A stretch of 64,000 nt of DNA, taken from a virus. Each line of letters begins with the position of its first letter. Position 1 is the stretch's first letter. The notes under the pieces are model-generated. The model was not told where the DNA came from. It ran no database searches and was given only the letters and a program-made list of their open reading frames with translations. This document shows, piece after piece, positions 1 to 64,000 of this stretch. Location: positions 62,001 to 126,000 of IMG/VR virus record IMGVR_UViG_3300046533_000294; one strand, written 5' to 3'. A program made the translations under genes and the position numbers.

Positions 1-205
1 TCATCAGCTCTGGTGGACATGCTTCCCAAATGCAAGCAGGGTTGCCCCACTTGGCATCCTCGATCGCAATACGTTCTGCGAGCTTAGGCGTGAGCCCACG
101 CTCGTGAACGCATTCCGAACAGAGCCATGTTCTGACGATGATGTTGTCGTCGGTGCTTTCCGTGACCATGGTTGTCGGACATCCGAAACACCTGATGATT
201 GCCAT
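1..205 (-). CDS. Zinc-ribbon-like protein, partial (runs off left edge)
   Basis: The ATG at 205 follows a GAAGGAGGGTC ribosome-binding site. The frame stays open for 68 codons to the window edge, so the C-terminus is missing. Two CxxC pairs (RCFGC near residue 5 and LCSEC near residue 29) suggest a small zinc-binding fold. No function can be assigned. It belongs to the leftward small-gene block. Confidence 0.6.
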   Translation of the reverse strand, partial: MAIIRCFGCPTTMVTESTDDNIIVRTWLCSECVHERGLTPKLAERIAIEDAKWGNPACIWEACPPELM

Positions 206-270
206 TTGACCCTCCTTCGTTGTGATGAATACCAACCGCTCCGGGGGACAACTCCCGGAGCAGCTGCTAG
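206..270 (-). promoter_or_regulatory. Hairpin/RBS leader module
   Basis: Read leftward, the stop of the 271-561 gene is followed by an 8-bp stem (GCTCCGGG pairing with CCCGGAGC), a GGTATTC segment, then GAAGGAGGGTC just before the next ATG. It is one copy of the leader repeated in front of most small genes in this window. Confidence 0.65.
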
Positions 271-561
271 TCACCAGCTTTTGTACGGTGACAGCGCCTT
301 GACGCGATCGAGATATTCCGAGGCGTCGTGAAGCTGTGTACCTTCTTCATCGCAAGTGTCGAACTGGTCGAACTTGTCGATGAAAGCCCACTCGCCAGCG
401 TCACCCATGTAGATGTAGCCGACGAGTCTGCCGTCAATCTCGTACACGTAGCACTCGTAGTTCGTGTCGATGTCTGGGTAATCACCAATGATGTCTTTGG
501 CATACAGCTCTGCTGTGTGCTCTAGATCCTGACGAAACTCAGACTCAGTCATTTCTTTCAT
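271..561 (-). CDS. Hypothetical acidic protein (96 aa)
   Basis: Unrecognised. It is an acidic protein rich in D, E and Y, with a central stretch that could form beta strands (YECYVYEIDGRLVGYIYMG). Its ATG overlaps the stop of the preceding 558-761 gene (ATGA), which supports translational coupling in a three-gene cistron 979 to 271. Confidence 0.6.
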   Translation of the reverse strand: MKEMTESEFRQDLEHTAELYAKDIIGDYPDIDTNYECYVYEIDGRLVGYIYMGDAGEWAFIDKFDQFDTCDEEGTQLHDASEYLDRVKALSPYKSW

Positions 562-761
562 GGGATCTGCTTGACGAAGACGGCTGCTCTGAACTTGGTG
601 TCAACGCGATTGAAGCCGTGGTTGATCAGCTTCTCGATCAGACGTTCACCGTCGTCTACGTGAATGATCTTGACGGATTCGATCTCTTTCTGATCGATGA
701 TGGACACGACTTTCACTTGCTTGTCGCTGACCGGGATCAGTGAAACGCGCTTAACGCTCAC
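558..761 (-). CDS. Hypothetical protein (67 aa, GTG start)
   Basis: Unrecognised small basic protein. The GTG start overlaps the stop of the 758-979 gene as GTGA, and its own stop overlaps the next ATG, so it is the middle gene of a tightly coupled trio. It alternates hydrophobic and charged residues (VKVVSIIDQKEIESVKII) and may be a small alpha/beta fold. Confidence 0.6.
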   Translation of the reverse strand: MSVKRVSLIPVSDKQVKVVSIIDQKEIESVKIIHVDDGERLIEKLINHGFNRVDTKFRAAVFVKQIP

Positions 762-979
762 GCTGTCACCTGATCCTTTGTGATCCAGAGCTGGCCGGAA
801 CCTGTGCCCAAGCTGTCGTACGCTCGATACAGCTTCCAGTGCTTATCGCAGCCATGACCCCACGGCCCGTAACGAGTTTTGAAGTCGTACGGCCCTGGTG
901 TCTTCATGCCTTCTTGATTGCAGAAATCGCAATCGGGAATGCGAGGCACGACGCAGACTTTTCCCTTTTCTGCTTTCAT
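758..979 (-). CDS. Hypothetical Cys-containing protein (73 aa)
   Basis: Unrecognised. CDFC near residue 17 and a later CDKHW could provide zinc ligands. It is the first gene of the 979 to 271 trio and is preceded by the repeated hairpin/RBS leader. The spacing from GGAGGG to the ATG is about 9 bases, longer than in most other copies. Confidence 0.6.
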   Translation of the reverse strand: MKAEKGKVCVVPRIPDCDFCNQEGMKTPGPYDFKTRYGPWGHGCDKHWKLYRAYDSLGTGSGQLWITKDQVTA

Positions 980-1051
980 TCTGTGCGACCCTCCTTCGTT
1001 TTGGTGGTTTGAACACCAGCCCTGTCGGATTATATCTGACAGAGCTGCTAC
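980..1051 (-). promoter_or_regulatory. Hairpin/RBS leader module with TATAAT
   Basis: Leftward order: a CTGTC...GACAG stem, a GGTG...CACC stem, then GAAGGAGGGTC. The loop of the first stem contains TATAAT (minus strand of 1029-1034) with TTGAGT 15 bases upstream. This is a possible but poorly spaced promoter. Confidence 0.55.
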
Positions 1052-1375
1052 TCAATACCTGCTTTTCGAGACGAGCTTGCCGTTGTCGAAGCAGAACTGA
1101 TAGCTGCCGTTCTGGCTGAGAATGCCGTAGTAGATACAACGGCTGTTCAATGTGCCGCCGTAGCCACCGACAGTTGTGTCGTCGCTGCTCTGAGGACTGC
1201 CGAACGAGCTTCTCACGTAGCTTTCGCTGACGCCAATTGGCATGATAGCGAAAGCATTGGGATCGACCTGAGCACTTGACTTATCGCTCGCGTCGGTGAT
1301 CCCGTGAAGTGCGAATGCTCCACCGCCTACAAAGAGGCTGAGTAGCAGCAGAATGGTGATGAATGCGCCTTTCAT
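1052..1375 (-). CDS. Putative secreted protein with signal peptide (107 aa)
   Basis: The start at 1375 is chosen because GAAGGAAGGTC lies just upstream and the N-terminus then reads as a signal peptide or membrane anchor (MKGAFITILLLLSLFVGGGAFA). The mature part has two Cys and a pattern (IMPIGVSESYVRSSFGSP, then RCIYYG and YQFCFDNGKL) reminiscent of small BamE/SmpA-like folds. That likeness is weak. It may be exported or membrane-tethered on the host. Confidence 0.6.
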   Translation of the reverse strand: MKGAFITILLLLSLFVGGGAFALHGITDASDKSSAQVDPNAFAIMPIGVSESYVRSSFGSPQSSDDTTVGGYGGTLNSRCIYYGILSQNGSYQFCFDNGKLVSKSRY

Positions 1376-1461
1376 TTTACGACCTTCCTTCGTTTTGTTT
1401 TTATTTGGTTCTGTGTCTGCTGACACAAGCCGCTACACGTTGTCCTGAGTAGCAGCTTCTA
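1376..1461 (-). promoter_or_regulatory. Hairpin/RBS leader module (variant)
   Basis: A copy of the repeated leader with the ribosome-binding site written GAAGGAAGGTC. The upstream part has CTGCTAC and GTAGCGG arms around a short loop. Its sequence is more divergent than in the right-hand block. Confidence 0.5.
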
Positions 1462-1782
1462 TCAGTTGACGATACTGTGATCCTTGATGCTGATCCAGCC
1501 GCATTCGCCTTCAATACACATCACGATTCCTCGCAATGTCGGTCTGCTGTCAAGCCCTTCGCCGCCGCCATAGCGGTTGCTAGGATCGAAATCACTGATC
1601 CAGACACAGATTTCATATCCGAGTTGCTCGGCGTAACAGTAGAAGATGATCTGATCACCTTGGACACCAGCTACTGTCCAGTGAGGGCTGACATATTCGC
1701 CTTCATACTGATTGGCGATCCAGTCAGCTTTGACTTCGCGGTCAGTTGCTGTCCAAACTTTTGCTATGAACTCTGGCTTCAT
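1462..1782 (-). CDS. Hypothetical protein (106 aa)
   Basis: The start at 1782 is set by GAAGGAGGGCCA directly upstream of ATG. The sequence is rich in W, Y, I and D and looks like a globular alpha/beta protein, with Cys near residues 49, 60, 89 and 94. No family is recognised. It has its own leader module, like its neighbours. Confidence 0.6.
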   Translation of the reverse strand: MKPEFIAKVWTATDREVKADWIANQYEGEYVSPHWTVAGVQGDQIIFYCYAEQLGYEICVWISDFDPSNRYGGGEGLDSRPTLRGIVMCIEGECGWISIKDHSIVN

Positions 1783-1847
1783 TGGCCCTCCTTCGTTTTT
1801 GTGTTCTGTAGTACAAGCCGCGTCGGTTGTCCACGACGCAGCTTCTG
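1783..1847 (-). promoter_or_regulatory. Hairpin/RBS leader module
   Basis: The CTGCGTCG...CGACGCGG stem is followed by a short spacer and GAAGGAGGGCCA before ATG 1782. It is one copy of the repeated small-gene leader. Confidence 0.55.
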
Positions 1848-1946
1848 CTACAGATGTCCGACTGCGCGCCCAATGAGTGCGCAGATGATGACGACGATTG
1901 GCGCAGCCGTGATATACGTTGGCCAAGCATCTTTCCACTTGTACAT
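1848..1946 (-). CDS. Tiny single-span membrane protein (32 aa)
   Basis: ATG 1946 follows CAAAGGAAGGTACAC. The product is a short polar N-terminus (MYKWKDAWPTY) followed by one hydrophobic segment (ITAAPIVVIICALIGRAV). It is one of several tiny predicted membrane peptides in this genome. Its function is unknown. Confidence 0.5.
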   Translation of the reverse strand: MYKWKDAWPTYITAAPIVVIICALIGRAVGHL

Positions 1947-2020
1947 GTGTACCTTCCTTTGTTTTTTATCGTTCAAGGCCGAGCGGGTTGTCCTTCGCTC
2001 GACCTTCAACGCGCGGCTTG
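1947..2020 (-). promoter_or_regulatory. Hairpin/RBS leader module (divergent)
   Basis: Leader between the 2021-2359 gene and the 32-aa membrane peptide. It contains GTCGAGCG...CGCTCGGCC arms and AAAGGAAGGT. It keeps the position of the repeated module but matches it least well. Confidence 0.45.
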
Positions 2021-2359
2021 TTACGCCGCGATATGCTTCGCACAGCGGTGAACTCGCTTGCCGTCTTTGAATAGCGACATGATCGCGAGTGCTCCGCACT
2101 TCTCGCCTTTGACCGCTTGTCCGTTATACGTTGAGCCCGCAGGCCCGAGTTTTGTACGCTTCGTGCGCTTCTTCTTGAAGAACACTGTCGTCGTTTTGCC
2201 TACGAATGCGTCGCACGCTTCGGCGACTGCTAGCTCGCGGTCGATTGCGGGCGTAGCGGTTGCTCCGCTTATTCTTGAATCCCGGCTTTGTCCCGGGCTT
2301 CTTGCGGACTTCGTCGATACCGGCCCTCTGCTTTTTGCCGGCTTTTTACGTTTTGCCAC
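2021..2359 (-). CDS. Hypothetical basic protein (112 aa, GTG start)
   Basis: The GTG at 2359 follows GAAGGAGGGTCA. The first 35 residues are rich in K, R, S and P and likely disordered. A second basic stretch (FFKKKRTKRTKLG) precedes a C-terminal segment with KCGALAIMSLF and HRCAKH, possible zinc ligands. A nucleic-acid-binding role would fit, but no family is recognised. Confidence 0.6.
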   Translation of the reverse strand: MAKRKKPAKSRGPVSTKSARSPGQSRDSRISGATATPAIDRELAVAEACDAFVGKTTTVFFKKKRTKRTKLGPAGSTYNGQAVKGEKCGALAIMSLFKDGKRVHRCAKHIAA

Positions 2360-2420
2360 TGACCCTCCTTCGGGGCTTATTGAATTGCTCCTCGATTCGG
2401 ATTATTCGGTTGAATCGAGG
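2360..2420 (-). promoter_or_regulatory. Hairpin/RBS leader module
   Basis: A 9-bp stem (CCTCGATTC at 2390-2398 pairing with GAATCGAGG at 2412-2420) lies upstream of GAAGGAGGGTCA and the GTG start of the 2021-2359 gene. Confidence 0.6.
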
Positions 2421-2587
2421 ACGTGCGGAAGCGGGACGTACGCTTACACGGGGGTTTTTGACGGCGTGCTTATGCCTTGCCGCTTTTCCCGCTCGGGTGG
2501 TGCGTCCCTCCTCCTTCGGTCGCTTAGGCGCGACCGGGGAGGGGTCGAGAGAATCGGATTCTCTCGACCTCCCCCGCTCGATCCCTG
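2421..2587. other. GC-rich spacer with strong hairpin and orphan RBS
   Basis: No supported gene. It contains a 12-bp perfect stem at 2543-2569 (GGTCGAGAGAAT...ATTCTCTCGACC) just past the end of the 2588-2962 gene. It also has a leftward GAAGGAGGAGGG at about 2512-2523 that is not followed by any ATG, GTG or TTG at a usable distance. Confidence 0.5.
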
Positions 2588-2962
2588 CTAGGCGCGAGCC
2601 TTACGATACGCGCCGGACGCGAGCCGTCCCGGTCGCTTCGCGGCTACCGCGTAGCCGCCGAGGCGGTCTACGTTCGCCCGGGTCGGGCGGAACCCGAAGA
2701 CGATCGGGAGGGCGTACGCTCGGAGATCCGTCGGCGACTCGGCGAGTACCGCCCGAACGTCGGCCGCGCGTACGTCTTCGATCCGCTCGAACGAGCCGAC
2801 CCGACTCGGGATTAGACCCGCGTCGCGGCGAGCCGCGTAAGAGATCTCGCGAGTCGACCACTTCTTCTCGCCGCCGTAAACGGCCGCGTCGATCTCGGCG
2901 TCGGTCTTTCCGGCCGCCGCGAGCTTCGCGATTTTGTTCTCGTTACTTTTACTTACGGACAT
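2588..2962 (-). CDS. Hypothetical DNA-binding-like protein (124 aa)
   Basis: The ATG at 2962 follows GAAGGAGGAACGAA. The N-terminal half (NKIAKLAAAGKTDAEIDAAV, then STREISYAARRDAG) resembles a helix-turn-helix region, and the rest is Arg/Ala-rich. Codon use is very CpG-rich, unlike most of the window, and the strand opposite is open over a long Arg-rich frame, so base composition is unusual here. The family is unknown and DNA binding is an inference. Confidence 0.6.
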   Translation of the reverse strand: MSVSKSNENKIAKLAAAGKTDAEIDAAVYGGEKKWSTREISYAARRDAGLIPSRVGSFERIEDVRAADVRAVLAESPTDLRAYALPIVFGFRPTRANVDRLGGYAVAAKRPGRLASGAYRKARA

Positions 2963-3120
2963 TTCGTTCCTCCTTCGGAACTCCGGAATTGCCGTTCCGG
3001 TATCGGGAACCGCGGTACGCGGCTCGCGAGACGCGATACCGGAAATTGAAATCGGGAATCCGGTCGCGCCTCGCGAGCCGTCCGAGGTCGAGAGAATCGA
3101 ATCGAATCTCTCGACCCCGG
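2963..3120 (-). promoter_or_regulatory. Hairpin-rich leader of the 2588-2962 gene
   Basis: Next to the RBS is a CCGGAA...TTCCGG stem. Further upstream lies a hairpin at 3086-3116 (GGTCGAGAGA...TCTCTCGACC) whose left arm repeats the hairpin at 2543-2569. The gene is therefore bracketed by two near-identical hairpins. Confidence 0.5.
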
Positions 3121-3590
3121 CGGCCCGCCGAAGGAAGGAAGGTCTACGGCTCGCGCGCCTACGCTCTAGAGCCCGGGCGCCGCCCCTATCTACGGGGGAC
3201 GGCGACCCTACGCGCGTCCGATCGAGTCCCCCGGGCGGCTATAGGGCGGGCGGGGGAGGGGAAGCCGTAGACCGCCCCTCCGAAGCCCGCGCGTAGCGAT
3301 CGCGCGGCTCCTCCGACTAGTACCGCTCGCCTCTCTCCTCGGCTCGACCGAGGGATAACGTCGGCGCCCGTCTCCGGCTCCCTAAGCCTATTAGGGGGTC
3401 GGACGGGAATCCGCGTAACCCTAAACCGAGATCCCCGCCACGTAGCCTCCCTAGGCTACGGGAGGGTGGAGGGTTGGATACTAGGGGGTCTAGAAAATCC
3501 CTGCTAATAGGGACTATTCAGTGATCGGACGGGACGGGCTAGACCCGCATCAATTAGCCCGAAAAATGTAGAAAAGGGACTCCGGCCACG
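3121..3590. other. Non-coding GC-rich control region
   Basis: No supported gene on either strand. Visible structure includes an 8-bp hairpin at 3441-3460 (CGTAGCCT CCCT AGGCTACG) and a CGGGCTA...TAGCCCG inverted repeat at about 3535-3565. It lies between the divergent leftward small genes and the rightward late genes, so promoters are expected here, but I cannot place one with confidence. Confidence 0.45.
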
Positions 3591-3835
3591 TACCGGCAAA
3601 CCTGAGGTGAAACACAAAATTTGCTCAATTGCAATTGCTAAAAACAGTGTTAGAAACAAATTGATGTAAAAATCATGAAAACCACCCCTTTTCCAGCTAA
3701 AAATCACAAAAATCATGAAAAATCACCCATCAATATGAAAAACATACAGAAAAATCCAAAATAAAAACCAATTCTGCAGAAAACCCCTGGAAATCAACAC
3801 CGTTTTCCAAATAGAAAACGCACCAATTCACTTCA
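3591..3835. promoter_or_regulatory. AT-rich island, candidate origin or control region
   Basis: About 240 bases, much richer in A+T than the rest of the window, with A-tracts and repeats of AAAAATCATGAAAA (near 3668 and 3707) and AAAATCACCC. It contains no credible ORF. Its position at the divergence of two transcription units next to GC palindromes fits a replication origin or a promoter/operator region. Function is inferred. Confidence 0.4.
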
Positions 3836-4140
3836 TACGCGCGTACGCGCCCGCGACCCCTCCACGTTCTGCAGATTTTCTCCGCCTACGCGCGTACACG
3901 CCCGTACGGGAGGGCACTCTCGCGCGTAAGGCGGGCGCGGGCGTAGCGCGCGCGAACATGAGTTGTTAATAGAACTTAAATGCGCGCGCCCCCGCGCACC
4001 CGCCCCCGCGCGCGACACAAATAACAACTAAATGCGCGCGCGTACGTGCGCGTAAGAGCGCGACCCCCATCCGACCCCCATCCGACCCACCCCGCAGGTA
4101 GAATCACCCCACACTCCACACCCCACAAAGGAGGCGCACA
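3836..4140. promoter_or_regulatory. CGCGTA palindrome cluster upstream of late genes
   Basis: Contains GCGCGTACGCGC at about 3839-3850, related ACGCGCGTACACG near 3888 and GCGCGCGTACGTGCGCG near 4033. An inverted repeat AGTTGTTA...TAACAACT spans about 3961-4030, and a tandem CCCCATCCGACC lies at 4065-4085. GGTAGAATC at about 4096-4104 resembles GGTAGGATC found in two other intergenic sites and could be a -10 element for the rightward genes. Confidence 0.45.
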
Positions 4141-4338
4141 ATGTCCACCACGCAGATCCAGCAAAGCAAGACACAAAACAAGGGAACCTGCGACTTTCAA
4201 TGGGGGCCGGGCTGCACCGCAAAGACATCCCCAGACCAGACTCACCTCTGCCAACTCGCAAGAGGACACACAGCCAACCAGTGCGAATGCTACTACTGCG
4301 GGCTGAAGCAGGTCAACGCCAGCCGCTCCCGAGTGTAA
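4141..4338 (+). CDS. Cys-rich small protein (65 aa)
   Basis: First gene of the rightward cluster; ATG 4141 follows AAAGGAGGCGCACA. It has six Cys (TCDFQWGPGC, then HLCQ and CECYYC), so zinc binding is likely. No family recognised. It may be a small early or regulatory protein rather than a virion part. Confidence 0.6.
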   Translation: MSTTQIQQSKTQNKGTCDFQWGPGCTAKTSPDQTHLCQLARGHTANQCECYYCGLKQVNASRSRV

Positions 4339-4532
4339 CCCCCGACCCGACCCGAACCGAACCAAAACTCGGCAAGCGTCGGAGTCCGAAACGCGCTAGA
4401 GTCCCGAAATACGCCCCTCTGCCCCTCCACTCTGCCCCTCCACGGAAAGGAGTTCACACGAAAGCCCTAGATCGCCTTCATTGGCACACTCACATCGACG
4501 GGCTCGACTCGATCGAGCGGCAGCTTCGCCAA

Positions 4533-4823
4533 ATGCGAAAGGATCTACATCATATGAGCACACAGATGGACGAACTCAACACCGCGATTCAGAATCTCGT
4601 CTCTGACGCGCAAGCCAACTCCGATGCCGTCAATGCACTGATCGCCAAGATCGACGCCGTGGGCGTCACGGCGGATCTCTCGGATGAGATCCAGGCCGTC
4701 AAGGATGCCAGCGCCAGCCTCGAAGCCAGCAAGGAGGCAGCCGACGCCGTGCTGAACCCGCCGGCAGCCCCGGCCGAAGTGCCGGCGACCGATCCCAACG
4801 CTCCAGAGGTCAACCCTCTGTAG
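4533..4823 (+). CDS. Coiled-coil protein, start uncertain
   Basis: Helical, heptad-like N-terminal half (IERQLRQMRKDL, MSTQMDELNTAIQNLVSDA) with an Ala/Pro-rich tail ending in NPL. This type of short coiled-coil protein is common in actinophages, where its role is unclear. The first in-frame ATG is at 4533 without an RBS. ATG 4554 has AAAGGA 10 bases upstream. The best RBS (AAAGGAG at 4446-4452) sits 5 bases before an in-frame ACG at 4458, and the coiled coil extends up to there. Confidence 0.6.
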   Translation: MRKDLHHMSTQMDELNTAIQNLVSDAQANSDAVNALIAKIDAVGVTADLSDEIQAVKDASASLEASKEAADAVLNPPAAPAEVPATDPNAPEVNPL

Positions 4824-4852
4824 CCCAACACCAACACCAGGACTCACAATGT

Positions 4853-4885
4853 GGGGCGCGCACAGTAGGAGGGGCTGCGCGCCCC
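4853..4885 (+). terminator. GC-rich hairpin, terminator-like
   Basis: GGGGCGCGC pairs with GCGCGCCCC across a 15-base loop. There is no T-tract after it, so it may be an RNA-stability or processing element rather than an intrinsic terminator. Confidence 0.45.
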
Positions 4886-4921
4886 GCAACACGTAACAAC
4901 AACAGAAAGGAAACAGGACGC

Positions 4922-5044
4922 ATGCCAGCCCGTAGTCAAGCACAAAGACGCTGGGCCTACGGCGTCAAAGGAGCGAAGTGGGCCAAGAAGCACCATTTCA
5001 ATAACAAGGGCAAGCTGCCAGCCCGCTCAAGAAAGCGGAAGTAG
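4922..5044 (+). CDS. Small conserved basic phage protein (40 aa)
   Basis: ATG 4922 is preceded by AGAAAGGAAACAGGACGC. The product is 40 residues, strongly basic, with WAYGVKGAKWAKKHHF and an ending of LPARSRKRK. This pattern recurs in small proteins of many phages, though I know of no assigned function. It sits directly before the glycoside-hydrolase-like gene. Confidence 0.65.
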   Translation: MPARSQAQRRWAYGVKGAKWAKKHHFNNKGKLPARSRKRK

Positions 5045-5047
5045 GCA

Positions 5048-6112
5048 GTGGCAGCAGTAGCCATGCCCAAATGGTGGGCCGACAAGAGACTCCGCAAAGA
5101 AGCTCTGGAGTTGAAGCTCGGACTCAGGAAACGGCCCAGCGACGTACCACACATTCCGGCGGGCAGCCCGGTGGACAGGGAACTGAACAAGTTCCAGAAG
5201 TGGGCGCTTTGGATCGCAGCTGGCAAGAATCCACAGACGCGCCCGAAGGACATCTGGAAAGCTGTACCTGACAAGATGTATTGGGACGTTCTGACCCAGT
5301 ACATTAAGCTGCACAGCACCCCGCCACCGCAAAAACCACCGATTCAGCCCAGCCTTCCACCTAGCAAGTGGAAGAACACGCCGTGGGTGGTCAAGCACGT
5401 ACATACCAGCCACGGTTTGCGCAAGGACGACGGCGTCTGGACGATCGACCAGTTGATCGCCAGGGCCAAAACGGCCAAATGCCAAGCGATCATCTGCCAG
5501 ATTGGTGGAGACACACCCGACCCAGACTGGGCAGAGAACGCCCGAGCACTCTACAAGGCCGGAAAAGCAGCAGGTCTGAGGATTGGGGCCTGGGGCCGGA
5601 TGGACTACGTCAATTGGGAAACGGTCAAGGCCATGATCAAGAGCGTTCTGCCGTTGGACGGCGTTCTGGCTGATATCGAGGGTCGATGTCAGGATCAGGC
5701 GCTACCCGAGAAGCTCGTCAAGGAGTTTCCCAACCTACCAATGGGGGTGATCGCTACCGGAGCAATTGATCAGTCTCTCGACGGCCTCTCTCCACCAGCA
5801 GTTGCTCAACGTTGGGGTGACCACTTCGACTTCGTGGGGCAGGACTACCACAAAGCCGACAACCCGATGACGCCTGATACTGGTGAGAACTTCGTCTACT
5901 GGCGCTCGACTGCCAAGGTCACCAGTGGGTTCAGGCATCTGCCCGAGGCGAAGGGGCGTTGGCACATTCCGGTGGTCATGCCGAGTGCCGAGACGTGTCC
6001 GCCGCTAGAGGCTCATCGTGCTTGGCTCAGGGACTACACGCCGCACTACGGCGTCTGGGACGGCGAGCTGGTGGAGGCCAATGGCGAGTGGGGCGTGTTC
6101 GCCAGTATTTAA
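5048..6112 (+). CDS. Glycoside-hydrolase-like TIM-barrel protein (possible lysin)
   Basis: 354 residues from GTG 5048 (AAGTAGG upstream); an ATG at 5063 is an alternative. The first ~110 residues are basic and Pro-rich. Residues ~115-350 show the strand/helix rhythm of a TIM barrel with GLRIGAWGRMDY, GVLADIEGRC and FDFVGQDYHKAD on successive strands, as in GH18/GH25-like phage glycosidases. The acidic residues of DIEGR are candidate catalytic groups. It may degrade cell wall or capsule glycans. The family assignment is by pattern only. Confidence 0.55.
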   Translation: MAAVAMPKWWADKRLRKEALELKLGLRKRPSDVPHIPAGSPVDRELNKFQKWALWIAAGKNPQTRPKDIWKAVPDKMYWDVLTQYIKLHSTPPPQKPPIQPSLPPSKWKNTPWVVKHVHTSHGLRKDDGVWTIDQLIARAKTAKCQAIICQIGGDTPDPDWAENARALYKAGKAAGLRIGAWGRMDYVNWETVKAMIKSVLPLDGVLADIEGRCQDQALPEKLVKEFPNLPMGVIATGAIDQSLDGLSPPAVAQRWGDHFDFVGQDYHKADNPMTPDTGENFVYWRSTAKVTSGFRHLPEAKGRWHIPVVMPSAETCPPLEAHRAWLRDYTPHYGVWDGELVEANGEWGVFASI

Positions 6113-6137
6113 CATCTAACCAATGAAAGGAGAGCAG

Positions 6138-6797
6138 ATGCGAAAGATCATTGTGGCGCTGGCAGTGGCCGGTGCTACGTTCGGGATCGCGACCGCAGTC
6201 AGCGCGAGCATCCCAAGCCCCAACGGCGTGTTTCATGGTTGTTATGCTCTGCACAACCAGACGACCGACAAGGGCGTTCTGCGCTTGGTCAACTTCGATC
6301 AAGGCGAGGGTTGCCGCTTCTATGAGGCACCAGTCGCGTGGAACAAGGCAGGCCCGACTGGCCCCAAGGGGGCAACAGGCCCGCCTGGCCCAAGAGGCCC
6401 AACCGGCAAGCCAGGCCCAACTGGCCCGAAAGGCCCCAAAGGAACAACTGGGCCGAAGGGTGCGACAGGCCCGCCAGGCCCGAAGGGCGTCACTGGTGCT
6501 CCGGGGCCAAAGGGCGCCACTGGTGCTCCTGGCCCCAAGGGTGCTACTGGGCCCAAAGGCCCGACAGGGATGAGAGGCCCAACCGGGCCCAAAGGCCCAA
6601 CCGGCCCCAGAGGGCCAACGGGCACTGGTCAGCGTGGAGCGACTGGGCCAACAGGCCCAGGTGGGAAAGACGATGACGACAACTTCACCATCCTGCCGGT
6701 CTGCGAGAACACGTCGTCTGGTGAACTGCACGTCAGTCCGCCCCACAGCTGTACAGGCCAGGACGAGATCATCATCCATCTCGTGAAGGCACCATAA
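6138..6797 (+). CDS. Secreted collagen-like protein
   Basis: ATG 6138 follows AAAGGAGAGCAG. Order: signal peptide ([23 protein letters not shown]); a short domain with [25 protein letters not shown]; about 35 Gly-X-Y triplets mostly of GPTGPKG type (about residues 73-180); a C-terminal domain with CENTSSGEL and HSCTGQ. The N-terminal domain before GPTGP repeats is a layout familiar from secreted proteins of actinobacteria. The exported product could coat the host or assist adhesion. It may be host-derived, not a structural gene. Confidence 0.65.
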
Positions 6798-6814
6798 CTC
6801 GACAAGCTACCGAA

Positions 6815-6904
6815 TTGATCTTCGGGTAGGATCGCGGGGCGTGAGACCCCTCGCGCACCGGGGGAGCGGGTTCCTAGATACGCAAAGGCCCGCTCCCCAC
6901 TATA
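6815..6904 (+). promoter_or_regulatory. Intergenic motif and hairpin before 6905 gene
   Basis: GATC TTC GGGTAGG ATCGCG at 6817-6836 is shared with 7864-7882 and, inverted, with 55091-55112. Next come a GCGGGG...CCCCTCGC hairpin and a 10-bp stem at 6861-6898 (GGGGAGCGGG...CCCGCTCCCC) that ends 6 bases before ATG 6905. No normal RBS is visible, so the hairpin may control initiation, or may end the collagen-gene transcript. Confidence 0.45.
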
Positions 6905-7141
6905 ATGATCAAATACTTGACCCCATACCAGCGTGACACTATCCGGGTCGCCATCGAGATCTACAACGGGTTGCCGCTCTGCTATTGCGGCTCCAAGCAC
7001 GTTATGCCTGGAAATCCAAACATTCAGGATCACGAGCTGCTGATATTGGCCGACGCGGCGGCGATTCTGAAGGAATGGGACGTTCAACCCGAACCGATCC
7101 CCAACCGGCCTGGCAAAATCAAGGTGAAAGGGTTAGCATGA
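6905..7141 (+). CDS. Hypothetical protein (78 aa)
   Basis: Unrecognised. It contains LCYCGSKH and a helical middle part (HELLILADAAAILKEW). ATG 6905 has no clear Shine-Dalgarno sequence. The stop overlaps the next ATG (ATGA), linking it to the 35-aa membrane peptide and the resolvase. Confidence 0.55.
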   Translation: MIKYLTPYQRDTIRVAIEIYNGLPLCYCGSKHVMPGNPNIQDHELLILADAAAILKEWDVQPEPIPNRPGKIKVKGLA

Positions 7142-7245
7142 GCGAGCGGGGTTGGTTCATAGTCGGTTTCATGACCGGTATGGGCACATGTGGGATCATC
7201 TTGGCAATTGTGGTCGAAATCGCCCTCTACAGAGCAGTCGTTTGA
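7138..7245 (+). CDS. Tiny membrane protein (35 aa)
   Basis: One hydrophobic span (GWFIVGFMTGMGTCGIILAI) in 35 residues. Start overlaps the upstream stop (ATGA) and its stop overlaps the resolvase ATG (TGATG). RBS GTGAAAGGG lies 6 bases upstream. Function unknown. Confidence 0.55.
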   Translation: MSERGWFIVGFMTGMGTCGIILAIVVEIALYRAVV

Positions 7246-7838
7246 TGGAAGGGCTATATGCGATCATGGCCATTGATCCGGGTGGATCTACCGGCGTAGC
7301 CTGGGGCGTCTTTCACGATGAGGCCGAAACGGTGAAGGAAACCATCGACGGCAAGATCTGCACCGGGCAGCGCACTTATGAGGGCTACCCAAGGCAGCAG
7401 GTATATGACATTTGCTGTCTTTGGCGTCGTTTGTACATGGAATGGGTGTTCGGGCTGGGGATCAAGCCGGAAGACTGTCATATGGTGATCGAGGACATCA
7501 TTGTGGGCCCGAATACACCACCCGGCAAGGATGTCAAGATAGCAATTGAGATTGGGCGTGGGATCTACTACTACAGGCTGGGCTCTGCACATGAGCACGA
7601 GCGTTGGAACTGCGGATGGGTGCCTCCGGTGCGAGTCAGCTGGCAAACGCCCTCCCAGGCCTCGGGATTTGCTCGCAAAGAGCGTCTCAAGGACTGGGGC
7701 GTATGGATTCGAGGCAAAGAGCACGAGCGGTCGGCGTGGAAGCACATTGCGTTGTACGTGGGTCGGCACATGGAAGCTCGTCGCGCCGCCTCGCGCGTAT
7801 ACGCGCGCGTACGCGCGACCCGAGCGCGAGCCCAGTAG
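7245..7838 (+). CDS. RuvC/RNase H-like Holliday junction resolvase
   Basis: 197 residues. AIDPGGSTGVAWGVF near residue 9 matches the first strand and Asp of RuvC-like nucleases, and MVIEDIIV near residue 80 gives the second acidic position. The C-terminal helix reads HERSAWKHIALYVG, where many relatives have Asp before Ala-Trp; here Ser takes that place, so the last metal ligand may be another acid. Such enzymes resolve branched DNA before packaging, which fits its place upstream of terminase. The last residues (RVYARVRATRARAQ) are encoded by a CGCGTA-rich palindromic stretch. Confidence 0.65.
   Translation: MEGLYAIMAIDPGGSTGVAWGVFHDEAETVKETIDGKICTGQRTYEGYPRQQVYDICCLWRRLYMEWVFGLGIKPEDCHMVIEDIIVGPNTPPGKDVKIAIEIGRGIYYYRLGSAHEHERWNCGWVPPVRVSWQTPSQASGFARKERLKDWGVWIRGKEHERSAWKHIALYVGRHMEARRAASRVYARVRATRARAQ
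7792..7807. repeat. 16-bp palindrome CGCGCGTATACGCGCG
   Basis: A perfect palindrome inside the 3' end of the resolvase gene. The identical 16-mer occurs at 55121-55136 in a non-coding region, and shorter relatives lie at 3836-4050. A binding site for a phage or host protein is a possibility. Confidence 0.6.
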
Positions 7839-7863
7839 CCAAGCCGTTTCTACGCCCAGCCGC

Positions 7864-7885
7864 GATCCAGGGTAGGATCGCGGTC
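7864..7885 (+). promoter_or_regulatory. GATC..GGGTAGGATCGCGG motif
   Basis: Second copy of the motif seen at 6817-6836. Here it also forms a 7-bp hairpin (GCGATCC...GGATCGC at 7862-7881) just ahead of the GTG start at 7886. It could be a promoter -10 region (TAGGAT) or an operator. Confidence 0.4.
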
Positions 7886-8089
7886 GTGATCTACCCCGGT
7901 ATCACCGTGATGCCACGGCCCCCGGTCGCAACTCGACCGCCGGACTACCAACCCATCGCTCAGGGACTCGATCAGCAATACCCGCTGACTGGGACGTACG
8001 AGTGGTCTCCAGATCTGGACTGGTGGCACGATTGGCTCCACACCAGCGACATCAAATACCAGGCCCGCCCACCTTGTAGGCCGATCTGA
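7886..8089 (+). CDS. Hypothetical protein (67 aa, GTG start)
   Basis: Starts at GTG 7886 and ends in TGATG overlap with the terminase small subunit gene. Pro-rich N-terminus, then a Trp/Asp-rich part (YEWSPDLDWWHDWLHTSD). Function unknown; the position suggests a packaging-associated accessory protein, which is an inference. Confidence 0.5.
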   Translation: MIYPGITVMPRPPVATRPPDYQPIAQGLDQQYPLTGTYEWSPDLDWWHDWLHTSDIKYQARPPCRPI

Positions 8090-8901
8090 TGGCCAAAGTC
8101 GTCAAGACTCGCCGCAAGGGCAGAGGCGGCCACAACCCACCGCCCGAGCCGAGGCGTGGCCCGCGCCCCAGGAAGGGTCTCACCGCAGCGGTAGACAAAG
8201 GTGGGTTGGAGACCAAACTGAAGCCGAGAGATCGCAGCAAGCAGAAACTCTCAGCTGGACTCCCTGGCTTCCAAGCACAGGCAGCAACTGCTCTCGGCGG
8301 CAAGTGTAACGCTATGAAGCGAGATGGGGTGGGCCGGTGTACGCTGCCGGCAGGGTTCGGAACTGACCACCCTCAGATAGGCAGGTGTAAGTATCACTCT
8401 GGGAACACGCCTACCGGGAACAAGCATGCGATCGTGGAGCGCGCTCGGCTCATGGGCGCTCCGATCGACATGAACCCGGTAGAAGCCATCATTTGGTCGA
8501 TCCGCATTACTGCCGGTGAGGTCAAGTGGCTCTCGGAGCAGATTGCGGCGCTCGACAAGAAGGATTGGCACGAGGACACCATCATCGGCAAACAGATGCA
8601 TCTGTACGTGCGAGAGCGGCGCGACCGCGTGGGCTTGCTCTACAAGATGGGGAACGACGCCATCAAGCTTGGCCTAGCAGAACGCGCCATCAAGATGGCC
8701 GAGATGTATGGGGTCGCTCTCAGCAGGTTCATCATGGGCGTTCTTGAAGATCTCCAGTTGACCGAGGAACAAGCTGTTAGAGTGCCCACGATCGTGCGCA
8801 AGCATCTGATAGCCTTGGAGGGCAATAAGCCGATCGGCGACGATCTAGCGACCATGACGATCGAGGGCAAGGCTGAGGAGGTCAAGCAATTAGTAGCCTG
8901 A
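8089..8901 (+). CDS. Terminase small subunit-like protein
   Basis: 270 residues. Basic N-terminus; a zinc-binding segment near residues 74-104 (KCNAMKRDGVGRCTLPAGFG, then GRCKYHSG) of the type found in actinophage terminase small subunit-like proteins; then a long helical C-terminal half. It would recognise phage DNA and load the large subunit. It directly precedes the large terminase gene, and its last codons carry GAGGAGG, the likely RBS of that gene. Confidence 0.65.
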   Translation: MAKVVKTRRKGRGGHNPPPEPRRGPRPRKGLTAAVDKGGLETKLKPRDRSKQKLSAGLPGFQAQAATALGGKCNAMKRDGVGRCTLPAGFGTDHPQIGRCKYHSGNTPTGNKHAIVERARLMGAPIDMNPVEAIIWSIRITAGEVKWLSEQIAALDKKDWHEDTIIGKQMHLYVRERRDRVGLLYKMGNDAIKLGLAERAIKMAEMYGVALSRFIMGVLEDLQLTEEQAVRVPTIVRKHLIALEGNKPIGDDLATMTIEGKAEEVKQLVA

Positions 8902-8963
8902 GTGAACTCATCAACCCTGCCGATCTCGGCAAGATCTCACTTCCAGCCGGCACCGCAGATGCG

Positions 8964-10382
8964 GTGCTTCGCTACATGTATCCCAAGCCGAGCGTCTACA
9001 GGTCGCAGCCTGCTGCCTGGATCCGCGACCGATGCGGTGCTCATGTCTGGAGCAAGCAGGAGGAGATCTGCGACTCGGTGGTGGATAACAAGTACACGGC
9101 TGTGAAGGCATGCCACGGCCCTGGAAAGAGCTACATCGCCGGCAAGATCGCGGCCTGGTGGCTCGATCCTTCGGTTCACTCTCTCGGATCGGCTTTTGTT
9201 GTCACCACCGCCCCTAGTTGGCCGCAGGTGCAGACGATTCTCTGGCGCGAGATTCGACGAACGCACAGACAGGCCAACCTGTTCGGCCGCATCACGCTGG
9301 AATGTATGTGGCACATGGGCGAGGGCAGATCTGGTGAAGAGATCGTGGCTATGGGCCGCAAACCACAAGATTATGACGAGCAGGCGTTCCAAGGAATCCA
9401 TGCGCAGTTCGTTCTGGTCATCATGGACGAGGCGTGCGGAATCCCTAAAGCTCTCTGGGACGCCGTGAAGTCGATCGTGACCAACGACCAGTGTCGTGTC
9501 CTCGCGATCGGCAACCCGGACGACCCCGGCTCGGAGTTCGCAATGAACTGCAAGCCGGGGACGGATTGGAACGTCGTGCGTATCTCGGCGTTCGACACAC
9601 CTGCCTTCACCGGCGAGGCTTGTCCGACAGAGGTCATGTCCCAGCTAACCAGTCCAGCGTGGGTGGACGAGCGCCGTCGCGACTGGGGTGAAGGCAGCAA
9701 TCTCTGGATCTCCAAGGTGGAGGGAGAGTTTCCAGACGTCAGCGATGACTACCTGATCACGCCTAGCATGCTGACACGTGCGCACGCTCTCGATTTGCCT
9801 GGGTTCGCTCATGGCCGATACGGGATGGACGTAGCTCGTATGGGCGACGACATGACCGCCATCTACCGCAATCGAGGCGGGCAGGTGCGACACATAGATA
9901 GCTGGGCGAAGCAGGACACGATGCAGAGCGCGGATCGGGCATACGAGTATCTTGCCAGGCACTTTCCCAAGATGGTACCAATGAACGTGGACGGGATCGG
10001 TCTGGGCGCCGGAGTCTACGACCGGCTGCGGCAGCGTAGATGTGAGGTGGGCAACTTCGAGGGATCGGGCCGAGCCCTGAATCCGGCTAAGTTCAACAAC
10101 CGCCGTTCGGAGATGTGGTGGACGTTCCGCAACTTGATGGAGGAGGGTGGCATCGACCTGGATCCCTTGGACACGCAGTTGTCCGAGGAGCTACAGACCA
10201 TTAAGTGGTTCATCGACCTATCGGGTCGCATCTGTATCGAGACCAAGGAAGATGCCAAGAAACGAGGCGTCGCATCGCCGAACAGAGCTGACGCAGCGGC
10301 GATGAGCACAGTCGAGGCGGGCACGATCCTCAGGATGAACTCTGAGTCCATCTCTGGGTCGCTCTTGACAAAGGCAATGTAG
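8964..10382 (+). CDS. terL: Terminase large subunit
   Basis: The motor ATPase and nuclease that packages DNA. Walker A is KACHGPGKSY (~residues 48-57), Walker B LVIMDEA (~151-157); the C-terminal RNase H-like nuclease begins near GMDVARMGDD (~289) with later NRADAAAM. First ATG is 8964, but the frame is open upstream and the in-frame text from 8889 (SLSELINPADLGKISLPAG) reads as coding. The only good RBS, GAGGAGG at 8875-8881, is 7 bases before an ATT at 8889; CTG 8898 is also possible. The true start is likely upstream of 8964. Confidence 0.85.
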   Translation: MLRYMYPKPSVYRSQPAAWIRDRCGAHVWSKQEEICDSVVDNKYTAVKACHGPGKSYIAGKIAAWWLDPSVHSLGSAFVVTTAPSWPQVQTILWREIRRTHRQANLFGRITLECMWHMGEGRSGEEIVAMGRKPQDYDEQAFQGIHAQFVLVIMDEACGIPKALWDAVKSIVTNDQCRVLAIGNPDDPGSEFAMNCKPGTDWNVVRISAFDTPAFTGEACPTEVMSQLTSPAWVDERRRDWGEGSNLWISKVEGEFPDVSDDYLITPSMLTRAHALDLPGFAHGRYGMDVARMGDDMTAIYRNRGGQVRHIDSWAKQDTMQSADRAYEYLARHFPKMVPMNVDGIGLGAGVYDRLRQRRCEVGNFEGSGRALNPAKFNNRRSEMWWTFRNLMEEGGIDLDPLDTQLSEELQTIKWFIDLSGRICIETKEDAKKRGVASPNRADAAAMSTVEAGTILRMNSESISGSLLTKAM

Positions 10383-10390
10383 GGAGGGGC

Positions 10391-11212
10391 ATGGCAGTTC
10401 CAAACGTCAAATTCAATAGGATGGTCAAGGAGGGCATGAAGGGGAACGACGTCATTGCCCTCAAGATCTGTGCTAGTCGCGCAGGCTGCTGGCCCTGGGC
10501 TGAGTTCGACAACATCGCCCACAAGGAATTCATGATGGGCCGAGGCAAGACAAAGGGCACCAGTGGGCTCAGAGGACTCCAGCGCCTACTCAAGATCAAC
10601 GCTGACGGCGTGTACGGGCCGGTCACGCACACCAAGTCTCTGCCCTTCAAGGTTCCGGGTGGACACCTACATGCTGGCGAGTACATCTGGGACGGTCATG
10701 CTCAAGTGCTCTACAGCGGCGCCAGCACCAGCAGCGTCGTAGACAAGCAGAAAGCGATCGTCGCTGACGTCTGGAAATGGTGGCAATGGATGATCGCGCA
10801 CAAGGGCCAGATTCACTATGCGCAGACGCGACCGATGGGACAGCTAGCGGCGAAACACGAGCCACCGTTGCTGCCGTACTACGAAGACTGCTCATCGACG
10901 TTTATCTACTGCGCGTTCCTCGGTGGCGCGAAGTCTCCTGACATCGCCTACGGTTTCAGCGGCTACGGCAATACGGACTCCCTCATCCGCTGCGGCATCC
11001 CGATCTCGGAGTCGCAGATCCCACAGTACATGCTGACGCACTACCTTGGGGTCATCTACGGCAGCAGCGTCTGGAGCACGCATCACATTTCGGCCATCAA
11101 GTCTCCGACGCAGGTGGCCTCGATGGGCAGCGAGAGCGCACCTGAGTGGTGGAACTCGATCCATAGAGGCCCGGGAGCGATCGCAGGGATTCGAGCCTAC
11201 TCAGTCTTGTAA
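10391..11212 (+). CDS. Endolysin-like NlpC/P60-type peptidase with PG-binding N-terminus
   Basis: 273 residues. The N-terminal ~80 residues (GMKGNDVIALKICASRAGCW, then GLRGLQRLLKINADGVYGPVT) match a peptidoglycan-binding repeat. The C-terminal part has DCSSTFIYCAF near residue 163, a typical catalytic-Cys helix of the NlpC/P60-like peptidases of actinophages, and a later THHISAIK offering the His. Likely cleaves peptide cross-links for lysis. Odd location: between terminase and portal, far from the holin candidate. Confidence 0.65.
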   Translation: MAVPNVKFNRMVKEGMKGNDVIALKICASRAGCWPWAEFDNIAHKEFMMGRGKTKGTSGLRGLQRLLKINADGVYGPVTHTKSLPFKVPGGHLHAGEYIWDGHAQVLYSGASTSSVVDKQKAIVADVWKWWQWMIAHKGQIHYAQTRPMGQLAAKHEPPLLPYYEDCSSTFIYCAFLGGAKSPDIAYGFSGYGNTDSLIRCGIPISESQIPQYMLTHYLGVIYGSSVWSTHHISAIKSPTQVASMGSESAPEWWNSIHRGPGAIAGIRAYSVL

Positions 11213-11216
11213 TGCG

Positions 11217-11411
11217 ATGTCTCTGCTCGAACCAGCCGAATACCAGGTCTTGTTCTTGACAGCAAACGGACACACAGCCAAAGAGATCGGAAGGGCAACT
11301 GGTTGGCCCGAGGAGACTGTCAAATCTCTACTTCGATCAACAAGACGCAAGCTCGGAGCGAAGAACACTGTTAACGCCATCTGGATCGCACTACAGAAGG
11401 GACTGCTGTAG
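11217..11411 (+). CDS. LuxR/GerE-type HTH protein (64 aa)
   Basis: A minimal LuxR-type DNA-binding domain: LEPAEYQVLFLTANGHTAKE, then ETVKSLLRSTRRKLGAKNTV, which are the hallmark helices of the family. There is no receiver or ligand domain. It would act as a small transcription regulator. Placed between endolysin and portal with short spacings, so expressed with the late genes. It may be the activator or repressor of the shared motifs in this window, an untested inference. Confidence 0.7.
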   Translation: MSLLEPAEYQVLFLTANGHTAKEIGRATGWPEETVKSLLRSTRRKLGAKNTVNAIWIALQKGLL

Positions 11412-11413
11412 CG

Positions 11414-12832
11414 ATGTCGTATTCAGCGCCACAGAAGCTCGGAGATCGAATCGGCGCGCCACCTACCGATCCTCTTGGCGTCGTTCTCCAGGGCACGTTG
11501 AGCCCTGCCGGGATGGCGCCATGGACTCAGTGGTACGACACTAGCGAGTACGTTCCAGAGCTGAAGTGGCCGCTGTCAATTGGCGTCTACAACCAGATGC
11601 GTACCGATCCTCAGCTGTCGGCTCTGTACAAGGGCACGACCCTTCCCATCCGTCGTTGGGATTGGTTCATTGTCCCGAACGGGGCCGACGAATCTACGGT
11701 GCGTGAGCTTCAGAAGGATCTCAACCTTCCCGTAGAAGGCGAGAAGCTGCTGGAGCAACCTTTGAGAGGCCGCTCTAAGAACAGGTTCCAGTTCATGGAG
11801 CACATGCGCCTGGCCATGCGGGCGCTCTTGTTCGGCTTTGCGTATTTCGAACAGCTGGGAACGATCACTCCGACGGATGCCCTCCCGGACGGTCGCTGGC
11901 AGCTACGCAAGTTGGCAGAGCGCCCGCAGAAGACTATTGATCAGTTCCTGGTCGCTGACGATGGAGGTTTGATCTCGATTCGACAGAACATCCGGCCGCT
12001 GAATCAAATAGGTAATTATCTCCAGCCCCTGGAGATTCCGATTGATCGCCTAGTTGGATACGTCTGGGAGCAGGAAGATGGTTCCTGGGTTGGTCGCAGC
12101 ATGATGCGCGACTGTTACAAGAGCTGGGTCGTGAAGGATCGGCTGATCAGGATCGACGCCATCAACCACGAACGCGCTGGCGGTGTTCCGTATGTGACCG
12201 CTCAGCCCGGAGCGACGGCAGGAGAGATCGAGCAGCTTCACAACATGGCGCGCGACTTCAAGATCGGAGAGGCTGCCGGTGGAGCTGTTCCGTTCGGTGC
12301 TGCTCTGAACATCGCTCGCGCCGGTAACACGAACGTCGTAGAGTCGATCAAGTATCACGACGAGTCTATGGCGCGGAACTGGCTGCTGATGATGATGCAG
12401 CTCGGCATGACAACGTCGGGCTCGCGCGCTCTCGGCCGAACGTTCCATGACTTCTTTGCCCAGGGCCAAGACGCGATCGCGCAGTGGTTCGCTAGCGTGT
12501 TCAACTGTCATGTGGTCGAAGACTGGGTGGACTGGAACTATGGCGAGGATGTTGAGCAGGTGCCACTGCTTGGATTCAAGCCAGACATCGACCTTGCCCT
12601 GTCGGAGATCTCCGGCCTGATTCAACAGGGCGCGATTGTCGTGGATAGAGATTTGGAAGACGCCCTGCGCAAGGAGACGGGGCTACCTCCAAAAGCAGAG
12701 GGTGCACCTGACCCGACCTCGCAAGCAGAGATGGCAAAGCTGCAAAAACCTCCTCCTGGTAGTGGTGGTGCGGAGTCGGGTCAGGATGCCCCCGGAAGTG
12801 GCACAAAGCCAGAAGGTGGGCAGGGCCAATGA
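11414..12832 (+). CDS. Portal protein
   Basis: 472 residues, the usual size of a portal. The N-terminal region (TQWYDTSEYVPELKW, MRTDPQLSALYKGTTLPIRR) and the helical segments resemble DUF935/SPP1-gp6-type portals. The C-terminus is a disordered Pro/Gly/Gln-rich tail. It forms the dodecameric DNA entry ring. It follows terminase and precedes protease and capsid genes, the standard head gene order. Confidence 0.75.
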   Translation: MSYSAPQKLGDRIGAPPTDPLGVVLQGTLSPAGMAPWTQWYDTSEYVPELKWPLSIGVYNQMRTDPQLSALYKGTTLPIRRWDWFIVPNGADESTVRELQKDLNLPVEGEKLLEQPLRGRSKNRFQFMEHMRLAMRALLFGFAYFEQLGTITPTDALPDGRWQLRKLAERPQKTIDQFLVADDGGLISIRQNIRPLNQIGNYLQPLEIPIDRLVGYVWEQEDGSWVGRSMMRDCYKSWVVKDRLIRIDAINHERAGGVPYVTAQPGATAGEIEQLHNMARDFKIGEAAGGAVPFGAALNIARAGNTNVVESIKYHDESMARNWLLMMMQLGMTTSGSRALGRTFHDFFAQGQDAIAQWFASVFNCHVVEDWVDWNYGEDVEQVPLLGFKPDIDLALSEISGLIQQGAIVVDRDLEDALRKETGLPPKAEGAPDPTSQAEMAKLQKPPPGSGGAESGQDAPGSGTKPEGGQGQ

Positions 12833-12918
12833 GGGTGGTCATCTCGGTCGGGGGCGCTCCCTCCCGGCTACTCTTTGCGGCTCTGCTCATATGTCCCAGC
12901 GACGAGAAGGAGGATTAA
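12829..12918 (+). CDS. Tiny overlapping gene (29 aa)
   Basis: ATG overlaps the portal stop (ATGA) and its TAA overlaps the next ATG (TAATG), a double coupling that is hard to get by chance. The product is MRVVISVGGAPSRLLFAALL followed by ICPSDEKED, weakly hydrophobic. No homologue recognised. The alternative is a plain spacer whose last bases hold the next RBS (GAAGGAGG). Confidence 0.4.
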   Translation: MRVVISVGGAPSRLLFAALLICPSDEKED

Positions 12919-13109
12919 TGGCTGGGAAGATCGAAGGAGCAACAGGCAACATGTTTGGCGTCAAGGGTGGCGCCAAGAGGATTCCCACCGCCAGGTGGGA
13001 GACTAACAGCCCGGAAACGGGTGGCCCGCCCGAGACGAAGGGACGTGAAGGAGCCATGCTCAAGGCAGAGCTGGCCAAGTCCAAGGGCACTGGGTTGAAG
13101 GTTCCGTAG
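12918..13109 (+). CDS. Hypothetical small head protein (63 aa)
   Basis: ATG 12918 with GAAGGAGGATTA upstream. Gly/Thr/Lys-rich and probably flexible (GATGNMFGVKGGAKRIPTAR). It lies between portal and protease, where small head accessory proteins are often found. Role not known. Confidence 0.55.
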   Translation: MAGKIEGATGNMFGVKGGAKRIPTARWETNSPETGGPPETKGREGAMLKAELAKSKGTGLKVP

Positions 13110-14642
13110 ATGACCTGGGTGCTGGAGAAGATCGAGGGCACGCCGTACACGCGCCTGAAAGGCGTGCCGCTGGTGGGGACTGGCATCGACTACGTCATCT
13201 CGACGCACCCCGAGGGATTTACAATCTCGGAGGAAATGCTGGCAGATGCTGTGGCGGCTGTTGATGATCCAGCGATCGTGGAGCCTCGCATGAAGCTGGG
13301 GCATGACGATCCTCGCTTCGACAGCCCCGAGTTCGATGGGGAGCCTGCGGTGGGCAGGATAGAGAATCTGAGTCTGGGCAATAACGGACAGACGATCTAT
13401 GGTGATTATGTCACCTTCGACTGGCTCGCTCAGATGATCCCTCTTGCCTATCCCAACCGTTCCGTCGAAGCAGGTGCCGGTGTACAGCCGATGTTCATCG
13501 AGAACCACGAGACTGTTACTGGCAAGAAGTACCGGATGGTTCTCACGGGAGTGGCGCTCCTGGGGATCGTCTGGCCGGGCTGCTCTACGCTGGAAGACTT
13601 GGAGTTGCTGTCTACCGGCGAGGGAGTTACCGTCAAGCAAGAGATCGAGGCTGCCATGAACATCGAGGACGTTCGTACTGCGTACTACGAGCACCTTGAG
13701 GCCGAGGGTGGTGATACCTACTGGTGGTGGATCCGAGGAATGCGCCTCGACCCCAACGAGTTGGTCGTGGACGACGACGATGGTCATCTGTTCCGTGTTC
13801 CGTTCACGGTAGAGAGTGACTATGTCGAGTTCGGGGATCCAGTCCAGGTGGTCGTAGACTACAAGGACGTTCCCGCAACGGTGGCGGCTGGTATCTACAC
13901 CGAGGGTCTCATGCTCGGTGGCCGCCAGGGACAGGACACTTGTGTCTTGTTCTCAAGTAGGGCGGAATCCCGCCCAGAGTCCAACGAAGGAGGACAGATG
14001 ACACCAGAGCAGCGGAAGCAGCTCTGTGCCTCGCTGGGCCTCGCCGAGGATGCGGACAACGCAGCCATTCAGGCGAAGCTCCGTGAGGCAGAAATCCTCC
14101 AGGCCTCCACGGGCGAGGAGGAGCAGCCCGCAGGAGACGCCGACGACGACGACGCCGACGATGATGACGGCGACGACGGCGATGAGGAGGGGACAACTGC
14201 CGAGGCAGACCTGCCGGAGACGGTGACGGTCGAGGCAAGTGCTTTCAGGCAGATGCAGCATGATGCGGCTCTCGCGCGTCAGCTGCACGAGGAGAACATC
14301 GCAGGGAAGAACGAAGCGATCATGAAGGAAGCGGTGGCCAAGGGCAAGTTTGCCCCGGCCGTCGCCGCGTCTGTTCGTAAGCAGCTCGACAACCCTGGTA
14401 CTCGCGATGCCACGATCAAGTGGATCGCCGAGTGTGCCGAGGGCGTCGTGCCGACCACCGCCATGGGCTCCAGCGCCGCTGGTGAAGAAGTCGAAGGCGG
14501 CGAGGTCAACGAGGGGCTGCCGTGGTTCGCTCGTGAGCACGCTCGCGCAGCGCGGATGGCTCAGGCCGACGCAGAGGGTAGGGTCATGTCCGATGGCCGC
14601 TATGCCCGCGACGGTTCCATGGTCAAGGCGGGGGTCAACTGA
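13110..14642 (+). CDS. Prohead protease-scaffold fusion (Mu gpI-like)
   Basis: 510 residues. The N-terminal ~160 residues (VEPRMKLGHDDPRFDSPEFD, YPNRSVEAGAG) resemble Mu gpI-type capsid maturation proteases. The middle (~175-285) is an extra domain. From residue 297 on it is helical and acidic with a poly-Asp stretch and looks like a scaffold (AIMKEAVAKGKFAPAVAASV). It precedes the decoration and capsid genes. A strong internal RBS and in-frame ATG at 13998 could yield the scaffold alone. Confidence 0.65.
   Translation: MTWVLEKIEGTPYTRLKGVPLVGTGIDYVISTHPEGFTISEEMLADAVAAVDDPAIVEPRMKLGHDDPRFDSPEFDGEPAVGRIENLSLGNNGQTIYGDYVTFDWLAQMIPLAYPNRSVEAGAGVQPMFIENHETVTGKKYRMVLTGVALLGIVWPGCSTLEDLELLSTGEGVTVKQEIEAAMNIEDVRTAYYEHLEAEGGDTYWWWIRGMRLDPNELVVDDDDGHLFRVPFTVESDYVEFGDPVQVVVDYKDVPATVAAGIYTEGLMLGGRQGQDTCVLFSSRAESRPESNEGGQMTPEQRKQLCASLGLAEDADNAAIQAKLREAEILQASTGEEEQPAGDADDDDADDDDGDDGDEEGTTAEADLPETVTVEASAFRQMQHDAALARQLHEENIAGKNEAIMKEAVAKGKFAPAVAASVRKQLDNPGTRDATIKWIAECAEGVVPTTAMGSSAAGEEVEGGEVNEGLPWFAREHARAARMAQADAEGRVMSDGRYARDGSMVKAGVN
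13998..14642 (+). CDS. Nested in-frame scaffold protein (internal start)
   Basis: GAAGGAGGACAG immediately before an in-frame ATG (codon 297 of the protease ORF) would give a 214-residue acidic helical protein identical to the protease C-terminus. Lambda C/Nu3 and Mu I/Z use this arrangement to make scaffold in excess over protease. The RBS here is as good as any in the late operon. Confidence 0.55.
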   Translation: MTPEQRKQLCASLGLAEDADNAAIQAKLREAEILQASTGEEEQPAGDADDDDADDDDGDDGDEEGTTAEADLPETVTVEASAFRQMQHDAALARQLHEENIAGKNEAIMKEAVAKGKFAPAVAASVRKQLDNPGTRDATIKWIAECAEGVVPTTAMGSSAAGEEVEGGEVNEGLPWFAREHARAARMAQADAEGRVMSDGRYARDGSMVKAGVN

Positions 14643-15109
14643 TGGCCAACGACTGCATCAAGATCAAGGAAGAAGGTGACGCGATTACTTGTGAGGCCAC
14701 TGCGGCCGTCACTGGTAAGCGTTTCGTCTACGTCTCCGGCGCGCGTACGTCTGGAGGCATCGGGGCAACCGGCACCGTGCCGGCGGGACAGCAGGGCGCT
14801 GGGCTGGTCGCGGATGCGACCGTGGACAAGTCCGCCGTCTACAAGGCGCAGAACGTTGGAGCAGGTCAGGCTGCCAAGCGCGCTCTTGGCGTGGCGGCGT
14901 TTGACGCTCCGATCGGAGGACTGTTCACAGTTCTCCGTGAGGGAATCCTGCCCATCACATGCGGAGCGGCCATCACGGCAGGCAGCGAAGTCGAGATCGA
15001 CGCTCAGGGTCGTGTCATCAATATCGCGTCCGGCATCGCCGTCGGAGTCGCAATGGACACGCAGGCAACCGTCGGAGCAGACGCCGAGATCCTGCTCTAC
15101 AACAGCTAG
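14642..15109 (+). CDS. Capsid decoration protein (DUF2190-like)
   Basis: 155 residues, Ala/Gly/Val-rich beta protein with KRFVYVSGARTSGGIG, GVAAFDAPIGGLFTVLREG, AGSEVEIDAQGRVI, matching the DUF2190 head-decoration pattern. The ATG overlaps the protease stop (TGATG) and it directly precedes the major capsid gene. Confidence 0.7.
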   Translation: MANDCIKIKEEGDAITCEATAAVTGKRFVYVSGARTSGGIGATGTVPAGQQGAGLVADATVDKSAVYKAQNVGAGQAAKRALGVAAFDAPIGGLFTVLREGILPITCGAAITAGSEVEIDAQGRVINIASGIAVGVAMDTQATVGADAEILLYNS

Positions 15110-15126
15110 GAGGGGGTGAAACAGAT

Positions 15127-16083
15127 ATGAAGCACCAGGTACTTCCGAACGGGGCTGTGCTGCTCATCGAGGAGGAGATCGAGGCCAGCTACTTCCCCAA
15201 TCCGACTGTCCACCCTCTCGGCCCGCCGACACTGACGGGAACAACATACACGGTGGACTGGGCGCTGAACAACCCTACGCGGGTGACACAGTCGCTCATG
15301 GATCTCACCTTGCAGCGATTCTTCGCTGATCGCGTATTCACCAACGCAGGTGGGGTCACCGGCGGCGCGGTCATCTATGACGTGCTGCTCGTCAACGAGC
15401 TGTATCTCACGCGTGACTTCGAGATGATCGCCCCGGGAGCAGAGTTCCCGATCGTGACGTCTCAGCGAGTCGCACCGGCCGTGGCGCAGGTCGAGAAGTG
15501 GGGCGCCAAGTTCTACCTGACGGTGGAAGCCAGGGATCGCAACCAGATCTCCGTCTTCACGAAGCAGATCCGCCAGATGGCCAACACGCTCGTCCGCAAG
15601 ATCAATCAGAGGGCTGTGGACACGCTGAACGCTGCGATCACGGCCTACACTCGTACCACGACTGGGAACAGCTGGTCTACGGTGGTCACGACCGGCGCAT
15701 CTGCGTCGAACGCTCCATTGTGGCCAGCTCGTGACTTCGCCCGCATCACGCAGATGGCGGAGCAGGAGGAGTTGGGATACGACTTCGATCTGTGGCTCAT
15801 GAACCCCACAGAGTATTTCAACCTCGCCACGATCTACGGCAACTTCCTCAACGACCTGCTCGCTTCAACGGGTTACGACATCTTCGTAACCAACCGTGTC
15901 GCTGCCGGCACGGCGTTCGCAATCTCGCAAGGCAACGTCGGCGAGATGCGTGTAGAGCAGCCTCTGATGACCGAGTCCTGGTACGAGGAGGAGACGCAGC
16001 GGTACTGGACACAGTCGAGCGTCCGGCCTCTGTGGTTTGTCGATCAACCGCACGCGATCATGAAGATCACGGGCCTCGCCTAG
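15127..16083 (+). CDS. Major capsid protein
   Basis: 318 residues, start at ATG 15127 with AGGAGGGGGTG upstream. It sits after decoration and protease genes. Features such as DRVFTNAGGVTGGAVIYDVL, an extended helix (FTKQIRQMANTLVRKINQRA) and a C-terminal WFVDQPHAIMKITGL fit HK97-fold capsid subunits of Mu-like and actinophage myoviruses. Identified by context and general pattern. Confidence 0.75.
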   Translation: MKHQVLPNGAVLLIEEEIEASYFPNPTVHPLGPPTLTGTTYTVDWALNNPTRVTQSLMDLTLQRFFADRVFTNAGGVTGGAVIYDVLLVNELYLTRDFEMIAPGAEFPIVTSQRVAPAVAQVEKWGAKFYLTVEARDRNQISVFTKQIRQMANTLVRKINQRAVDTLNAAITAYTRTTTGNSWSTVVTTGASASNAPLWPARDFARITQMAEQEELGYDFDLWLMNPTEYFNLATIYGNFLNDLLASTGYDIFVTNRVAAGTAFAISQGNVGEMRVEQPLMTESWYEEETQRYWTQSSVRPLWFVDQPHAIMKITGLA

Positions 16084-16097
16084 AAGGGGGTGACAAG

Positions 16098-16625
16098 ATG
16101 AGTGAAATGTCTGTGTACGGTAAGGATCTCCATCACGAGAGCCTTGCTGACTACGAGTCGCCAGACGACTACGCCAACCAGCCGGACACGAGAACGATCA
16201 AGCATCTCATGTTCCCCTGGATGGTGGAGGCTCCAAACCCGACGCATGCAGACGGGCCCAACATCCTCAAGGAGCGCGTGGCTCAGCAAGGTGAAGTGGT
16301 CACGATCGAGGAGCTGGGGACGCTCGCGCTGGAGAAGGGTGAGCGTTTGGGATCGTTCTACACTGACGCAGAGCTAGCTGGCCCGCCGGTAGCAGCGCAG
16401 CTGACTGCTGGCGAGGAATCTAGCAACACGTCGGAATGGGGCGTGCCAGAGCTAGTCCAGTACATCGAGACCAACAAGCCCAACGTGGACGACACCGTTG
16501 CTCTCGCGCAGGGCGATCCTGAGGCAGCCAAGCGTGTCTTGGAGGCTGAGACCGAGGCAACTGATGGGGATCCACGTGCTGGCGTCACCAAGGGCCTGGC
16601 AGCGGTCATTGGAGACGGCTCGTAG
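16098..16625 (+). CDS. Hypothetical head protein (175 aa)
   Basis: Start ATG 16098 after AAGGGGGTGACAAG. Acidic; the last part (GVPELVQYIETNKPNVDDTV, then GDPEAAKRVLEAE) resembles a short helical domain often seen C-terminal in phage head-tail connector or linker proteins. Function unknown; position right after capsid suggests a head completion role. Confidence 0.55.
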   Translation: MSEMSVYGKDLHHESLADYESPDDYANQPDTRTIKHLMFPWMVEAPNPTHADGPNILKERVAQQGEVVTIEELGTLALEKGERLGSFYTDAELAGPPVAAQLTAGEESSNTSEWGVPELVQYIETNKPNVDDTVALAQGDPEAAKRVLEAETEATDGDPRAGVTKGLAAVIGDGS

Positions 16626-16632
16626 TGGTGGT

Positions 16633-16652
16633 GGGCGGGTTTCGGCCCGCCC
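16633..16652 (+). terminator. Strong hairpin after head genes
   Basis: GGGCGGG TTTCGG CCCGCCC, a 7-bp GC stem with a 6-base loop, lies between the head genes and the paralog pair. No T-run follows, so it may tune downstream expression rather than stop transcription fully. Confidence 0.5.
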
Positions 16653-16678
16653 TCATCCACTCCGACTAGGAGAAGCCG

Positions 16679-17128
16679 ATGGCAGCCTCAGCCAAGTGGT
16701 ACACAAACGCAGTTCTAGGCGTGTTCAGCTCGACGGCAGCCCGTCGGTTTGACTGGGTGAACGACACCATCAAGGTGACGCTTCACACTTCTGCGTACGC
16801 CTACAGTCAGACAGCAAACACGTACTACAGCGATGTGACCAGCGAGCTAGCCACCGGCTCTGGATATACGGCTGGTGGCTACACAATGGTCAACAAGACT
16901 CTCACCTACGACGCGGCCAGCAAGGAAGTCAGACTGGACGCCGACGATCCGCAGTGGACAGCGGCAACGTTCACGTTCCGTACCTACGTGATCAGAAAAG
17001 ACACGGGCACTCCGTCCACATCTCCGCTGCTCGGTTACGGAGATATGGGGGCTGACCAGTCCATTTCGGGCGGAACGTACACCCTGGTGGGAGATGCAAC
17101 TGGGTGGCTGAAGGACGTGGTGTCATGA
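16679..17128 (+). CDS. Tandem paralog 1, putative virion surface protein
   Basis: 149 residues, beta-rich. It shares its whole layout with the next gene: AKWYxNxVL near the start, DTIKVxLH, GYTAGGxT, LxYDA, MGADQS and a C-terminal GDATGWLKDV. Located between head and neck genes. Proteins of this layout occur in phage structural modules; decoration is plausible but not shown. Confidence 0.6.
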   Translation: MAASAKWYTNAVLGVFSSTAARRFDWVNDTIKVTLHTSAYAYSQTANTYYSDVTSELATGSGYTAGGYTMVNKTLTYDAASKEVRLDADDPQWTAATFTFRTYVIRKDTGTPSTSPLLGYGDMGADQSISGGTYTLVGDATGWLKDVVS

Positions 17129-17144
17129 TCAGTGAGGAGGCAAC

Positions 17145-17585
17145 ATGGCTGTAACGGCCAAGTGGTATGGCAAGAATGTTCTGGATCAGTGGGGTGCTGC
17201 TCCCGTCAACTGGACTTCGGACACGATCAAGGTGTCGCTACATTTGGTCGCCTACGTGCCGAACCAGGACACGGACGAGTTCTTCTCTGCCGCTACAAAC
17301 GAGTTGACGACTGCTGGTGGCTACACAGCTGGCGGAGTTACACTTGCCGGCAAGTCAGTCTCGTACGATGCTCCGACAAACGAGGCACGGCTGATCGCCG
17401 GCAACGCATCCTGGGCATCCGCGACTTTTACATGCCGCATCGGGGTCGTCTACAAGTCCACGGGTGTGGCCGGCACTTCGCCGGTCATGGGGTACGTGGA
17501 TATGGGTGCCGACCAGTCAGTCTCGTCGGGAACGTTCACCATCCAGTGGGACGCCACCGGCGTGCTCAAGGGAGTGGCAGCGTAA
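17145..17585 (+). CDS. Tandem paralog 2, putative virion surface protein
   Basis: 146 residues and clearly duplicated from the preceding gene (AKWYGKNVLDQWG, SDTIKVSLHLVAYVPN, GYTAGGVT, VSYDAPTNEARL, YVDMGADQSVSSGTFTIQWD). ATG follows GAGGAGGCAAC. The two copies have diverged well beyond a recent duplication, so each probably has its own function. Confidence 0.6.
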   Translation: MAVTAKWYGKNVLDQWGAAPVNWTSDTIKVSLHLVAYVPNQDTDEFFSAATNELTTAGGYTAGGVTLAGKSVSYDAPTNEARLIAGNASWASATFTCRIGVVYKSTGVAGTSPVMGYVDMGADQSVSSGTFTIQWDATGVLKGVAA

Positions 17586-17588
17586 CCA

Positions 17589-17990
17589 ATGGCTCGGGCC
17601 GGAGCACCCAGCCAGCGAGGACACGTGGAGCGGCAGGGGCGGGATCTTACTGTGCTCGCTCCTGCCGCGACCTGGCCTCAGCATGTGGACATTCTGACGG
17701 CAGCTGATTTAACGCCGAAGGACATCATCGCGATGCAGGCAGCTGAGCTTCGACAGGTGAAGCAAGAGCTGGAAGTTCAGAAGATCGCTGCTCAGACTAT
17801 CACACGCTTCTGTATCTGTTGCATGTACGTGATTCAGCTCCACACCGGTGAAGAAGTTGTCGCTATCGAGCGAGAAATGTACGAGAAGTTCAGCGGTTCA
17901 GAGATCCAGATTGCTGAGTATCAAGCTGGCCCCGGCCCGGTATTCGGCAGGTTCATCGAGAAGTCACCCGATGTCAGGATTGGAGGGTAA
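17589..17990 (+). CDS. Hypothetical protein (133 aa)
   Basis: Unrecognised. A helical central region (AMQAAELRQVKQELEVQKIA) is followed by FCICCMYVIQLHTG. It is one of two small genes between the paralog pair and the repeat proteins. No RBS of note at ATG 17589. Confidence 0.5.
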   Translation: MARAGAPSQRGHVERQGRDLTVLAPAATWPQHVDILTAADLTPKDIIAMQAAELRQVKQELEVQKIAAQTITRFCICCMYVIQLHTGEEVVAIEREMYEKFSGSEIQIAEYQAGPGPVFGRFIEKSPDVRIGG

Positions 17991-17991
17991 A

Positions 17992-18327
17992 TTGTCTGAG
18001 TACGAAGTTATCATGGTACCACCTGAGGGACAGCCTCAGACGTTCACGGATACCAACGACGCGGACGGGTCAGAGATCGAGCGCCCGATGATTCGTATCT
18101 ATCATCTGAACGCCAGCAGCGAGAACGCGGCACGTGTTATGTGCGAGCGGTCGGCGTTCGATCTTGCAACGCAAGAAGTTGCTGAGAAGGGCGGCTTCAC
18201 GGACGAGCAGCAAGACGAGCAGATGGACGCTGTTCTGTCCAGTCAGTGGGTTATCCAGTCTGTCGAGCCGAAGGGCGGAGCGGCACCGGCAGCAGCAGCA
18301 GCTGAGGAGCCGGCAGCGGCCGAGTAA
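17992..18327 (+). CDS. Hypothetical protein, TTG start (111 aa)
   Basis: TTG 17992 is chosen because GGAGGG lies four bases upstream and directly past the previous stop; ATG 17971 in the same frame has no RBS. The protein is a compact alpha/beta fold (YEVIMVPPEG, IRIYHLNASSENAAR) with an Ala/Pro/Glu-rich tail. Role unknown. Confidence 0.55.
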   Translation: MSEYEVIMVPPEGQPQTFTDTNDADGSEIERPMIRIYHLNASSENAARVMCERSAFDLATQEVAEKGGFTDEQQDEQMDAVLSSQWVIQSVEPKGGAAPAAAAAEEPAAAE

Positions 18328-18364
18328 TGTTGCTCGCTCCCGCAACGGAGATGGGGCCGGTGGC

Positions 18365-20563
18365 ATGCCACCGAATCTGACCACCGGCCCTACCACTCCA
18401 GTCCTCGATAACTTCAATCGAGCGAATGGCGCTCTTGGCTCTGCATGGGCAGGCCCAGCCGGGCAGCTGTCCGACGATGTACCCACAATAAACAACAACC
18501 AGGTATACCAGCAGGCAGATGGCAAGGCTGGTTCGGCCTACCTACAGGGCACTGTTTACGACTTCAATGCTGGCCCGGTCGAGTGTTTCATCGACATCCC
18601 GGTGTCTGGCTATCTTATCACTCAGATCATCGGTTACACATACGCGGTCGGCTATTACTATCGTCTTGTCAACGATTCGAGCAACGGGTGGCTGCGGTTG
18701 GTGATCTGCCATGCTGGCACTGACAATGTTGTCCAGACGCTCAGCGGCGTATCAGTCACAGGCGGCGGCAAAATCTGGATGTGGGTCGAGCCGACGCCCA
18801 GTGGCCCAGGGCTCGACATCTATTGCATGTACAAGCAGTCGGGTGGAGCGTGGAATATGTGCTTCGCTAAGTACACCGACACAAGCCTGGTTAGGACGAG
18901 CGGCTACATCGGCTTGCGCCTTCAGGGCACATCGACTGTTACATCGTCAGCTGACAACTTTGGCGGTGGAGCCCTCTCGACATCGGCCACAGTCGTGTCT
19001 CCGGCAGCCAGCGTTTCAATGGGATCGGTCGCACCTGCATTTCGAGTAGACGACTCAGTGATAGCACCGCCTGCGACCGTTAGTGCGCAATCTATCGCAC
19101 CCATGGTCTCGATTCCGAAAACAGTCGTAGCTCCGTATGCGAGCTTCAGCGCGCAGTCGGTAGCTCCTGCCATCTCGGGAACTGCGGTAGTTATCAGTCC
19201 GCCCGCGCTCTTTACCAGTGTAGCTGTTGCTCCAATCTCGGTGTTGTCTCCGATCGTACTCCCTGGTGCAGCAACTTGGACAGCTACAGCTGTCTCGCCG
19301 GGCCTCGGGCGACAGATCATTAGCACGTCTGGAGTATTCACAGCGAGCATGAGTGCGCCTGGTACGGGCAACCTTCTGGTGCCGCCTGCTGCGTTCTGGA
19401 TGGCATCTGCTGTCGCACCCGCTCCCACCATTTATATCCTGGCTGCTGTCGGGACATTCACGAGCAGCTCTGTCACGCCGGTAGTTGTGCAGGGCTTGTT
19501 CTCATTCCCGAACGCCTGCTTGTTGACAGTCGGCAGTGTCGCTCCGACCTTGAGCATCCTACAGACGGTGACAGTGCCTGCTTCGATCTGGACGGCGAGC
19601 CCGATTGCTCCTCTTCTGGTGAAGACGTTGTTCCCGAATGTGGTGCTGTCGACGTTCTCGACTATCGCGCCTGCGCTTTCTATTGTTACGCCTATCACGG
19701 CAGCTCTGGTGACGTTCCGATCGGGAGCACCATCGTTCATCTCGGGCACGGGACAGTCGCTCGCGATTCCGCCTGCTACGTTCTCAGCCGCTGCTGTCGC
19801 CCCATCGACGTCAGTACTGGTAGTTGTGCCCTATGGATCGTTCACGGCGTCGATCGCTACGCCTGTGCTCGTCAATGTCTTGGCTGCCTCGTCTGCTATT
19901 ATGACGCAGACAAGCGTGGCGCCTGTGCTGGCGAGAAGTCCGCTTGTGTTGATGCCGGCGCCAGTTACGACAATGATTGCTGGAGCGCCGAGCATTCTAA
20001 CTGGTGTGGGAACGACAGCTCCAATCTTTACAGCGAGTGCGTCGCCACCATCCTTGTCCATTTCGCTCGCGCCCACAGCTCCGACTTTCACAGCAGTTAT
20101 TCCGGCTGTACAACTCGGACATACTATCGTTCCGTCGCCGATTCGGACGACGTTCACGAGTGCTGCTTCAATCCAGATGATTGTCCAGTTGCCGGTCGGA
20201 GTCTGGTCTGCGGCCATGACGACTCCCAGCGTCGCTCTCCAGGTGCCCGCTCCGGCCGGCAAGCTTACGATGTCGAGTATGACCATTAGTATGGATGTTG
20301 AGAAGACAGTGTCTATGGACGTAGCGCGCTGGACGGCGCAGCTGCCAGCCCCTGCTTTGAGCATTATTCTCAAAAGTCCCGTTCCGATCTGGGTCGGTTC
20401 GCCGCAGAATCCCCAGATCGGACGGGGCTCGATCGCAGTGCCGGCCTACGTCAACTTCTCTGCGGTTGAGCCAGATGTGCAGCAAGAGAGCACAACGGCG
20501 GTCTACACGTATGTGCCGGGTGAAGTTGTCGAGTCGAATGCGTGGCCGATGTGGCAACACTAG
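18365..20563 (+). CDS. Giant repeat protein 1 with lectin-like N-terminal domain
   Basis: 732 residues from ATG 18365. Residues ~1-200 form a concanavalin/LamG-like beta domain starting DNFNRANGALGSAW, closely related to the N-terminus of the 35416-36966 protein. The rest is a long series of degenerate ~20-residue units around PPAxFxAxSVAPxLS, for example SPPALFTSVAVAPISVL. Probably an extended virion fibre or surface protein, by its size, repeats and position between head and neck genes. Confidence 0.6.
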   Translation: MPPNLTTGPTTPVLDNFNRANGALGSAWAGPAGQLSDDVPTINNNQVYQQADGKAGSAYLQGTVYDFNAGPVECFIDIPVSGYLITQIIGYTYAVGYYYRLVNDSSNGWLRLVICHAGTDNVVQTLSGVSVTGGGKIWMWVEPTPSGPGLDIYCMYKQSGGAWNMCFAKYTDTSLVRTSGYIGLRLQGTSTVTSSADNFGGGALSTSATVVSPAASVSMGSVAPAFRVDDSVIAPPATVSAQSIAPMVSIPKTVVAPYASFSAQSVAPAISGTAVVISPPALFTSVAVAPISVLSPIVLPGAATWTATAVSPGLGRQIISTSGVFTASMSAPGTGNLLVPPAAFWMASAVAPAPTIYILAAVGTFTSSSVTPVVVQGLFSFPNACLLTVGSVAPTLSILQTVTVPASIWTASPIAPLLVKTLFPNVVLSTFSTIAPALSIVTPITAALVTFRSGAPSFISGTGQSLAIPPATFSAAAVAPSTSVLVVVPYGSFTASIATPVLVNVLAASSAIMTQTSVAPVLARSPLVLMPAPVTTMIAGAPSILTGVGTTAPIFTASASPPSLSISLAPTAPTFTAVIPAVQLGHTIVPSPIRTTFTSAASIQMIVQLPVGVWSAAMTTPSVALQVPAPAGKLTMSSMTISMDVEKTVSMDVARWTAQLPAPALSIILKSPVPIWVGSPQNPQIGRGSIAVPAYVNFSAVEPDVQQESTTAVYTYVPGEVVESNAWPMWQH

Positions 20564-22689
20564 TCTGGAACGAGGATTTCGAGACGAACGCGATTGCCAC
20601 GATCTTTCCTGGCGGTAACTCGAATGCCTCGATTGACACCGTTGTCTTCAAAACTGGAGCCAAATCGGCCAGGTTCAATGGTGATCCTGCTTACGGACTC
20701 CACACTTGGACTTCTGGCCCCATCACTGTGTTCAAAGCTTGGATCTGTCTTGCGGCTATTCCGAGCCAGGGCATCGAATTGATGACTTTGAACGGTGGCC
20801 CTCGTTTCGGTTACGACATAGCGTCAAACAAGTTCGGGTGGATCAATGGGACAGCACAAACGATGGATCGCCTATCTGCTGTTACGCCGGTAGCTGGACA
20901 ATGGTATCTCTTTGAGTTCCGTATTAACCAGTCCGCGAATCCGTGGGTGCTCGACTACCAGATCGACGGCGTTCCCCAGACACAGATCACCTATGCTGTT
21001 GCTGCCTCAACAGTCAACGGGATCTATCTCGGGCACACAACTGGGTTCTCGGTGTTCGTCACCCTTAACTGCGATCTGGTGCAAGTATCTCAAACGGCGG
21101 CGGATTACCCGCTCAGCGTTGTCTCGAACACAATAGTCGCGCCACCAGCGACATTCACAGGCAGTTCTGTCGCTCCGGTGATAGCGAGAGATGCGACGGT
21201 TGTCGCTCCGCCGGCAGTCTTGACCGCTAGTTCGGTAGCACCAGGACTGGGCGGTGGAGTCATCACTCCACCCGGTACCTTCTCGGCGTCGTCCGTAGCT
21301 CCGACAGTATCCATCGCCATATCGAAGACGGTAGTTGCGCCACCTGCCACCTTCTCTGGCAGTTCGGTCGCACCCGTACTAACGAAGTCAATCCTGCTAA
21401 CACCGCCAGCAGCGTTTTTCACAGCCGCACCTGTCGCACCAGTCCTGCTGATGATCATGATTACGCCACCTGCCGTATTCACGGCATCTGCCGTAGCGCC
21501 CGTTCTGGGCAAGACTATGGTGCCTAATGCTGTGTTGACGACGTTCTCGGCGGTTGCGCCGCCCGTCACCTTCACCGCTTTGGTCGTAGCTCCGCCAGGC
21601 GTAACGACATTCTTGTCTGTCGCGGCTGGGCTCTCGCGCAGCAGTGTAGTCATCCCCAATGCAGCGACGGCGACATTTAGCTCGGTAGCGCCTCCGATCC
21701 AAACGTCGGTCTCACTGGTGGCAGCAGTCGCGACTTGGACGGCGGCTTCGGTGGCGCCCGCCCTGATCAAGACACAGATTGCTCCACCAGCAACTTGGAC
21801 AGCTACGGCTGTCGGCCCATCGGTTAGCTGGACAGCTCTGATCGTTAGTCCGCCTGGCGTCTTCACCGCCAATAGTGTAGGGCCAGCGATTCAGTCTGGC
21901 GCCGGTATCACTCTAGCTGTGACTGCTTGTCTCTTCACCGCCAAAGGAGTCGGGCCTGCTATCGCTACAGATTGGTTGATCGCAGTGCCGCCAGGGATCT
22001 GGACAGCAGCTGGAGTCGGGCCAATTGTTTTCATTCACTCGTTCTACCCTGCGCCTCCAGCAGTCTGGACGGCTGCTGCGGTTGCTCCTGGGATCTCGTA
22101 TCCAGTTAGCGTTACTGTGCCGGCAGCCCCTGCAACCTTTACGGCGTCCGCTCCTACGGTATTCGCTGGGTCAGGCGTATTCTTAATTGTACCGCCTGTG
22201 ACAGCGAGTTACGCATCTGTAGCTCCGATCCTGCTTAGATCGAGCAGCGTCACCAGTCCGCCGGCATTGCTGACAATGTCTTCGACTGCTCCGGGTCTGG
22301 CAGTCGGATCGGACAGGCTGATCGTGACGTCAGCGGCGACAACTACTTTCTCATCCGCATCTCCAGCTCTTACAACGGGAACAATTGTCGGGGCGCCAGC
22401 CGCTGCTTGGCAGGCGACCGCTGTCTCTCCCCTGGTCGCTATGCGGCTGGCTTCCCCGGCAGGTATAGTCTCGTTCACCGCGAGCGCGCCGATCCCCGGC
22501 TCGCTCGTTTCTGTCACCGCCCCCATAGGACGAGTCATATTCAGTTCAAAGTCTCCAGTGATCATAGGCGTCAGCGTCGGAACAGAGTTCCAGTACACAC
22601 AAGGAACCATCTGGCAGCACTCGATGACAAGTGGTGATGCGATGCAATCTCAGACCGGACGGATTGTTCAAACTCACGAGAGGTTCTGA
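20542..22689 (+). CDS. Giant repeat protein 2 with LamG-like N-terminal domain
   Basis: 715 residues from GTG 20542 (GTG 20551 also possible), overlapping the previous gene. Residues ~1-190 are a LamG-like jelly roll (WNEDFETNAIATIF, KSARFNG, FKAWICLAAIPSQ, GQWYLFEFRI). Then some 25 units of the same PPAxFTASSVAP repeat as in the previous protein, ending in TQGTIWQHS. Different N-terminal domain, same repeat body: a pair of modular fibres. Confidence 0.6.
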   Translation: MADVATLVWNEDFETNAIATIFPGGNSNASIDTVVFKTGAKSARFNGDPAYGLHTWTSGPITVFKAWICLAAIPSQGIELMTLNGGPRFGYDIASNKFGWINGTAQTMDRLSAVTPVAGQWYLFEFRINQSANPWVLDYQIDGVPQTQITYAVAASTVNGIYLGHTTGFSVFVTLNCDLVQVSQTAADYPLSVVSNTIVAPPATFTGSSVAPVIARDATVVAPPAVLTASSVAPGLGGGVITPPGTFSASSVAPTVSIAISKTVVAPPATFSGSSVAPVLTKSILLTPPAAFFTAAPVAPVLLMIMITPPAVFTASAVAPVLGKTMVPNAVLTTFSAVAPPVTFTALVVAPPGVTTFLSVAAGLSRSSVVIPNAATATFSSVAPPIQTSVSLVAAVATWTAASVAPALIKTQIAPPATWTATAVGPSVSWTALIVSPPGVFTANSVGPAIQSGAGITLAVTACLFTAKGVGPAIATDWLIAVPPGIWTAAGVGPIVFIHSFYPAPPAVWTAAAVAPGISYPVSVTVPAAPATFTASAPTVFAGSGVFLIVPPVTASYASVAPILLRSSSVTSPPALLTMSSTAPGLAVGSDRLIVTSAATTTFSSASPALTTGTIVGAPAAAWQATAVSPLVAMRLASPAGIVSFTASAPIPGSLVSVTAPIGRVIFSSKSPVIIGVSVGTEFQYTQGTIWQHSMTSGDAMQSQTGRIVQTHERF

Positions 22690-23420
22690 TGCCTTACTCG
22701 ATCACATTCGAGGACTACACCCCGCCGCCGAAGTTCGATGGGCTGTCATGGACTCAGATCCACATTGAGGAGGCACCGGCGGCATCCGGGCCGTGGACTG
22801 AGATCGATGTGCAGCCCATCGTTCCACTTGATTCTGATCCGACAGAGCCAATGGCGCGTGCTTTCACGACGGACAACGCGACAATCATTAACGGGTGGTA
22901 TCAGATCATCTTCCATGACGCTGCTGCATCGACGGCAGTTCCAACGACCCCGATCCAGAATGCTCCCGTTGATACGATGCCGTATCTGCCTACGCTGGCG
23001 GATCTTGGCGCACTCATGCACGCCCGGACGCAGGACAACATGGGGAACGAAGCCGCCACCTTCAACAACTTCACGCGTCCGACCGGGGATGAAGCCAACC
23101 GTCTTATCCTTCAGGCAGCCGACGATGTGACGACTGCGATCGACACCGACATCCCTTCAGGCGCGTATCGCTACGCGAAGCAAGCGGTCATCTATCGTGC
23201 GGCGATGCTGATCGAGCTAGGTTACTGGCCCGAGCAGATCAACACTGGCCGATCGCCTTACCCGCAGTATGCGGAGCTGTTCGACGCTTTCTTCCTCAAT
23301 CTACAGTCGGCAGTCAACCGCGAGCGCGAGGAATCCATAGAGGGCGAGGATGTAGGTAGTCCAGGCATGGCTGTCTACTCCTTCCCGCTGGGGCCATGTG
23401 CAGGGAGCATCCGCTGGTGA
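22689..23420 (+). CDS. Head-tail connector protein
   Basis: 243 residues. The N-terminal ~90 residues look like a small fibronectin-type beta domain (ITFEDYTPPPKFDGLSW, GWYQIIFHDAA). Residues ~95-215 (LADLGALMHARTQDNMG, ANRLILQAADDVTTAI, KQAVIYRAAMLIELGYWPEQ) match head-tail adaptor proteins that attach below the portal. The extra N-terminal domain is unusual in that family. Confidence 0.6.
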   Translation: MPYSITFEDYTPPPKFDGLSWTQIHIEEAPAASGPWTEIDVQPIVPLDSDPTEPMARAFTTDNATIINGWYQIIFHDAAASTAVPTTPIQNAPVDTMPYLPTLADLGALMHARTQDNMGNEAATFNNFTRPTGDEANRLILQAADDVTTAIDTDIPSGAYRYAKQAVIYRAAMLIELGYWPEQINTGRSPYPQYAELFDAFFLNLQSAVNREREESIEGEDVGSPGMAVYSFPLGPCAGSIRW

Positions 23421-24073
23421 GCTACAACGACCTCACATACGCCAGGTTCGGCACCAACAAAGCGGAGATCGAGAAGATTGCCAACAAGTACAGGCTGACT
23501 GCTAAGCAGGTCACGGACACAGCGCCTGTGATGAGAAGTATTGCGGACAACCTCCAGATCATCTTCAAGCGCAACTTCGAGTCGCAGGGGCGCCGCAAGG
23601 GTGGGTCGTGGCCAGCACTAAAACAAGAGACGATCAAGCACAAGCTTCGCCTAGTGGGGCAAGGAGGCGGGCATCGACTCCAGGGCGGTCGTGCCTTTGG
23701 TGGCGGATTCTTTATCCGTCCCAAGGGATCTTCTGGAATCACTGGCGTATTCAAGCCTACGGCTGGAGCCCTTCACGTCTATGAGCCTGTACGATTGACT
23801 GACAGGCTGTTCAACGCCGCAACGGGACAGACTTCTGAGACGGTGAAAGAGGTCACCAGATACAAGGCCATCGTGGGCGTCCAGGGCATTCCATATGCGA
23901 AGGTTCAACGTGATGGTGGAGGCAACAGCATCCCGGCTCGCAACTATATGATGGTTGACGAGGCCGACAGAATTGAGTTCCTCCATCTCCTGGAGGATCA
24001 CATCTTTTTGTACTACGCTGCTGGCTCCGGGTTCGTGCGACGGGCAAAGGGTCTGGGCGGGTATGTCTTCTAG
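23417..24073 (+). CDS. Neck / tail completion protein
   Basis: 218 residues from GTG 23417 (GTGA overlap with the preceding stop). NLQIIFKRNFESQGRRKGG, SWPALKQETIKHK and the later IPARNYMMVDEADRIEF follow the pattern of Mu gpG / P2 gpS-like virion morphogenesis proteins, which join tail to head. Confidence 0.6.
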   Translation: MSYNDLTYARFGTNKAEIEKIANKYRLTAKQVTDTAPVMRSIADNLQIIFKRNFESQGRRKGGSWPALKQETIKHKLRLVGQGGGHRLQGGRAFGGGFFIRPKGSSGITGVFKPTAGALHVYEPVRLTDRLFNAATGQTSETVKEVTRYKAIVGVQGIPYAKVQRDGGGNSIPARNYMMVDEADRIEFLHLLEDHIFLYYAAGSGFVRRAKGLGGYVF

Positions 24074-24704
24074 TCCTGATATCTTTTCCGAGATCAAGGA
24101 TGGTGCTCAACTTGAGGAAGCCATCATCGCGCATCTATCGGCCTGGATGCCTGTTTACTTGCGTGAGCTAGAGATTCAGCGCGGATGGCCGAATGGCAAG
24201 CATCTGCCCAACGCAAGATCGTTCACAGTTTTCAGCCGTCTCGATCACTTCGATGAGCAGCAGCTACCAGCCGTTGTAGTATCTTCACCAGGGCTGGCTA
24301 GTGCGCCGAAGATGGAGGGTAGCGGCTCGTACACTGCAATCTGGAACGTCAATATTGCAGTCATCGTTTCGGCTAAGGATCAAGCATCAACGAATACGTT
24401 GGCCAAGATATACGCGGCTGCTGTTCGAAGCATCATGGTGCAGAAGCCGAGTATCAGCGAGTTCGCCGTTCACAATGTCTGGACAAACGAGAGCTACGAT
24501 GATCTCGGCAGCTCGGATGGAGAACGGACATTCGCTGTTGGGGTCGGGGAGTTCGCTGTAATGGTAGAAAATGTCGTCAACAAGATGGGAGGCCCACGCA
24601 CCTATCCATTCATCGAACCGCCCGACCCGGAGACGCAGCCTGGCAGCCAGTGGCCTGATGCCCAGGAAGTCATTGTCGAAGTTGAGAAGGAAGGGATCGC
24701 ATGA
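24063..24704 (+). CDS. Tail terminator-like protein
   Basis: 213 residues. SRLDHFDEQQLPAVVVSSPG, then beta strands NVNIAVIVSAKDQ and GVGEFAVMVENVV, as in tail terminator or minor tail proteins encoded just before the sheath. Overlaps the previous gene by 11 bases. Assignment rests mostly on context. Confidence 0.5.
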   Translation: MSSSPDIFSEIKDGAQLEEAIIAHLSAWMPVYLRELEIQRGWPNGKHLPNARSFTVFSRLDHFDEQQLPAVVVSSPGLASAPKMEGSGSYTAIWNVNIAVIVSAKDQASTNTLAKIYAAAVRSIMVQKPSISEFAVHNVWTNESYDDLGSSDGERTFAVGVGEFAVMVENVVNKMGGPRTYPFIEPPDPETQPGSQWPDAQEVIVEVEKEGIA

Positions 24705-24886
24705 CGACAGTCAAGAACGTCGGCGCTCTGACTGACCTGGCCGATGGAAGTATCCTGGAGCCAGGGGCAACAAAGGACGTCACAGCGAAGTCGCTGGGCG
24801 ATCCTTACAACCAGTGGCTGATCGAGGAGGGGCGCATCGAGGTCGTCTCCGAGGAGCCCAAGGCAAAGAAGGGTGGTGACAAATGA
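24701..24886 (+). CDS. Hypothetical small protein (61 aa)
   Basis: ATGA overlaps on both sides couple it to the tail terminator-like gene and the sheath. Sequence VKNVGALTDLADGSILEPGA, then IEEGRIEVVSEEP; small beta protein with a Lys-rich tail. Function unknown. Confidence 0.6.
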   Translation: MTTVKNVGALTDLADGSILEPGATKDVTAKSLGDPYNQWLIEEGRIEVVSEEPKAKKGGDK

Positions 24887-26331
24887 GCAGGCCAGGAGTT
24901 GAGATTGCTCTGCTGGAGCAGCCGCCAGCAAGGACTCCTCCAGTTGATACGGGCGTCTTCTTCGCCATCGGCCCGGCACAGATGGGGCCAACCAACGCAC
25001 CAAGCTTCATCAGGAGCATGTCCGAGTTCCAACGCATCTACGGGGCTCGTGTGACCTACAGCTACTTGTGGGACGCGATCGACTGCTACTTCAAGGAGGG
25101 TGGGAGTCGAGCGTACATCAGTCGCGTTGTCGGCCCTGCCCCGATCAACGCTACTGTGGCGCTCAAGGACGCATCCAACGCCGCCACGATGAACGTGACG
25201 GCGAACAGTCCTGGGGCCTGGGCGAACAGCTTGTCGGTGCAGATCACGGCCGGGTCGGTTGGCGGCACCTTTGTCGTCAACATTTTCCTCTCGGGCGTGC
25301 TCGTAGAAGTGTCGGGGGATCTCATTGATGTTCCGGCAGCCGTTAGCTGGTCGCAGTCGTCCGAGTACGTCGTGATCACGGATATCACGGCCAGCTCTCT
25401 GGATCCAGCCGTCGTCGCGGCGACTGCTCTCGTCGGCGGAACAGATGACAACACGAACATCGTCGAGGATAACTGGACAACAGCCTACAACCTGTTCAGC
25501 AAAGGTCTGGGGCCAGGTCAGGTCGCCGCTCCGGGTCATACCTCGCAGGGCGGACAGACGGCGCTGCTCGCTCACGCCGATGCCAACAACCGTGTCGCGC
25601 TCGTAGATGCGCTCGATTCGGGATCCAAGGCAACCCTCAAGTCGGCGGCTGCCGCGCTCCAGGGTGCGGTGCCAGGGAATCGTCACGCAGCTCTGTTCGC
25701 TCCGTGGGCGATTGTTCCGGGCATCGTCGCCGGCACTACCCGCATCGTGCCGTGGTCGGCTATCGAGGCCGGCATCATCTCGCGGAACGATGCTCATCTC
25801 AGCCCCAACACGGCAGCTGCTGGGCTACAGAACGGCCAGAGCGTGTATGCGATCGGGCTCAGCCAGCCTCCGTTCAGCGACTCCGACCGGCAGGATCTCA
25901 ATGCTTCGTCGGTGAACATCGTTCGGGCGCTATTCAACGGCATCATGGCCTATGGGTTCCGTACCCTGGTTAACCCCGGCAGCGATCCGAACTGGATCCC
26001 GTTCAGCAACAGTCGTCTCTTCATGGCGATTGTCGCCGAAGCGGATGCAATTGCCGAGCAGTATGTGTTCGATCAGATCGACGGCAAGGGCGTCACGTTC
26101 AAGGAGTTCGGCGGCAACCTGGCTGGGATGCTGGCCAGCTACTACAACGAGGGCTCGTTGTATGGCGATACGCCGGATGCTGCGTATGCCGTGGATACCG
26201 GGTCAACAGTTAACACACCGGACACGATCTCCAACCTGGAGATCCATGCAGTGATCAGCGTCAAGATGAGCCCGTTCGGAGAACTGGTTCACATCGACAT
26301 CGTCAAGAAGCTCGTCACGGACACAATCTGA
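24883..26331 (+). CDS. Tail sheath protein
   Basis: 482 residues. Start RPGVEIALLEQPPARTPPVDTGVF and GPTNAPSFIRSMSEFQRIYG are typical of contractile sheath proteins; ANSPGAWANSLSVQI follows, and the C-terminal part (FNGIMAYGFRTLVNPGSD, SRLFMAIVAEADAIAEQYVF, ISVKMSPFGELVHIDI) matches the conserved sheath core. It forms the contractile outer tail layer, establishing myovirus morphology. Confidence 0.85.
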   Translation: MSRPGVEIALLEQPPARTPPVDTGVFFAIGPAQMGPTNAPSFIRSMSEFQRIYGARVTYSYLWDAIDCYFKEGGSRAYISRVVGPAPINATVALKDASNAATMNVTANSPGAWANSLSVQITAGSVGGTFVVNIFLSGVLVEVSGDLIDVPAAVSWSQSSEYVVITDITASSLDPAVVAATALVGGTDDNTNIVEDNWTTAYNLFSKGLGPGQVAAPGHTSQGGQTALLAHADANNRVALVDALDSGSKATLKSAAAALQGAVPGNRHAALFAPWAIVPGIVAGTTRIVPWSAIEAGIISRNDAHLSPNTAAAGLQNGQSVYAIGLSQPPFSDSDRQDLNASSVNIVRALFNGIMAYGFRTLVNPGSDPNWIPFSNSRLFMAIVAEADAIAEQYVFDQIDGKGVTFKEFGGNLAGMLASYYNEGSLYGDTPDAAYAVDTGSTVNTPDTISNLEIHAVISVKMSPFGELVHIDIVKKLVTDTI

Positions 26332-26348
26332 GAGAGGGGGTGAAGTAA

Positions 26349-26789
26349 ATGGCAGAATCCACTGGTGGGCCAACTCGCAAGGACACCTACATCCTGAACG
26401 TCATCGTGAATGGTATCAGGCTGGGAGTGTTCGACAAGATGACCGGAGGAGATCTGGACTCCGACGAGTTCAAGTATTATCCCGGAGGCATGGTGCCGCC
26501 TGTCTCTCTCGGAGGCAAGGTCAACCCTGCCAACTTCGTCGTCTCGCGTCTGTATCGTCTAGCGCGCGACCACGATTACGTGCAGAAGCTCTACAACGGC
26601 GTCGGCAAGTACGACTGCAAGGTCATCAGACAACCATTGGACATCGACTCCAATCCGTACGGATCACCGATCGTCTGGAACGGTACGCTCAAGCGCGTCA
26701 CCGTTCCTGAAGTCGATTCAGAGTCCAGCGATCCAGGCCTGCTGGAGCTGGAGTTTACGCCGCAGGGCAACCCGCAGGTCAGCGGCTAA
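26349..26789 (+). CDS. Tail tube protein
   Basis: 146 residues right after the sheath, with GAGAGGGGGTGAAG upstream. Features such as GVFDKMTGGDLDSDEFKYYP and NFVVSRLYRLARDHDYVQKL fit inner tube proteins of contractile tails (gp19/T4-like fold). Polymerises into the rigid tube inside the sheath. Confidence 0.75.
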   Translation: MAESTGGPTRKDTYILNVIVNGIRLGVFDKMTGGDLDSDEFKYYPGGMVPPVSLGGKVNPANFVVSRLYRLARDHDYVQKLYNGVGKYDCKVIRQPLDIDSNPYGSPIVWNGTLKRVTVPEVDSESSDPGLLELEFTPQGNPQVSG

Positions 26790-26811
26790 CGAGATACTGG
26801 GAGGGAGCGCC

Positions 26812-27399
26812 ATGCCATTGCCAGAAGATGAAACGAGGATCTATCATCAGCCGGAGCCAGGAGGCATGACTGAGCCTCTTGACCCCGAGGAACAAGAGCC
26901 GAATGGGCTTGTCTCGGACGGCGTGCAGCGGAACATCATGGATCAACTGCGCGCTGTCCGCGACGAGCAGACTGCCGGCGTTACCTGCTTCATCGCGGTG
27001 CCGGGCTATCGAGGACAACTGAAGGCAGAGTACGGAGTCCTGCCTACAAAAGAGATGAACAACATGGGCAGGAAAGTCGAACGACAGTTCAGAGACGCCG
27101 CCGACCGGCAGCTGAATGGTCTCATCGATATCCTCATCTCTGCTTGTGAAGGATTGTTCTTCGTAGAGGAGGACGGCGGCTTGACCGCCATCGACCCTGA
27201 CAGCTCCGGGATTCCTCTCACCTACACCGACCACCGCACTGCGGGCTTCTTCAAGCTTGGGGAAGTATCCAGCGCCCGAGGATGTCTAATGGGCGTCTTC
27301 CTGAACAACGAGCCCAGCATTCTCGCTCACGGATTGAAGTTGAGTCGCTGGTACGAGGACACGTCGAAGGAAGTTGACGAGAGTTTCCTGGGGGAATAG
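26812..27399 (+). CDS. Tail assembly chaperone (upstream frame)
   Basis: 195 residues between tube and tape measure, the usual place of chaperone genes. ATG follows GGGAGGGAGCGCC. At its 3' end CTG GGG GAA TAG contains GGGGG at 27390-27394, and a -1 slip there would continue for 70 codons to 27602. The short form would be the main product and the long form a minor one that wraps the tape measure during assembly. Confidence 0.65.
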   Translation: MPLPEDETRIYHQPEPGGMTEPLDPEEQEPNGLVSDGVQRNIMDQLRAVRDEQTAGVTCFIAVPGYRGQLKAEYGVLPTKEMNNMGRKVERQFRDAADRQLNGLIDILISACEGLFFVEEDGGLTAIDPDSSGIPLTYTDHRTAGFFKLGEVSSARGCLMGVFLNNEPSILAHGLKLSRWYEDTSKEVDESFLGE

Positions 27400-27602
27400 A
27401 AGCCAGCGATGAGATCACTCAAGCCGCACAAATACTCCTCGCTGGCGGAGATCCTCTGCGGTGGCTCAATGGGGAAGATGCGTTCGAGACAGGGATCATG
27501 TACCAGGTAGCTCTCAAGGCGATCGAGCTTCAACGCGAGATCCTTCATGAGGATCTCGCTCGTCGTACGGCAAATGCAGTATCGAGGATGTTCAAGAGAT
27601 AG
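27393..27602 (+). CDS. Tail assembly chaperone, -1 frameshift extension
   Basis: Open -1 frame entered at the G-run: GIEASDEITQAAQILLAGGD and on to AVSRMFKR, stop TAG sharing its G with the tape measure GTG. It has no start codon and RBS of its own near the beginning, yet reads as a normal protein (helical, balanced composition), which fits a programmed frameshift product. Confidence 0.6.
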   Translation, partial: GIEASDEITQAAQILLAGGDPLRWLNGEDAFETGIMYQVALKAIELQREILHEDLARRTANAVSRMFKR

Positions 27603-29797
27603 TGGCCATTGTCACTGATCAGATGGTTATCCAGACCCGGTTGGAGGGAGCTACCTCCGTTGCTGCCGGGCTGGATGCCATCGCGATCGCGGAAGGTAAA
27701 GTCGCTGTTGGCGCTGAGGCGGCTCAGGCAGGGCTAGCCAAGACACAGCGGAAGGGTTTTCTGCTCATGCAGACGCTCTTCACTGCTCGTCGCGTCTTGT
27801 ACGGATTCTCTCTCGCTCTGGGAACTGCGGTGGCTGGAACGGTTGCCCTCGGATTCCAGTTCGACTCCTTCAAGCAGCAGAGCACGCTCGCGTTCACGTC
27901 GCTGTTAGGAAACGCTCAGGCTGCCAAGGATGAGATCTCGCTCCTCTTCAATATCGCTGCGAAGACACCGTTCACGTTCCAGAATGTCACGGCTACGGCT
28001 CGACAGTTCTTGGCGTTCGGATTCTCGTTGAAGCAGACCAATCAGTATCTCAATGTCCTGGGCGATACCGTGTCTGCGTTCGGACTCAGCGGTGATCAGA
28101 TCTCTCACCTGGCAGTTGTCTTCGGACAGATCCACCAGTCCGGTCGTTTGCTCGGCCAGGACATGAGGCAGCTGGAGCAGGCCGGCATCCCGGTCTTCCC
28201 GGCTCTGCGCAAGGAGCTGGGTCTAACCCAGGCACAGATCCAGGCGTTCATGAAGGGTCAGCTGATCATCCCGAGCCAGTACGGCATCCCGGCCATCATG
28301 AAGTATCTCCAGCAGAGGTTTGGAGGCATGGCCGCGATTCAAGCCAAGACGTTCCAGGGCGAGGCGTCTACCTTCAAGGACTACCTGGGTCAACTGATGG
28401 GCACTTTGGAGGAGAGCCTATTCAATCGAGCCACCAAGTCCCTGGGAGGAGTCAACGACGCTCTCACCAAGTTGACTAAGACTGCACAGACCAAGGGCTT
28501 CACAGCGTTCATCAGCCAGCTCGACGGCATGCTCGGCCTTGGAGGCAAACTCGTATTCGCGGTGAATACGTTGAAGGATGCGTTCATCACCTTCTACCGC
28601 TACGAGCGCATGGTATGGGGAGTATCCAAAGACCTAGCAAACATCCTCATATATATGTTCGTGCCTCTTTATTTAGTGTTCAAAGCAGTCGAATGGCTTG
28701 TGAACAACGGGCTCGTCCCTCTCAAGTATGTTCTCTACGTTGTTCTTGGCTCTTTGGTTGCCTGGAAAATCGCCATGATTTATGTCAGGATCGCTACCCT
28801 TCTGTGGGCAGCGGCAACGGGCATTGCAACATTCGCAATGTGGCTCCAGCAAGCAGCCATTGTGGCTGTGTTCGTGGCGACGGAGTTTCTGAACGTCGCA
28901 CGCAAGGATGGAATCGCCTACGCTCTCTACACGATGGCGGTCAACATAGGTCTGGTCGGCGCGTACGAAGCAGTCACAGCCGCCGCCTCTTCAGCCGCCG
29001 CCGCAACCTGGGCGTTCACCATCGCGCTGCTCTCTAACCCGATCACGTGGGTTGTTCTGGGGACAATCGCGCTGATCGCAGTCTTCACGATCTTGATGGT
29101 CAAGGTCAAGGCGTTTCGAGAGTTCATGCTGCACTACGGAGGATTCATCATGCTATGGATCCCTGGCCTCCAGATCGTCGGCACTGTCCTGCTCATCATC
29201 GGATACTTCAAGCAGCTACAGGATGCGTTCGGCGGCACTGTGGACTTCATGAAGAATCACTGGAAGGACTTCATCTTGTTCTTCCTGACCTTCGGTGTTG
29301 GCAACCTGCTATACCACTTCTGGGATCCAATCGTCACCAACTTGACCATAGCTGTGAACTGGATCAAGGGAATCTTCAACGATCTCTTCAGTTGGATCAC
29401 GTCACATGCCAAGGACGCTCTCGATCCTCGCAACTGGATCCCATTCGGCCTCGGATCTCTAGTCGGTGGCAAGGGCAAAGTCGGTTTCAGTTGGAAGGAT
29501 CTGCTCAAGATCGGCTTGCCAGGCCCGCTCTCTGGCATCTTTGCTGATGGTGGAGTCACTCCTCATCGAGGCTACGCAGTCGTAGGCGAGAAAGGCCCAG
29601 AGCTAGTCTGGTTGCCTGGTGGCTCTCACGTCCGGCCACTCGCGCCGGTTCCTGACACGGGCGCTTTCCAGCAGCTGCCCGCCGCAGGGCAGGCAGGGCC
29701 ACGCGAGCTGACGATTCACGTTCCAGTCCACCTCAATGATGGCGTCCTTGGCAACACGTTCGCCAAGTTGATGCTTGACCAGATGGCGAGGGCATAG
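27602..29797 (+). CDS. Tape measure protein
   Basis: 731 residues from GTG 27602. The N-terminal ~270 residues have the tape measure domain (GNAQAAKDEISLLFNIAAKT, GQDMRQLEQAGIPVFPALRK). Several hydrophobic segments lie at ~350-530. The C-terminal FADGGVTPHRGYAVVGEKGP is a classic tape measure ending. It fixes tail length: at ~0.15 nm per residue, roughly 110 nm, as a known scaling. Confidence 0.85.
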   Translation: MAIVTDQMVIQTRLEGATSVAAGLDAIAIAEGKVAVGAEAAQAGLAKTQRKGFLLMQTLFTARRVLYGFSLALGTAVAGTVALGFQFDSFKQQSTLAFTSLLGNAQAAKDEISLLFNIAAKTPFTFQNVTATARQFLAFGFSLKQTNQYLNVLGDTVSAFGLSGDQISHLAVVFGQIHQSGRLLGQDMRQLEQAGIPVFPALRKELGLTQAQIQAFMKGQLIIPSQYGIPAIMKYLQQRFGGMAAIQAKTFQGEASTFKDYLGQLMGTLEESLFNRATKSLGGVNDALTKLTKTAQTKGFTAFISQLDGMLGLGGKLVFAVNTLKDAFITFYRYERMVWGVSKDLANILIYMFVPLYLVFKAVEWLVNNGLVPLKYVLYVVLGSLVAWKIAMIYVRIATLLWAAATGIATFAMWLQQAAIVAVFVATEFLNVARKDGIAYALYTMAVNIGLVGAYEAVTAAASSAAAATWAFTIALLSNPITWVVLGTIALIAVFTILMVKVKAFREFMLHYGGFIMLWIPGLQIVGTVLLIIGYFKQLQDAFGGTVDFMKNHWKDFILFFLTFGVGNLLYHFWDPIVTNLTIAVNWIKGIFNDLFSWITSHAKDALDPRNWIPFGLGSLVGGKGKVGFSWKDLLKIGLPGPLSGIFADGGVTPHRGYAVVGEKGPELVWLPGGSHVRPLAPVPDTGAFQQLPAAGQAGPRELTIHVPVHLNDGVLGNTFAKLMLDQMARA

Positions 29798-30522
29798 TGC
29801 CGACTCCGCAGCAATACGTTACGATCCGATCTGCTAGCGGTTCTGTCTCGGCTCTGCTGGACGATACAACGCCGACAATCACGGATGGATACGGTGGCTG
29901 GCAGGAAGTACAGCGCGCTCGCCGAACGGCCTACGTTGATTGGCCTGGCAAGAATGCACTCAAGATGCAGATCGGCATTGTATTCGACGGTTTCCAGAAC
30001 GACACCGACGTGTCGGGAAGAATCAAAACTCTGGAGAGCATGGCGCTTCCTGTCGATGGCACGCTCGCTCCTCCTCACGTCACAATCGCGGGATTCGTTC
30101 CTCACACCGATCTCACCTGGGTGATCAGTTCGATCACTTGGGGCGAGTCTGACCGCAACGAGAAGGGCATCTTGATCAGACAGAAGATGACCATTCTTTT
30201 CTGGCAGTTCGTTCCTGAGGACATCATCGTGAAGTCGCTCGCCAGCCAGTCTCGAACGAAAGCCAAGTCCAAGAACACGGCCCAAGCGGGCAGCGCCAAT
30301 CGCAAATTTACCCTTTCCACGTTCGGGTATCAGCCCGACTCCTCTACGACTGCTACCGCCACGACGCTCTACATTGCCAAGGCCGGAGACACATTGAACT
30401 CCATCGCAGCGAAGCAGCTTGGCGACTACAAACGGTGGACAGAAATCGCCGACTTGAACAACTTGACTAACCCATTCACTCCGTTCAAGGGCGGCGAGAA
30501 GATCAAGGTGCCGATCCGCTGA
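29797..30522 (+). CDS. LysM-domain baseplate protein
   Basis: 241 residues, GTG start sharing bases with the tape measure stop. The N-terminal 150 residues form a beta-rich domain; the C-terminus is a LysM repeat (YIAKAGDTLNSIAAKQLGDY, then IADLNNLTNPF and GEKIKVPI). In contractile tails such proteins link tube and hub and may touch peptidoglycan. Confidence 0.7.
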   Translation: MPTPQQYVTIRSASGSVSALLDDTTPTITDGYGGWQEVQRARRTAYVDWPGKNALKMQIGIVFDGFQNDTDVSGRIKTLESMALPVDGTLAPPHVTIAGFVPHTDLTWVISSITWGESDRNEKGILIRQKMTILFWQFVPEDIIVKSLASQSRTKAKSKNTAQAGSANRKFTLSTFGYQPDSSTTATATTLYIAKAGDTLNSIAAKQLGDYKRWTEIADLNNLTNPFTPFKGGEKIKVPIR

Positions 30523-32714
30523 TGCCTAAAAACGTCCCCATCACCCCCAACTCTCCGGTAGATCGCGGCGCAGGATCTAAGCCTGCTGACGGCTGGGGGA
30601 TGGCCGCTGATCTCGGCGAGCTATGGGTTTGGGTCGAGGGCAACAAAATCGAGAACATCCGTGAACGAGTCATAGATGACGGCGCCAAAATCAATCTAAC
30701 TATCGACGGCGCACATACTGTGAAGGTATCTCTGGATGACTACGATCGAAAGATCCTGCTGGGGAAGAACATCATCAGACACAAGTCACAGATCTTTGTC
30801 CAGAGTCGGTGGTGGACTCTTGTTCAAGGTAGCAAGAATGGCGACCAGCTCGATCTCACATTCGAGGACGCCCACACCGCCAATTTGCGCACGTACGGTA
30901 AGCTGCTCCTGCTCCCGAAAGCATGGGGTAGCCGTTGTCAGTTCGTCTGGCGCCTCGTTCTGGAGGCAGCCTCGACTGATAAGAGCCTCAACTATGAAGC
31001 TCCGTGCGCTGGTCAAAATATCCCACAGAAGTTGGTGGATTCCGTGCTAGGGCTTCAGCAACCAGTGTCTCCGTATATCCGCGATCCTTTCGTTCATGCT
31101 AAGCCGAAGACCAAGGCTAATATCAAGATCAAGAGCGCCACTCCTAGCGCCCAACAGATCGACAACATCAACATCATCATGGATGTCTGTTCCAGCATGA
31201 ACGTCCGGCGTAAGGTCGCAGTTGCCGTGATCATGATCGGGATCGAGGAGTCTAGTCTTCACAACTATGACTGGGATCAAGGCCCGACATCGGCAGCTCC
31301 AGGCCTCGATTCCGGTGGGCTCTTCCCAGCGGGCCTAGTCGGTCATCGAGGCATCTGGCAGCAAGATCCACGCTACTACCCAGCAAGCAGAGACGTCAGG
31401 AAAGACGCCATCGGCGCTACAGGGCAGCTCGATGGGAAGTACAAGAAGGGCGCGGTGACACTTGGGCACCAGTACGACCTGTCCTATCCGAACATCTCCG
31501 TCAACGAGTTGGCCGACAAGATACAGAATGAAGAGGGTTACTGGTTTGGTGGAAAGGCAGGTCAGTATCGGATCGAGGCAGAGCGTATTGTTACGGCCTG
31601 GGGGTGGTCAGGCGGAGACATTCGGACGCAGCTGCCTGATCCCAAGACTACGGCGGATGCTACCAAGAACAGTGGCCAGGCCCCAATCGCGATCCCTCCA
31701 GGATTCACGCCAACTACCACAGGCGGAGGTAACAATACTCAGTGGCACCGTGGAGCGCCCAAGGGCAAGAAGGGCGTTCGCCGGTTCGAGAACGAAAACA
31801 GTTGGTCATGCATTCAGCGGATGGCGAGCGAGGTCAACTGGTATACTTTCATGCTGGGTGACTATCTCGTATTCGCTCCAGGCGACTGGCTCTTTGCCAA
31901 GAAAGTTGACTACATCTTCAAAGAGTTTGACAAGGGTGTCGGCTACATCGACTTCGACTACGACGTCAACAAGAAGAACGCCACGTGTACGATCCACACC
32001 AGGATCGAGGAGTGGCCGGTGGATCCAGGGAATGTCATCACGCTCGAAGATATGGGCATCGTAGACGGAAACTGGTTGGTGAGCGCGTACGAACGCAGCC
32101 TGTTCAGTCATGAGGTCACCGTCACCTGCGTCAAGCCCAAGCCCGCGTTCCCCGAGCCGAGCACCAAGAGCAACATCTTTACTCCTGGAGCCACTGGTGG
32201 AGAGATCAATCCTCCGGCCAAGAGCCCGGTTGTCAAAGAGGACATTCGTACCAAGATCGCTGCCTGGGCGCTCAGCGGAGCGAAAGGCCCGCCGCCGTTC
32301 TATGGTGACTATAGCGGTGGATATCGAGGCAAGATGGGGAACTGGCCGGAGCGGATGGACTGCTCCGACTTCGTGGCGCAGTGCTACGCTTGGGGCGCCA
32401 ACTTCGTCAAGAAGTACGACCCCAACCAAAACAACTGGGGCGACGGGAACACCGCAACTCTCTACGCTCATGGCAAGACGATACCGCTGGCCAACGCCCA
32501 GAAAGCCGACATCGTGATCTGGTCTGCTGGTCAGGCTGTAGGAGGCAGCGCTGAGCACGCAGCCATCTTCGTGGAGGACTGGCACGGAGCAGATACTCAG
32601 ATGGTTAGCCACGGCGGATCGACTCCAGGCCCAAACCAGCTAGGGTTCGGAGATGAGAACAAGTACCACGTTCTGCGTGGAGCTAACCCGACGGTCAAGA
32701 ACTACATCGACTAA
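30522..32714 (+). CDS. Baseplate hub protein with C-terminal NlpC/P60 peptidase
   Basis: 730 residues. The first ~540 residues resemble gpD/gp27-like hub proteins (TIDGAHTVKVSLDDYDRKIL; NSWSCIQRMASEVNWYTFML). The C-terminal ~130 residues form an NlpC/P60-like peptidase: RMDCSDFVAQCYAWG gives the Cys, KADIVIWSAGQ a central strand and AEHAAIFVED the His. The enzyme would cut cell-wall peptide bonds during DNA injection. Confidence 0.7.
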   Translation: MPKNVPITPNSPVDRGAGSKPADGWGMAADLGELWVWVEGNKIENIRERVIDDGAKINLTIDGAHTVKVSLDDYDRKILLGKNIIRHKSQIFVQSRWWTLVQGSKNGDQLDLTFEDAHTANLRTYGKLLLLPKAWGSRCQFVWRLVLEAASTDKSLNYEAPCAGQNIPQKLVDSVLGLQQPVSPYIRDPFVHAKPKTKANIKIKSATPSAQQIDNINIIMDVCSSMNVRRKVAVAVIMIGIEESSLHNYDWDQGPTSAAPGLDSGGLFPAGLVGHRGIWQQDPRYYPASRDVRKDAIGATGQLDGKYKKGAVTLGHQYDLSYPNISVNELADKIQNEEGYWFGGKAGQYRIEAERIVTAWGWSGGDIRTQLPDPKTTADATKNSGQAPIAIPPGFTPTTTGGGNNTQWHRGAPKGKKGVRRFENENSWSCIQRMASEVNWYTFMLGDYLVFAPGDWLFAKKVDYIFKEFDKGVGYIDFDYDVNKKNATCTIHTRIEEWPVDPGNVITLEDMGIVDGNWLVSAYERSLFSHEVTVTCVKPKPAFPEPSTKSNIFTPGATGGEINPPAKSPVVKEDIRTKIAAWALSGAKGPPPFYGDYSGGYRGKMGNWPERMDCSDFVAQCYAWGANFVKKYDPNQNNWGDGNTATLYAHGKTIPLANAQKADIVIWSAGQAVGGSAEHAAIFVEDWHGADTQMVSHGGSTPGPNQLGFGDENKYHVLRGANPTVKNYID

Positions 32715-33595
32715 TGCCACAGACCCAGCAACTTGCAGAACTGCTGAAGCCTGAGAACCAGGAGATCCTCGACTTCAGTGGCTCGTGGTATTCAGAAGTC
32801 GCAGCAGACGTTACTGACTTCAGTGACCCGATGTGGATCATCATTCCAGAGTTCGACAGCGCTCACGTCTGGGGGCCATGTATCTGGCAGAGCCGTGATG
32901 CTAACACGCTGCCTCAACAGGGTGATCTCGCGCTCGCCACTTTCGACAATCGCAGGAACATCTGGGTGCCAAGCTGGTGGCCCTTCACCGACAATACCAG
33001 TGCAGATGTCAAGCCACCGAAGACTAGCTCCAAATATCCGACTCCCAAGCCTCCGGCCGGTGGGATTCTCAAGTCTGTTGGCGGCCATCCAGTCGAGCAG
33101 CGGATTCAAAAAGGCGCAGGCCAAGGCGGGGGTGCAGGCATTACCGTTACGTCGTCTGTTCAGCGCGGCGTCATCCACGACACCGAGGGCGCTGGCGACT
33201 ACAATGGACAGATCGAGTTCATGGCGTCGGCGTACTTCCCCAACTTTGCGATCGGGACAGACAACGGCCAGGTACGCATCACTCAGTTCGAGCCGATCGG
33301 AGTCTCGTCTGACGCGACGGCAGCTCATGACTTCGAGATCATGTGTCAGATCGAGATCATAGCGCCGAACGGAGCAGCGAACTATACGATTGGGCAGTGG
33401 CGTAGCTGGCTAACTCCGATCAAGGATGCGCTTCAAGGACTCATGGCTGCGAGCGGAGTGCCGATGACCTATCGTGGCGCTCCAGCGAATCGCGGACAGA
33501 ACTGGGCTCAGTCTGGGTGGTTCGGACATATTGATGTTCCTGACAATGACCACACCGATCCGGGAACAGGTTTCCCATGGGGTGATTATCTATGA
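32714..33595 (+). CDS. Baseplate protein with amidase-like domain
   Basis: 293 residues, TAATG overlap upstream. The N-terminal ~95 residues look like the OB-fold of baseplate spike proteins (WIIIPEFDSAHVWGPCIW, PQQGDLALATFDN). The C-terminal part has RGVIHDTEGAGDYNG and GHIDVPDNDHTDPG, a His/Asp pattern of N-acetylmuramoyl-L-alanine amidases of the zinc Amidase_2 type. Probably a second virion-borne wall hydrolase. Confidence 0.65.
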   Translation: MPQTQQLAELLKPENQEILDFSGSWYSEVAADVTDFSDPMWIIIPEFDSAHVWGPCIWQSRDANTLPQQGDLALATFDNRRNIWVPSWWPFTDNTSADVKPPKTSSKYPTPKPPAGGILKSVGGHPVEQRIQKGAGQGGGAGITVTSSVQRGVIHDTEGAGDYNGQIEFMASAYFPNFAIGTDNGQVRITQFEPIGVSSDATAAHDFEIMCQIEIIAPNGAANYTIGQWRSWLTPIKDALQGLMAASGVPMTYRGAPANRGQNWAQSGWFGHIDVPDNDHTDPGTGFPWGDYL

Positions 33596-33945
33596 GAAGC
33601 AGCGATGCGTTAACTCCTCACATCTCGATCCCGTTCACAATGATCGCATGGGGAGCTGGAGGGGTGGACGTGAATGAGCAGGACTCGCTCGATGACGTCT
33701 ATGACTGCGTTCAAGCGGTCATTCGCTGCCCGGAGGGATACCGACCGGAACTGATGGCGTTTGGGATCACAGACCAGACGTTTTCCCAGAGCGAAATTGA
33801 CCTAAGCGAGATCGCAGACAAGGTGCGAGTCTGGGAACCTCGGTCGGATGCCCTCTATTCCCAGTCCCTGAGCGGAATCACGCTGCTAGACGATCTTGTC
33901 AAAGTGAGAGTCGCTAGACTCCAGACCGGAGGATCCAGTGCCTAG
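33592..33945 (+). CDS. Baseplate wedge protein, gp25-like
   Basis: 117 residues between hub and J-like genes. IRCPEGYRPELMAFGITDQT and the later helical part fit gp25/GPW lysozyme-like wedge proteins, which initiate sheath assembly. ATGA overlap with the previous gene. Confidence 0.55.
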   Translation: MRSSDALTPHISIPFTMIAWGAGGVDVNEQDSLDDVYDCVQAVIRCPEGYRPELMAFGITDQTFSQSEIDLSEIADKVRVWEPRSDALYSQSLSGITLLDDLVKVRVARLQTGGSSA

Positions 33946-35416
33946 CTATCTCAGCCCACCAATTGAGACTGATCCGCAGATTCTCGCGCAGGATTGCTTT
34001 GATTTTCTCCAGACGGAATACCCTGGGTGGATTCCTGCCGAGGGCAACTTTGAAGTATGGCTGATCGAGGCGATGGCCCGAATGATCGGGCAGCTACGAG
34101 ACATCACTAGCCTCGTTCCTACCGCCATCTTCAAGTATTTCGGCAAGACATTGATGGGCATTCTTCCCATCGAGCCGTCGAACGCGAGCGGGACTAGCAC
34201 CTGGACGATGATTGATGACTTGGGTTACACGATCCCTGCTGGGACTCAGCTCCAGATCCGTGACAGCGCCGGCAACTACTTCCCGTTCCAGACCAATGTT
34301 GATGTAGTTGTAGCTCCTGGCAGCACCGTTACGGATACGGGTGGCGTCTCTCTCACGGCCGTCTTCGAGGGTGCAGCCAGCTCGGGACTCAGTGGCGATG
34401 GCGAACTGCTAGACATCCTGCCCTTCATCGACAGCGTCACCATCGAGGGAGAGACGACGGGTGGACAGGACGGACAGACTGACGACGAATACCTCAACCA
34501 CCTAGTCGAGCAGCTACAGCTGATGGCGCCGCGTCCGATCCTCGCGCCGGATTTCGCCGCGATGGCTAAGAACATTGCTGGCGTTTGGCGCGCGGTCGCT
34601 ATCGACGGGCTCATGCCCTCGGTGAATGAGGTACAGCGTGTTGCCATCGACGCTACCGGCGGAACGTTCACGCTGACCTTCGGCGGGCAAACGACAACGG
34701 CGCTCGCGTTCAACGTCACGGCGGCTGCTCTCCAATCGGCGCTAGCGGCTCTCTCCAGCATTGGCCCCAACAACGTCTCGGTAACGGGTGGGCCCGGCAA
34801 TGCCGGCGCAACGACTCCATATCTGGTCACGTTCCAGGGAACGTTGGGTGCCTCCAACGTAGCACAAATGACGTCGAACGGGACGCTGTTGACGGGTAGC
34901 CTCCATACCGTTACCGTGACGACTGTCCAGGCGGGAGCAGCTACACAGTACAACATCGAGCGGTATGTGACAGTCTTTCCGGTGGACGAGTTCGGGCAGC
35001 CGGTTGCTGGCAACGTCAGGTTGACTCTAGCAGCCTACCTTGATAGTCTGCGTGAAGTCAACTTCGTTGTCCCGGTAGTCGATCCTCAATATCAGATGTT
35101 CGATGTCCAGACGACGATAGTTGCGTTGCCCGGTACGGACAAGGTCGCGCTCCAAGCAGCGGTGGTAGGATCACTTCAGACCTACCTCGATCCTTCCAAG
35201 TGGGGAGTCCCTGCTTCCGACTCTCAGGAGTGGCAGAACGACACTCACCTACGCTACTTGGAAGTTGCTCAAGTCATCAACAACGTACTCGGTGTGAACT
35301 ACATTGTCAGTTTGACAACGGCGATTCACAATGCATCGCCTAACGTCGTAGACATCACGATGCCAGGGGACGTAGCTCTGCCGCTTGCTGGCTCGATCGT
35401 GGTGACGGTGAACTAG
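33938..35416 (+). CDS. Baseplate J-like protein
   Basis: 492 residues, GTG start. YLSPPIETDPQILAQDCFDF and an early helical segment, then a GTQLQIRDSAGNYFPFQT strand set and TGGQDGQTDDEYLNHLVEQL, the signature loop of gpJ/gp47-like wedge proteins. An inserted Ig-like beta domain at ~230-330 (FTLTFGGQTTTALAFNVTAA) is repeated in other phage structural proteins and is not part of the core J fold. Confidence 0.75.
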   Translation: MPSYLSPPIETDPQILAQDCFDFLQTEYPGWIPAEGNFEVWLIEAMARMIGQLRDITSLVPTAIFKYFGKTLMGILPIEPSNASGTSTWTMIDDLGYTIPAGTQLQIRDSAGNYFPFQTNVDVVVAPGSTVTDTGGVSLTAVFEGAASSGLSGDGELLDILPFIDSVTIEGETTGGQDGQTDDEYLNHLVEQLQLMAPRPILAPDFAAMAKNIAGVWRAVAIDGLMPSVNEVQRVAIDATGGTFTLTFGGQTTTALAFNVTAAALQSALAALSSIGPNNVSVTGGPGNAGATTPYLVTFQGTLGASNVAQMTSNGTLLTGSLHTVTVTTVQAGAATQYNIERYVTVFPVDEFGQPVAGNVRLTLAAYLDSLREVNFVVPVVDPQYQMFDVQTTIVALPGTDKVALQAAVVGSLQTYLDPSKWGVPASDSQEWQNDTHLRYLEVAQVINNVLGVNYIVSLTTAIHNASPNVVDITMPGDVALPLAGSIVVTVN

Positions 35417-36966
35417 TGCCTCCGCCAGGCTCATCGCCAAGCACTCCCATCAGGGACAGCTTCAATCGAGCTGACTCTAGCTCGCTTGGATCGGCCTGGT
35501 CTTCTCCTGCGATCGGTTCCGGTGAGAGTTCTTGCCGCATCCTCAACAACCAGTGCCGACCTCAGGGACAGAGCGGGCCATCCTCTAGTTACTTGAACAC
35601 GATCTTTGGCCCTACTCAAGAAGCATACTGCACGGGCCTGGGCAGCGGCAGCGTCGTTCAGGTGATCGTTGGCCTCACCGCCGTAGGGTATGCATATCGA
35701 CTCGTGAATGACCAGCCGGCTGGGCAGATGCGCATAGTGAGATCTATCAACGGCAATGATACGACGGTCGCGAACTACACCACCGGCCAGGCTGCTCCTC
35801 CTGGAGGAGGCATGTGGTTGTACATGGAGCCGTTCGGCTCGAACGGGGTGACGCTCTACGCTTACCAGAGTGATGATGGGATCACCTGGACGCAGGTGCT
35901 CCAGGTATCGGACACTGGCCTGGGATCAATCCCATCCGGTTATACGGGACTGCGACTGACGACTAACGGCCAGTGCGACAACTTCGGCGGCGGAACGGTA
36001 GGCGTTCAGGGGCAAGCGGTTCCAGCGGTAGCTACAGCAAGCTCGCTCCTAGCTACGGGCACCAAGAGTTTTGGTGGACAGGGATCACCAGGCGTCGCAA
36101 CAGCAGTCTCGCCAGGCGCGAATCCAAGGATGGCGCCGGTCACTGTTGCGGCGACTACGACGGCAGGAGCGTTGCCTGCTAAGAGCAAGATGGTGGTGAA
36201 CACGACGTTCGGTGTTATTACGTCAGCGTCAGTATGTGCCACCGGATCTACCAGCGTTCCGGCCTATCCGCCAATTGCTCCTCCAACGCCACCGCCACCG
36301 CCTCCGCCGCCAGATCCGCGAGACGTACCGGCGCTCGATGGGCCGTTCACCTATCTTATGTACAATGCTTTGCTCCCTCTCGCGTGGGCTGACGAGGATC
36401 TCGGCTGGCCAATGCTCAACTTCTTCAAGTCGATTGCTTACATCGTCCACGAGCCGTACGCGCTGGCCGTCGATCCGGGCTGGCAGCTCGTCGTGGACAT
36501 CGACAACGTCCCATCGAAGTTTCTGGATTGGCTGGCACAGTTCGTTGGCATTCCAACGATCACGTTCCGCAATCTATCCAACGACATCAAGCGCGCCCAG
36601 ATCGTAGATGCTCCAGGCTGGCATCGTGGAACGCGCGATCGAATGGTGAAGGCTGCTCAGTCCCAGCTCACCGGGAACAAGAACGTGTTTGTGTACGAGC
36701 GATATGACCCGAACTTCCCCGGACAGGATCGGGCATACCACATCACATTCATCACCTACGCGAGTGAGACACCAAACTCCGCAGCTCTACTGGCAGCACT
36801 GACGGCTGCTAAGCCGGGTGGGCTACAGATGACGCTGCTATCGAGAGCCGGACAGATTTGGATGTGGCTCCGAGATCACTATCCACCAACAACCCAGCGG
36901 ACATGGGCAAACGCTCGGTCAGACTATACTGACTGGGAACATGCACGTGACGTGACGTACTACTAG
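35416..36966 (+). CDS. Lectin-like domain fused to gpI-like tail protein
   Basis: 516 residues, GTG start in TAGTG overlap. Residues ~10-195 are a lectin-like beta domain related to repeat protein 1 (DSFNRADSSSLGSAW; YAYRLVNDQPAGQMRIV; GLRLTTNGQCDNFGGG). A Pro-rich linker (~290-305) leads to a C-terminal ~200 residues (WAQFVGIP-type LDWLAQFVGIPTITF, PGWHRGTRDRMVKAAQSQL) like P2 gpI-type baseplate proteins. A fusion of receptor-type and baseplate modules. Confidence 0.65.
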   Translation: MPPPGSSPSTPIRDSFNRADSSSLGSAWSSPAIGSGESSCRILNNQCRPQGQSGPSSSYLNTIFGPTQEAYCTGLGSGSVVQVIVGLTAVGYAYRLVNDQPAGQMRIVRSINGNDTTVANYTTGQAAPPGGGMWLYMEPFGSNGVTLYAYQSDDGITWTQVLQVSDTGLGSIPSGYTGLRLTTNGQCDNFGGGTVGVQGQAVPAVATASSLLATGTKSFGGQGSPGVATAVSPGANPRMAPVTVAATTTAGALPAKSKMVVNTTFGVITSASVCATGSTSVPAYPPIAPPTPPPPPPPPDPRDVPALDGPFTYLMYNALLPLAWADEDLGWPMLNFFKSIAYIVHEPYALAVDPGWQLVVDIDNVPSKFLDWLAQFVGIPTITFRNLSNDIKRAQIVDAPGWHRGTRDRMVKAAQSQLTGNKNVFVYERYDPNFPGQDRAYHITFITYASETPNSAALLAALTAAKPGGLQMTLLSRAGQIWMWLRDHYPPTTQRTWANARSDYTDWEHARDVTYY

Positions 36967-36974
36967 GAGGGACA

Positions 36975-38189
36975 GTGGGATCAGTTACAGCTCGACTCCA
37001 GCTGCCCTACCCCGCGCTGACTGACACGGCAGACGGGCCAGCGGCGTTCCAGGCGCTCGCGCTCGCGCTCGACAGAGCTGCCATCGATGATCAAGGTGCG
37101 TTCAGCGCGAGGCCGGTCAGCACGCCAGCTCAGCCAGGAATCAAAGGACGCTACTATTGGGCCACCGACCAGGGCATTCTCTACCGAGACAACGGTACGG
37201 GATACGACCCTGTCACGATCTCTGCTCCAGTAGATGGTGACTCAGATGTTCCAAGCCTGCGCACGATGGGATCGGGCAGCCACCAAGCCTGCGCAGGTGA
37301 CGATCCTCGGCTGAGCGACCAGCGCGTTCCGCTCGACAACTCCGTCACTGGCGTGAAGGTTCATACGAGCCTGAAGCCGTCTGGTGGGGCCAGTGCCGCA
37401 ACTGAGGCGCTGCGTGCTCTCGGCTCGGATGCCGGACTAGCAGCTCCTGGGATTCACGCCGCGTATCACCGGCCGTCGTTCAATGGCGGAGTCTCGCCGA
37501 TCGACTACACCCTTGTCAATATGTTTGGCACCAAGAATCAGCGGGTGTTGCGCGACCCGGCGACGGCATCGAGTCTAACCTGGTACGAGACAGACACCGG
37601 CGACTTCTACGGATCAGACGGCACGCAGTGGATCCGTATCATCCAGCATTCGATCCAAGGGCCAACGTATATGCCCATTGCCAACTTCCCTCCAGCTGGG
37701 GCGACGGATGGGCAGGAGATCTATATTGTCATCAACTCTCGTACCGTCTGGCACGTTCGCTACGACGCGGCCGAGTCCTCCCAGTACAAGTGGAAGTGCA
37801 TTGGTCGGCAGGAGCCGATGTATGCTTCTGCCAGCGGAAGCATACCACTCCCGGCCAGCGCGCAAGCGGTAGCGCAGGTTCAGTTGCCGCGCTCAGGTGA
37901 GTATCGGTTGGACGCCGGTGGTGTCTTCGATCGAGCGGCGGCAGCGTCGGGTGGTTGTCACATCAACCTTGGAACGGGTATTGGTGGCATCCAGGGAGTC
38001 CAGGGGGAAGGTTGGCTGGATGCGACCGGCGGCCACACAGCGCAAACCGTTGAAGTGTCCAACGACTTCGCTGCGGCGGGCACTGGCCAGTCAGCAGCAG
38101 CCTACGCCTACGGAACCAACACCGATGGCACGAGCCCCGTCAACGTTATCAAGGCCTGGGTGAAGGCGTTTCCCATGAGGCTCTCGTGA
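36975..38189 (+). CDS. Tail fibre protein
   Basis: 404 residues, GTG start after AGGAGGGACA. The N-terminus (ARLQLPYPALTDTADGPAAF, PGIKGRYYWATDQGILYRDN) and a mid part ending in a C-terminal beta domain are typical of actinophage tail fibre or tip proteins placed last in the tail operon. Likely contacts the host surface. Confidence 0.6.
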   Translation: MGSVTARLQLPYPALTDTADGPAAFQALALALDRAAIDDQGAFSARPVSTPAQPGIKGRYYWATDQGILYRDNGTGYDPVTISAPVDGDSDVPSLRTMGSGSHQACAGDDPRLSDQRVPLDNSVTGVKVHTSLKPSGGASAATEALRALGSDAGLAAPGIHAAYHRPSFNGGVSPIDYTLVNMFGTKNQRVLRDPATASSLTWYETDTGDFYGSDGTQWIRIIQHSIQGPTYMPIANFPPAGATDGQEIYIVINSRTVWHVRYDAAESSQYKWKCIGRQEPMYASASGSIPLPASAQAVAQVQLPRSGEYRLDAGGVFDRAAAASGGCHINLGTGIGGIQGVQGEGWLDATGGHTAQTVEVSNDFAAAGTGQSAAAYAYGTNTDGTSPVNVIKAWVKAFPMRLS

Positions 38190-38431
38190 ACGACGTTCAG
38201 ATCCCCGAGGATCATCCCAACAGGATCCAGCGCGCGACTGACGCGGCCAGTGGTGGCGGCGTTGGCATTCTAGTCGTCTGGGTCGCATCTCTGTTTGGTG
38301 CTGATCTTCCACCTGCCGCCGCAGCGACGCTGACGACTTTCATCATCATAGCTGCTGCCGCTCTTGGCAGGAACGGCATCCGTGGTCTAGCCGTCAAGCT
38401 CTGGCGCGGCGCAAACGGAGACAGCAAATGA
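38186..38431 (+). CDS. Holin-like membrane protein (81 aa)
   Basis: GTG start overlapping the fibre stop. Two hydrophobic stretches (GGGVGILVVWVASLFGADLP and AAATLTTFIIIAAAALG) with charged ends, in the size range of class II holins. Position at the end of the late operon fits. Note that the endolysin-like gene lies 27 kb upstream. Confidence 0.5.
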   Translation: MNDVQIPEDHPNRIQRATDAASGGGVGILVVWVASLFGADLPPAAAATLTTFIIIAAAALGRNGIRGLAVKLWRGANGDSK

Positions 38432-38634
38432 TACGAGGAGAGAGAACAGACCGCCCGTTGCCCGATCCTGATACGCCGATCCCAACGGTCAGCAAGACAA
38501 TCGGCAAGGCGGTTAAACGAGCTACCGGAGAGCGCAGAGTTGGGGATGATCTGCTGCTGTCGGACATTCGGCTGTTGAACAAGATCTTCAACGGTAGCAG
38601 TCTCTACAACAAGGGAAGGTTCAACGGCCACTAA
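38428..38634 (+). CDS. Hypothetical protein (68 aa)
   Basis: Last rightward gene, ATGA overlap with the holin candidate. Basic, with DDLLLSDIRLLNKIFNGSSL near the C-terminus. Its TAA overlaps the TAG of the convergent HNH gene, leaving no spacer between the two transcription units. Function unknown. Confidence 0.5.
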   Translation: MIRGERTDRPLPDPDTPIPTVSKTIGKAVKRATGERRVGDDLLLSDIRLLNKIFNGSSLYNKGRFNGH

Positions 38635-38951
38635 CGCATCTTGGAATATCTAGTGTGACGGCCGCAAGTACAGCCAGGAGAGCATTTGGCCCCTTTGTTC
38701 CAGGCAGCTCCTCCTTTTCTCGGCCAATCATCTAACTTGCAATGGCATGATTTGCATAGTTCAATGTAGTCATCAATATTGCGTTGATACTGGTGATCCT
38801 TATTTGCCCACTCGGTGTACCCTTTCTTGTCACAGCTAGTGCATCTTCCTGTCTTCTTCTTGCGACGTTTGACCCAGTGATGGACAGCAACCTTTCCGGC
38901 CTTGTCGCCTTTCCATCCTACGTTATTATCGTTTTTTTGATTGTTATTCAT
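38631..38951 (-). CDS. HNH endonuclease-like protein
   Basis: 106 residues from ATG 38951 (ATGA overlap with the upstream gene). VAVHHWVKRRKKKTGRCTSC, EWANKDHQYQRNIDDYIELC and CKSCHCKLDDWP give the H-N-H motif with two CxxC zinc pairs. A C-terminal CSPGCTC segment adds possible ligands. Could nick DNA in packaging or act as a homing-type nuclease. Lies at the 3' end of the replication operon. Confidence 0.7.
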   Translation of the reverse strand: MNNNQKNDNNVGWKGDKAGKVAVHHWVKRRKKKTGRCTSCDKKGYTEWANKDHQYQRNIDDYIELCKSCHCKLDDWPRKGGAAWNKGAKCSPGCTCGRHTRYSKMR

Positions 38952-39409
38952 CTCATCGCGTACGCCATGAGGTTCAGCTCGTTGTTGATGCGAGTGACGG
39001 CGGGCTTGGCGTAGGTGGTGTCGGGTTTCTTGAGTCCCCAAGTAGCTATGTAGGTTCGACGGGCGGTGAGGTAGGATTGCTCCTCCTCCCACCATTTGTC
39101 CCAGATCAGGCTGGCGCCTTCAACTTTATCCGCGTCGGTGAGCGGTCGCCAGCTGACCTTGTTTGGATCCTTTTCACTCCACCCGATTAGCTGCTGTCGC
39201 AGAACATGGAGAACACGCCGGCATCTGCGCTTGTCCAGTGCAAGCTCGTCGGATGTGGCATCGCCGCCCAGCCGTCTTGGTATCTCAATAGCCACCATGA
39301 CGTAGCAGGCAGCAGTCTGGATCCGCGCGATCTCCTCTTGCGAGAAGCTCTCGCCGGTTAACGTCGTGTCTACCGTCAACGACGGCTCGAACCATTCCTC
39401 TAGGAACAT
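38948..39409 (-). CDS. Hypothetical protein (153 aa)
   Basis: Start ATG 39409 selected by GGAGG ten bases upstream. Largely helical (FSQEEIARIQTAACYVMVAI; LALDKRRCRRVLHVLRQQLI). No family recognised. It follows a short non-coding gap with CAATTTGC-type repeats. Confidence 0.55.
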   Translation of the reverse strand: MFLEEWFEPSLTVDTTLTGESFSQEEIARIQTAACYVMVAIEIPRRLGGDATSDELALDKRRCRRVLHVLRQQLIGWSEKDPNKVSWRPLTDADKVEGASLIWDKWWEEEQSYLTARRTYIATWGLKKPDTTYAKPAVTRINNELNLMAYAMR

Positions 39410-39516
39410 CCTGCAGCCTCCTGCAATTCGTATAAGTCTAGGACATCGTATCCCTTGCCCCCTACCCTCGGAGAATTGCAGGGGCCATGCAGCAAATTGC
39501 AGGGCGGTCTCACGGC
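39410..39516 (-). other. Short non-coding gap with AATTGCAGG repeats
   Basis: AATTGCAGG occurs at about 39473 and 39495 on the plus strand and inverted (CCTGCAATT) at about 39419. This is one of few real gaps in the leftward operon, so it may hold an internal promoter or operator for the last two genes. Confidence 0.35.
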
Positions 39517-39954
39517 CTATTCCTCGGCCCCGCAGCCCCGTTCGGCTGCCCAGGCCTGCCACCGCTCCTGCGACCAGTTGGGATTCGGGATCACGTGGAT
39601 CTCATTGCCGAGCATGTCGGCCAGACTCATAGCTGTCAAGATCTTGTCGGCCATGTGGAGATTGGTGTACTTGGTCTCTCGGAGTAGGATCTTGCGAACG
39701 ATTCTGGGATCAATCCCTGCTAGCTCTCCAACGACCGATGTGAACGAGTATTGAGATCGAGGATTCAACTCGTCAATATGTTGCCGCTCCCACTCGTCGG
39801 ATGCCCGACGGAGGACTGTTTCTAGCTCCTCCGTCGGGACAACCTGGGGATCGGACTGAGCATAGTTGGGCTCCCACCCGTTCGCCAGCTGTTTCGAGAT
39901 ACGATGGGTGCGCTGATAGTGAGCAGCTCCACTCTGATACCCGTCCGTCTTCAT
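39517..39954 (-). CDS. Putative DNA-binding protein (145 aa)
   Basis: A helix-turn-helix-like segment near residues 70-112 (SVVGELAGIDPRIVRKILLR, then TKYTNLHMADKILTAM) reads like a Cro/C1-type fold; the rest is polar. No relative recognised by name. Could be the regulator acting on the adjacent gap. Confidence 0.55.
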   Translation of the reverse strand: MKTDGYQSGAAHYQRTHRISKQLANGWEPNYAQSDPQVVPTEELETVLRRASDEWERQHIDELNPRSQYSFTSVVGELAGIDPRIVRKILLRETKYTNLHMADKILTAMSLADMLGNEIHVIPNPNWSQERWQAWAAERGCGAEE

Positions 39955-39958
39955 GGCG

Positions 39959-40045
39959 CTAGGGCCGCTTTATGAATCCTAGAAACATTACAACAGCGAT
40001 GATCCCAACCTCAATGAGCAGAATCCATGACTGCGTATTGGTCAT
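39959..40045 (-). CDS. Tiny membrane peptide (28 aa)
   Basis: ATG 40045 with AGAAGGAGTTGAGAATCGT upstream and ATGA overlap with the ThyX-like gene. The whole product is one hydrophobic span (SWILLIEVGIIAVVMFLGFI) ending KRP. Function unknown; one of the several tiny membrane peptides. Confidence 0.5.
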   Translation of the reverse strand: MTNTQSWILLIEVGIIAVVMFLGFIKRP

Positions 40046-40950
40046 ACGATTCTCAACTCCTTCTTTGGCTTGAAGCGCCGGTTCTCCTCGATGGCATAGG
40101 GGAAGTCGCATTGACCCTCGACTTTCTCCCAGCCCTGGAACTCGCACATATGAGTCTTCTCGCAGGTGATCTTGATGTACGGCTCCAGCCAGGGGTGAGC
40201 CTCAACTAGCAGCTTGCCCATCTCGCGGAAGCAGTACACGATCTCATGCTGGAACATCGTACACGCCCGGTAGGCGTACGTGGCGATGAACTCCCGGAGC
40301 GGGTACTCGCACTGGATGTAGTTGGTGGTTCCTTCCGGCAGGATGTAGCGAGCGTCCTGGTAGCTTACGTCGTGGAGGCAGGCCACCCGGTACGCCTCGT
40401 GCGCTGCCGCGAGCGCCTTCAGGTAGGCGTCACGGACAGGGATCGGAGCACGCCAGATCGACTCTGGCATTCGAGCTTGGGGCTGTGTTCCATACCAGGT
40501 AGCTCGCTGGCTCTGCTGGTGGAACCCGGCCTTGCGCGTTCGGACAAGCTGGTGAGTACAGCACCGACTTACGCCGGTGATCTCGAAGACGACAACCTGG
40601 GTCTCCAGGGAGGATTGTAGTCCTCCCCGGAGCATTTCGTCCCAGTCCGCCATCTCACCAGGATCGTTGATGTCGATTCCCGTAGTCGCCCGGAGTGCAC
40701 GGCTCTGAACGGCACGGAAGTCTTCCTCATTGATTCCTTGCACGAGACGCACCTGGATGTCGTCTACACCAATCGAGATCTTCGCGTTGTTGAACGGACT
40801 ATTGTGAGTCCCTTCCTGGTTCTTGGAATGGCGGTTGAAGGCCACATCCCTCCCCAGAGGAGTCTCGTGATAGTCCATGGACGCTCGGCTCGGGTGGTAG
40901 TAGGCGTACTCCTGGTCAACTGTCTCGATGTAGATGAGATGCGGATCCAT
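40042..40950 (-). CDS. ThyX-like flavin-dependent thymidylate synthase family protein
   Basis: 302 residues. Near residue 134, QLVRTRKAGFHQQSQR fits the ThyX signature R-x-R-x7-S-x-R, with Thr in place of the usual His of RHR. Later SYQDARYILPEGTTNYIQCE and FQHEIVYCFREMGKLL match the C-terminal FAD/dUMP region. Normal ThyX methylates dUMP to dTMP using folate and FAD. The protein is longer than typical (~220-250), so a changed substrate cannot be excluded. Confidence 0.7.
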   Translation of the reverse strand: MDPHLIYIETVDQEYAYYHPSRASMDYHETPLGRDVAFNRHSKNQEGTHNSPFNNAKISIGVDDIQVRLVQGINEEDFRAVQSRALRATTGIDINDPGEMADWDEMLRGGLQSSLETQVVVFEITGVSRCCTHQLVRTRKAGFHQQSQRATWYGTQPQARMPESIWRAPIPVRDAYLKALAAAHEAYRVACLHDVSYQDARYILPEGTTNYIQCEYPLREFIATYAYRACTMFQHEIVYCFREMGKLLVEAHPWLEPYIKITCEKTHMCEFQGWEKVEGQCDFPYAIEENRRFKPKKELRIV

Positions 40951-40952
40951 CG

Positions 40953-41351
40953 CTAGCCCTTCTGGCTGACGATGTTCTTACCTGCCTTCGACTTTATGAA
41001 AGCAGCTTGCGCTGAAGCGTCGAGTTTCTTGGGGACAACCCTTTTGATCACTGGTGCCGGCGCGGCCACGAGTCGAACGGCTGCCTTACGTGCCTTGCTA
41101 TCTGCCGCTGCCGTCTGCTCGACGCCACCGAACCCGGTGTATGTCTCGCCCTTCTTGTACATCTGGCCCTTGGTTCGAGGCGCTGTGTACCGCCAAGAGA
41201 TCCTACAGATCCCCGGCATGCTGAAGTCGTAGCCGTCGGAGATCTCCTCTTCTGCGATCTGGGCGAGCGCGTCCATGACGTTCTTGGACAGTTTCGGTTT
41301 GACGCCGGTCAGCTCCTCGACGGCTTGTGCCAACTCATTTTTGCTCAGCAC
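40953..41351 (-). CDS. HU/IHF-like DNA-binding protein
   Basis: 132 residues. LSKNELAQAVEELTGVKPKL and the following helix and strands (FSMPGICRISWRYTAPRTKG) fit the HU-fold, followed by a basic Ala/Lys/Val tail, as in actinobacterial histone-like proteins with extended C-termini. Likely bends or compacts phage DNA. Confidence 0.65.
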   Translation of the reverse strand: MLSKNELAQAVEELTGVKPKLSKNVMDALAQIAEEEISDGYDFSMPGICRISWRYTAPRTKGQMYKKGETYTGFGGVEQTAAADSKARKAAVRLVAAPAPVIKRVVPKKLDASAQAAFIKSKAGKNIVSQKG

Positions 41352-41373
41352 CTTTGCTCCCTTCTTGGTTCTT

Positions 41374-41718
41374 CTAGGGCGCTCGACTCAACCAGTAGAG
41401 ATAGCCGCCGTGTAGGTAGCAGCCATTCCCTCCCAGGCCGATGCGCCGAATTACACGATACTGCTGCCAAGGCGTCGCATTGTACGCCTCGGATGGGTAG
41501 CCGGGATAGCGGTACTGATCCCACGATCCGTTGGCAAACCCGAAGGCACCTTGATACGACCCACTGTTGTGCCTCCAGTTCAGCTGCGTCTCGCACATCC
41601 CGACCGCCCAGTACAGCTTTGGCAGCCAGCTTGGACGCGGTGGTACCCTGTACGTGCTCGCTGTTGCGACTGTCGTGAGGGCGAACCCCACGATGATCAT
41701 GGCGGCGAGTCGCCTCAT
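41374..41718 (-). CDS. Secreted Rpf/transglycosylase-like protein
   Basis: 114 residues from ATG 41718 (TGGAGGTC upstream). Signal peptide MRRLAAMIIVGFALTTVATA; then LYWAVGMCETQLNWRHNSGS with the CE...NW pattern of Rpf and transglycosylase-like domains, and GAFGFANGSWDQY and NGCYLHGGYL. E in MCETQ is the candidate catalytic residue. It would be exported and cut glycan strands; by its place between polymerase and HU genes it may act before or outside lysis. Confidence 0.65.
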   Translation of the reverse strand: MRRLAAMIIVGFALTTVATASTYRVPPRPSWLPKLYWAVGMCETQLNWRHNSGSYQGAFGFANGSWDQYRYPGYPSEAYNATPWQQYRVIRRIGLGGNGCYLHGGYLYWLSRAP

Positions 41719-41741
41719 TGACCTCCAGTGTCTGCTGGTCG

Positions 41742-44700
41742 CTACGCATCGGGGTCTATTACCCACATCTTGCTTGCCCTGACCTCGCGCGCAGCACGGA
41801 ATCCAGGCTTCACGCCTTGAACTACTACAACGTCCTTGTTCAGGCGCAGGCCCCAAAGAGCCTTTCGGAAACCAGGATACTTGTAGCGGTCTACACGGAT
41901 CGACACCAGCTCGGTGCCGTCATAGCCTGCCGCGATCATCCACTCGTTTAGATCCGGCCGGTCTATAGACTCGGGGTCAACTTCGACTCCACGAGCCTTG
42001 TTGATCTCGAAAATGTCCCGAAGGTTGCGCTGGACGACCACACCTATCCAGGTCACTTCCGTGTCGCGCCCACGCTCGTATGGAACTTCGAGCGCGGTAT
42101 GGGTTGGCTCCGGGAGGCCCAATCTGGGCATGTCGGTCTTGACCTTCTGGATGAGATTATCCAGGGTGTAGATTCCGAACACGTCCGGTTGGCTAACCCA
42201 ATCTTGTATCGAGGCCGATGTCTTCGGCCCGAATCCTTTGATGCGCTCGATCTCGCCCCACTCCGTGAGCCCCATCTCATCTCGTCCCTCAATCAGAGCT
42301 TGTGCCTTCGACTCTCCGATGCCAGGAATCTGGAGCAGCCCGCCGTGGAGCGTCCGATTCTGGTCGTTATATGTCCAAGTCATTTCAGCCGTATCAAAGT
42401 GTGGAGCCTCAATCAAGAAGCTATGGTTGACGGCGTCGCGGAGGGCGACCGTCTCTGGATCAATCTTGGCCTTGGAGACAGCCGAGGCTTTCGTGTTGCC
42501 GCGCGAGCCGGATGTGTTAGCCGAGGAGCGTGCCGACACGCCACGGAGTAGCCACTTGTACCAGGTTCCTTGGTGATGGACTTTGAAGTGTCCGTCCCAC
42601 CAGGCGATGTACCCGTAGGAGATCGTGTGAGCTGCGTTAAATGCGTACGAACCGGCAGTGATGCAGTCACCCCAAATTGCTCGCGCCGTCTGCTCGTCCA
42701 TCTCCGGTACGTCCATTCGCTCGTGAAGCGTCTGCGCTCCTTCCCAGAAGCGATGCCACTGCCTCTGGAACTCCTGGTCGCCTAGCTTCTTGGAAATGAT
42801 GCGACGGATGTGAGCGGCGTGAGTCCAGTCAAAGTTTCCGATCTCACGGACAATGCGCAGAATTTGTTCCTGGTAGATGATCTGATAATAAGTATCTGCC
42901 GTGATGGATGCAAGAGCAGGATGTGATACTGTGGGCTTAACGAGACCACGCTTGATGTCGATGTACGACTGAGCAGATCCGTTATGGAGCGGGCCAGGTC
43001 GAGCAAGCGCGGTGATGTCGCATACCTCTCGAAAGCTGTCAGGCTTGAGAGCGCCGCTAATGCTTCGTACAGCTCGTCCCTCATACTGAAAGATACCTGT
43101 GACGTCGTTAGCCCTGAACAATGATATGACATCCTCGTCCTCCGTCGGGATGGTGTACAGGTAGCTGGTGGGCTCGCCGATGTCGCGGCAGCATCCCGCG
43201 AGCCGATCCATCGCGTTCAGCCTGAGGTAGTCGAGCTTGAGGAGTCCGAGATATTCTGCATCGTACTTATCAAGGCCAACAACTTTACGCACTCGTCCTT
43301 TGACAACTCGGGTGACAACGCTACACACATCTGTGATGGGCCCATTGGATACCACAACACCCGCAGCGTGTACCCCGAATCCCTTTGCATTGCCCTCAAG
43401 GCGCGTCGCCGTCGCCAGCGCTGGATACTCAACCAGAACCTTTGACGCCTGCTCGAACTGCTCAAATGTATCTTCAATCGTGGCGCTAGCGCGAAGATCT
43501 CCTGAGGATCGTTCGATGAGGACATCCTTCACCTTCTCTACTTCATAGATTGGAATGTTGTAGACACGGGCGATATCGTCGAGGGCCAACTTGCTCTTAT
43601 ACATTGTAAACGTCCCAACGTCGCTGACGCAATCGCGACCATAGCGGGCGATGAGGTAGTCCACAACTTCGTGTCGTCTCTCCGCCTCGAAATCCACGTC
43701 GATGTCAGGTAGATCCTGCCGCGAGATGTCAATGAACCTCTCAAATACAAGATGGTCAAAGAGCATTGGATTGACCTCAGTGATGCGGAGTAGCCAACAC
43801 GCCAGTGAGGCGGCGGCAGATCCGCGTGCCGGGCCAACCGCAATTCCGCTGTCTTTCGCCCAGCGTAGAGAGTCGCTAACAACGAGGAAATAATCAATAA
43901 AGTCCTTCTCCTCGATGATCCCCATTTCATAGCGCAGCCTTTCCGCGTACCGCTCGCGCTCGCGGCGCGGCAGCTTGTGGCACTTGCGCTCTCGCCACCC
44001 CTGCCTCAACCACTCCCGCCAGGTCGCTTTGGAATCTTTCGTCGGATATCGGAGCATAGGCAACTTGGGCAGTTCTACTTTGCACCGTTGTGCGATCTGT
44101 TCCGTGTTGAGGATGGCATCAATCGCTTGCTTGCGGGGCACACCCGTGGCTACGAGCTTACGCAGAATCGTGTTGTCGTTCGGGGCCACGCACAGGTCGG
44201 CGTTATAGCCCCAGCCACGGATCTGCTCCTCCAGCGTCTGCTGCTTGCCCGGCCGGACGTTATGGAGCACCTGTTGTAGCTCCTTCTCGGTCGGCATCGT
44301 GTAGTGGCAGTCGAGCGTTACCACGAGCGGGATGTCTGTCTCGCGGGAGATGCGAGCTAGAGCTTCATTAGCCAGGCACGTTTCCTTGAGTTCAGGAAAT
44401 GCCTGAACCTCGATGTAATAGGAATCGCCAAAAGTACGGGCGAACCGTCTAGCCACATTTCGAGCCCTTTGGTAGGATGCGTCGCCAGCATCAATTCCTT
44501 TCCCTCCCATGAGTGAGGTGAAGAGCAAACTACTTTGGCAACCACTAAGAACGATGAGGCCATTGCCTCTGGTGGCAAGCATACTTCCTGATACAGTGGG
44601 CTGATGGTAGAATCCTTCATTGTTAGCCTCCGTGACGAGCCGAAGTAGGTTGCGATATCCCTCCTGCGTCTCGGCTAGGACGGTAAGATGATTCTTGGAC

Positions 44701-45113
44701 TGCGCGCGGTGATCTTCATCTATGGGCCCGCAGTAGAACTCGCATCCGAAGATGGACTGGACTCCTTCCTTACGCGCAGCCTGCTCAAACTTTGCATGAG
44801 AGAATACATTTCCGTGTTCAGTGAGGGCGAGGCTACCCATGCCAAGCTCAGTTGCCCTCCGCACGTGCGCTTCGGGCAGCGCATATCCATCCAGGAAACT
44901 GTAGGTGGAATGATGATGGAGACTGGCAAACCGCATCTCTCGCACGCTCCGATGTACGCGGGCAGTTCTCTTGTCTCTTCTGACGAGGACTGGCTGTTCT
45001 CCATTGGAACATTCCTCCTTGTGCCGATCGCGCCCGCTGAACGCGCTGATACCTGAGTCGCTCAGCGACTTCTTAAAGTCGCGCTGGACAATGTTGCTAG
45101 ATTTCTTCGCCAT
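41742..45113 (-). CDS. dnaE: DNA polymerase III alpha subunit (DnaE-like)
   Basis: 1123 residues from ATG 45113, the likeliest start; ATG 44936, where the PHP domain begins, is an alternative. PHP domain from HHHSTYSFLDG; palm motifs GPARGSAAASLACWLL (~425) and PDIDVDFEAERRHEV (~470) hold the catalytic Asp residues; FQYEGRAVRSISGALKPDSF and the HhH region GIGESKAQALIEGRDEM follow; the C-terminal OB domain is short. The first ~60 residues before PHP are an unusual basic extension. Replicates phage DNA. Confidence 0.85.
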   Translation of the reverse strand: MAKKSSNIVQRDFKKSLSDSGISAFSGRDRHKEECSNGEQPVLVRRDKRTARVHRSVREMRFASLHHHSTYSFLDGYALPEAHVRRATELGMGSLALTEHGNVFSHAKFEQAARKEGVQSIFGCEFYCGPIDEDHRAQSKNHLTVLAETQEGYRNLLRLVTEANNEGFYHQPTVSGSMLATRGNGLIVLSGCQSSLLFTSLMGGKGIDAGDASYQRARNVARRFARTFGDSYYIEVQAFPELKETCLANEALARISRETDIPLVVTLDCHYTMPTEKELQQVLHNVRPGKQQTLEEQIRGWGYNADLCVAPNDNTILRKLVATGVPRKQAIDAILNTEQIAQRCKVELPKLPMLRYPTKDSKATWREWLRQGWRERKCHKLPRRERERYAERLRYEMGIIEEKDFIDYFLVVSDSLRWAKDSGIAVGPARGSAAASLACWLLRITEVNPMLFDHLVFERFIDISRQDLPDIDVDFEAERRHEVVDYLIARYGRDCVSDVGTFTMYKSKLALDDIARVYNIPIYEVEKVKDVLIERSSGDLRASATIEDTFEQFEQASKVLVEYPALATATRLEGNAKGFGVHAAGVVVSNGPITDVCSVVTRVVKGRVRKVVGLDKYDAEYLGLLKLDYLRLNAMDRLAGCCRDIGEPTSYLYTIPTEDEDVISLFRANDVTGIFQYEGRAVRSISGALKPDSFREVCDITALARPGPLHNGSAQSYIDIKRGLVKPTVSHPALASITADTYYQIIYQEQILRIVREIGNFDWTHAAHIRRIISKKLGDQEFQRQWHRFWEGAQTLHERMDVPEMDEQTARAIWGDCITAGSYAFNAAHTISYGYIAWWDGHFKVHHQGTWYKWLLRGVSARSSANTSGSRGNTKASAVSKAKIDPETVALRDAVNHSFLIEAPHFDTAEMTWTYNDQNRTLHGGLLQIPGIGESKAQALIEGRDEMGLTEWGEIERIKGFGPKTSASIQDWVSQPDVFGIYTLDNLIQKVKTDMPRLGLPEPTHTALEVPYERGRDTEVTWIGVVVQRNLRDIFEINKARGVEVDPESIDRPDLNEWMIAAGYDGTELVSIRVDRYKYPGFRKALWGLRLNKDVVVVQGVKPGFRAAREVRASKMWVIDPDA

Positions 45114-45390
45114 AATGCACCCAGTTGTCGAGGATATTGTCTGCTTTGGTCTTCCCGTCAACAACGAGCATAACGCGGATCTCTCCGTGATAGCTCACGC
45201 GCGTGATCTCGGTGACTTCATCCGTGTCCTCCCAGCGCCGGTCTTCGGGTTGATAGACAATCATTGCGATGCCAGTCTTCCCCTCGTGATCGATCGTTGC
45301 ATATCTCTCGGCCAGGATCTTGCATGGACGGCCGCTATGAGTGATCATGAAGTAGAGCTGGAGCTGCTTTCTGAAGTCAGACTTTTTCAA
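45097..45390 (-). CDS. Hypothetical protein (97 aa)
   Basis: Overlaps the polymerase start by 17 bases and the methyltransferase stop by 14. Beta-rich with KTGIAMIVYQPEDRRWEDTD. No family recognised; small proteins before a polymerase gene may be accessory, which is only positional inference. Confidence 0.5.
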   Translation of the reverse strand: MKKSDFRKQLQLYFMITHSGRPCKILAERYATIDHEGKTGIAMIVYQPEDRRWEDTDEVTEITRVSYHGEIRVMLVVDGKTKADNILDNWVHYGEEI

Positions 45391-45913
45391 GTTGACTCAC
45401 TACAACCAAATTACGATCGTTCAGGCCCATGATGATGGAAAATCTTTCCTTGAGTTTCCAGTCTCTCGGCATCGAGCCGTCGTAGTATTGGTTGTCCAGA
45501 AGATTGCGCCACGTCTCGACTGTCCAGAACGTCTTGTGATCGAGATCCTGGTAGGCGAGCTGTCCTCCATACCACGGCACAACGACGTTGAGGAATCCTC
45601 CCCAATGCAGTACGCGCTCGATCTCGCGCAGCATGAAGAGCAAATCGGGCAAAGAGAGATGCTCCAAGAAGTGCAAGGCAAACACAGTGTCCACGGATTC
45701 ATCTGCGTGGTCGGGCAGATGCGGAGCGCGCCATCCATTCTCCAAACTCAGGTTGTCCGCATTGTAAATGTACTTGTATCCAGCCCCGAGATTGAGCACT
45801 TTGTTATCCCTCAACGATACTTGATACTCCGGTACGACGCGATCCATCCCGACGGCGAACAGATCGGTGAGCGAGAGTGGCTGCGTCCAATGCGTGATCT
45901 CTAGGTCGGCCAT
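45377..45913 (-). CDS. Class I SAM-dependent methyltransferase
   Basis: 178 residues from ATG 45913. LNLGAGYKYIYNAD is motif I of the Rossmann fold, DTVFALHFLEHLSLPDLLFM motif II/III, and LHWGGFLNVVVPWYGG the motif before the fifth strand; the layout matches small SAM methyltransferases found in phages. The substrate is unknown; no DNA-recognition domain is present, so small molecule, nucleotide or protein substrates are possible. Confidence 0.65.
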   Translation of the reverse strand: MADLEITHWTQPLSLTDLFAVGMDRVVPEYQVSLRDNKVLNLGAGYKYIYNADNLSLENGWRAPHLPDHADESVDTVFALHFLEHLSLPDLLFMLREIERVLHWGGFLNVVVPWYGGQLAYQDLDHKTFWTVETWRNLLDNQYYDGSMPRDWKLKERFSIIMGLNDRNLVVVSQLEKV

Positions 45914-46245
45914 GGCCACTTCCCATTCTTGTTCCCCGATGTGATCTGGACGTGAGCGAAGATCGCGTAGTTGACGATGTCAAGCAGCTCGGCGCGCGCC
46001 TCGTCGTGATCTGCTTGGTCAGCCATGACGTTGGTAAACAGTCGTTCAGCTTTCGCGAACAGCTCGAATACCATGCCCTTGGCCCCTGACCGGCGCCAAA
46101 CGTCGGGACGCTTTGCCTGCCGGTCGTGCATCACCGCCCAGGATCGCAGTAGAACGTCGATCCATTCTTTCTCGGTGTGCGTGAGTGTCCCGGTGATATT
46201 GAACGATGGAGTCTCAGTAGTTTTGCTCGCTGCGGAATCCATCAT
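45901..46245 (-). CDS. DUF1599/Nmad1-like protein
   Basis: 114 residues from ATG 46245 (CGGAGGAATGCG upstream, ATGA overlap with the SDR gene). The helix GMVFELFAKAERLFTNVMAD and the ending ELLDIVNYAIFAHVQI resemble DUF1599, known as nucleotide modification associated domain 1. Members often lie next to thymidylate synthase-like or base-modification genes. No catalytic role is visible in the sequence. Confidence 0.55.
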   Translation of the reverse strand: MMDSAASKTTETPSFNITGTLTHTEKEWIDVLLRSWAVMHDRQAKRPDVWRRSGAKGMVFELFAKAERLFTNVMADQADHDEARAELLDIVNYAIFAHVQITSGNKNGKWPWPT

Positions 46246-47030
46246 CGCATTCCTCCGGCCAGCTCGATCTGCGAACCGCTCGCGTGGGCTAGGTTCGGCT
46301 CGCATACGAGCTTCTCAACCCAGACCGCGACATCATTCCGATGGAGAAATCCCATCGATGGCTCATCACTCGCCCAATATGCCTCAGCATCCTCGTCGTG
46401 TTCCATTTCCCGATAACGTGCGATTCCGTCGATAGTCTCCTCAGTCATTGGTGTATTCACGACGTTGCCAGGATGAACGGTGAAGACGCGGTAGCCCTTC
46501 GGCCCTAGTTCCCAGGCCATACACCGGCTGAAGTGCGCCAGGCCTGCCTTCGCCGCGCAGTATGGAGCCGAGGCGTTCAATACCTTCGTGTACGCCATCG
46601 AGCCGATGTAGACGATGTGCTTCAACCAAGGCGTATGTAGCGTAGTCCGAACAAACTGCTGCGTCGCGACCATCGGACAGAGCAGCGTGTCGTGGAGAAC
46701 TTCCACCTGGTCATCAAGCATGTAGTTCTCGAACCAGTCCAGATGCGTAGTCGCGGCGCAGATGATGAGAGTGTCGATCGCTCCGGGGTCGCCCTGCCCC
46801 GCTTCGGTGAGGAAGTCAATACATTGATCTGGGAACCAGCAGTTGTGAGACTTCTTGTTGGTGCCGGCGACACTGAGCCATTCCTCGCGAGCGAATAGCC
46901 GCTCTGCGATCGCTTCGCCAATGTTCCCAGGCGAGACGCCGATGATCGCGCCGTGGCGGATCTCGGGATACGACACGTCGTGGGCCTCCATCTGGGTCTT
47001 CACGTACTCGTCATGCAGCTGACTCTTCAC
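46242..47030 (-). CDS. Short-chain dehydrogenase/reductase
   Basis: 262 residues from GTG 47030 (GGGAG upstream). GVSPGNIGEAIAERL is the nucleotide-binding loop, IVYIGSMAY provides the catalytic Ser and APYCAAKAG the YxxxK pair; the HPGNVVNTPM segment follows the usual SDR pattern. All catalytic residues are intact, so it is probably an active NAD(P)-dependent oxidoreductase. Substrate unknown. Confidence 0.7.
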   Translation of the reverse strand: MKSQLHDEYVKTQMEAHDVSYPEIRHGAIIGVSPGNIGEAIAERLFAREEWLSVAGTNKKSHNCWFPDQCIDFLTEAGQGDPGAIDTLIICAATTHLDWFENYMLDDQVEVLHDTLLCPMVATQQFVRTTLHTPWLKHIVYIGSMAYTKVLNASAPYCAAKAGLAHFSRCMAWELGPKGYRVFTVHPGNVVNTPMTEETIDGIARYREMEHDEDAEAYWASDEPSMGFLHRNDVAVWVEKLVCEPNLAHASGSQIELAGGMR

Positions 47031-47697
47031 GGGCGCTCCCCCATTCGGTCAACCTAGTTTTGAGGTGCTTCGTTGCCATCTGAGCACCACCCAGATTTGG
47101 TACACCGTTCGCGTGTCGGTTCCAATGCGTGCAAACAAGGAACGGAACTTCAATACCGAATACGCGAGACGCCGAGGTATACATCTCGATCAGATCCTCG
47201 TAAACGGCAATAACGCGACTTTTGTCGATTCTCTCGGCCAACGCCTCATATTTGTCCTCGTCGTAGATCAACCCAGTGTACGGCACATTGTTGCGGCGCA
47301 ACCACTCGCGCGTATCCGGGTCGATGTTATCCATCCGCAGAAATGGCCTAGTGGTCGTGACCCAGACCTCGCAACCCATCACTGCTGCATCGCGGGCGAA
47401 TCGAGTCATCGATGGGAATGGAGGCATTGAACGCTTCATACCGCCCTGGCGATATGCCAGTTTACAATCCCACCAGGATCGGTAATCTACATCGAATGCT
47501 TGCATAAACCACTCGCTGAACTTGCCGTGGCCAGAATAGCCCCACCAGTCACCACCAGATTTGCCGAAGTAGTTCACAGCGAAGTGAAGTAGGTGTTCGT
47601 GGTAGTCGCCCATCGTGCCATCGATGTCGATAGCGACGACAGGCTTCACCACCTCAGAGCATTGAGAGCAGAGCACGTCTCGCCTCCGTGTAGACAT
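47011..47697 (-). CDS. HAD-family phosphatase / 5'-nucleotidase-like protein
   Basis: 228 residues from ATG 47697. VVAIDIDGTMGDYHEHLLHF is HAD motif I with both Asp residues, VWVTTTRP motif II, and the YEDLIEMY region the place of motif IV. Like the dNMP 5'-nucleotidases and phage HAD phosphatases. The first ~16 residues contain CSQC; GTG 47652 or 47649, next to the upstream stop, could be the real start. Confidence 0.6.
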   Translation of the reverse strand: MSTRRRDVLCSQCSEVVKPVVAIDIDGTMGDYHEHLLHFAVNYFGKSGGDWWGYSGHGKFSEWFMQAFDVDYRSWWDCKLAYRQGGMKRSMPPFPSMTRFARDAAVMGCEVWVTTTRPFLRMDNIDPDTREWLRRNNVPYTGLIYDEDKYEALAERIDKSRVIAVYEDLIEMYTSASRVFGIEVPFLVCTHWNRHANGVPNLGGAQMATKHLKTRLTEWGSAREESAA

Positions 47698-48415
47698 GAT
47701 GGGTCAGTACGCCTTTCTGCCATGCACCAAATCTCCCAGCCCAGAGAACGGTCGGCCAGCAGTTACAGTTATTCCCCGTCGGCTTGAAGCCGGACGCGAG
47801 CCCGTTGAATGGCGGCTCGGTCGCGTATTCATAGCTGAGGTTGTAGTCAATCTGACTCATCCGGTACCATGGGTGATTCGGATCACCGGAGTAGGTCATG
47901 ATAGTTTCACCGCTACAGTCACCTAGAGGCCGATTCCTGATCCAGATTGGCTGAGATCTGAATGTATGATAGACCGGCTGGAGGCAGTAACTGTCCTTGG
48001 GAGCGGTACATATGACCAGATCGTGCCTGGCAATCACCCATTCGAGCTGAACGCGGTCGATCCGCCGCGTGACCATCTGTTTCTTGTACATCTCCCAGGC
48101 TTGCTCGTACGTCTTGCGCAGAGACCACATTGGGAAGGTTCCCTCATCGAAGTGATCCCAACTCACTGGGTGGGACTCGTCGCCGTAGACCTTCCGAGCG
48201 TAGCCCTCTTTGGTTCCCCACTTGCTGATGACGATCTCCGCATCTGGCTTTCGGCCGGTCAGTTGTGGGATCGGCGAGTGGAGATACATCGCGCCGGTCA
48301 TCACTGATGGCTTCTTCCAGATTGTATAGATCTTCGCCTTGACCCCGAGCTGAGCAGCCGCGTGTGCTGCTAATAGCCCGGATGGCCCACATCCGATGAT
48401 CGCTACCTTAGTCAC
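47654..48415 (-). CDS. FAD/NAD(P)-dependent oxidoreductase-like protein
   Basis: 253 residues. VAIIGCGPSGLLAAHAAAQL is a complete dinucleotide-binding motif (GxGxxG), and VLWAGRFGAWQKGVLTHHVY near the C-terminus resembles the second FAD-contact region. The middle is short compared with cellular oxidoreductases (usually >350 residues), so the substrate domain is reduced. Substrate unknown; neighbours suggest nucleotide or base chemistry. Confidence 0.6.
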   Translation of the reverse strand: MTKVAIIGCGPSGLLAAHAAAQLGVKAKIYTIWKKPSVMTGAMYLHSPIPQLTGRKPDAEIVISKWGTKEGYARKVYGDESHPVSWDHFDEGTFPMWSLRKTYEQAWEMYKKQMVTRRIDRVQLEWVIARHDLVICTAPKDSYCLQPVYHTFRSQPIWIRNRPLGDCSGETIMTYSGDPNHPWYRMSQIDYNLSYEYATEPPFNGLASGFKPTGNNCNCWPTVLWAGRFGAWQKGVLTHHVYTEARRALLSML

Positions 48416-48684
48416 ACCAACTCCTTCGCTGCGTGTCTACCGGCGACGAGGCCGACCAGGAAGAAGTGCATGATCAAGGTATTGATTGCTGGCTCTATCA
48501 CCGGATCTATCGTCTTCCAAGCAGGATACTGTCGCTTAACAATACTAACACGTCGGTTGAGTAGATTATCGAACGCCTCGCGCTCGACTTCCAGATAGGT
48601 GAGCTGCCGACCGTAGTCCGGCGCACCGGCGTACGCCACTTGGAGCACCGTCTCTGCCCGCGCTAGGGCTTCCGCGTTGATCAT
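48412..48684 (-). CDS. Hypothetical protein (90 aa)
   Basis: ATGA overlaps on both sides. Helical with a hydrophobic segment (AINTLIMHFFLVGLVAGRHA) that may span the membrane or pack in a core. No family recognised. Confidence 0.5.
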   Translation of the reverse strand: MINAEALARAETVLQVAYAGAPDYGRQLTYLEVEREAFDNLLNRRVSIVKRQYPAWKTIDPVIEPAINTLIMHFFLVGLVAGRHAAKELV

Positions 48685-51455
48685 TTATGCTCCCTCAGGA
48701 TTGTGTGTAGTGTAGGCTCCACCCGGATGTCTCCGCCATCTTTGCGAACCATCCGCGCACTCCACAACTTGTTTATCTTCGCGTTGGCATCCTCCCTAGT
48801 CGTGTTCAGAATCTCCTCGATGTCTTGTCGTCTGAAGGTTGCGTTCGATCGAAGGAATTTGGCCAAGTCTCGGTTTGCTAGCAGATACTTGCGCATCATA
48901 TCTCGGTTGTTCTCAGCCTCGCGCCGATCCTCGAACACTTCATCGGAGCGGTCGCGGTAGCCGAACGTAGGCATCGAGTAGATATGGTGTAACAGAGCAA
49001 CGGCGTCGTGGACGTGCTCGTGCTTCACCATGATCTTCTCGTTCGTCTCGTCCGTGCTGAACGTCCTAGCGGCGAGCGCGGTAGAGATGCGAGCAATCTT
49101 CTCGCGTATGTCAGCGGCTTGGACTAGCGGTGGATCCTCGATGTACGCCTTGCCCACGAGCGTCGCTGTATCCAGGGCTGCCTTCTCTGCGCCTGGAGTC
49201 CAGACAATTTGCTCGGGCTTTCGCGTCCAGCACCACATGAGTAAGTTGTGGCACATCTCGGCGCTGTACTTCAACTCGCCCTGCTCAGTCGCGACGTTGT
49301 ACTGCTCGATTGGAATATCGTGCATCGTCACGGCCATCGCTATATCGAAGCGGGCGATGTCTTCCATCGCACCGATCAGCGGGCGCAGCGCGTCTACGCC
49401 GTAAGTGAACTGGCCCATGTTACCTCCGTTGCGCGGGTTGGCGAGCCAGATCATCCTCGTCCGGGCGTGCGTCGCCTCCTGCTGGATCTTGGAGATTCGC
49501 ACTACACCGTCGTTGCGCAGATCGGACATGTGGCCAATATCTTCGTATGAGAGCGCGGAGATCTCGTCTACTACAACCGCTCGACGGTCGTTGAGCGGAA
49601 TGACACCCCATGTAACAACCCATTCCTTTCCGCCAAGCTGCTGCAAACCGCCAACAAGTCCTGCATAAGACGCAGATTCTCCACCGACGATCTCACCTGC
49701 ACCGTAGTGACGGAGGAGCTGCCTTGCTGCCTCGGATTTTCCAGTTCGAGTGTCACCGTATACACAACTCTGGAGCCATCCCCGTCGGATGAGTTTACCG
49801 TTGAACTTGAACGAAAGTACAGAATGAAGCGTGAGATCAAAGATCGCATGCATCTCCCATCGGCCAGTGATACGGGTTACGTGGTCGCCCATCGCCTGTG
49901 CGATCTCTCTCAGCTTCCTGACGGGTCGCTGCTTCCCTCGGGGCTGGAATCGGCGTAGCTCACTAGCAGCTGTGCTACCCAATTCAAAATTGTCCAGAGA
50001 GGTTGATACAGGAGAGAGTTCCCAAGATAGAAACTCGTTTCTTTGATCTCTTGGGTTCGGATGAAGCGCCCCAAGCGCAGTGACAGTGTTATTGGGGAGA
50101 GTGTCGTGTCTTCCAACGCTAATGATGCGTAGAGTCTTGTATGACCCTGCCTCCTGACTGTCAGAGTGATCGAGCGACGGGCGGGCATAGAGAACCTCCA
50201 CGGATTGATATTCCTTCGGTTCGATGACTAGCTTGTTACACTTGACCGCTCCGTACTCCATCCTGATCGCGTCCCAAAGCTGCTGCTGACTCGCGTCAAT
50301 CAGGGCCAGTATCGTAGGGCTGTCGCCGTCTATCGTGACCTCAACCTGCCCGCCAGCAGGCTTCATAGGGCAAAACTGGCACTTGATCCCAGCGTCACGC
50401 GTACACGTGAGCTGAGCTGTGCGCGGCACGGTGTAACCCGGCTCTTTTTTGCCCTTAATGGTCACGATTAGATTGACAGGCTTCGCGATTCGTTTCGCGT
50501 CACTACTGTCCAGCACCGAGATAGTCTCTGGCCCTGATTCACTCGACTCAGTTTTCTGTTCCCACGGCTGGGCGTCTCGGAGCAGCCGCTCGAAGTCGTC
50601 ACGGTCGTGCTCCATCCAGAAGTCAGACAGATCCTTGCCGTGTTTCTCAGTCAGCTCGTACGGTAGAACAACAACACGGACGTCACAAACGCGAGAGAGA
50701 GCACGAGCCACGACCCGGTTAGCATCCACGCCAGTATCATCGCGGTCATGGCAGAGGTAGACCAACTTGTCCCTGAAAGCCTCATTCCATTCCTGCTTCC
50801 ACATCTTGGCTGATCCGGTCTTGGTGACCGCTGGATAGCCCGCCTGAATAGTTGCGAGTGCATCCCACTCCCCTTCACAGACGATGATCGTGTCGTAGAT
50901 GAGCTGGCTAGCCGGATAGAGAACTGGAGTATTGCGTCCGACCAAGCCCCAGATCTTCGTGTCGCCTCGCGGGCGAGGCGTATACCGGCGGATGTTCAGC
51001 AGCTCTCCGTCAGCCGCGTAGACAGGGATCGTGTAGACGTGTTTGTCCCGATCCCACCCGATGTGGAACTGCTTGAGCGTGTCCGACGTTAATCCACGCA
51101 GCCCTACGATCTCGTCTCGGGCCGCGTCCTCATCGAGCAGGTTCGCTGCCCAGGCGTCGGCCATTGCCTCTGACACGGCCTCTCGTCGGCGAGGGTTGGC
51201 TCCGTTCTTGCGAACGCGGGCTGCGGCCTGACTGTTGGGTGTGATCCACCGGGACTTCATCCCGATCAGATCCTTCACCGTACAGCCGCCGCAGCCCGCT
51301 TGGCAGTAGAACTGAGCAGAGTACACGTTGATCGACGCCGAGCGTTTCGTATCCGCATGTAGCGGACACAGCAAGTACCACTCGCCGTCCTCGCGCGGCC
51401 CATCCGTGACAAAGTAGTCTCGGAGTAGCCTGATCTGCCCGTTCTTAATCGGCAT
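48681..51455 (-). CDS. Primase fused to MCM-like helicase
   Basis: 924 residues. Residues ~25-60 form a CHC2-type zinc finger (YLLCPLHADTKR, FYCQAGCGGCTVKDLIG); ~100-260 a TOPRIM primase core (IIVCEGEWDAL ~190, YLCHDRDDTGVDANR). A linker with KCQFCPM follows, then an AAA+ domain: Walker A VYGDTRTGKSEAARQ (~566), GGESASYAGLVGG, Walker B RAVVVDEISAL (~628), ARTRMIWLANPR and ARFDIAMAV, all in MCM order. The C-terminus is winged-helix-like. It would unwind DNA and prime lagging strands in one polypeptide. Confidence 0.7.
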   Translation of the reverse strand: MPIKNGQIRLLRDYFVTDGPREDGEWYLLCPLHADTKRSASINVYSAQFYCQAGCGGCTVKDLIGMKSRWITPNSQAAARVRKNGANPRRREAVSEAMADAWAANLLDEDAARDEIVGLRGLTSDTLKQFHIGWDRDKHVYTIPVYAADGELLNIRRYTPRPRGDTKIWGLVGRNTPVLYPASQLIYDTIIVCEGEWDALATIQAGYPAVTKTGSAKMWKQEWNEAFRDKLVYLCHDRDDTGVDANRVVARALSRVCDVRVVVLPYELTEKHGKDLSDFWMEHDRDDFERLLRDAQPWEQKTESSESGPETISVLDSSDAKRIAKPVNLIVTIKGKKEPGYTVPRTAQLTCTRDAGIKCQFCPMKPAGGQVEVTIDGDSPTILALIDASQQQLWDAIRMEYGAVKCNKLVIEPKEYQSVEVLYARPSLDHSDSQEAGSYKTLRIISVGRHDTLPNNTVTALGALHPNPRDQRNEFLSWELSPVSTSLDNFELGSTAASELRRFQPRGKQRPVRKLREIAQAMGDHVTRITGRWEMHAIFDLTLHSVLSFKFNGKLIRRGWLQSCVYGDTRTGKSEAARQLLRHYGAGEIVGGESASYAGLVGGLQQLGGKEWVVTWGVIPLNDRRAVVVDEISALSYEDIGHMSDLRNDGVVRISKIQQEATHARTRMIWLANPRNGGNMGQFTYGVDALRPLIGAMEDIARFDIAMAVTMHDIPIEQYNVATEQGELKYSAEMCHNLLMWCWTRKPEQIVWTPGAEKAALDTATLVGKAYIEDPPLVQAADIREKIARISTALAARTFSTDETNEKIMVKHEHVHDAVALLHHIYSMPTFGYRDRSDEVFEDRREAENNRDMMRKYLLANRDLAKFLRSNATFRRQDIEEILNTTREDANAKINKLWSARMVRKDGGDIRVEPTLHTILREHK

Positions 51456-51464
51456 TACTAATTG

Positions 51465-52247
51465 CTAGAAGGGCTCTTCATTGTCGTCCGCGCGGAGCGC
51501 GGCGATGTAGTTGGCCTTGGTAGCCTTGGCGCCCTTCTTGAGGGAGAGATCGCGCTTGCCGAACTCCTCCTTCAAATCACCGACTGGCCACTCGTCGTAG
51601 TCGTCGGTGTCCTCGGCACGGATCGCCTCGCGGATGTCGTCGTCCGACATCTTTGTGGTGACCTTGATCTCCAGCCCTTCGGACTTGATGTGCTTCTTCA
51701 GCTCAGCCCGATCCATCTCATCGAGGGGGTCGGCCTCGGCCTCAGGCTCCTCCTCCTCCTCAACTTCTTCTTCCTCCTCCTCAGGCTCGTCCTCTTCAGT
51801 CTCCTCCTCCTCGTCAACTTCCTCCTCGTCAGTTTCCTCCTCGTCCTCGTCCTCCTCATCGGCCTCGTCGTCCTTGGCCTTGAGCCAGGTCTTCAGCCGG
51901 GCCTTGTACGCGCCGTCGTACTCGTCCTTTGTGACCTGGACGCGACACTCCTTGCCCACGAGCTTCTTGGGATCGAGCGATCCCTTCGCGGGCAGTCCGA
52001 GCGCGTCCGTGAACTCGCGCAGCTTCCATGCCGTCGCGTCGTACAGACCGATGTACGAGTGGAGCGGAGCGAATCCGTCGCCGACCGAGACGGTGACATG
52101 GAAGTCACCTTTGCCCTCGATCTTGGTACCGTCGGACTTCTCTGTCCGGTGCTCGACGGCCGTGATCTTGGCCTTGTAGATCTTCGGCGGTGCTTGCTCG
52201 CCGGCACCTGACTCGACATCGCTGACGTCGTACCTAATTGCTGGCAA
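51465..52247 (-). CDS. SSB-like protein with long acidic tract and SAP-like domains
   Basis: 260 residues from TTG 52247, chosen for GGAGG seven bases upstream (the frame is open to 52283). Residues ~20-125 are a beta-rich, OB-like domain (IYKAKITAVEHRTEKSDG, KECRVQVTKDEYDGAYKARL). Residues ~125-175 are almost purely Asp/Glu. Two short helical SAP/Rho-N-like domains follow (ELKKHIKSEGLEIKVTTKM, WPVGDLKEEFGKRDL). Overlap with the Sak4-like gene suggests joint expression and a role in ssDNA binding. Confidence 0.6.
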   Translation of the reverse strand: MPAIRYDVSDVESGAGEQAPPKIYKAKITAVEHRTEKSDGTKIEGKGDFHVTVSVGDGFAPLHSYIGLYDATAWKLREFTDALGLPAKGSLDPKKLVGKECRVQVTKDEYDGAYKARLKTWLKAKDDEADEEDEDEEETDEEEVDEEEETEEDEPEEEEEEVEEEEEPEAEADPLDEMDRAELKKHIKSEGLEIKVTTKMSDDDIREAIRAEDTDDYDEWPVGDLKEEFGKRDLSLKKGAKATKANYIAALRADDNEEPF

Positions 52248-53034
52248 CTGTGTTCCTCCTACGTCTGGTAGTGGTGGGCGCACTTTCGCGCGCCTGCTTG
52301 ATTGCTGCTTCTAGCTTTGGTACAGTCAGGTCGATTACCTGACCACTTGGAAAGGCATGGAACTGATCCTTTCCGTAGAACGCAGTGTTGCCTTTGAAAC
52401 GTGTCTTGGTGTATTGCTCTCCTTTCCGCTTCTTCGAGTCGTGGACTGTCTGGTAGCCAACCATCTGCATGTAGCCAGCGATCCGCTGTGGCATACCTTT
52501 GCCCTGGATCCACGGCATCATGCGCTCGGTGTATTGTGGGCCCATTTCCTCATCCGGCTCTCCTTCTTGGACTTCCATCCAGAACTGGTGAGCCGTGATG
52601 CCGAGATGGAACAGATCGCAGCCCATCATGAACCTCACCCATTCTGCGATTCTGCCCATGTTGACGCCGTAGTCGCCCTTGTCCCAGAAAGCGGTAGCGC
52701 GACGCGGGTTGCGTGCCTTCGCTACATCGAAGATGTCGTCCATGCCGACATCCTGCCAGCATGAGATCGAGTCGAGCCAGATCCATTCGTACGCATTGCC
52801 CTCGTGTCGAGCCCACGCAAGAACCTCGTTCATCCCCGACCAGTCCTTCACCAGCCAGTGATCCGCACCGCTATTCTTGATCGCGTCCAGGTGCTCGACG
52901 TACGGATGAACGATGAGCGTGTTCGCACCACCGCTTCCCGCGAGCGTCGTCTTGCGCGCGCCTGGATCTCCATAGACCAGGATGCGGTAGTGTTTGCTGG
53001 CCGTGATGGGCTGGATGTCGGCGGGCTTAGCCAT
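52234..53034 (-). CDS. Sak4/RecA-like recombination ATPase
   Basis: 266 residues. Walker A YGDPGARKTTLAG (~21-33), then IWLDSISCWQDVG as the Walker B segment (acidic residue after LD). Size and order match phage AAA_24/Sak4-type single-strand annealing ATPases. The basic tail TTRRRRN may bind DNA. With the nuclease and SSB-like genes it forms a recombination set. Confidence 0.65.
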   Translation of the reverse strand: MAKPADIQPITASKHYRILVYGDPGARKTTLAGSGGANTLIVHPYVEHLDAIKNSGADHWLVKDWSGMNEVLAWARHEGNAYEWIWLDSISCWQDVGMDDIFDVAKARNPRRATAFWDKGDYGVNMGRIAEWVRFMMGCDLFHLGITAHQFWMEVQEGEPDEEMGPQYTERMMPWIQGKGMPQRIAGYMQMVGYQTVHDSKKRKGEQYTKTRFKGNTAFYGKDQFHAFPSGQVIDLTVPKLEAAIKQARESAPTTTRRRRNTVASN

Positions 53035-53230
53035 TCTTCACCTCCCTTCCCATCTTGTCGTAGACTTCCTCGGCAGTTACCGATCTGCGGCACATCGGGC
53101 AGTAATAGAACATCATCGACACGCTTAGCCACGCCGGTCGGCGACATTCCATACATACCACCGGATGATTCTGGAAAGTCACGGCTCCCACAGTAGCGAT
53201 CTCCATACCCGCAATGGTCTGCGATGGCAT
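53027..53230 (-). CDS. Zinc-ribbon protein (67 aa)
   Basis: VVCMECRRPAWLSVSMMFYY then CPMCRRSVTAEEVYD: two CxxC pairs of a zinc ribbon. The start is uncertain (ATG 53230 overlaps the upstream gene by ~50 bases; ATG 53206 and 53152 are alternatives, none with a strong RBS). Confidence 0.5.
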   Translation of the reverse strand: MPSQTIAGMEIATVGAVTFQNHPVVCMECRRPAWLSVSMMFYYCPMCRRSVTAEEVYDKMGREVKNG

Positions 53231-53523
53231 GGAACGCGAGTAGATTGCCTAGTTTCATTAGTGGGCTCGCACCAGCCGCGAGCTGCTGCCTTGGCCATCA
53301 CCGCACCCATAGCTCGCGGCTCGCGCGCTGGCCCGATCTTCCGATCGGCGTGCCAGCGTACGGCGTCCGTTGTGAACAGTTCACGACGTTCACAGATATC
53401 ATGCACGAATGGCAAGACCGATCGAATCCAGATGACGTTGTTGATCCCGACCCGCTCGATCGCCTCGTCACGTGCCTCGATTGAGGCAGCCCGATTATTT
53501 GCAAGGTAAAATTCAGTTTTCAT
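53179..53523 (-). CDS. Small winged-helix-like phage protein (114 aa)
   Basis: RRELFTTDAVRWHADRKIGP, REPRAMGAVMAKAAARGWCE and RRPLRVWRSLLW form a pattern I associate with small phage proteins of winged-helix type. ATGA overlap with the upstream zinc-ribbon gene. Role in replication or gene control is unknown. Confidence 0.55.
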   Translation of the reverse strand: MKTEFYLANNRAASIEARDEAIERVGINNVIWIRSVLPFVHDICERRELFTTDAVRWHADRKIGPAREPRAMGAVMAKAAARGWCEPTNETRQSTRVPCHRRPLRVWRSLLWEP

Positions 53524-53672
53524 CCTATAGCAATTCTCGCCTTGCGTCGTGTCTTCTTGACCGACTTCAAGCTACAATATCGACACCGCCTCTCGCCCTT
53601 CACGACCAGCTCGGGCCTCTTGGCCCACGGGCGTAGCTTCGCGCAGCTCGGGCAATCGACGTAGTACGTCAT
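53520..53672 (-). CDS. Small zinc-ribbon protein (50 aa)
   Basis: From ATG 53672 (ATGA overlap with the membrane-protein gene). VDCPSCAKLRPWAKRP and RRCRYCSLKSVKKTRRKARI form a zinc ribbon with a basic tail, suggesting nucleic acid binding. Confidence 0.6.
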   Translation of the reverse strand: MTYYVDCPSCAKLRPWAKRPELVVKGERRCRYCSLKSVKKTRRKARIAIG

Positions 53673-53899
53673 GACGTTGTCTGTACCAGCTCGTAGCCGC
53701 CGACGCAGAGCAGGAACACGATCGTGAGTAGCCCGATCGCGACGAGAGCAATCCCTGCCCATTCTGCCGCGAACAGGAGCAGAGAGCCGGGCCGCGCTCT
53801 CATCGTGTTGATCAGACTGAGCTGCTCTGGTGGCTCTGGACGCGGGAAGACTTCTGTCTTGCCCTCGGACACCCAGCCTGGAGGGTCGATCTCGCTCAT
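53669..53899 (-). CDS. Membrane protein (76 aa)
   Basis: From ATG 53899 (ATGA overlap with the nuclease gene). Acidic, Pro-rich N-terminus (EIDPPGWVSEGKTEVFPRPE), then one strong hydrophobic span (GIALVAIGLLTIVFLLCVGG). A membrane protein within a recombination operon is unexpected; function unknown. Confidence 0.55.
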   Translation of the reverse strand: MSEIDPPGWVSEGKTEVFPRPEPPEQLSLINTMRARPGSLLLFAAEWAGIALVAIGLLTIVFLLCVGGYELVQTTS

Positions 53900-54897
53900 C
53901 TCTGCTCCGCTGCAATAACCTCGTGCTCCGCGTACGGATTCCAGATCTGTGTAGTTGATTCCATTAAGTCCTCCCAGTCGGTCTGGATCTCGTGGGCCTC
54001 GCAAATGTCGAACATGCTACATCCCTGACAAGTCCACTTCGTTGCGTTCTTGTAAATGAGGTCGCTGTCCTCGTGAAAAATCCAGGCGCTCTGAGTGGCG
54101 GCATGGATCTGCGCCCATTGTTTCTGGACGCGCTCATAAACGGAGTCGCGGTCTTTGTCGTCTCGGAACACCGGCTTGCGATCGAAATAGGGTGCCGGCT
54201 GCTTGCCAGAGATCGAGCCGTCCTTGTTGAGGTAGTTACCGCCGTTGTCCCTCGGGCGATCGTCGGGTGGCGCCTTACGAAGGAAGTTGAAGAGCAGTCC
54301 AGAGATCTGCGTACTCCGAGGGATCAGCTTCGCGCGATAGATGGCCTCGCGTCCGAATGTCCAGTACGCGCCCGCCTGCTCGTCAAGGAGAAGCCAGCGA
54401 GGGTGACGTTCAATACCGCCCGTCGTCTTGTGATCTGGCATCCAAATTTTCGCGGTTGGAAGGTGGCGCCAAACTCCGTCCACGACGCCGGTGTAGACAA
54501 ACGGGATCGCGTGCTTGACGCGTATGCTGAACGGATACTCGGTCGCGAGAACTTCCCACTCATCGTCTGCGCCGTAGTAATCGACATAGTTGGTGAGCAT
54601 CGCTGGGCCTAGCTCGGCAGCGTTGGCCCAGATCTCGTCCTCTTCAACCTTGAAGCCAAACTCACCGGCGGCTTTCGCATCTGCCTCGTATAGGCGCTCG
54701 AAAGTCAACGCTGGTTTCGGCCCACGCTTCTTGCCCGGCTTGTAGTACGCAGCGAGCGCGCCGTGAATGAGGGTGCCGAAGCGCAGCGGCGGTCTGTCGA
54801 TATTCGGCCGACGCGCGAGAACGTAGTTCAGGTACCACAGCCAACGACACCGTTCAAAAGTTGTTCTTTCCGACGTTCTGAGACGCGGAATGGTCAA
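53896..54897 (-). CDS. PD-(D/E)XK nuclease, Cas4/RecB-like
   Basis: 333 residues from TTG 54897, picked because GGAGGGAGCGCCC lies just upstream. FERCRWLWYLNYV near the start, LRFGTLIHGALAAYY (conserved His), VYTGVVDGVW and KIWMPDHKTTGG (~152, D...K motif) are the nuclease motifs. WTCQGCSMFDICEAH near the end gives Cys residues for an iron-sulfur or zinc site. It would resect DNA ends, working with the Sak4-like ATPase. Confidence 0.7.
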   Translation of the reverse strand: MTIPRLRTSERTTFERCRWLWYLNYVLARRPNIDRPPLRFGTLIHGALAAYYKPGKKRGPKPALTFERLYEADAKAAGEFGFKVEEDEIWANAAELGPAMLTNYVDYYGADDEWEVLATEYPFSIRVKHAIPFVYTGVVDGVWRHLPTAKIWMPDHKTTGGIERHPRWLLLDEQAGAYWTFGREAIYRAKLIPRSTQISGLLFNFLRKAPPDDRPRDNGGNYLNKDGSISGKQPAPYFDRKPVFRDDKDRDSVYERVQKQWAQIHAATQSAWIFHEDSDLIYKNATKWTCQGCSMFDICEAHEIQTDWEDLMESTTQIWNPYAEHEVIAAEQR

Positions 54898-54912
54898 GGG
54901 CGCTCCCTCCAA

Positions 54913-55237
54913 TAATTGTTGCCGGCACGAGCGGCGAGGCTCGTATCGGGGAGACTACTACCGATTCACTCCCTTCGGATGCCGAGTTTAATGCCGAGAA
55001 CTGATCTTTCGATTAGCAGGGATTTCAGAATTGTATACGCGCGCGGGCGCGGTTTTAGTCTTTGTATTGTATCGCGCGCCTACGGCCGCGCGCGACCCCT
55101 ACCCGATTGATCCTCCCCTACGCGCGTATACGCGCGCACGTACGCCCCTACTAGCGAAGATCAAACTAGTGATTTCTTCCCGGGCGGGGGCGTACGCGCG
55201 CGTATGAAGTGTGTTTTCTGTTGCCGGGTGAATTGAT
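54913..55237 (-). promoter_or_regulatory. Non-coding region with palindromes and shared motif
   Basis: No gene seen. Contains the 16-bp palindrome CGCGCGTATACGCGCG (55121-55136), TACGCGCGCGTA at about 55193-55204, a leftward GATCAATCGGGTAGGGGTCGCG (55091-55112) like the motif at 6817 and 7864, TACAATAC/TATACAAT -10-like sequences, and a GAGCC...GGCTC-type hairpin near the nuclease start. A likely promoter/operator region of the recombination-replication operon. Confidence 0.5.
55121..55136. repeat. 16-bp palindrome CGCGCGTATACGCGCG, second copy
   Basis: Identical to 7792-7807. Here it lies in a non-coding spacer, so coding constraint does not explain it. Flanked by GTACG-type partial repeats. 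Confidence 0.65.
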
Positions 55238-57106
55238 TTACAGTTGCTTCATCGCGATACGATGTACATCCAGCAGGATCTCGTTCAGCCGACGCTTGTC
55301 GGCAGTCGTGTCCTGGATGTATTGCTCGATTGTATCTTTCGAGCGGTAGTAGTAGCAAGTGACTTGATGGATACGCGAGATCCTGTGAATCCGGTCTTCC
55401 AATTGCTCCTGGTCGTCCGGGTTCCAGGTCTCATCCAGGATGTGGCAGGTATCGGCTTTGTCCAGCGTGATCGAAACGCCTCCGGCCGTTGTCGTCATAC
55501 AGACGACTCTCGGGCCGGCACCTTTCTGGAATTGCTGCTGGACTTTCACTCGTTCCTTGCCTTTGGTATCTCCGGTGATCTTCGCCACTGGGATGCCCTG
55601 CTTCTCTAACCAAGCAGCTACCATGTCCACCATTTCTCGGAACTGGCTGGCGATAATGGTCTGGGCGTCACCTTCAGGATCGTCTGGGTCAATCCCGATC
55701 TCGTTCAGCTTCTGGAGCAGTTGTGGCAACTTTCCAGAGTCCTCAGTCGGGATTAGTTTCTGCTTGACGACGATCCCCTCACCCAGGCAGTCTTCGCATC
55801 CGTGTAGCATGCCCTCATTCTTCTTGTGCTTGCATGCTACCTCGTACTCGTGGACGAGACAGACTGCGTTGGCGAACTGCTTCAACCGCAGGTACTCCGT
55901 CAGGATGTTGGTGGCAGACAGGTGCAGATCCTCGATGCGGATTTCGGCAGCTCGCGCAAATTCGCGATACTGCTTGTTCTGCTTCGGGGTCATATCACAC
56001 ATGACTTCCACCTGCTGCTTCGGAGGCAGCTGGCTCGCGACTTCCGACTTGAGACGGCGCACGAGGTATGGCGCATGAAAAGCATAGAAAGCCTCTTCAA
56101 TGCCGGGCTTCAGGCCCATGATGATCTTGTGGTTCCTGAAACCCTCCTCGATCACCAGCCACTGTTCAGCCCACTTCCACTTCGAGCTAAACCTGTCGGG
56201 GTCGATGAAGTTCAGCGCCGACCAGAGCTTAATTGGCTTGCCACCCATGGGCGTACCGCTCATAGGTATGCGTTTCTGGCCGTTAGGCCGTATCATGGCT
56301 TTTGCTAGCTTGGAGAACTGAGACGAGCCCTCGCAGAGTCCCGTCTTGTGGTACTCGTCGATGGTGATGCTCGTCCAGTTAGCTTCCATGAACACGTCTC
56401 GCCACGACTTCGAGCGTAGCATGCTCGCGGTCGTGACGAAAGCGTATCCTCCATAGACTCCCATGGCTTCCATGATCTGCTCAGGCAGCGCGTTGCGCTC
56501 CTTCGCAGATGTCTCGCTGTAGAGCGTGAACACCGGGATCTCGGTGAACCGCTCCAGTTCAAGTCGCCAGACAGTCTCCAGAGCAGTCTTCGGTGCAATG
56601 ATCAAGTGCTCTCCGCGTTCCATCTGAGCCTCGTGGATCGCACCGATGACTTCGATGGTTTTCCCGAGGCCCATCTGGTTCAGGTTGCCGGCGTTAGTCG
56701 CCGCCAGGAACGCGATGTCTGCCCGCTGGTACGGTCGATCGGGCCAGTTCTCAGTCCCGTCGCCTGCGATTAGCTCAACGATACCAGGAACTGTGACCGG
56801 ACAGTACACCAGCTCCGCATCCTCTGCGAGCGCGAGGCCCGACAGGTTCCGCTCACGTTGAACCTCGTCCCTGCCCCACTGGAGCAGGTTCGGGCCCAGC
56901 ACGAGCTGTTGCTGGAACAGATGACGCAGGATGCGGCCAGTCGGCAGATCGAGAGGCACTGTCCAAGCCGGGCCACCTTTCTCAGGTGGAACGAACCGGC
57001 TGTTGGGCACCTTGAACTTGATGGTGTCCTTGATACGGACTTCATAGCTGAACCGGAGCCAGATACGTTTCCCATCTGGCGAGAGTTCAGCGGTGATTTT
57101 ACTCAC
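55238..57106 (-). CDS. SNF2-family DNA helicase/ATPase
   Basis: 622 residues from GTG 57106, which follows GAAGGAGGGTCA. NQMGLGKTIEVIGAIHEA (motif I, ~143), SITIDEYHKTG (motif II, DEYH in place of DEAH, ~249), MSGTPMGGKPIKLWSALNFI (motif III region), and the second lobe with PVAKITGDTKGKERVKVQQQ, GGVSITLDKADTCHILDETW and EDRIHRISRIHQVTCYYY. DNA-dependent translocase used in replication or repair. The N-terminal ~100 residues are a separate beta-rich region. Confidence 0.75.
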   Translation of the reverse strand: MSKITAELSPDGKRIWLRFSYEVRIKDTIKFKVPNSRFVPPEKGGPAWTVPLDLPTGRILRHLFQQQLVLGPNLLQWGRDEVQRERNLSGLALAEDAELVYCPVTVPGIVELIAGDGTENWPDRPYQRADIAFLAATNAGNLNQMGLGKTIEVIGAIHEAQMERGEHLIIAPKTALETVWRLELERFTEIPVFTLYSETSAKERNALPEQIMEAMGVYGGYAFVTTASMLRSKSWRDVFMEANWTSITIDEYHKTGLCEGSSQFSKLAKAMIRPNGQKRIPMSGTPMGGKPIKLWSALNFIDPDRFSSKWKWAEQWLVIEEGFRNHKIIMGLKPGIEEAFYAFHAPYLVRRLKSEVASQLPPKQQVEVMCDMTPKQNKQYREFARAAEIRIEDLHLSATNILTEYLRLKQFANAVCLVHEYEVACKHKKNEGMLHGCEDCLGEGIVVKQKLIPTEDSGKLPQLLQKLNEIGIDPDDPEGDAQTIIASQFREMVDMVAAWLEKQGIPVAKITGDTKGKERVKVQQQFQKGAGPRVVCMTTTAGGVSITLDKADTCHILDETWNPDDQEQLEDRIHRISRIHQVTCYYYRSKDTIEQYIQDTTADKRRLNEILLDVHRIAMKQL

Positions 57107-57175
57107 CTGACCCTCCTTCTCATTGGAGCTTCTGCTCCACGAGGCGGGGTGGGACACGGGTTCACCTAGAGTGTC
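57107..57175 (-). promoter_or_regulatory. Hairpin/RBS leader module of the SNF2 gene
   Basis: A GGAGC AGAA GCTCC hairpin precedes GAAGGAGGGTCA and GTG 57106; an outer GGACAC...GTGTCC pairing lies upstream. The same architecture as the small-gene leaders, used here for a long gene. Confidence 0.6.
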
Positions 57176-57238
57176 CTCAGGCAGTGCCCGTTACGGCCGT
57201 ATTGCCCATCCCCTCCCGCCTCGTGCAGCAGGAGCATA

Positions 57239-57258
57239 GGGCGGGCCGAAGCCCGCCC
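57239..57258 (-). terminator. Strong hairpin GGGCGGGC-CGAA-GCCCGCCC
   Basis: A perfect 8-bp GC stem with a CGAA tetraloop, just downstream of the 57264-57635 gene in the leftward direction. No T-run is visible on the leftward strand. Confidence 0.55.
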
Positions 57259-57263
57259 ACTGC

Positions 57264-57635
57264 TCACTTCCTGATTTGGCTCCGTCGCCGGGTCTTGGAT
57301 ACAACTTTGACGCCAGAGCGTGGTTGCTCGGGCAGTCTGTTGTTCCGAACGTCCTGAACGATCGCTTTTATCTGAGCGTCAGTAAGTCCTTTGATCCCGA
57401 CCACATCCTCCAGCCCAACCGTTCGCATGTTCGTGTGGATCTCACGTCCTCGATCCACCATTCGGTCAGAGTAAAACTGGACGAGTGGCTGCTTTCGGAA
57501 GCCTGATGACGTCTGGCCAGCAGGCAGGAAGCGTATGTACTTGGCGCAGAACACTTCGTTATTGAACGTGATGGAAGTTTCTTCATCAATGTTCATGAGT
57601 TCGCTCCGAGTACGCACGCTCCTGCCTTCTAGCAA
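57264..57635 (-). CDS. Hypothetical protein (123 aa)
   Basis: Helical C-terminal half (GLEDVVGIKGLTDAQIKAIV) ending in a basic tail. The start is uncertain: TTG 57635 or ATG 57596, and the frame reads as coding further upstream (VHIDIDDELKALLEG) without a canonical start. Function unknown. Confidence 0.55.
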   Translation of the reverse strand: MLEGRSVRTRSELMNIDEETSITFNNEVFCAKYIRFLPAGQTSSGFRKQPLVQFYSDRMVDRGREIHTNMRTVGLEDVVGIKGLTDAQIKAIVQDVRNNRLPEQPRSGVKVVSKTRRRSQIRK

Positions 57636-57667
57636 CGCCTTCAGCTCATCATCGATGTCGATGTGAA

Positions 57668-58183
57668 CTAAGGGCGCGTTGGGAGAGACGACCTCCGACG
57701 CACCTTGACATCCGGCTTGGGCCGATTCTTGCTGCCCTTGGGACGACCGGGGCCACGCTTCGCCGCTGCGGCCGCTGCCTTGGTCTCCTTGGCAGTCGGC
57801 TTCCTGGCAGGCTTGCCGTCGGCCGGCACGCCGTCGGGACGCTTGCCCCTGCCCGTGTAGGACTTGGACATGTCCCCACCGTTCTCCACGAACATTGCCT
57901 GAACTTCCGGCACTGTGGAGCCGGTGTAGGCCGCGATGCGCTCCCAGCGCAGTCCACGATCACGAGCCTTGTTGATGTTAGCGGCTGTGAGCTTGAACTT
58001 CAGAGCTGGGTCGATCACCGCCTCGGCAACGTAGAGATACCGGGCCGCCATCGGCCTCGCGACCTTGAGAGCCGACTGCAGCGCGTCGAACTTGGCGCTG
58101 TCCTTGGCGTCTCTCAGCGGCTTGACGATCTTCACCGCTTTCGTGACCAGAGCTGGCTCCAGCTCTGCTGCGATCCTGGCCAT
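57668..58183 (-). CDS. Putative DNA-binding protein with AT-hook-like tail
   Basis: 171 residues. Largely helical N-terminal part including INKARDRGLRWERIAAYTGS, an HTH-like segment; then a Lys/Ala/Pro-rich tail with GPGRPKGSKNRPK, an AT-hook-type GRPKG core. ATG follows GAAGGAGGGATCC. Good candidate for a phage chromatin or regulatory protein; unproven. Confidence 0.6.
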   Translation of the reverse strand: MARIAAELEPALVTKAVKIVKPLRDAKDSAKFDALQSALKVARPMAARYLYVAEAVIDPALKFKLTAANINKARDRGLRWERIAAYTGSTVPEVQAMFVENGGDMSKSYTGRGKRPDGVPADGKPARKPTAKETKAAAAAAKRGPGRPKGSKNRPKPDVKVRRRSSLPTRP

Positions 58184-58305
58184 GGATCCCTCCTTCGGTA
58201 GTGGTGGATTTCAGCCACTTAGTATGATACTATACAAGTGGCGGGATGGCTAGCCAACCATCCCGGCCGAAACCCTTTGATTACCAGGGGTTTCGACCGG
58301 CATGG
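58184..58305 (-). promoter_or_regulatory. Leader with three hairpins and RBS
   Basis: Leftward order: GAAACCC...GGGTTTC stem, CGGGATGG...CCATCCCG stem (within the promoter spacer), GTGG...CCAC stem, GAAGGAGGG RBS. It combines the repeated module with a recognisable promoter. Confidence 0.55.
58229..58257 (-). promoter_or_regulatory. Sigma70-like promoter (leftward)
   Basis: TTGGCT (58252-58257, minus strand) and TATAGT (58229-58234) are separated by exactly 17 bases. CCACTT AGTATGATACT ATAC AAGTGG overlaps the -10 as an imperfect palindrome, which could be an operator. Confidence 0.5.
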
Positions 58306-58638
58306 TTATCTCGACAACTCCTTGAGCGCCCATGCTGCGCCTTCAGCGAAGCTCTCGACCTGGTAGCCTGCTGCCACGACCGGCTCGCCCTTGTAGAGCA
58401 GGTACTGGCGAGTCGTGAGCGTTCGCTCGCGCTGGTTGTACGGCTCTTGTGCGAGACGGACAACCGTGAGATCGCCGTTGTCGATCTGGAGCAGCTTCGG
58501 GTGTTCCTTGGCGACATGGATGCAGGCCTGGTTGTGAGTATCGAACTTGATCTTGCAGGCCTCACATAGCTTCATCTGCACGACCTTGAGCCCTGGAAAC
58601 TCGAATGACTGAACCCAGCCAGCTTCTTCCTTGAGCAT
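58306..58638 (-). CDS. C2H2 zinc-finger-like protein (110 aa)
   Basis: LCEACKIKFDTHNQACIHVA then KEH gives C-x2-C-x12-H-x4-H with Phe at the conserved position, an exact C2H2 finger pattern, rare in bacterial viruses. The rest (LLQIDNGDLTVVRLAQEPYN) is a beta-rich domain. Preceded by the hairpin/RBS leader. DNA or RNA binding is a fair inference. Confidence 0.6.
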   Translation of the reverse strand: MLKEEAGWVQSFEFPGLKVVQMKLCEACKIKFDTHNQACIHVAKEHPKLLQIDNGDLTVVRLAQEPYNQRERTLTTRQYLLYKGEPVVAAGYQVESFAEGAAWALKELSR

Positions 58639-58698
58639 TGACCCTCCTTCTGGAGTTCTGATGAACTCCGAGCCTACCCTAGTGGGTAGACTCGCAGC
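58639..58698 (-). promoter_or_regulatory. Double-hairpin/RBS leader module
   Basis: A clear copy: CGAGTCTACCC...GGGTAGGCTCG stem, GGAGTTC ATCA GAACTCC stem, then AGAAGGAGGGTCA and ATG. Confidence 0.7.
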
Positions 58699-59211
58699 TC
58701 ACTTGAGGCTGCTGTACGCTGCCTTGAACCAGTTCATCGCCGTGCCCGTGTCGAGGCTGGAGTCGTTGTACTCGATGATGAGCGACTCCAGCTGCTCGAT
58801 GCTGTAGCCCTTGATGTCATCGTTGCTGATATGTTGGTCTTCGTACTCGTCGCCTCTGTATTCTGTCGTCACGGGTCGAGCATCGACAGGGATCGCCAAC
58901 GCGAGTGCAAGCAGCGACTTCTCCAGTGCCTTCAATCTGGCCTTGGGGTAGTTCTGGTCGCCTCTGAAGTAGACCGACGGGTTGTTGATCGACGGGCAGT
59001 ATGCCATCAAACCCGAATCGTAGTCGTCAGACTTCGCGATGACGACACGCGCGAGCTTCGAGTTGATGACCGCGAGGCCGACGGCACAACCATCTGGCTT
59101 CTTGTTTCCGTTGGCTTCTGCTTCCTGCATCAGCTCGCCACAGAGCCAGTGTCCGGCCCTGATGTCCAGGATGGACTCCTCCAGGACGACCTTGGCTGTC
59201 ATTCTCGGCAT
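58699..59211 (-). CDS. DUF6197-like protein 1
   Basis: 170 residues. HWLCGELMQEAEANGNKKPD, GCAVGLAVINSKLA, LALALAIP and LIIEYNDSSLDTGTAMNWFK match DUF6197-like proteins of actinobacteria and their phages. The 61918-62607 protein shares all of these segments, so the two are paralogs. Function of the family is not known. Confidence 0.6.
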   Translation of the reverse strand: MPRMTAKVVLEESILDIRAGHWLCGELMQEAEANGNKKPDGCAVGLAVINSKLARVVIAKSDDYDSGLMAYCPSINNPSVYFRGDQNYPKARLKALEKSLLALALAIPVDARPVTTEYRGDEYEDQHISNDDIKGYSIEQLESLIIEYNDSSLDTGTAMNWFKAAYSSLK

Positions 59212-59275
59212 TGACCCTCCTTCGTTACGGTACTCTCATGAGCACCGGGCCTGCCCCGAAGGACAGACCCGCTGA
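59212..59275 (-). promoter_or_regulatory. Double-hairpin/RBS leader module
   Basis: CGGGTCTGTCC...GGCAGGCCCG stem, GGTGCTC ATGA GAGTACC stem (one G-U pair), GAAGGAGGGTCA, ATG 59211. Confidence 0.65.
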
Positions 59276-59356
59276 TCACTTTCGCCAACGCTCCCGAATA
59301 ATTAGCCACATTATGCGGAACCAACGCGGCGATAGGAAGATTGGCGGTTGTGTCAC
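59276..59356 (-). CDS. Tiny hydrophobic/basic peptide (26 aa)
   Basis: GTG 59356 overlaps the preceding stop (GTGA), and the stop runs into the next leader. Product MTQPPIFLSPRWFRIMWLII then RERWRK, amphipathic or membrane-seeking. Too short for certainty but the coupling matches its neighbours. Confidence 0.4.
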   Translation of the reverse strand: MTQPPIFLSPRWFRIMWLIIRERWRK

Positions 59357-59613
59357 TTGCTGTGCACCACCATGACCAGGCGTTCGATCGGGATGCTGGC
59401 CTGCTTGCCCTTTGCAGGGCCGTTCTTGGGCCAGAACTTCACCCAACGATTCTCATGCTCGTCGTTGAAGAACTCGACGGGCTTGAATCGGTCAGTGCCG
59501 GTTGTAGGTCTCATTTTGGCGATCGAATAGATGGCGTTGTCGCCTGCTTCCTCGACCACGATCGCCTCGATGTTGTACAAGACGACGTTCTCCTGTTCCT
59601 GCTGTACGACCAT
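59353..59613 (-). CDS. Hypothetical protein (86 aa)
   Basis: ATG overlaps the preceding TAA (TAATG) and has CGGAGG upstream. Beta-rich (NVVLYNIEAIVVEEAGDNAI) and basic toward the end (KNGPAKGKQASIPIERL). Function unknown. Confidence 0.55.
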   Translation of the reverse strand: MVVQQEQENVVLYNIEAIVVEEAGDNAIYSIAKMRPTTGTDRFKPVEFFNDEHENRWVKFWPKNGPAKGKQASIPIERLVMVVHSK

Positions 59614-59861
59614 TATGCCTCCGTGAACTGGTGAGTCGCCACGGGCTCGGTGCTATCCGGGTCGAACAATTCGACTCCGATGTCACCGCTCTCGTGGCGA
59701 TGGATGAATAAGCCGAAGATCACACGGTTGTCGATCTTGAAGATGAGGTCGTGCTCCCAATCCATCATTTCTGGTAACACCGGAAGCTGGATCGCAGCTG
59801 TGACATCAGCCTCATCATACGGAACGACTTTGATCTTGAGGAGCTTCGGCGGATTCGTCAC
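59613..59861 (-). CDS. Hypothetical protein (82 aa, GTG start)
   Basis: GTG 59861 overlaps TGA of a 3-codon mini-ORF (ATG CTG AAG TGA) that sits where the leader normally places the start. Beta-rich, acidic (IFKIDNRVIFGLFIHRHESG). Either initiation is coupled to the mini-ORF or a one-base change separated the ATG from the gene. Confidence 0.55.
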   Translation of the reverse strand: MTNPPKLLKIKVVPYDEADVTAAIQLPVLPEMMDWEHDLIFKIDNRVIFGLFIHRHESGDIGVELFDPDSTEPVATHQFTEA

Positions 59862-59941
59862 TTCAGCATGACCCTCCTTCGCTGTACTCGGAGTCGGGTG
59901 ACTCCAGCCCCCGGTGACCGCAGAGACACCGGGAGCTGCAA
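59862..59941 (-). promoter_or_regulatory. Double-hairpin/RBS leader module with mini-ORF
   Basis: GGAGTC ACCC GACTCC stem and GAAGGAGGGTC are intact. ATG 59869 opens the short frame MLK-stop. An outer CCCGGTGTCTC...CCGGGGG region could pair as the first hairpin. Confidence 0.6.
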
Positions 59942-60166
59942 CTACCCGACCTGCTGTACGGGGTAGTGCGGCTTGATGTGCTTGTTGATATAGCTGCCGA
60001 CGCTTCGAGCGTTAGCAGCCACAACGGCACGTTGGTATGGCACGCCTGTGTAGGCGTACGTCTTGTCGCTCTTGTACGTGACGTACATGATGCTCTTGTC
60101 ACTGTCCCAAGAGATCGACTTGACATTGCTGGAATGAGGAACTGGAATCGGCCTTGGTGTACTCAT
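59942..60166 (-). CDS. KTSC-domain protein (74 aa)
   Basis: HSSNVKSISWDSDKSIMYVT, KTYAYTGVPYQRAVVAAN and VGSYINKHIKPHYP follow the KTSC domain pattern, a small domain of unknown biochemical role found alone or fused to nucleic-acid enzymes. ATG 60166 overlaps the stop of the 27-aa gene (ATGA). Confidence 0.65.
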   Translation of the reverse strand: MSTPRPIPVPHSSNVKSISWDSDKSIMYVTYKSDKTYAYTGVPYQRAVVAANARSVGSYINKHIKPHYPVQQVG

Positions 60167-60246
60167 GGCGTCACCAGCTCGATCGCGTCCTTGACATGAT
60201 GAAGCAGAACGAGGATCTCGAACAGCAGAAGATACACGTGTCTCAT
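60163..60246 (-). CDS. Tiny hydrophobic peptide (27 aa)
   Basis: ATGA overlaps on both sides. MRHVYLLLFEILVLLHHVKD ends in AIELVTP. Possibly membrane-associated. Perfect coupling to neighbours supports translation. Confidence 0.5.
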   Translation of the reverse strand: MRHVYLLLFEILVLLHHVKDAIELVTP

Positions 60247-60440
60247 TTCGCACGCGCTTCCCCGGCCATGAACCGCTTGGCTGCTTCCTTTGGCTTCATC
60301 CCCACCATGTACCAGTCGTGCAACAGATCTTCGTCGCACTCGTCGCGCATGGTCAGGTAGATTTCACCCGTTTCAGCCTCGCGCATCTTGCTGACTTGAT
60401 CGCCGAAGCGATCGCTCCAGTGAGTGAACGTGTAGCTCAT
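60243..60440 (-). CDS. Hypothetical protein (65 aa)
   Basis: Acidic N-terminus (GDQVSKMREAETGEIYLTMR) and a basic helical end (KPKEAAKRFMAGEARAK). Coupled by ATGA to neighbours. Function unknown. Confidence 0.55.
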   Translation of the reverse strand: MSYTFTHWSDRFGDQVSKMREAETGEIYLTMRDECDEDLLHDWYMVGMKPKEAAKRFMAGEARAK

Positions 60441-60571
60441 GATGCGTACTTCCTTCTCTTCAACTCAGAGAGGATCGCAGGCATGAACGTTTTGGGCACG
60501 TTCCCTGTTCTGACTAGGCCGAGGATCTCATCGAGCGAGAGTCGCCGCAGATACCAGCGAAACTCGTTCAT
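60437..60571 (-). CDS. Small basic protein (44 aa)
   Basis: MNEFRWYLRRLSLDEILGLV then RTGNVPKTFMPAILSELKRR: short, basic and helical. ATGA overlaps on both sides place it firmly in the operon. Function unknown. Confidence 0.5.
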   Translation of the reverse strand: MNEFRWYLRRLSLDEILGLVRTGNVPKTFMPAILSELKRRKYAS

Positions 60572-60771
60572 GTGATCACCTTGTTGGCCTTCAGCAGATC
60601 CACGATCGTCTGGCGGTCGGCGTTGACGTTGCCAGTACGAGCGAGCCAGAGACAGTAATCGATGATCTCTCCTCGGTTCTTGTACTCAACGCTGAAGATC
60701 TCCTTGTTGCTGGCGGTCTTCACCGTCACGACGTGTCCGACACGAGTCACGCTGATGTTCACTTGCGCCAT
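60568..60771 (-). CDS. Hypothetical protein (67 aa)
   Basis: ATG 60771 shares its A with the upstream stop (TGATG). Beta strands VNISVTRVGHVVTVKTASNK then a helix. No family recognised. GTG 60774 is an alternative start. Confidence 0.55.
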   Translation of the reverse strand: MAQVNISVTRVGHVVTVKTASNKEIFSVEYKNRGEIIDYCLWLARTGNVNADRQTIVDLLKANKVIT

Positions 60772-61301
60772 CACCAACCCTCTTTCGCTGCGCAGATCGG
60801 GCCGATGCCTCTTGCTCGACTCTGCTCATCGGTGAGAGTCCGTCCGCAAATCCCGCACTTGCCCAGCTCACGCCCGTAGCGCATGCTGGCTTCTGCCGGA
60901 TTCTTGGAGATCTCGGTCATGATGGACTTCTTGTGCTCCGTGTTTTTGATCGGATAACGCTCATCCGAAGCACGGACGTTCAGGAAGGTGTAGCCTGCCC
61001 ACTTGCCCTCAGTCGGCTTGTCTACGTGGTAGAACTTCAGGACATCGTCCATCGGATCGACCACGGCATACCTGCCGGCCGGGACATCAGGCCAATCTCT
61101 ACTGACCTGCTTCTTGGGACATGCCTTTAGCCCGTCGATGATTCGACTGGCCTCACCCTTGGTGAGCTTCCGTCCACCGAGATGGACTCGGGCAATGAAC
61201 TCAGCCTGCTCATCCGACATCTCGTGTTTCTGTGAGAGGTCGTGGATGAACTCTAGCTGGCTCTCCGATGCTGGATCCTCTGTCCAGGCTGTCGTTGCCA
61301 T
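60771..61301 (-). CDS. DUF6011-type zinc protein
   Basis: 176 residues from ATG 61301 (CGAAGGAGGGG upstream). N-terminal helical part (SESQLEFIHDLSQKHEMSDE, then GGRKLTKGEASRIIDGLKAC), a beta middle, and a C-terminal GKCGICGRTLTDEQSRARGI followed by GPICAAK: the CxxC...C pattern of DUF6011, frequent in actinobacteria and actinophages. Function unknown. Confidence 0.65.
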   Translation of the reverse strand: MATTAWTEDPASESQLEFIHDLSQKHEMSDEQAEFIARVHLGGRKLTKGEASRIIDGLKACPKKQVSRDWPDVPAGRYAVVDPMDDVLKFYHVDKPTEGKWAGYTFLNVRASDERYPIKNTEHKKSIMTEISKNPAEASMRYGRELGKCGICGRTLTDEQSRARGIGPICAAKEGW

Positions 61302-61375
61302 ACTCCCCTCCTTCGTGGTTGATGCTCGGCTGAGCACCGAGCCTACCCGTCGTGTCGGACGGACAGACTCGCTGA
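61302..61375 (-). promoter_or_regulatory. Double-hairpin/RBS leader module
   Basis: CGAGTCTGTCCGTCC...GGGTAGGCTCG stem, GGTGCTC AGCC GAGCATC stem (G-U pair), CGAAGGAGGGG, ATG 61301. Confidence 0.65.
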
Positions 61376-61579
61376 TCAGGTTGGCTCGTAGATGAATGGT
61401 TCGTCTCCGAAGTTGCCCACCCACTTGTCGGGGCTGAGCAGCTTCGGGTACCAGATGTCAACCATCAGCTCGCAGCCCGCGTCCGTGTTATCGAACTTGA
61501 GCTTGAACATCGGGTTGCCCTTGGTGTCAGCAACGATGATCTCTGACTCGTCCTGATGGAGAGTAACTATCTGTGGCAT
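61376..61579 (-). CDS. Hypothetical protein (67 aa)
   Basis: ATG 61579 shares a base with the stop of the upstream gene (TGATG). Beta-rich: QIVTLHQDESEIIVADTKGN, PMFKLKFDNT, ending DEPFIYEPT. Function unknown. Confidence 0.55.
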   Translation of the reverse strand: MPQIVTLHQDESEIIVADTKGNPMFKLKFDNTDAGCELMVDIWYPKLLSPDKWVGNFGDEPFIYEPT

Positions 61580-61854
61580 CAGAACACGCTGATGATCATG
61601 GCGCTGTCTTCCACAACGCCGTCTCGGTGGAGCGAATCGACTTTCAGGATCACTCTGATGCCATCGTCGTGAAGACTCGGGGTGACCTTGAAGATCTTTT
61701 CGCTCTCTGAATCCGCGATGAAGAACGAGCCGCGATCGCTCTTCGCATCGTCGCTGATCCATGCCAGCATGAGCGTCGGCTGCGCTTCGTCGTGAAACGA
61801 GATCGTCTCAAGATCGTCGTTGACCGTGAACTTGTCTGATCTGACTTCGTCCAT
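61579..61854 (-). CDS. Hypothetical protein (91 aa)
   Basis: Acidic, beta-rich (DSESEKIFKVTPSLHDDGIR, VILKVDSLHRDG). First gene after a leader. It and the next gene share a similar beta pattern and could be diverged copies; not certain. Confidence 0.55.
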   Translation of the reverse strand: MDEVRSDKFTVNDDLETISFHDEAQPTLMLAWISDDAKSDRGSFFIADSESEKIFKVTPSLHDDGIRVILKVDSLHRDGVVEDSAMIISVF

Positions 61855-61917
61855 TGACCCTCCTTCTGGTGTTCTGTCTGAACACCGAGCCCATCCTTGT
61901 TGGGATGGACTCGCTGG
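61855..61917 (-). promoter_or_regulatory. Double-hairpin/RBS leader module
   Basis: CGAGTCCATCCC...GGGATGGGCTCG stem, perfect GGTGTTC AGACA GAACACC stem, AGAAGGAGGGTCA, ATG 61854. The best-preserved copy. Confidence 0.75.
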
Positions 61918-62607
61918 TCAGGCGTCGCCCTCGTACATCTCGACCAAAGCGTCTTCGGTGTCGCTGTTGGTCGGGTAGCACTGCTGACAAGACGGATCTT
62001 CACAGCCGTCCTCGTCCTGCATCCACGTCGAGGCCTGCTTGCCGGCGGATCGGCGCAGACGTGCGATGCCGATGGCGTTGCAGAACCACGACGCTGCATC
62101 GCCTCTCGTGATGTCGTCGTCGTTGTAGGCGACAACGCAGTCGGCAGCTCCTGAAACGTCGTGAGGGATGTTATCCGCCCACTTGTCGTACGCCTCATCG
62201 ACTTCGTTGTACCAGCCAGCCTTACTGACGGTGATCTCTTTCGGGATCGCCAGCGCGAGGCATACGATCGCCTCTGCTGTCGTTGAAGTCGCGTACAGAT
62301 CGCTCTGCTCGAAGATGCCCTGGACTTCGTACTGTCCAGTCGGCACGTCCTTGCCGATCTCGTTGTCCCACAGCCTCACTACTCTGGTAGAGAAGCTAGC
62401 CAGACCGCCGTTCATGCCGATCAGGCCGAGAGCGCAGCCCTCGGGCTTCTTATGCCCGTTGAGCACACAGGCTCGCGTGAGCGTGCCGCAGATCCAGCTC
62501 CAGGGGATGTCGTTGTACGACAGCTCCAGGATCTCAACTGCGTCATCACCCACACGATCGAGTGCGAACTCCAGCACGCCCGGTGACGTCTCGATCAATG
62601 GTGGCAT
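61918..62607 (-). CDS. DUF6197-like protein 2
   Basis: 229 residues. WICGTLTRACVLNGHKKPEG, CALGLIGMNGGLA, CLALAIPKEI and CVVAYNDDDITRGDAASWFC align with the 58699-59211 protein. It has an extra N-terminal segment and a C-terminal CEDPSCQQC zinc-like patch plus an acidic end. The paralog pair flanks 2.7 kb of other small genes. Confidence 0.6.
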   Translation of the reverse strand: MPPLIETSPGVLEFALDRVGDDAVEILELSYNDIPWSWICGTLTRACVLNGHKKPEGCALGLIGMNGGLASFSTRVVRLWDNEIGKDVPTGQYEVQGIFEQSDLYATSTTAEAIVCLALAIPKEITVSKAGWYNEVDEAYDKWADNIPHDVSGAADCVVAYNDDDITRGDAASWFCNAIGIARLRRSAGKQASTWMQDEDGCEDPSCQQCYPTNSDTEDALVEMYEGDA

Positions 62608-62685
62608 AACCCTCCTTCGGTTGTTGTTACTGGTGCCTGGTGAGCACCGAGCCTATCCGATCCATCGGACGGACAGACTCGCTAC
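62608..62685 (-). promoter_or_regulatory. Double-hairpin/RBS leader module
   Basis: CGAGTCTGTCCG...CGGATAGGCTCG stem, GGTGC...GCACC stem, GAAGGAGGGTT, ATG 62607. Confidence 0.65.
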
Positions 62686-62829
62686 TCACTTCCTTTGCTC
62701 TTTCTCGCAGTCGTCGCAGATTCCAGACACGACGTTGCTACCACGAGCCTGAGCCATGGCCAGGTCGTGGCCGGTGACTTGGACGTACTTGATCTTGTGG
62801 CAAACGGTGCAGTAGCCAACGAGTCTCAT
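62686..62829 (-). CDS. Small zinc-ribbon protein (47 aa)
   Basis: ATG 62829 overlaps the upstream stop (ATGA). MRLVGYCTVCHKIKYVQVTG and GICDDCEKEQRK: two CxxC pairs around a compact core, a common type of tiny actinophage zinc ribbon. Function unknown. Confidence 0.6.
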   Translation of the reverse strand: MRLVGYCTVCHKIKYVQVTGHDLAMAQARGSNVVSGICDDCEKEQRK

Positions 62830-63062
62830 CCCGGGCACTCGCTTTCGAGATGAACGAGATCGAGATCACCTTGGCTATCAAGAGCATCGTAGTGCCTCAG
62901 CCCGTGTTTAATGGGCACGCGAACCCGGTTGGGCTCACGCTTCCATGTCTGCACTTGACCATTCACCTTCCAGCGTTGGCAAGTGCCATCGCTGTTCCTG
63001 TTGATGTCGTGGTGAAGGATCTGGCCACGCTTCAGGCTTTTTGCTTGCTCCAACGTGATCAT
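62826..63062 (-). CDS. Hypothetical protein (78 aa)
   Basis: ATG 63062 in ATGA overlap. TLEQAKSLKRGQILHHDINR and TCQRWKVNGQVQTWKREPNR suggest a small beta-barrel of the type found in many phage accessory proteins that set RNA or DNA contacts; that is conjecture. Confidence 0.55.
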   Translation of the reverse strand: MITLEQAKSLKRGQILHHDINRNSDGTCQRWKVNGQVQTWKREPNRVRVPIKHGLRHYDALDSQGDLDLVHLESECPG

Positions 63063-63295
63063 GTCGACACCTGGCCTTGGGGCGAGATGCCGCCATAAAT
63101 CGGCTGGCCATGATCCGTCCAGTGCATCGTGAAGCACAGATAGTTGTCTGGCAGATCGAGTCCGCCTTTCTGAACAACCACGTTTTCAAGTTTCGGATTG
63201 TTCAGGATAACATCAATGCTGTGCTTCTGTGCAGTCGTCATGGTGTTGAATGCCTCTTGCGTCATCTTGACCTTGATCACTTGTGTGACCTCCAT
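63059..63295 (-). CDS. Hypothetical protein (78 aa)
   Basis: TQVIKVKMTQEAFNTMTTAQ then KLENVVVQKG. Start overlaps the upstream gene by 19 bases; ATG 63265 (MTQEAF) is an alternative. Function unknown. Confidence 0.5.
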   Translation of the reverse strand: MEVTQVIKVKMTQEAFNTMTTAQKHSIDVILNNPKLENVVVQKGGLDLPDNYLCFTMHWTDHGQPIYGGISPQGQVST

Positions 63296-63660
63296 GCGAC
63301 GATTCTGTCTCCGGGCATGAACACGACTGGCTTTTCCATCTGTGAATGAAGGAAGCGATGCTTGTGCTTAACAACTTGCTCGCCCTTCTCCACCAGGCCA
63401 CAATCACCCTCGATGTAGTACACACCGAATTGGAAAGTGACATAGTGCTCGAACTCTTGCCCTGACCACTTCGATCCGAGCTTGTTGTCTGGATCGAATG
63501 TCCAGGTGCCGAGGTCAGCGAACTTCTTGCCAGTCTGATATTCCCGGTCAGCATCTTCGTCCATGTAGGCCACGGTGTAGCAGAAGTCAAGCATCTGCTG
63601 ATCCCAGATGAGATCCTTGCGACGCTTGCCTTTTCGCTCCACATAGATGTTGAGTGGCAT
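63277..63660 (-). CDS. Hypothetical protein (127 aa)
   Basis: ATG 63660 after GAAGGAGGGCCAGCAAA. Aromatic and charged (DLIWDQQMLDFCYTVAYMDE; EFEHYVTFQFGVYYIEGDCG). No family recognised. Confidence 0.55.
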   Translation of the reverse strand: MPLNIYVERKGKRRKDLIWDQQMLDFCYTVAYMDEDADREYQTGKKFADLGTWTFDPDNKLGSKWSGQEFEHYVTFQFGVYYIEGDCGLVEKGEQVVKHKHRFLHSQMEKPVVFMPGDRIVAWRSHK

Positions 63661-63733
63661 TTTGCTGGCCCTCCTTCGTGGCGTCTTATGAACACCGGCC
63701 CCACAGATCGTAGCTGACCTGTGGAGCCGCTAT
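63661..63733 (-). promoter_or_regulatory. Double-hairpin/RBS leader module
   Basis: CTCCACAGGTC...GACCTGTGGGG-type stem, GGTGTT...GACGCC stem with G-U pairs, GAAGGAGGGCC, ATG 63660. Confidence 0.6.
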
Positions 63734-63958
63734 TCACTCTTCACTACCTGGTTGATCTCGAACGATGTACAGCTTCGGCTTTGAAGCCTTGGGAACTGGA
63801 ATCCGCTTGGGCGTAATCGGCTTCGACTTCACTGGTTCGTTCCCGTCAAAGAACACGGTCTTGACTACCTTGTTATGTCTCGACCACCAGCCGAGAATGA
63901 AACACAGTATGAGAATCGAGCCGGGAATGTCGATGAAGATGAACTTCACGACACTCAC
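63734..63958 (-). CDS. Membrane protein (74 aa, GTG start)
   Basis: GTG 63958 in GTGA overlap with an 11-codon mini-ORF. One hydrophobic span near the start (FIFIDIPGSILILCFILGWW) and a basic, Pro-rich cytoplasmic-type tail (KSKPITPKRIPVPKASKPKL). Function unknown. Confidence 0.55.
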   Translation of the reverse strand: MSVVKFIFIDIPGSILILCFILGWWSRHNKVVKTVFFDGNEPVKSKPITPKRIPVPKASKPKLYIVRDQPGSEE

Positions 63959-63990
63959 CTTCGATCGGTTCTGTTCCCCAGTCGTATCAT
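63955..63990 (-). CDS. Mini-ORF (11 aa) in leader
   Basis: ATG 63990 stands right after GGAGGGTCAA and encodes MIRLGNRTDRR before TGA, whose bases overlap the GTG of the membrane protein gene. It may be a leader peptide coupling translation, or an eroded gene. Confidence 0.4.
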   Translation of the reverse strand: MIRLGNRTDRR

Positions 63991-64000
63991 TTGACCCTCC

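Follow-up and report, generated by a model that had tools for sequence, protein, structure and literature searches.

The primase-MCM gene and its neighborhood

The window analyzed here is a stretch of 64,000 nucleotides (positions 62001 to 126000) from the virus record IMGVR_UViG_3300046533_000294. It contains a gene whose product has a DnaG-type primase in residues 1 to 300 and a divergent but complete MCM module in residues 318 to 924 (Table 1). The interval given for this gene in a preliminary description of the DNA, 48681 to 51455, is correct, and the reading frame was found on the minus strand as a single ORF of 924 codons; a plus-strand reading was ruled out, as it is riddled with stops. 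The motifs quoted in that description (GDTRTGKSE, GGESASYAGLVGG, AVVVDEIS, ARTRMIWLANPR, and ARFD) are all present in the translation, and the primase half contains CPLH...CQAGC, CEGEWDAL, and HDRDD.

Table 1. Domains of the primase-MCM protein and associated replication genes, in window coordinates
Feature	Residues	Position	Strand	Basis or remark
Primase-MCM fusion gene	924 aa	48681..51455	minus (51455 -> 48681)	single ORF, ATG start
CHC2-type zinc finger	28-60 (C30, H33, C51, C55)	51276..51374	minus	
DnaG-type catalytic core	95-295; TOPRIM 188-283 (E194, D237, D239, D275)	50571..51173	minus	
MCM N-terminal domain	318-508; four invariant Cys (C351, C359, C362, C406)	49932..50504	minus	
MCM-type AAA+ motor	527-800	49056..49877	minus	Pfam MCM, profile alignment, model, residue counts
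C-terminal helical/winged-helix-like end	850-922	48690..48908	minus	model; MCM profile alignment reaches here
Probable single-strand binding protein		51465..52283	minus	DDNEEPF terminus after an acidic linker; adjoins primase-MCM on its upstream side
Sak4-like recombinase		52234..53034	minus	phrog_124 6e-19
PD-(D/E)XK exonuclease		53896..54912	minus	phrog_1218 3e-67, PF12705
SNF2-type helicase/translocase		55238..57157	minus	PF00176 7e-34
C-family DNA polymerase (DNA Pol III alpha, PHP domain)		41742..45164	minus	PF07733 6e-69, PF02811

The window phage is contractile tailed, with genes for terminase, portal, tail sheath, and tape measure present. The primase-MCM gene belongs to a minus-strand replication block that also encodes the SNF2 translocase, the PD-(D/E)XK exonuclease, the Sak4-like recombinase, an acidic-tailed ORF, and DNA polymerase III alpha, the last being the probable phage replicase. 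Genes for a ThyX-type thymidylate synthase and an HU-like DNA-binding protein adjoin the polymerase gene (40042-40950 and 40953-41351, minus strand). The DDNEEPF end of the acidic-tailed ORF resembles the tip of bacterial SSB, and the gene at the equivalent upstream place in Paenibacillus phage SV21 is annotated as SSB. At 27 of 47 related loci the upstream ORF ends in PF; most of these ORFs carry an acidic tail and a few do not. PHROGs labels the family of this ORF as unknown or as "DNA polymerase." Searching the window for Rfam families and tRNAs gave no matches.

The whole record, of 129,757 b, consists of two colinear, related, and nonidentical genomes of about 64.5 to 65 kb placed end to end, with 72 to 95% nucleotide identity between the halves along most of their length. 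Another copy of the primase-MCM gene in the record encodes a protein with 86% amino acid identity to the window protein. Since relatives have single genomes of 57 to 65 kb, assembly likely joined two related phages into this record.

The fusion architecture occurs as one open frame in 47 aligned sequences with 33 to 78% identity to the window protein. Residues K573, D630, E631, N673, R702, D237, D239, and D275 are present in 47/47 members and E194 is present in 45/47. Judged by the single frame and the residues conserved through these 47 sequences, the architecture is not a product of chance.

The primase half

The preliminary description had assigned a CHC2 zinc finger and a TOPRIM core to the N terminus, and both assignments hold, on the evidence of a Pfam TOPRIM match in the window protein (Toprim_2, 8.5e-8), residue conservation, and the PF01807 matches of relatives. 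The CHC2 finger of the window protein itself scores below the Pfam threshold (0.16), and PF01807 is significant in 24 of 47 relatives. Among the zinc ligands, C30 and C51 are found in all 47 members, H33 in 43, and C55 in 31, the fourth ligand being one that shifts position among family members. PHROGs likewise places primase families on the first half of the protein. By sequence, the family profile matches solved structures of DnaG (2au3, 2e-19) and of the T7 gp4 primase (1nui, 2.7e-9), and the primase half aligns with T7 gp4 (E = 8.5e-9). Residues E194, D237, D239, and D275 align with the TOPRIM metal-binding positions of T7 gp4. With both the CHC2 ligands and the catalytic glutamate and aspartates in place, the N-terminal half belongs by sequence to the DnaG/TOPRIM primases. 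The TOPRIM glutamate is missing from two of the 47 members, and some relatives may therefore have lost the ability to prime. The archaeo-eukaryotic primase (AEP) domain PF01896 was found by Pfam in none of the 47 TOPRIM-MCM members.

The helicase half

MCM is the DNA-unwinding motor type of archaea and eukaryotes. The helicase half had been described as following the motif order of MCM and not the RecA-like DnaB fold, and profile and fold matches to MCM, together with the poor T7 gp4 score given below, agree with that reading. Top profile matches outside the MCM clade, named in the preliminary description as evidence against its reading, were looked for and not found: MCM was the sole P-loop Pfam family in the 47 singly scanned members (42 of them at E <= 1e-3), a result insufficient as a single proof in that the Pfam MCM model also fires in E. 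coli and other bacteria that lack MCM. In the window protein the model scores 5.7e-6 (26.1 bits versus a gathering cutoff of 23.3), and PHROGs matches the second half to phrog_18685 ("unknown function," 5e-68) and phrog_10371 ("DNA helicase").

The family profile aligned with a profile of seven archaeal-virus MCMs over 469 columns (E = 1.2e-17). Since a profile target is not directly comparable to single-sequence controls, the comparison was redone with single MCM sequences, which gave E values of 9.6e-10, 9.7e-9, 1e-8, 3.9e-7, 1.2e-6, 1.3e-6, and 1.5e-4. The controls gave 1.2e-5 for the Mg-chelatase YifB (168 columns), 1.2e-3 for RuvB, 0.03 for RavA, 0.04 for P4 alpha, and 0.3 for T7 gp4. Generic AAA+, SF3, and DnaB identities were ruled out for the helicase half, the controls RuvB, RavA, P4 alpha (SF3), and T7 gp4 (DnaB) being without a match.

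A structure model built with AlphaFold2 from 47 sequences had a mean pLDDT of 87.5 and a pTM of 0.63, and in a PDB fold search with the full model the best 50 matches were all MCM (E = 7e-22 to 2e-19). Within the motor, Walker A (residues 567 to 574), the helix-2 insert (about 592 to 617), Walker B (627 to 631), sensor 1 (N673), and the arginine finger (R702) were located, and K573, D630, E631, N673, and R702 line up with the MCM catalytic positions. Modeled strands pair at 602-607/611-616 in the helix-2 insert and at 651-655/659-663 in the pre-sensor-1 beta-hairpin (residues 651 to 663), which carries K656, a residue kept in 45 of 47 members. The N-terminal domain is of the zinc-binding OB type, and its four cysteines are conserved in 47/47. 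By sequence profile alone, residues 318 to 508 gave no MCM match (E = 0.05); modeled in isolation (pLDDT 91), the domain retrieved MCMs and nothing else as its 50 top PDB folds, at E values of about 1e-5 and TM scores of about 0.5. Residues 850 to 922 were modeled as helices followed by two short strands, a secondary structure compatible with a winged helix; alone this end matches MCM weakly (E = 0.0024), and it is covered by the long MCM alignment. The model thus indicates that the helicase half is a whole MCM subunit, N-domain included, extending beyond an MCM-like AAA+ core.

The alternative that the primase is joined not to MCM but to an AAA+ ATPase of the Mg-chelatase/MoxR or a generic type is very improbable and already largely refuted. 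YifB of E. coli does score better than the weakest single MCM, and the firing of the Pfam MCM model in MCM-less bacteria such as E. coli also speaks for this alternative. However, Mg-chelatase, a near relative, gives a weak and partial match confined to 168 columns, whereas the MCM matches span the N-domain, motor, and C terminus, and both fold searches returned MCM only in the top 50.

The MCM identified here is divergent. A GDPxxAKS Walker A and an IDEFDKM-type Walker B are signatures of canonical MCM (MCM2-7 and archaeal MCM). Both are absent from the window protein, which has GDTRTGKS and VVDEISALS in their places, and their absence argues for a divergent MCM lineage, not canonical MCM. 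Divergence extends to sensor 2, for which no residue could be placed with confidence. The protein shares with archaeal and eukaryotic MCMs the N-domain, AAA+ core, helix-2 insert, pre-sensor-1 hairpin, and arginine finger, but it differs from them in its fused primase, in GDTRTGKS versus GDPGxAKS and VVDEIS versus DEFD, in its cysteine spacing, and in invariant, lineage-specific tryptophans at positions 612, 616, 741, and 743. From its sequence, then, the gene is identified as a fusion of a bacterial-type (DnaG-like) primase to an MCM motor, an architecture that is real and widespread in viruses.

Distribution and exchange of the primase half

Phages of Microbacterium (36 records), Arthrobacter, and Weizmannia carry full-length homologs, as does an uncultured Manatee Spring record; a search by the helicase half brings in Bacillus and Paenibacillus phages. 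One pattern scan of IMG/VR recovered at least 282 relatives, and a similar scan of 84,980 prokaryote genomes gave one match, in a Microbacteriaceae bin, where the 59.6-kb contig that holds it probably belongs to a phage; the sensitivity of pattern scans is limited, and these counts are lower bounds. The one prokaryotic match, set against the number in IMG/VR, suggests that the TOPRIM-MCM form is phage borne and rarely integrated. The view that MCM is uncommon in bacterial viruses was too strong, given the hundreds of phage contigs that carry this architecture and the AEP-MCM fusions, such as BcMCM, that have already been reported; MCM in bacteriophages is likewise known (PMC5862659, PMC4538821). 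Krampusvirus gp47 ("DNA primase") and Wollypog gp50 ("DNA primase/helicase") are full-length homologs with about 33% identity and the same domains, and their GenBank entries carry no MCM annotation. While individual TOPRIM-MCM genes are in GenBank under such names, no description of the TOPRIM-MCM fusion or of the primase exchange was found in the literature searched, which was covered in part.

The gp45 protein of Bacillus phage vB_BboS-125 contains the same helicase half (E = 1.3e-84 over 598 columns). Its primase is of the archaeo-eukaryotic type, PF01896 being present in 8/8 scanned gp45-type proteins, and its AEP half gave no alignment with the TOPRIM primase half (E = 0.07). DnaG and AEP primases are mutually unrelated. 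About 20 more IMG/VR loci have a gp45-like arrangement of AEP primase and MCM module. Some Bacillus phages thus have this MCM module attached to a primase of the unrelated AEP type, which shows that an exchange of the primase half took place. In a tree of the helicase half, the AEP group forms a single clade (support 1.0) amid TOPRIM-bearing sequences; the node that bears on the direction of exchange has a support of 0.46. BcMCM, an AEP-MCM protein from a Bacillus cereus prophage, was grouped with gp45 by shared architecture and by its description in PMC4538821. Both resemble the window protein in having an N-terminal primase fused to an MCM helicase and differ from it in the primase, which is AEP in those proteins and CHC2-TOPRIM here.

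A split form occurs on a metagenome-bin contig (L135; 4935 to 8588), where one gene encodes the primase plus N-domain (4935-6623) and another the AAA+ motor (7233-8588), two small ORFs lying in the gap. No intron was found that would account for the split, and there was no Rfam match.

Replication role and proposed mechanism

Among 14 family genomes (G000 to G006 and W01 to W07), MCM is present in 14/14 and DnaB_C (PF03796) in none. Nine of these genomes encode a C-family polymerase and the other five encode PolA, the two being mutually exclusive. The simplest reading is that the primase-MCM protein serves as both fork helicase and primase. Queuosine-pathway genes (QueC, QueD, a radical SAM/QueE protein, and FolE) lie downstream of the primase-MCM gene in Weizmannia and Bacillus phages (L009, L011) and suggest a modified guanine in the phage DNA.

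The gene probably encodes the phage replicative primase-helicase, a 3'-5' MCM ring on the leading-strand template with its primases at the lagging-strand exit. Domain content, conserved active sites, and gene company come from the computations, and the hexamer, its direction, and its N-first orientation are drawn from MCM biochemistry. Six subunits would form a ring around the leading-strand template and travel 3'-5' with the N-domain leading, so that the displaced lagging strand would exit at the zinc-finger face of the N-domain. The tethered TOPRIM primases would capture the strand there and lay RNA primers, which would serve the polymerase of the phage (Pol III alpha in this one, PolA in relatives), and the PF-tailed single-strand binding protein of the adjoining gene would coat the exposed strand. 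SsoMCM translocates N-first (PMC6831031), and in yeast the MCM N-tier carries the primase Pri1 over the zinc-finger channel, the lagging-strand exit (PMC10501992); by analogy with Pri1, an N-terminally fused primase would be expected on the same exit face. It is also conceivable that the divergent MCM could be nonprocessive or active at initiation only.

The protein had been proposed as a functional analog of T7 gp4. The coupling of primase to helicase supports the comparison: TOPRIM-DnaB primase-helicases such as T7 gp4 have a homologous primase half with the same metal-binding residues and the same primase-then-helicase order. The motor differs, being a RecA-like DnaB fold in those proteins and MCM here, and the comparison does not extend to the geometry. 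The T7 gp4 ring encircles the lagging strand, whereas the MCM motor is expected to move 3'-5' on the other template strand; by analogy, the geometry should be closer to that of CMG plus Pol alpha-primase than to that of T7 gp4.

Two other modes of action deserve consideration. An MCM-type ring could melt the phage origin and prime once, after which a recruited host DnaB would unwind the bulk of the fork. The absence of DnaB from all family genomes would leave room for such recruitment, and the polymerase of the window phage is of the bacterial C-family type; we nonetheless consider this unlikely, as a general domain scan found no DnaB-loader homolog among the genes scanned, and a fork helicase that works alone is in keeping with how strictly primase and ATPase residues are conserved and with polymerase partners of either the A or the C family. 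Quite unlikely, too, is a T7 gp4-like arrangement in which the MCM-fold ring would surround the lagging-strand template and move 5'-3', the primase following behind on that strand. Such an arrangement would accord with the alignment of the primase half to T7 gp4 and with the identical domain order, but the helicase half has no T7 gp4 match, the DnaB_C domain is absent, and MCM relatives of measured direction, among them the AEP-MCM fusion BcMCM, are 3'-5' helicases (PMC4538821).

Implications for phage replication

DnaB and MCM are unrelated motors that move in opposite directions on opposite strands. The combination of a bacterial primase, an MCM motor, and bacterial-type polymerases, with a sister group that bears the other primase type, suggests that replication parts are interchangeable in nature. 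With about even confidence, we propose that a phage lineage swapped DnaB for an MCM ring amid bacterial parts, giving an MCM chassis with exchangeable primases and polymerases and a self-contained 3'-5' primosome. If so, the chassis would accept primases as unrelated as TOPRIM and AEP, as well as polymerases of the unrelated C and A families, within a replisome otherwise made of bacterial parts, here a TOPRIM primase and a C-family Pol III alpha. With its primase covalently held where the lagging strand leaves the ring, such a protein would be a counterpart, in a single polypeptide, of CMG plus Pol alpha-primase. Phages of Microbacterium foliorum and Bacillus subtilis, both ordinary laboratory hosts, also offer a small, single-gene system in which the coupling of priming to a 3'-5' ring is directly testable.
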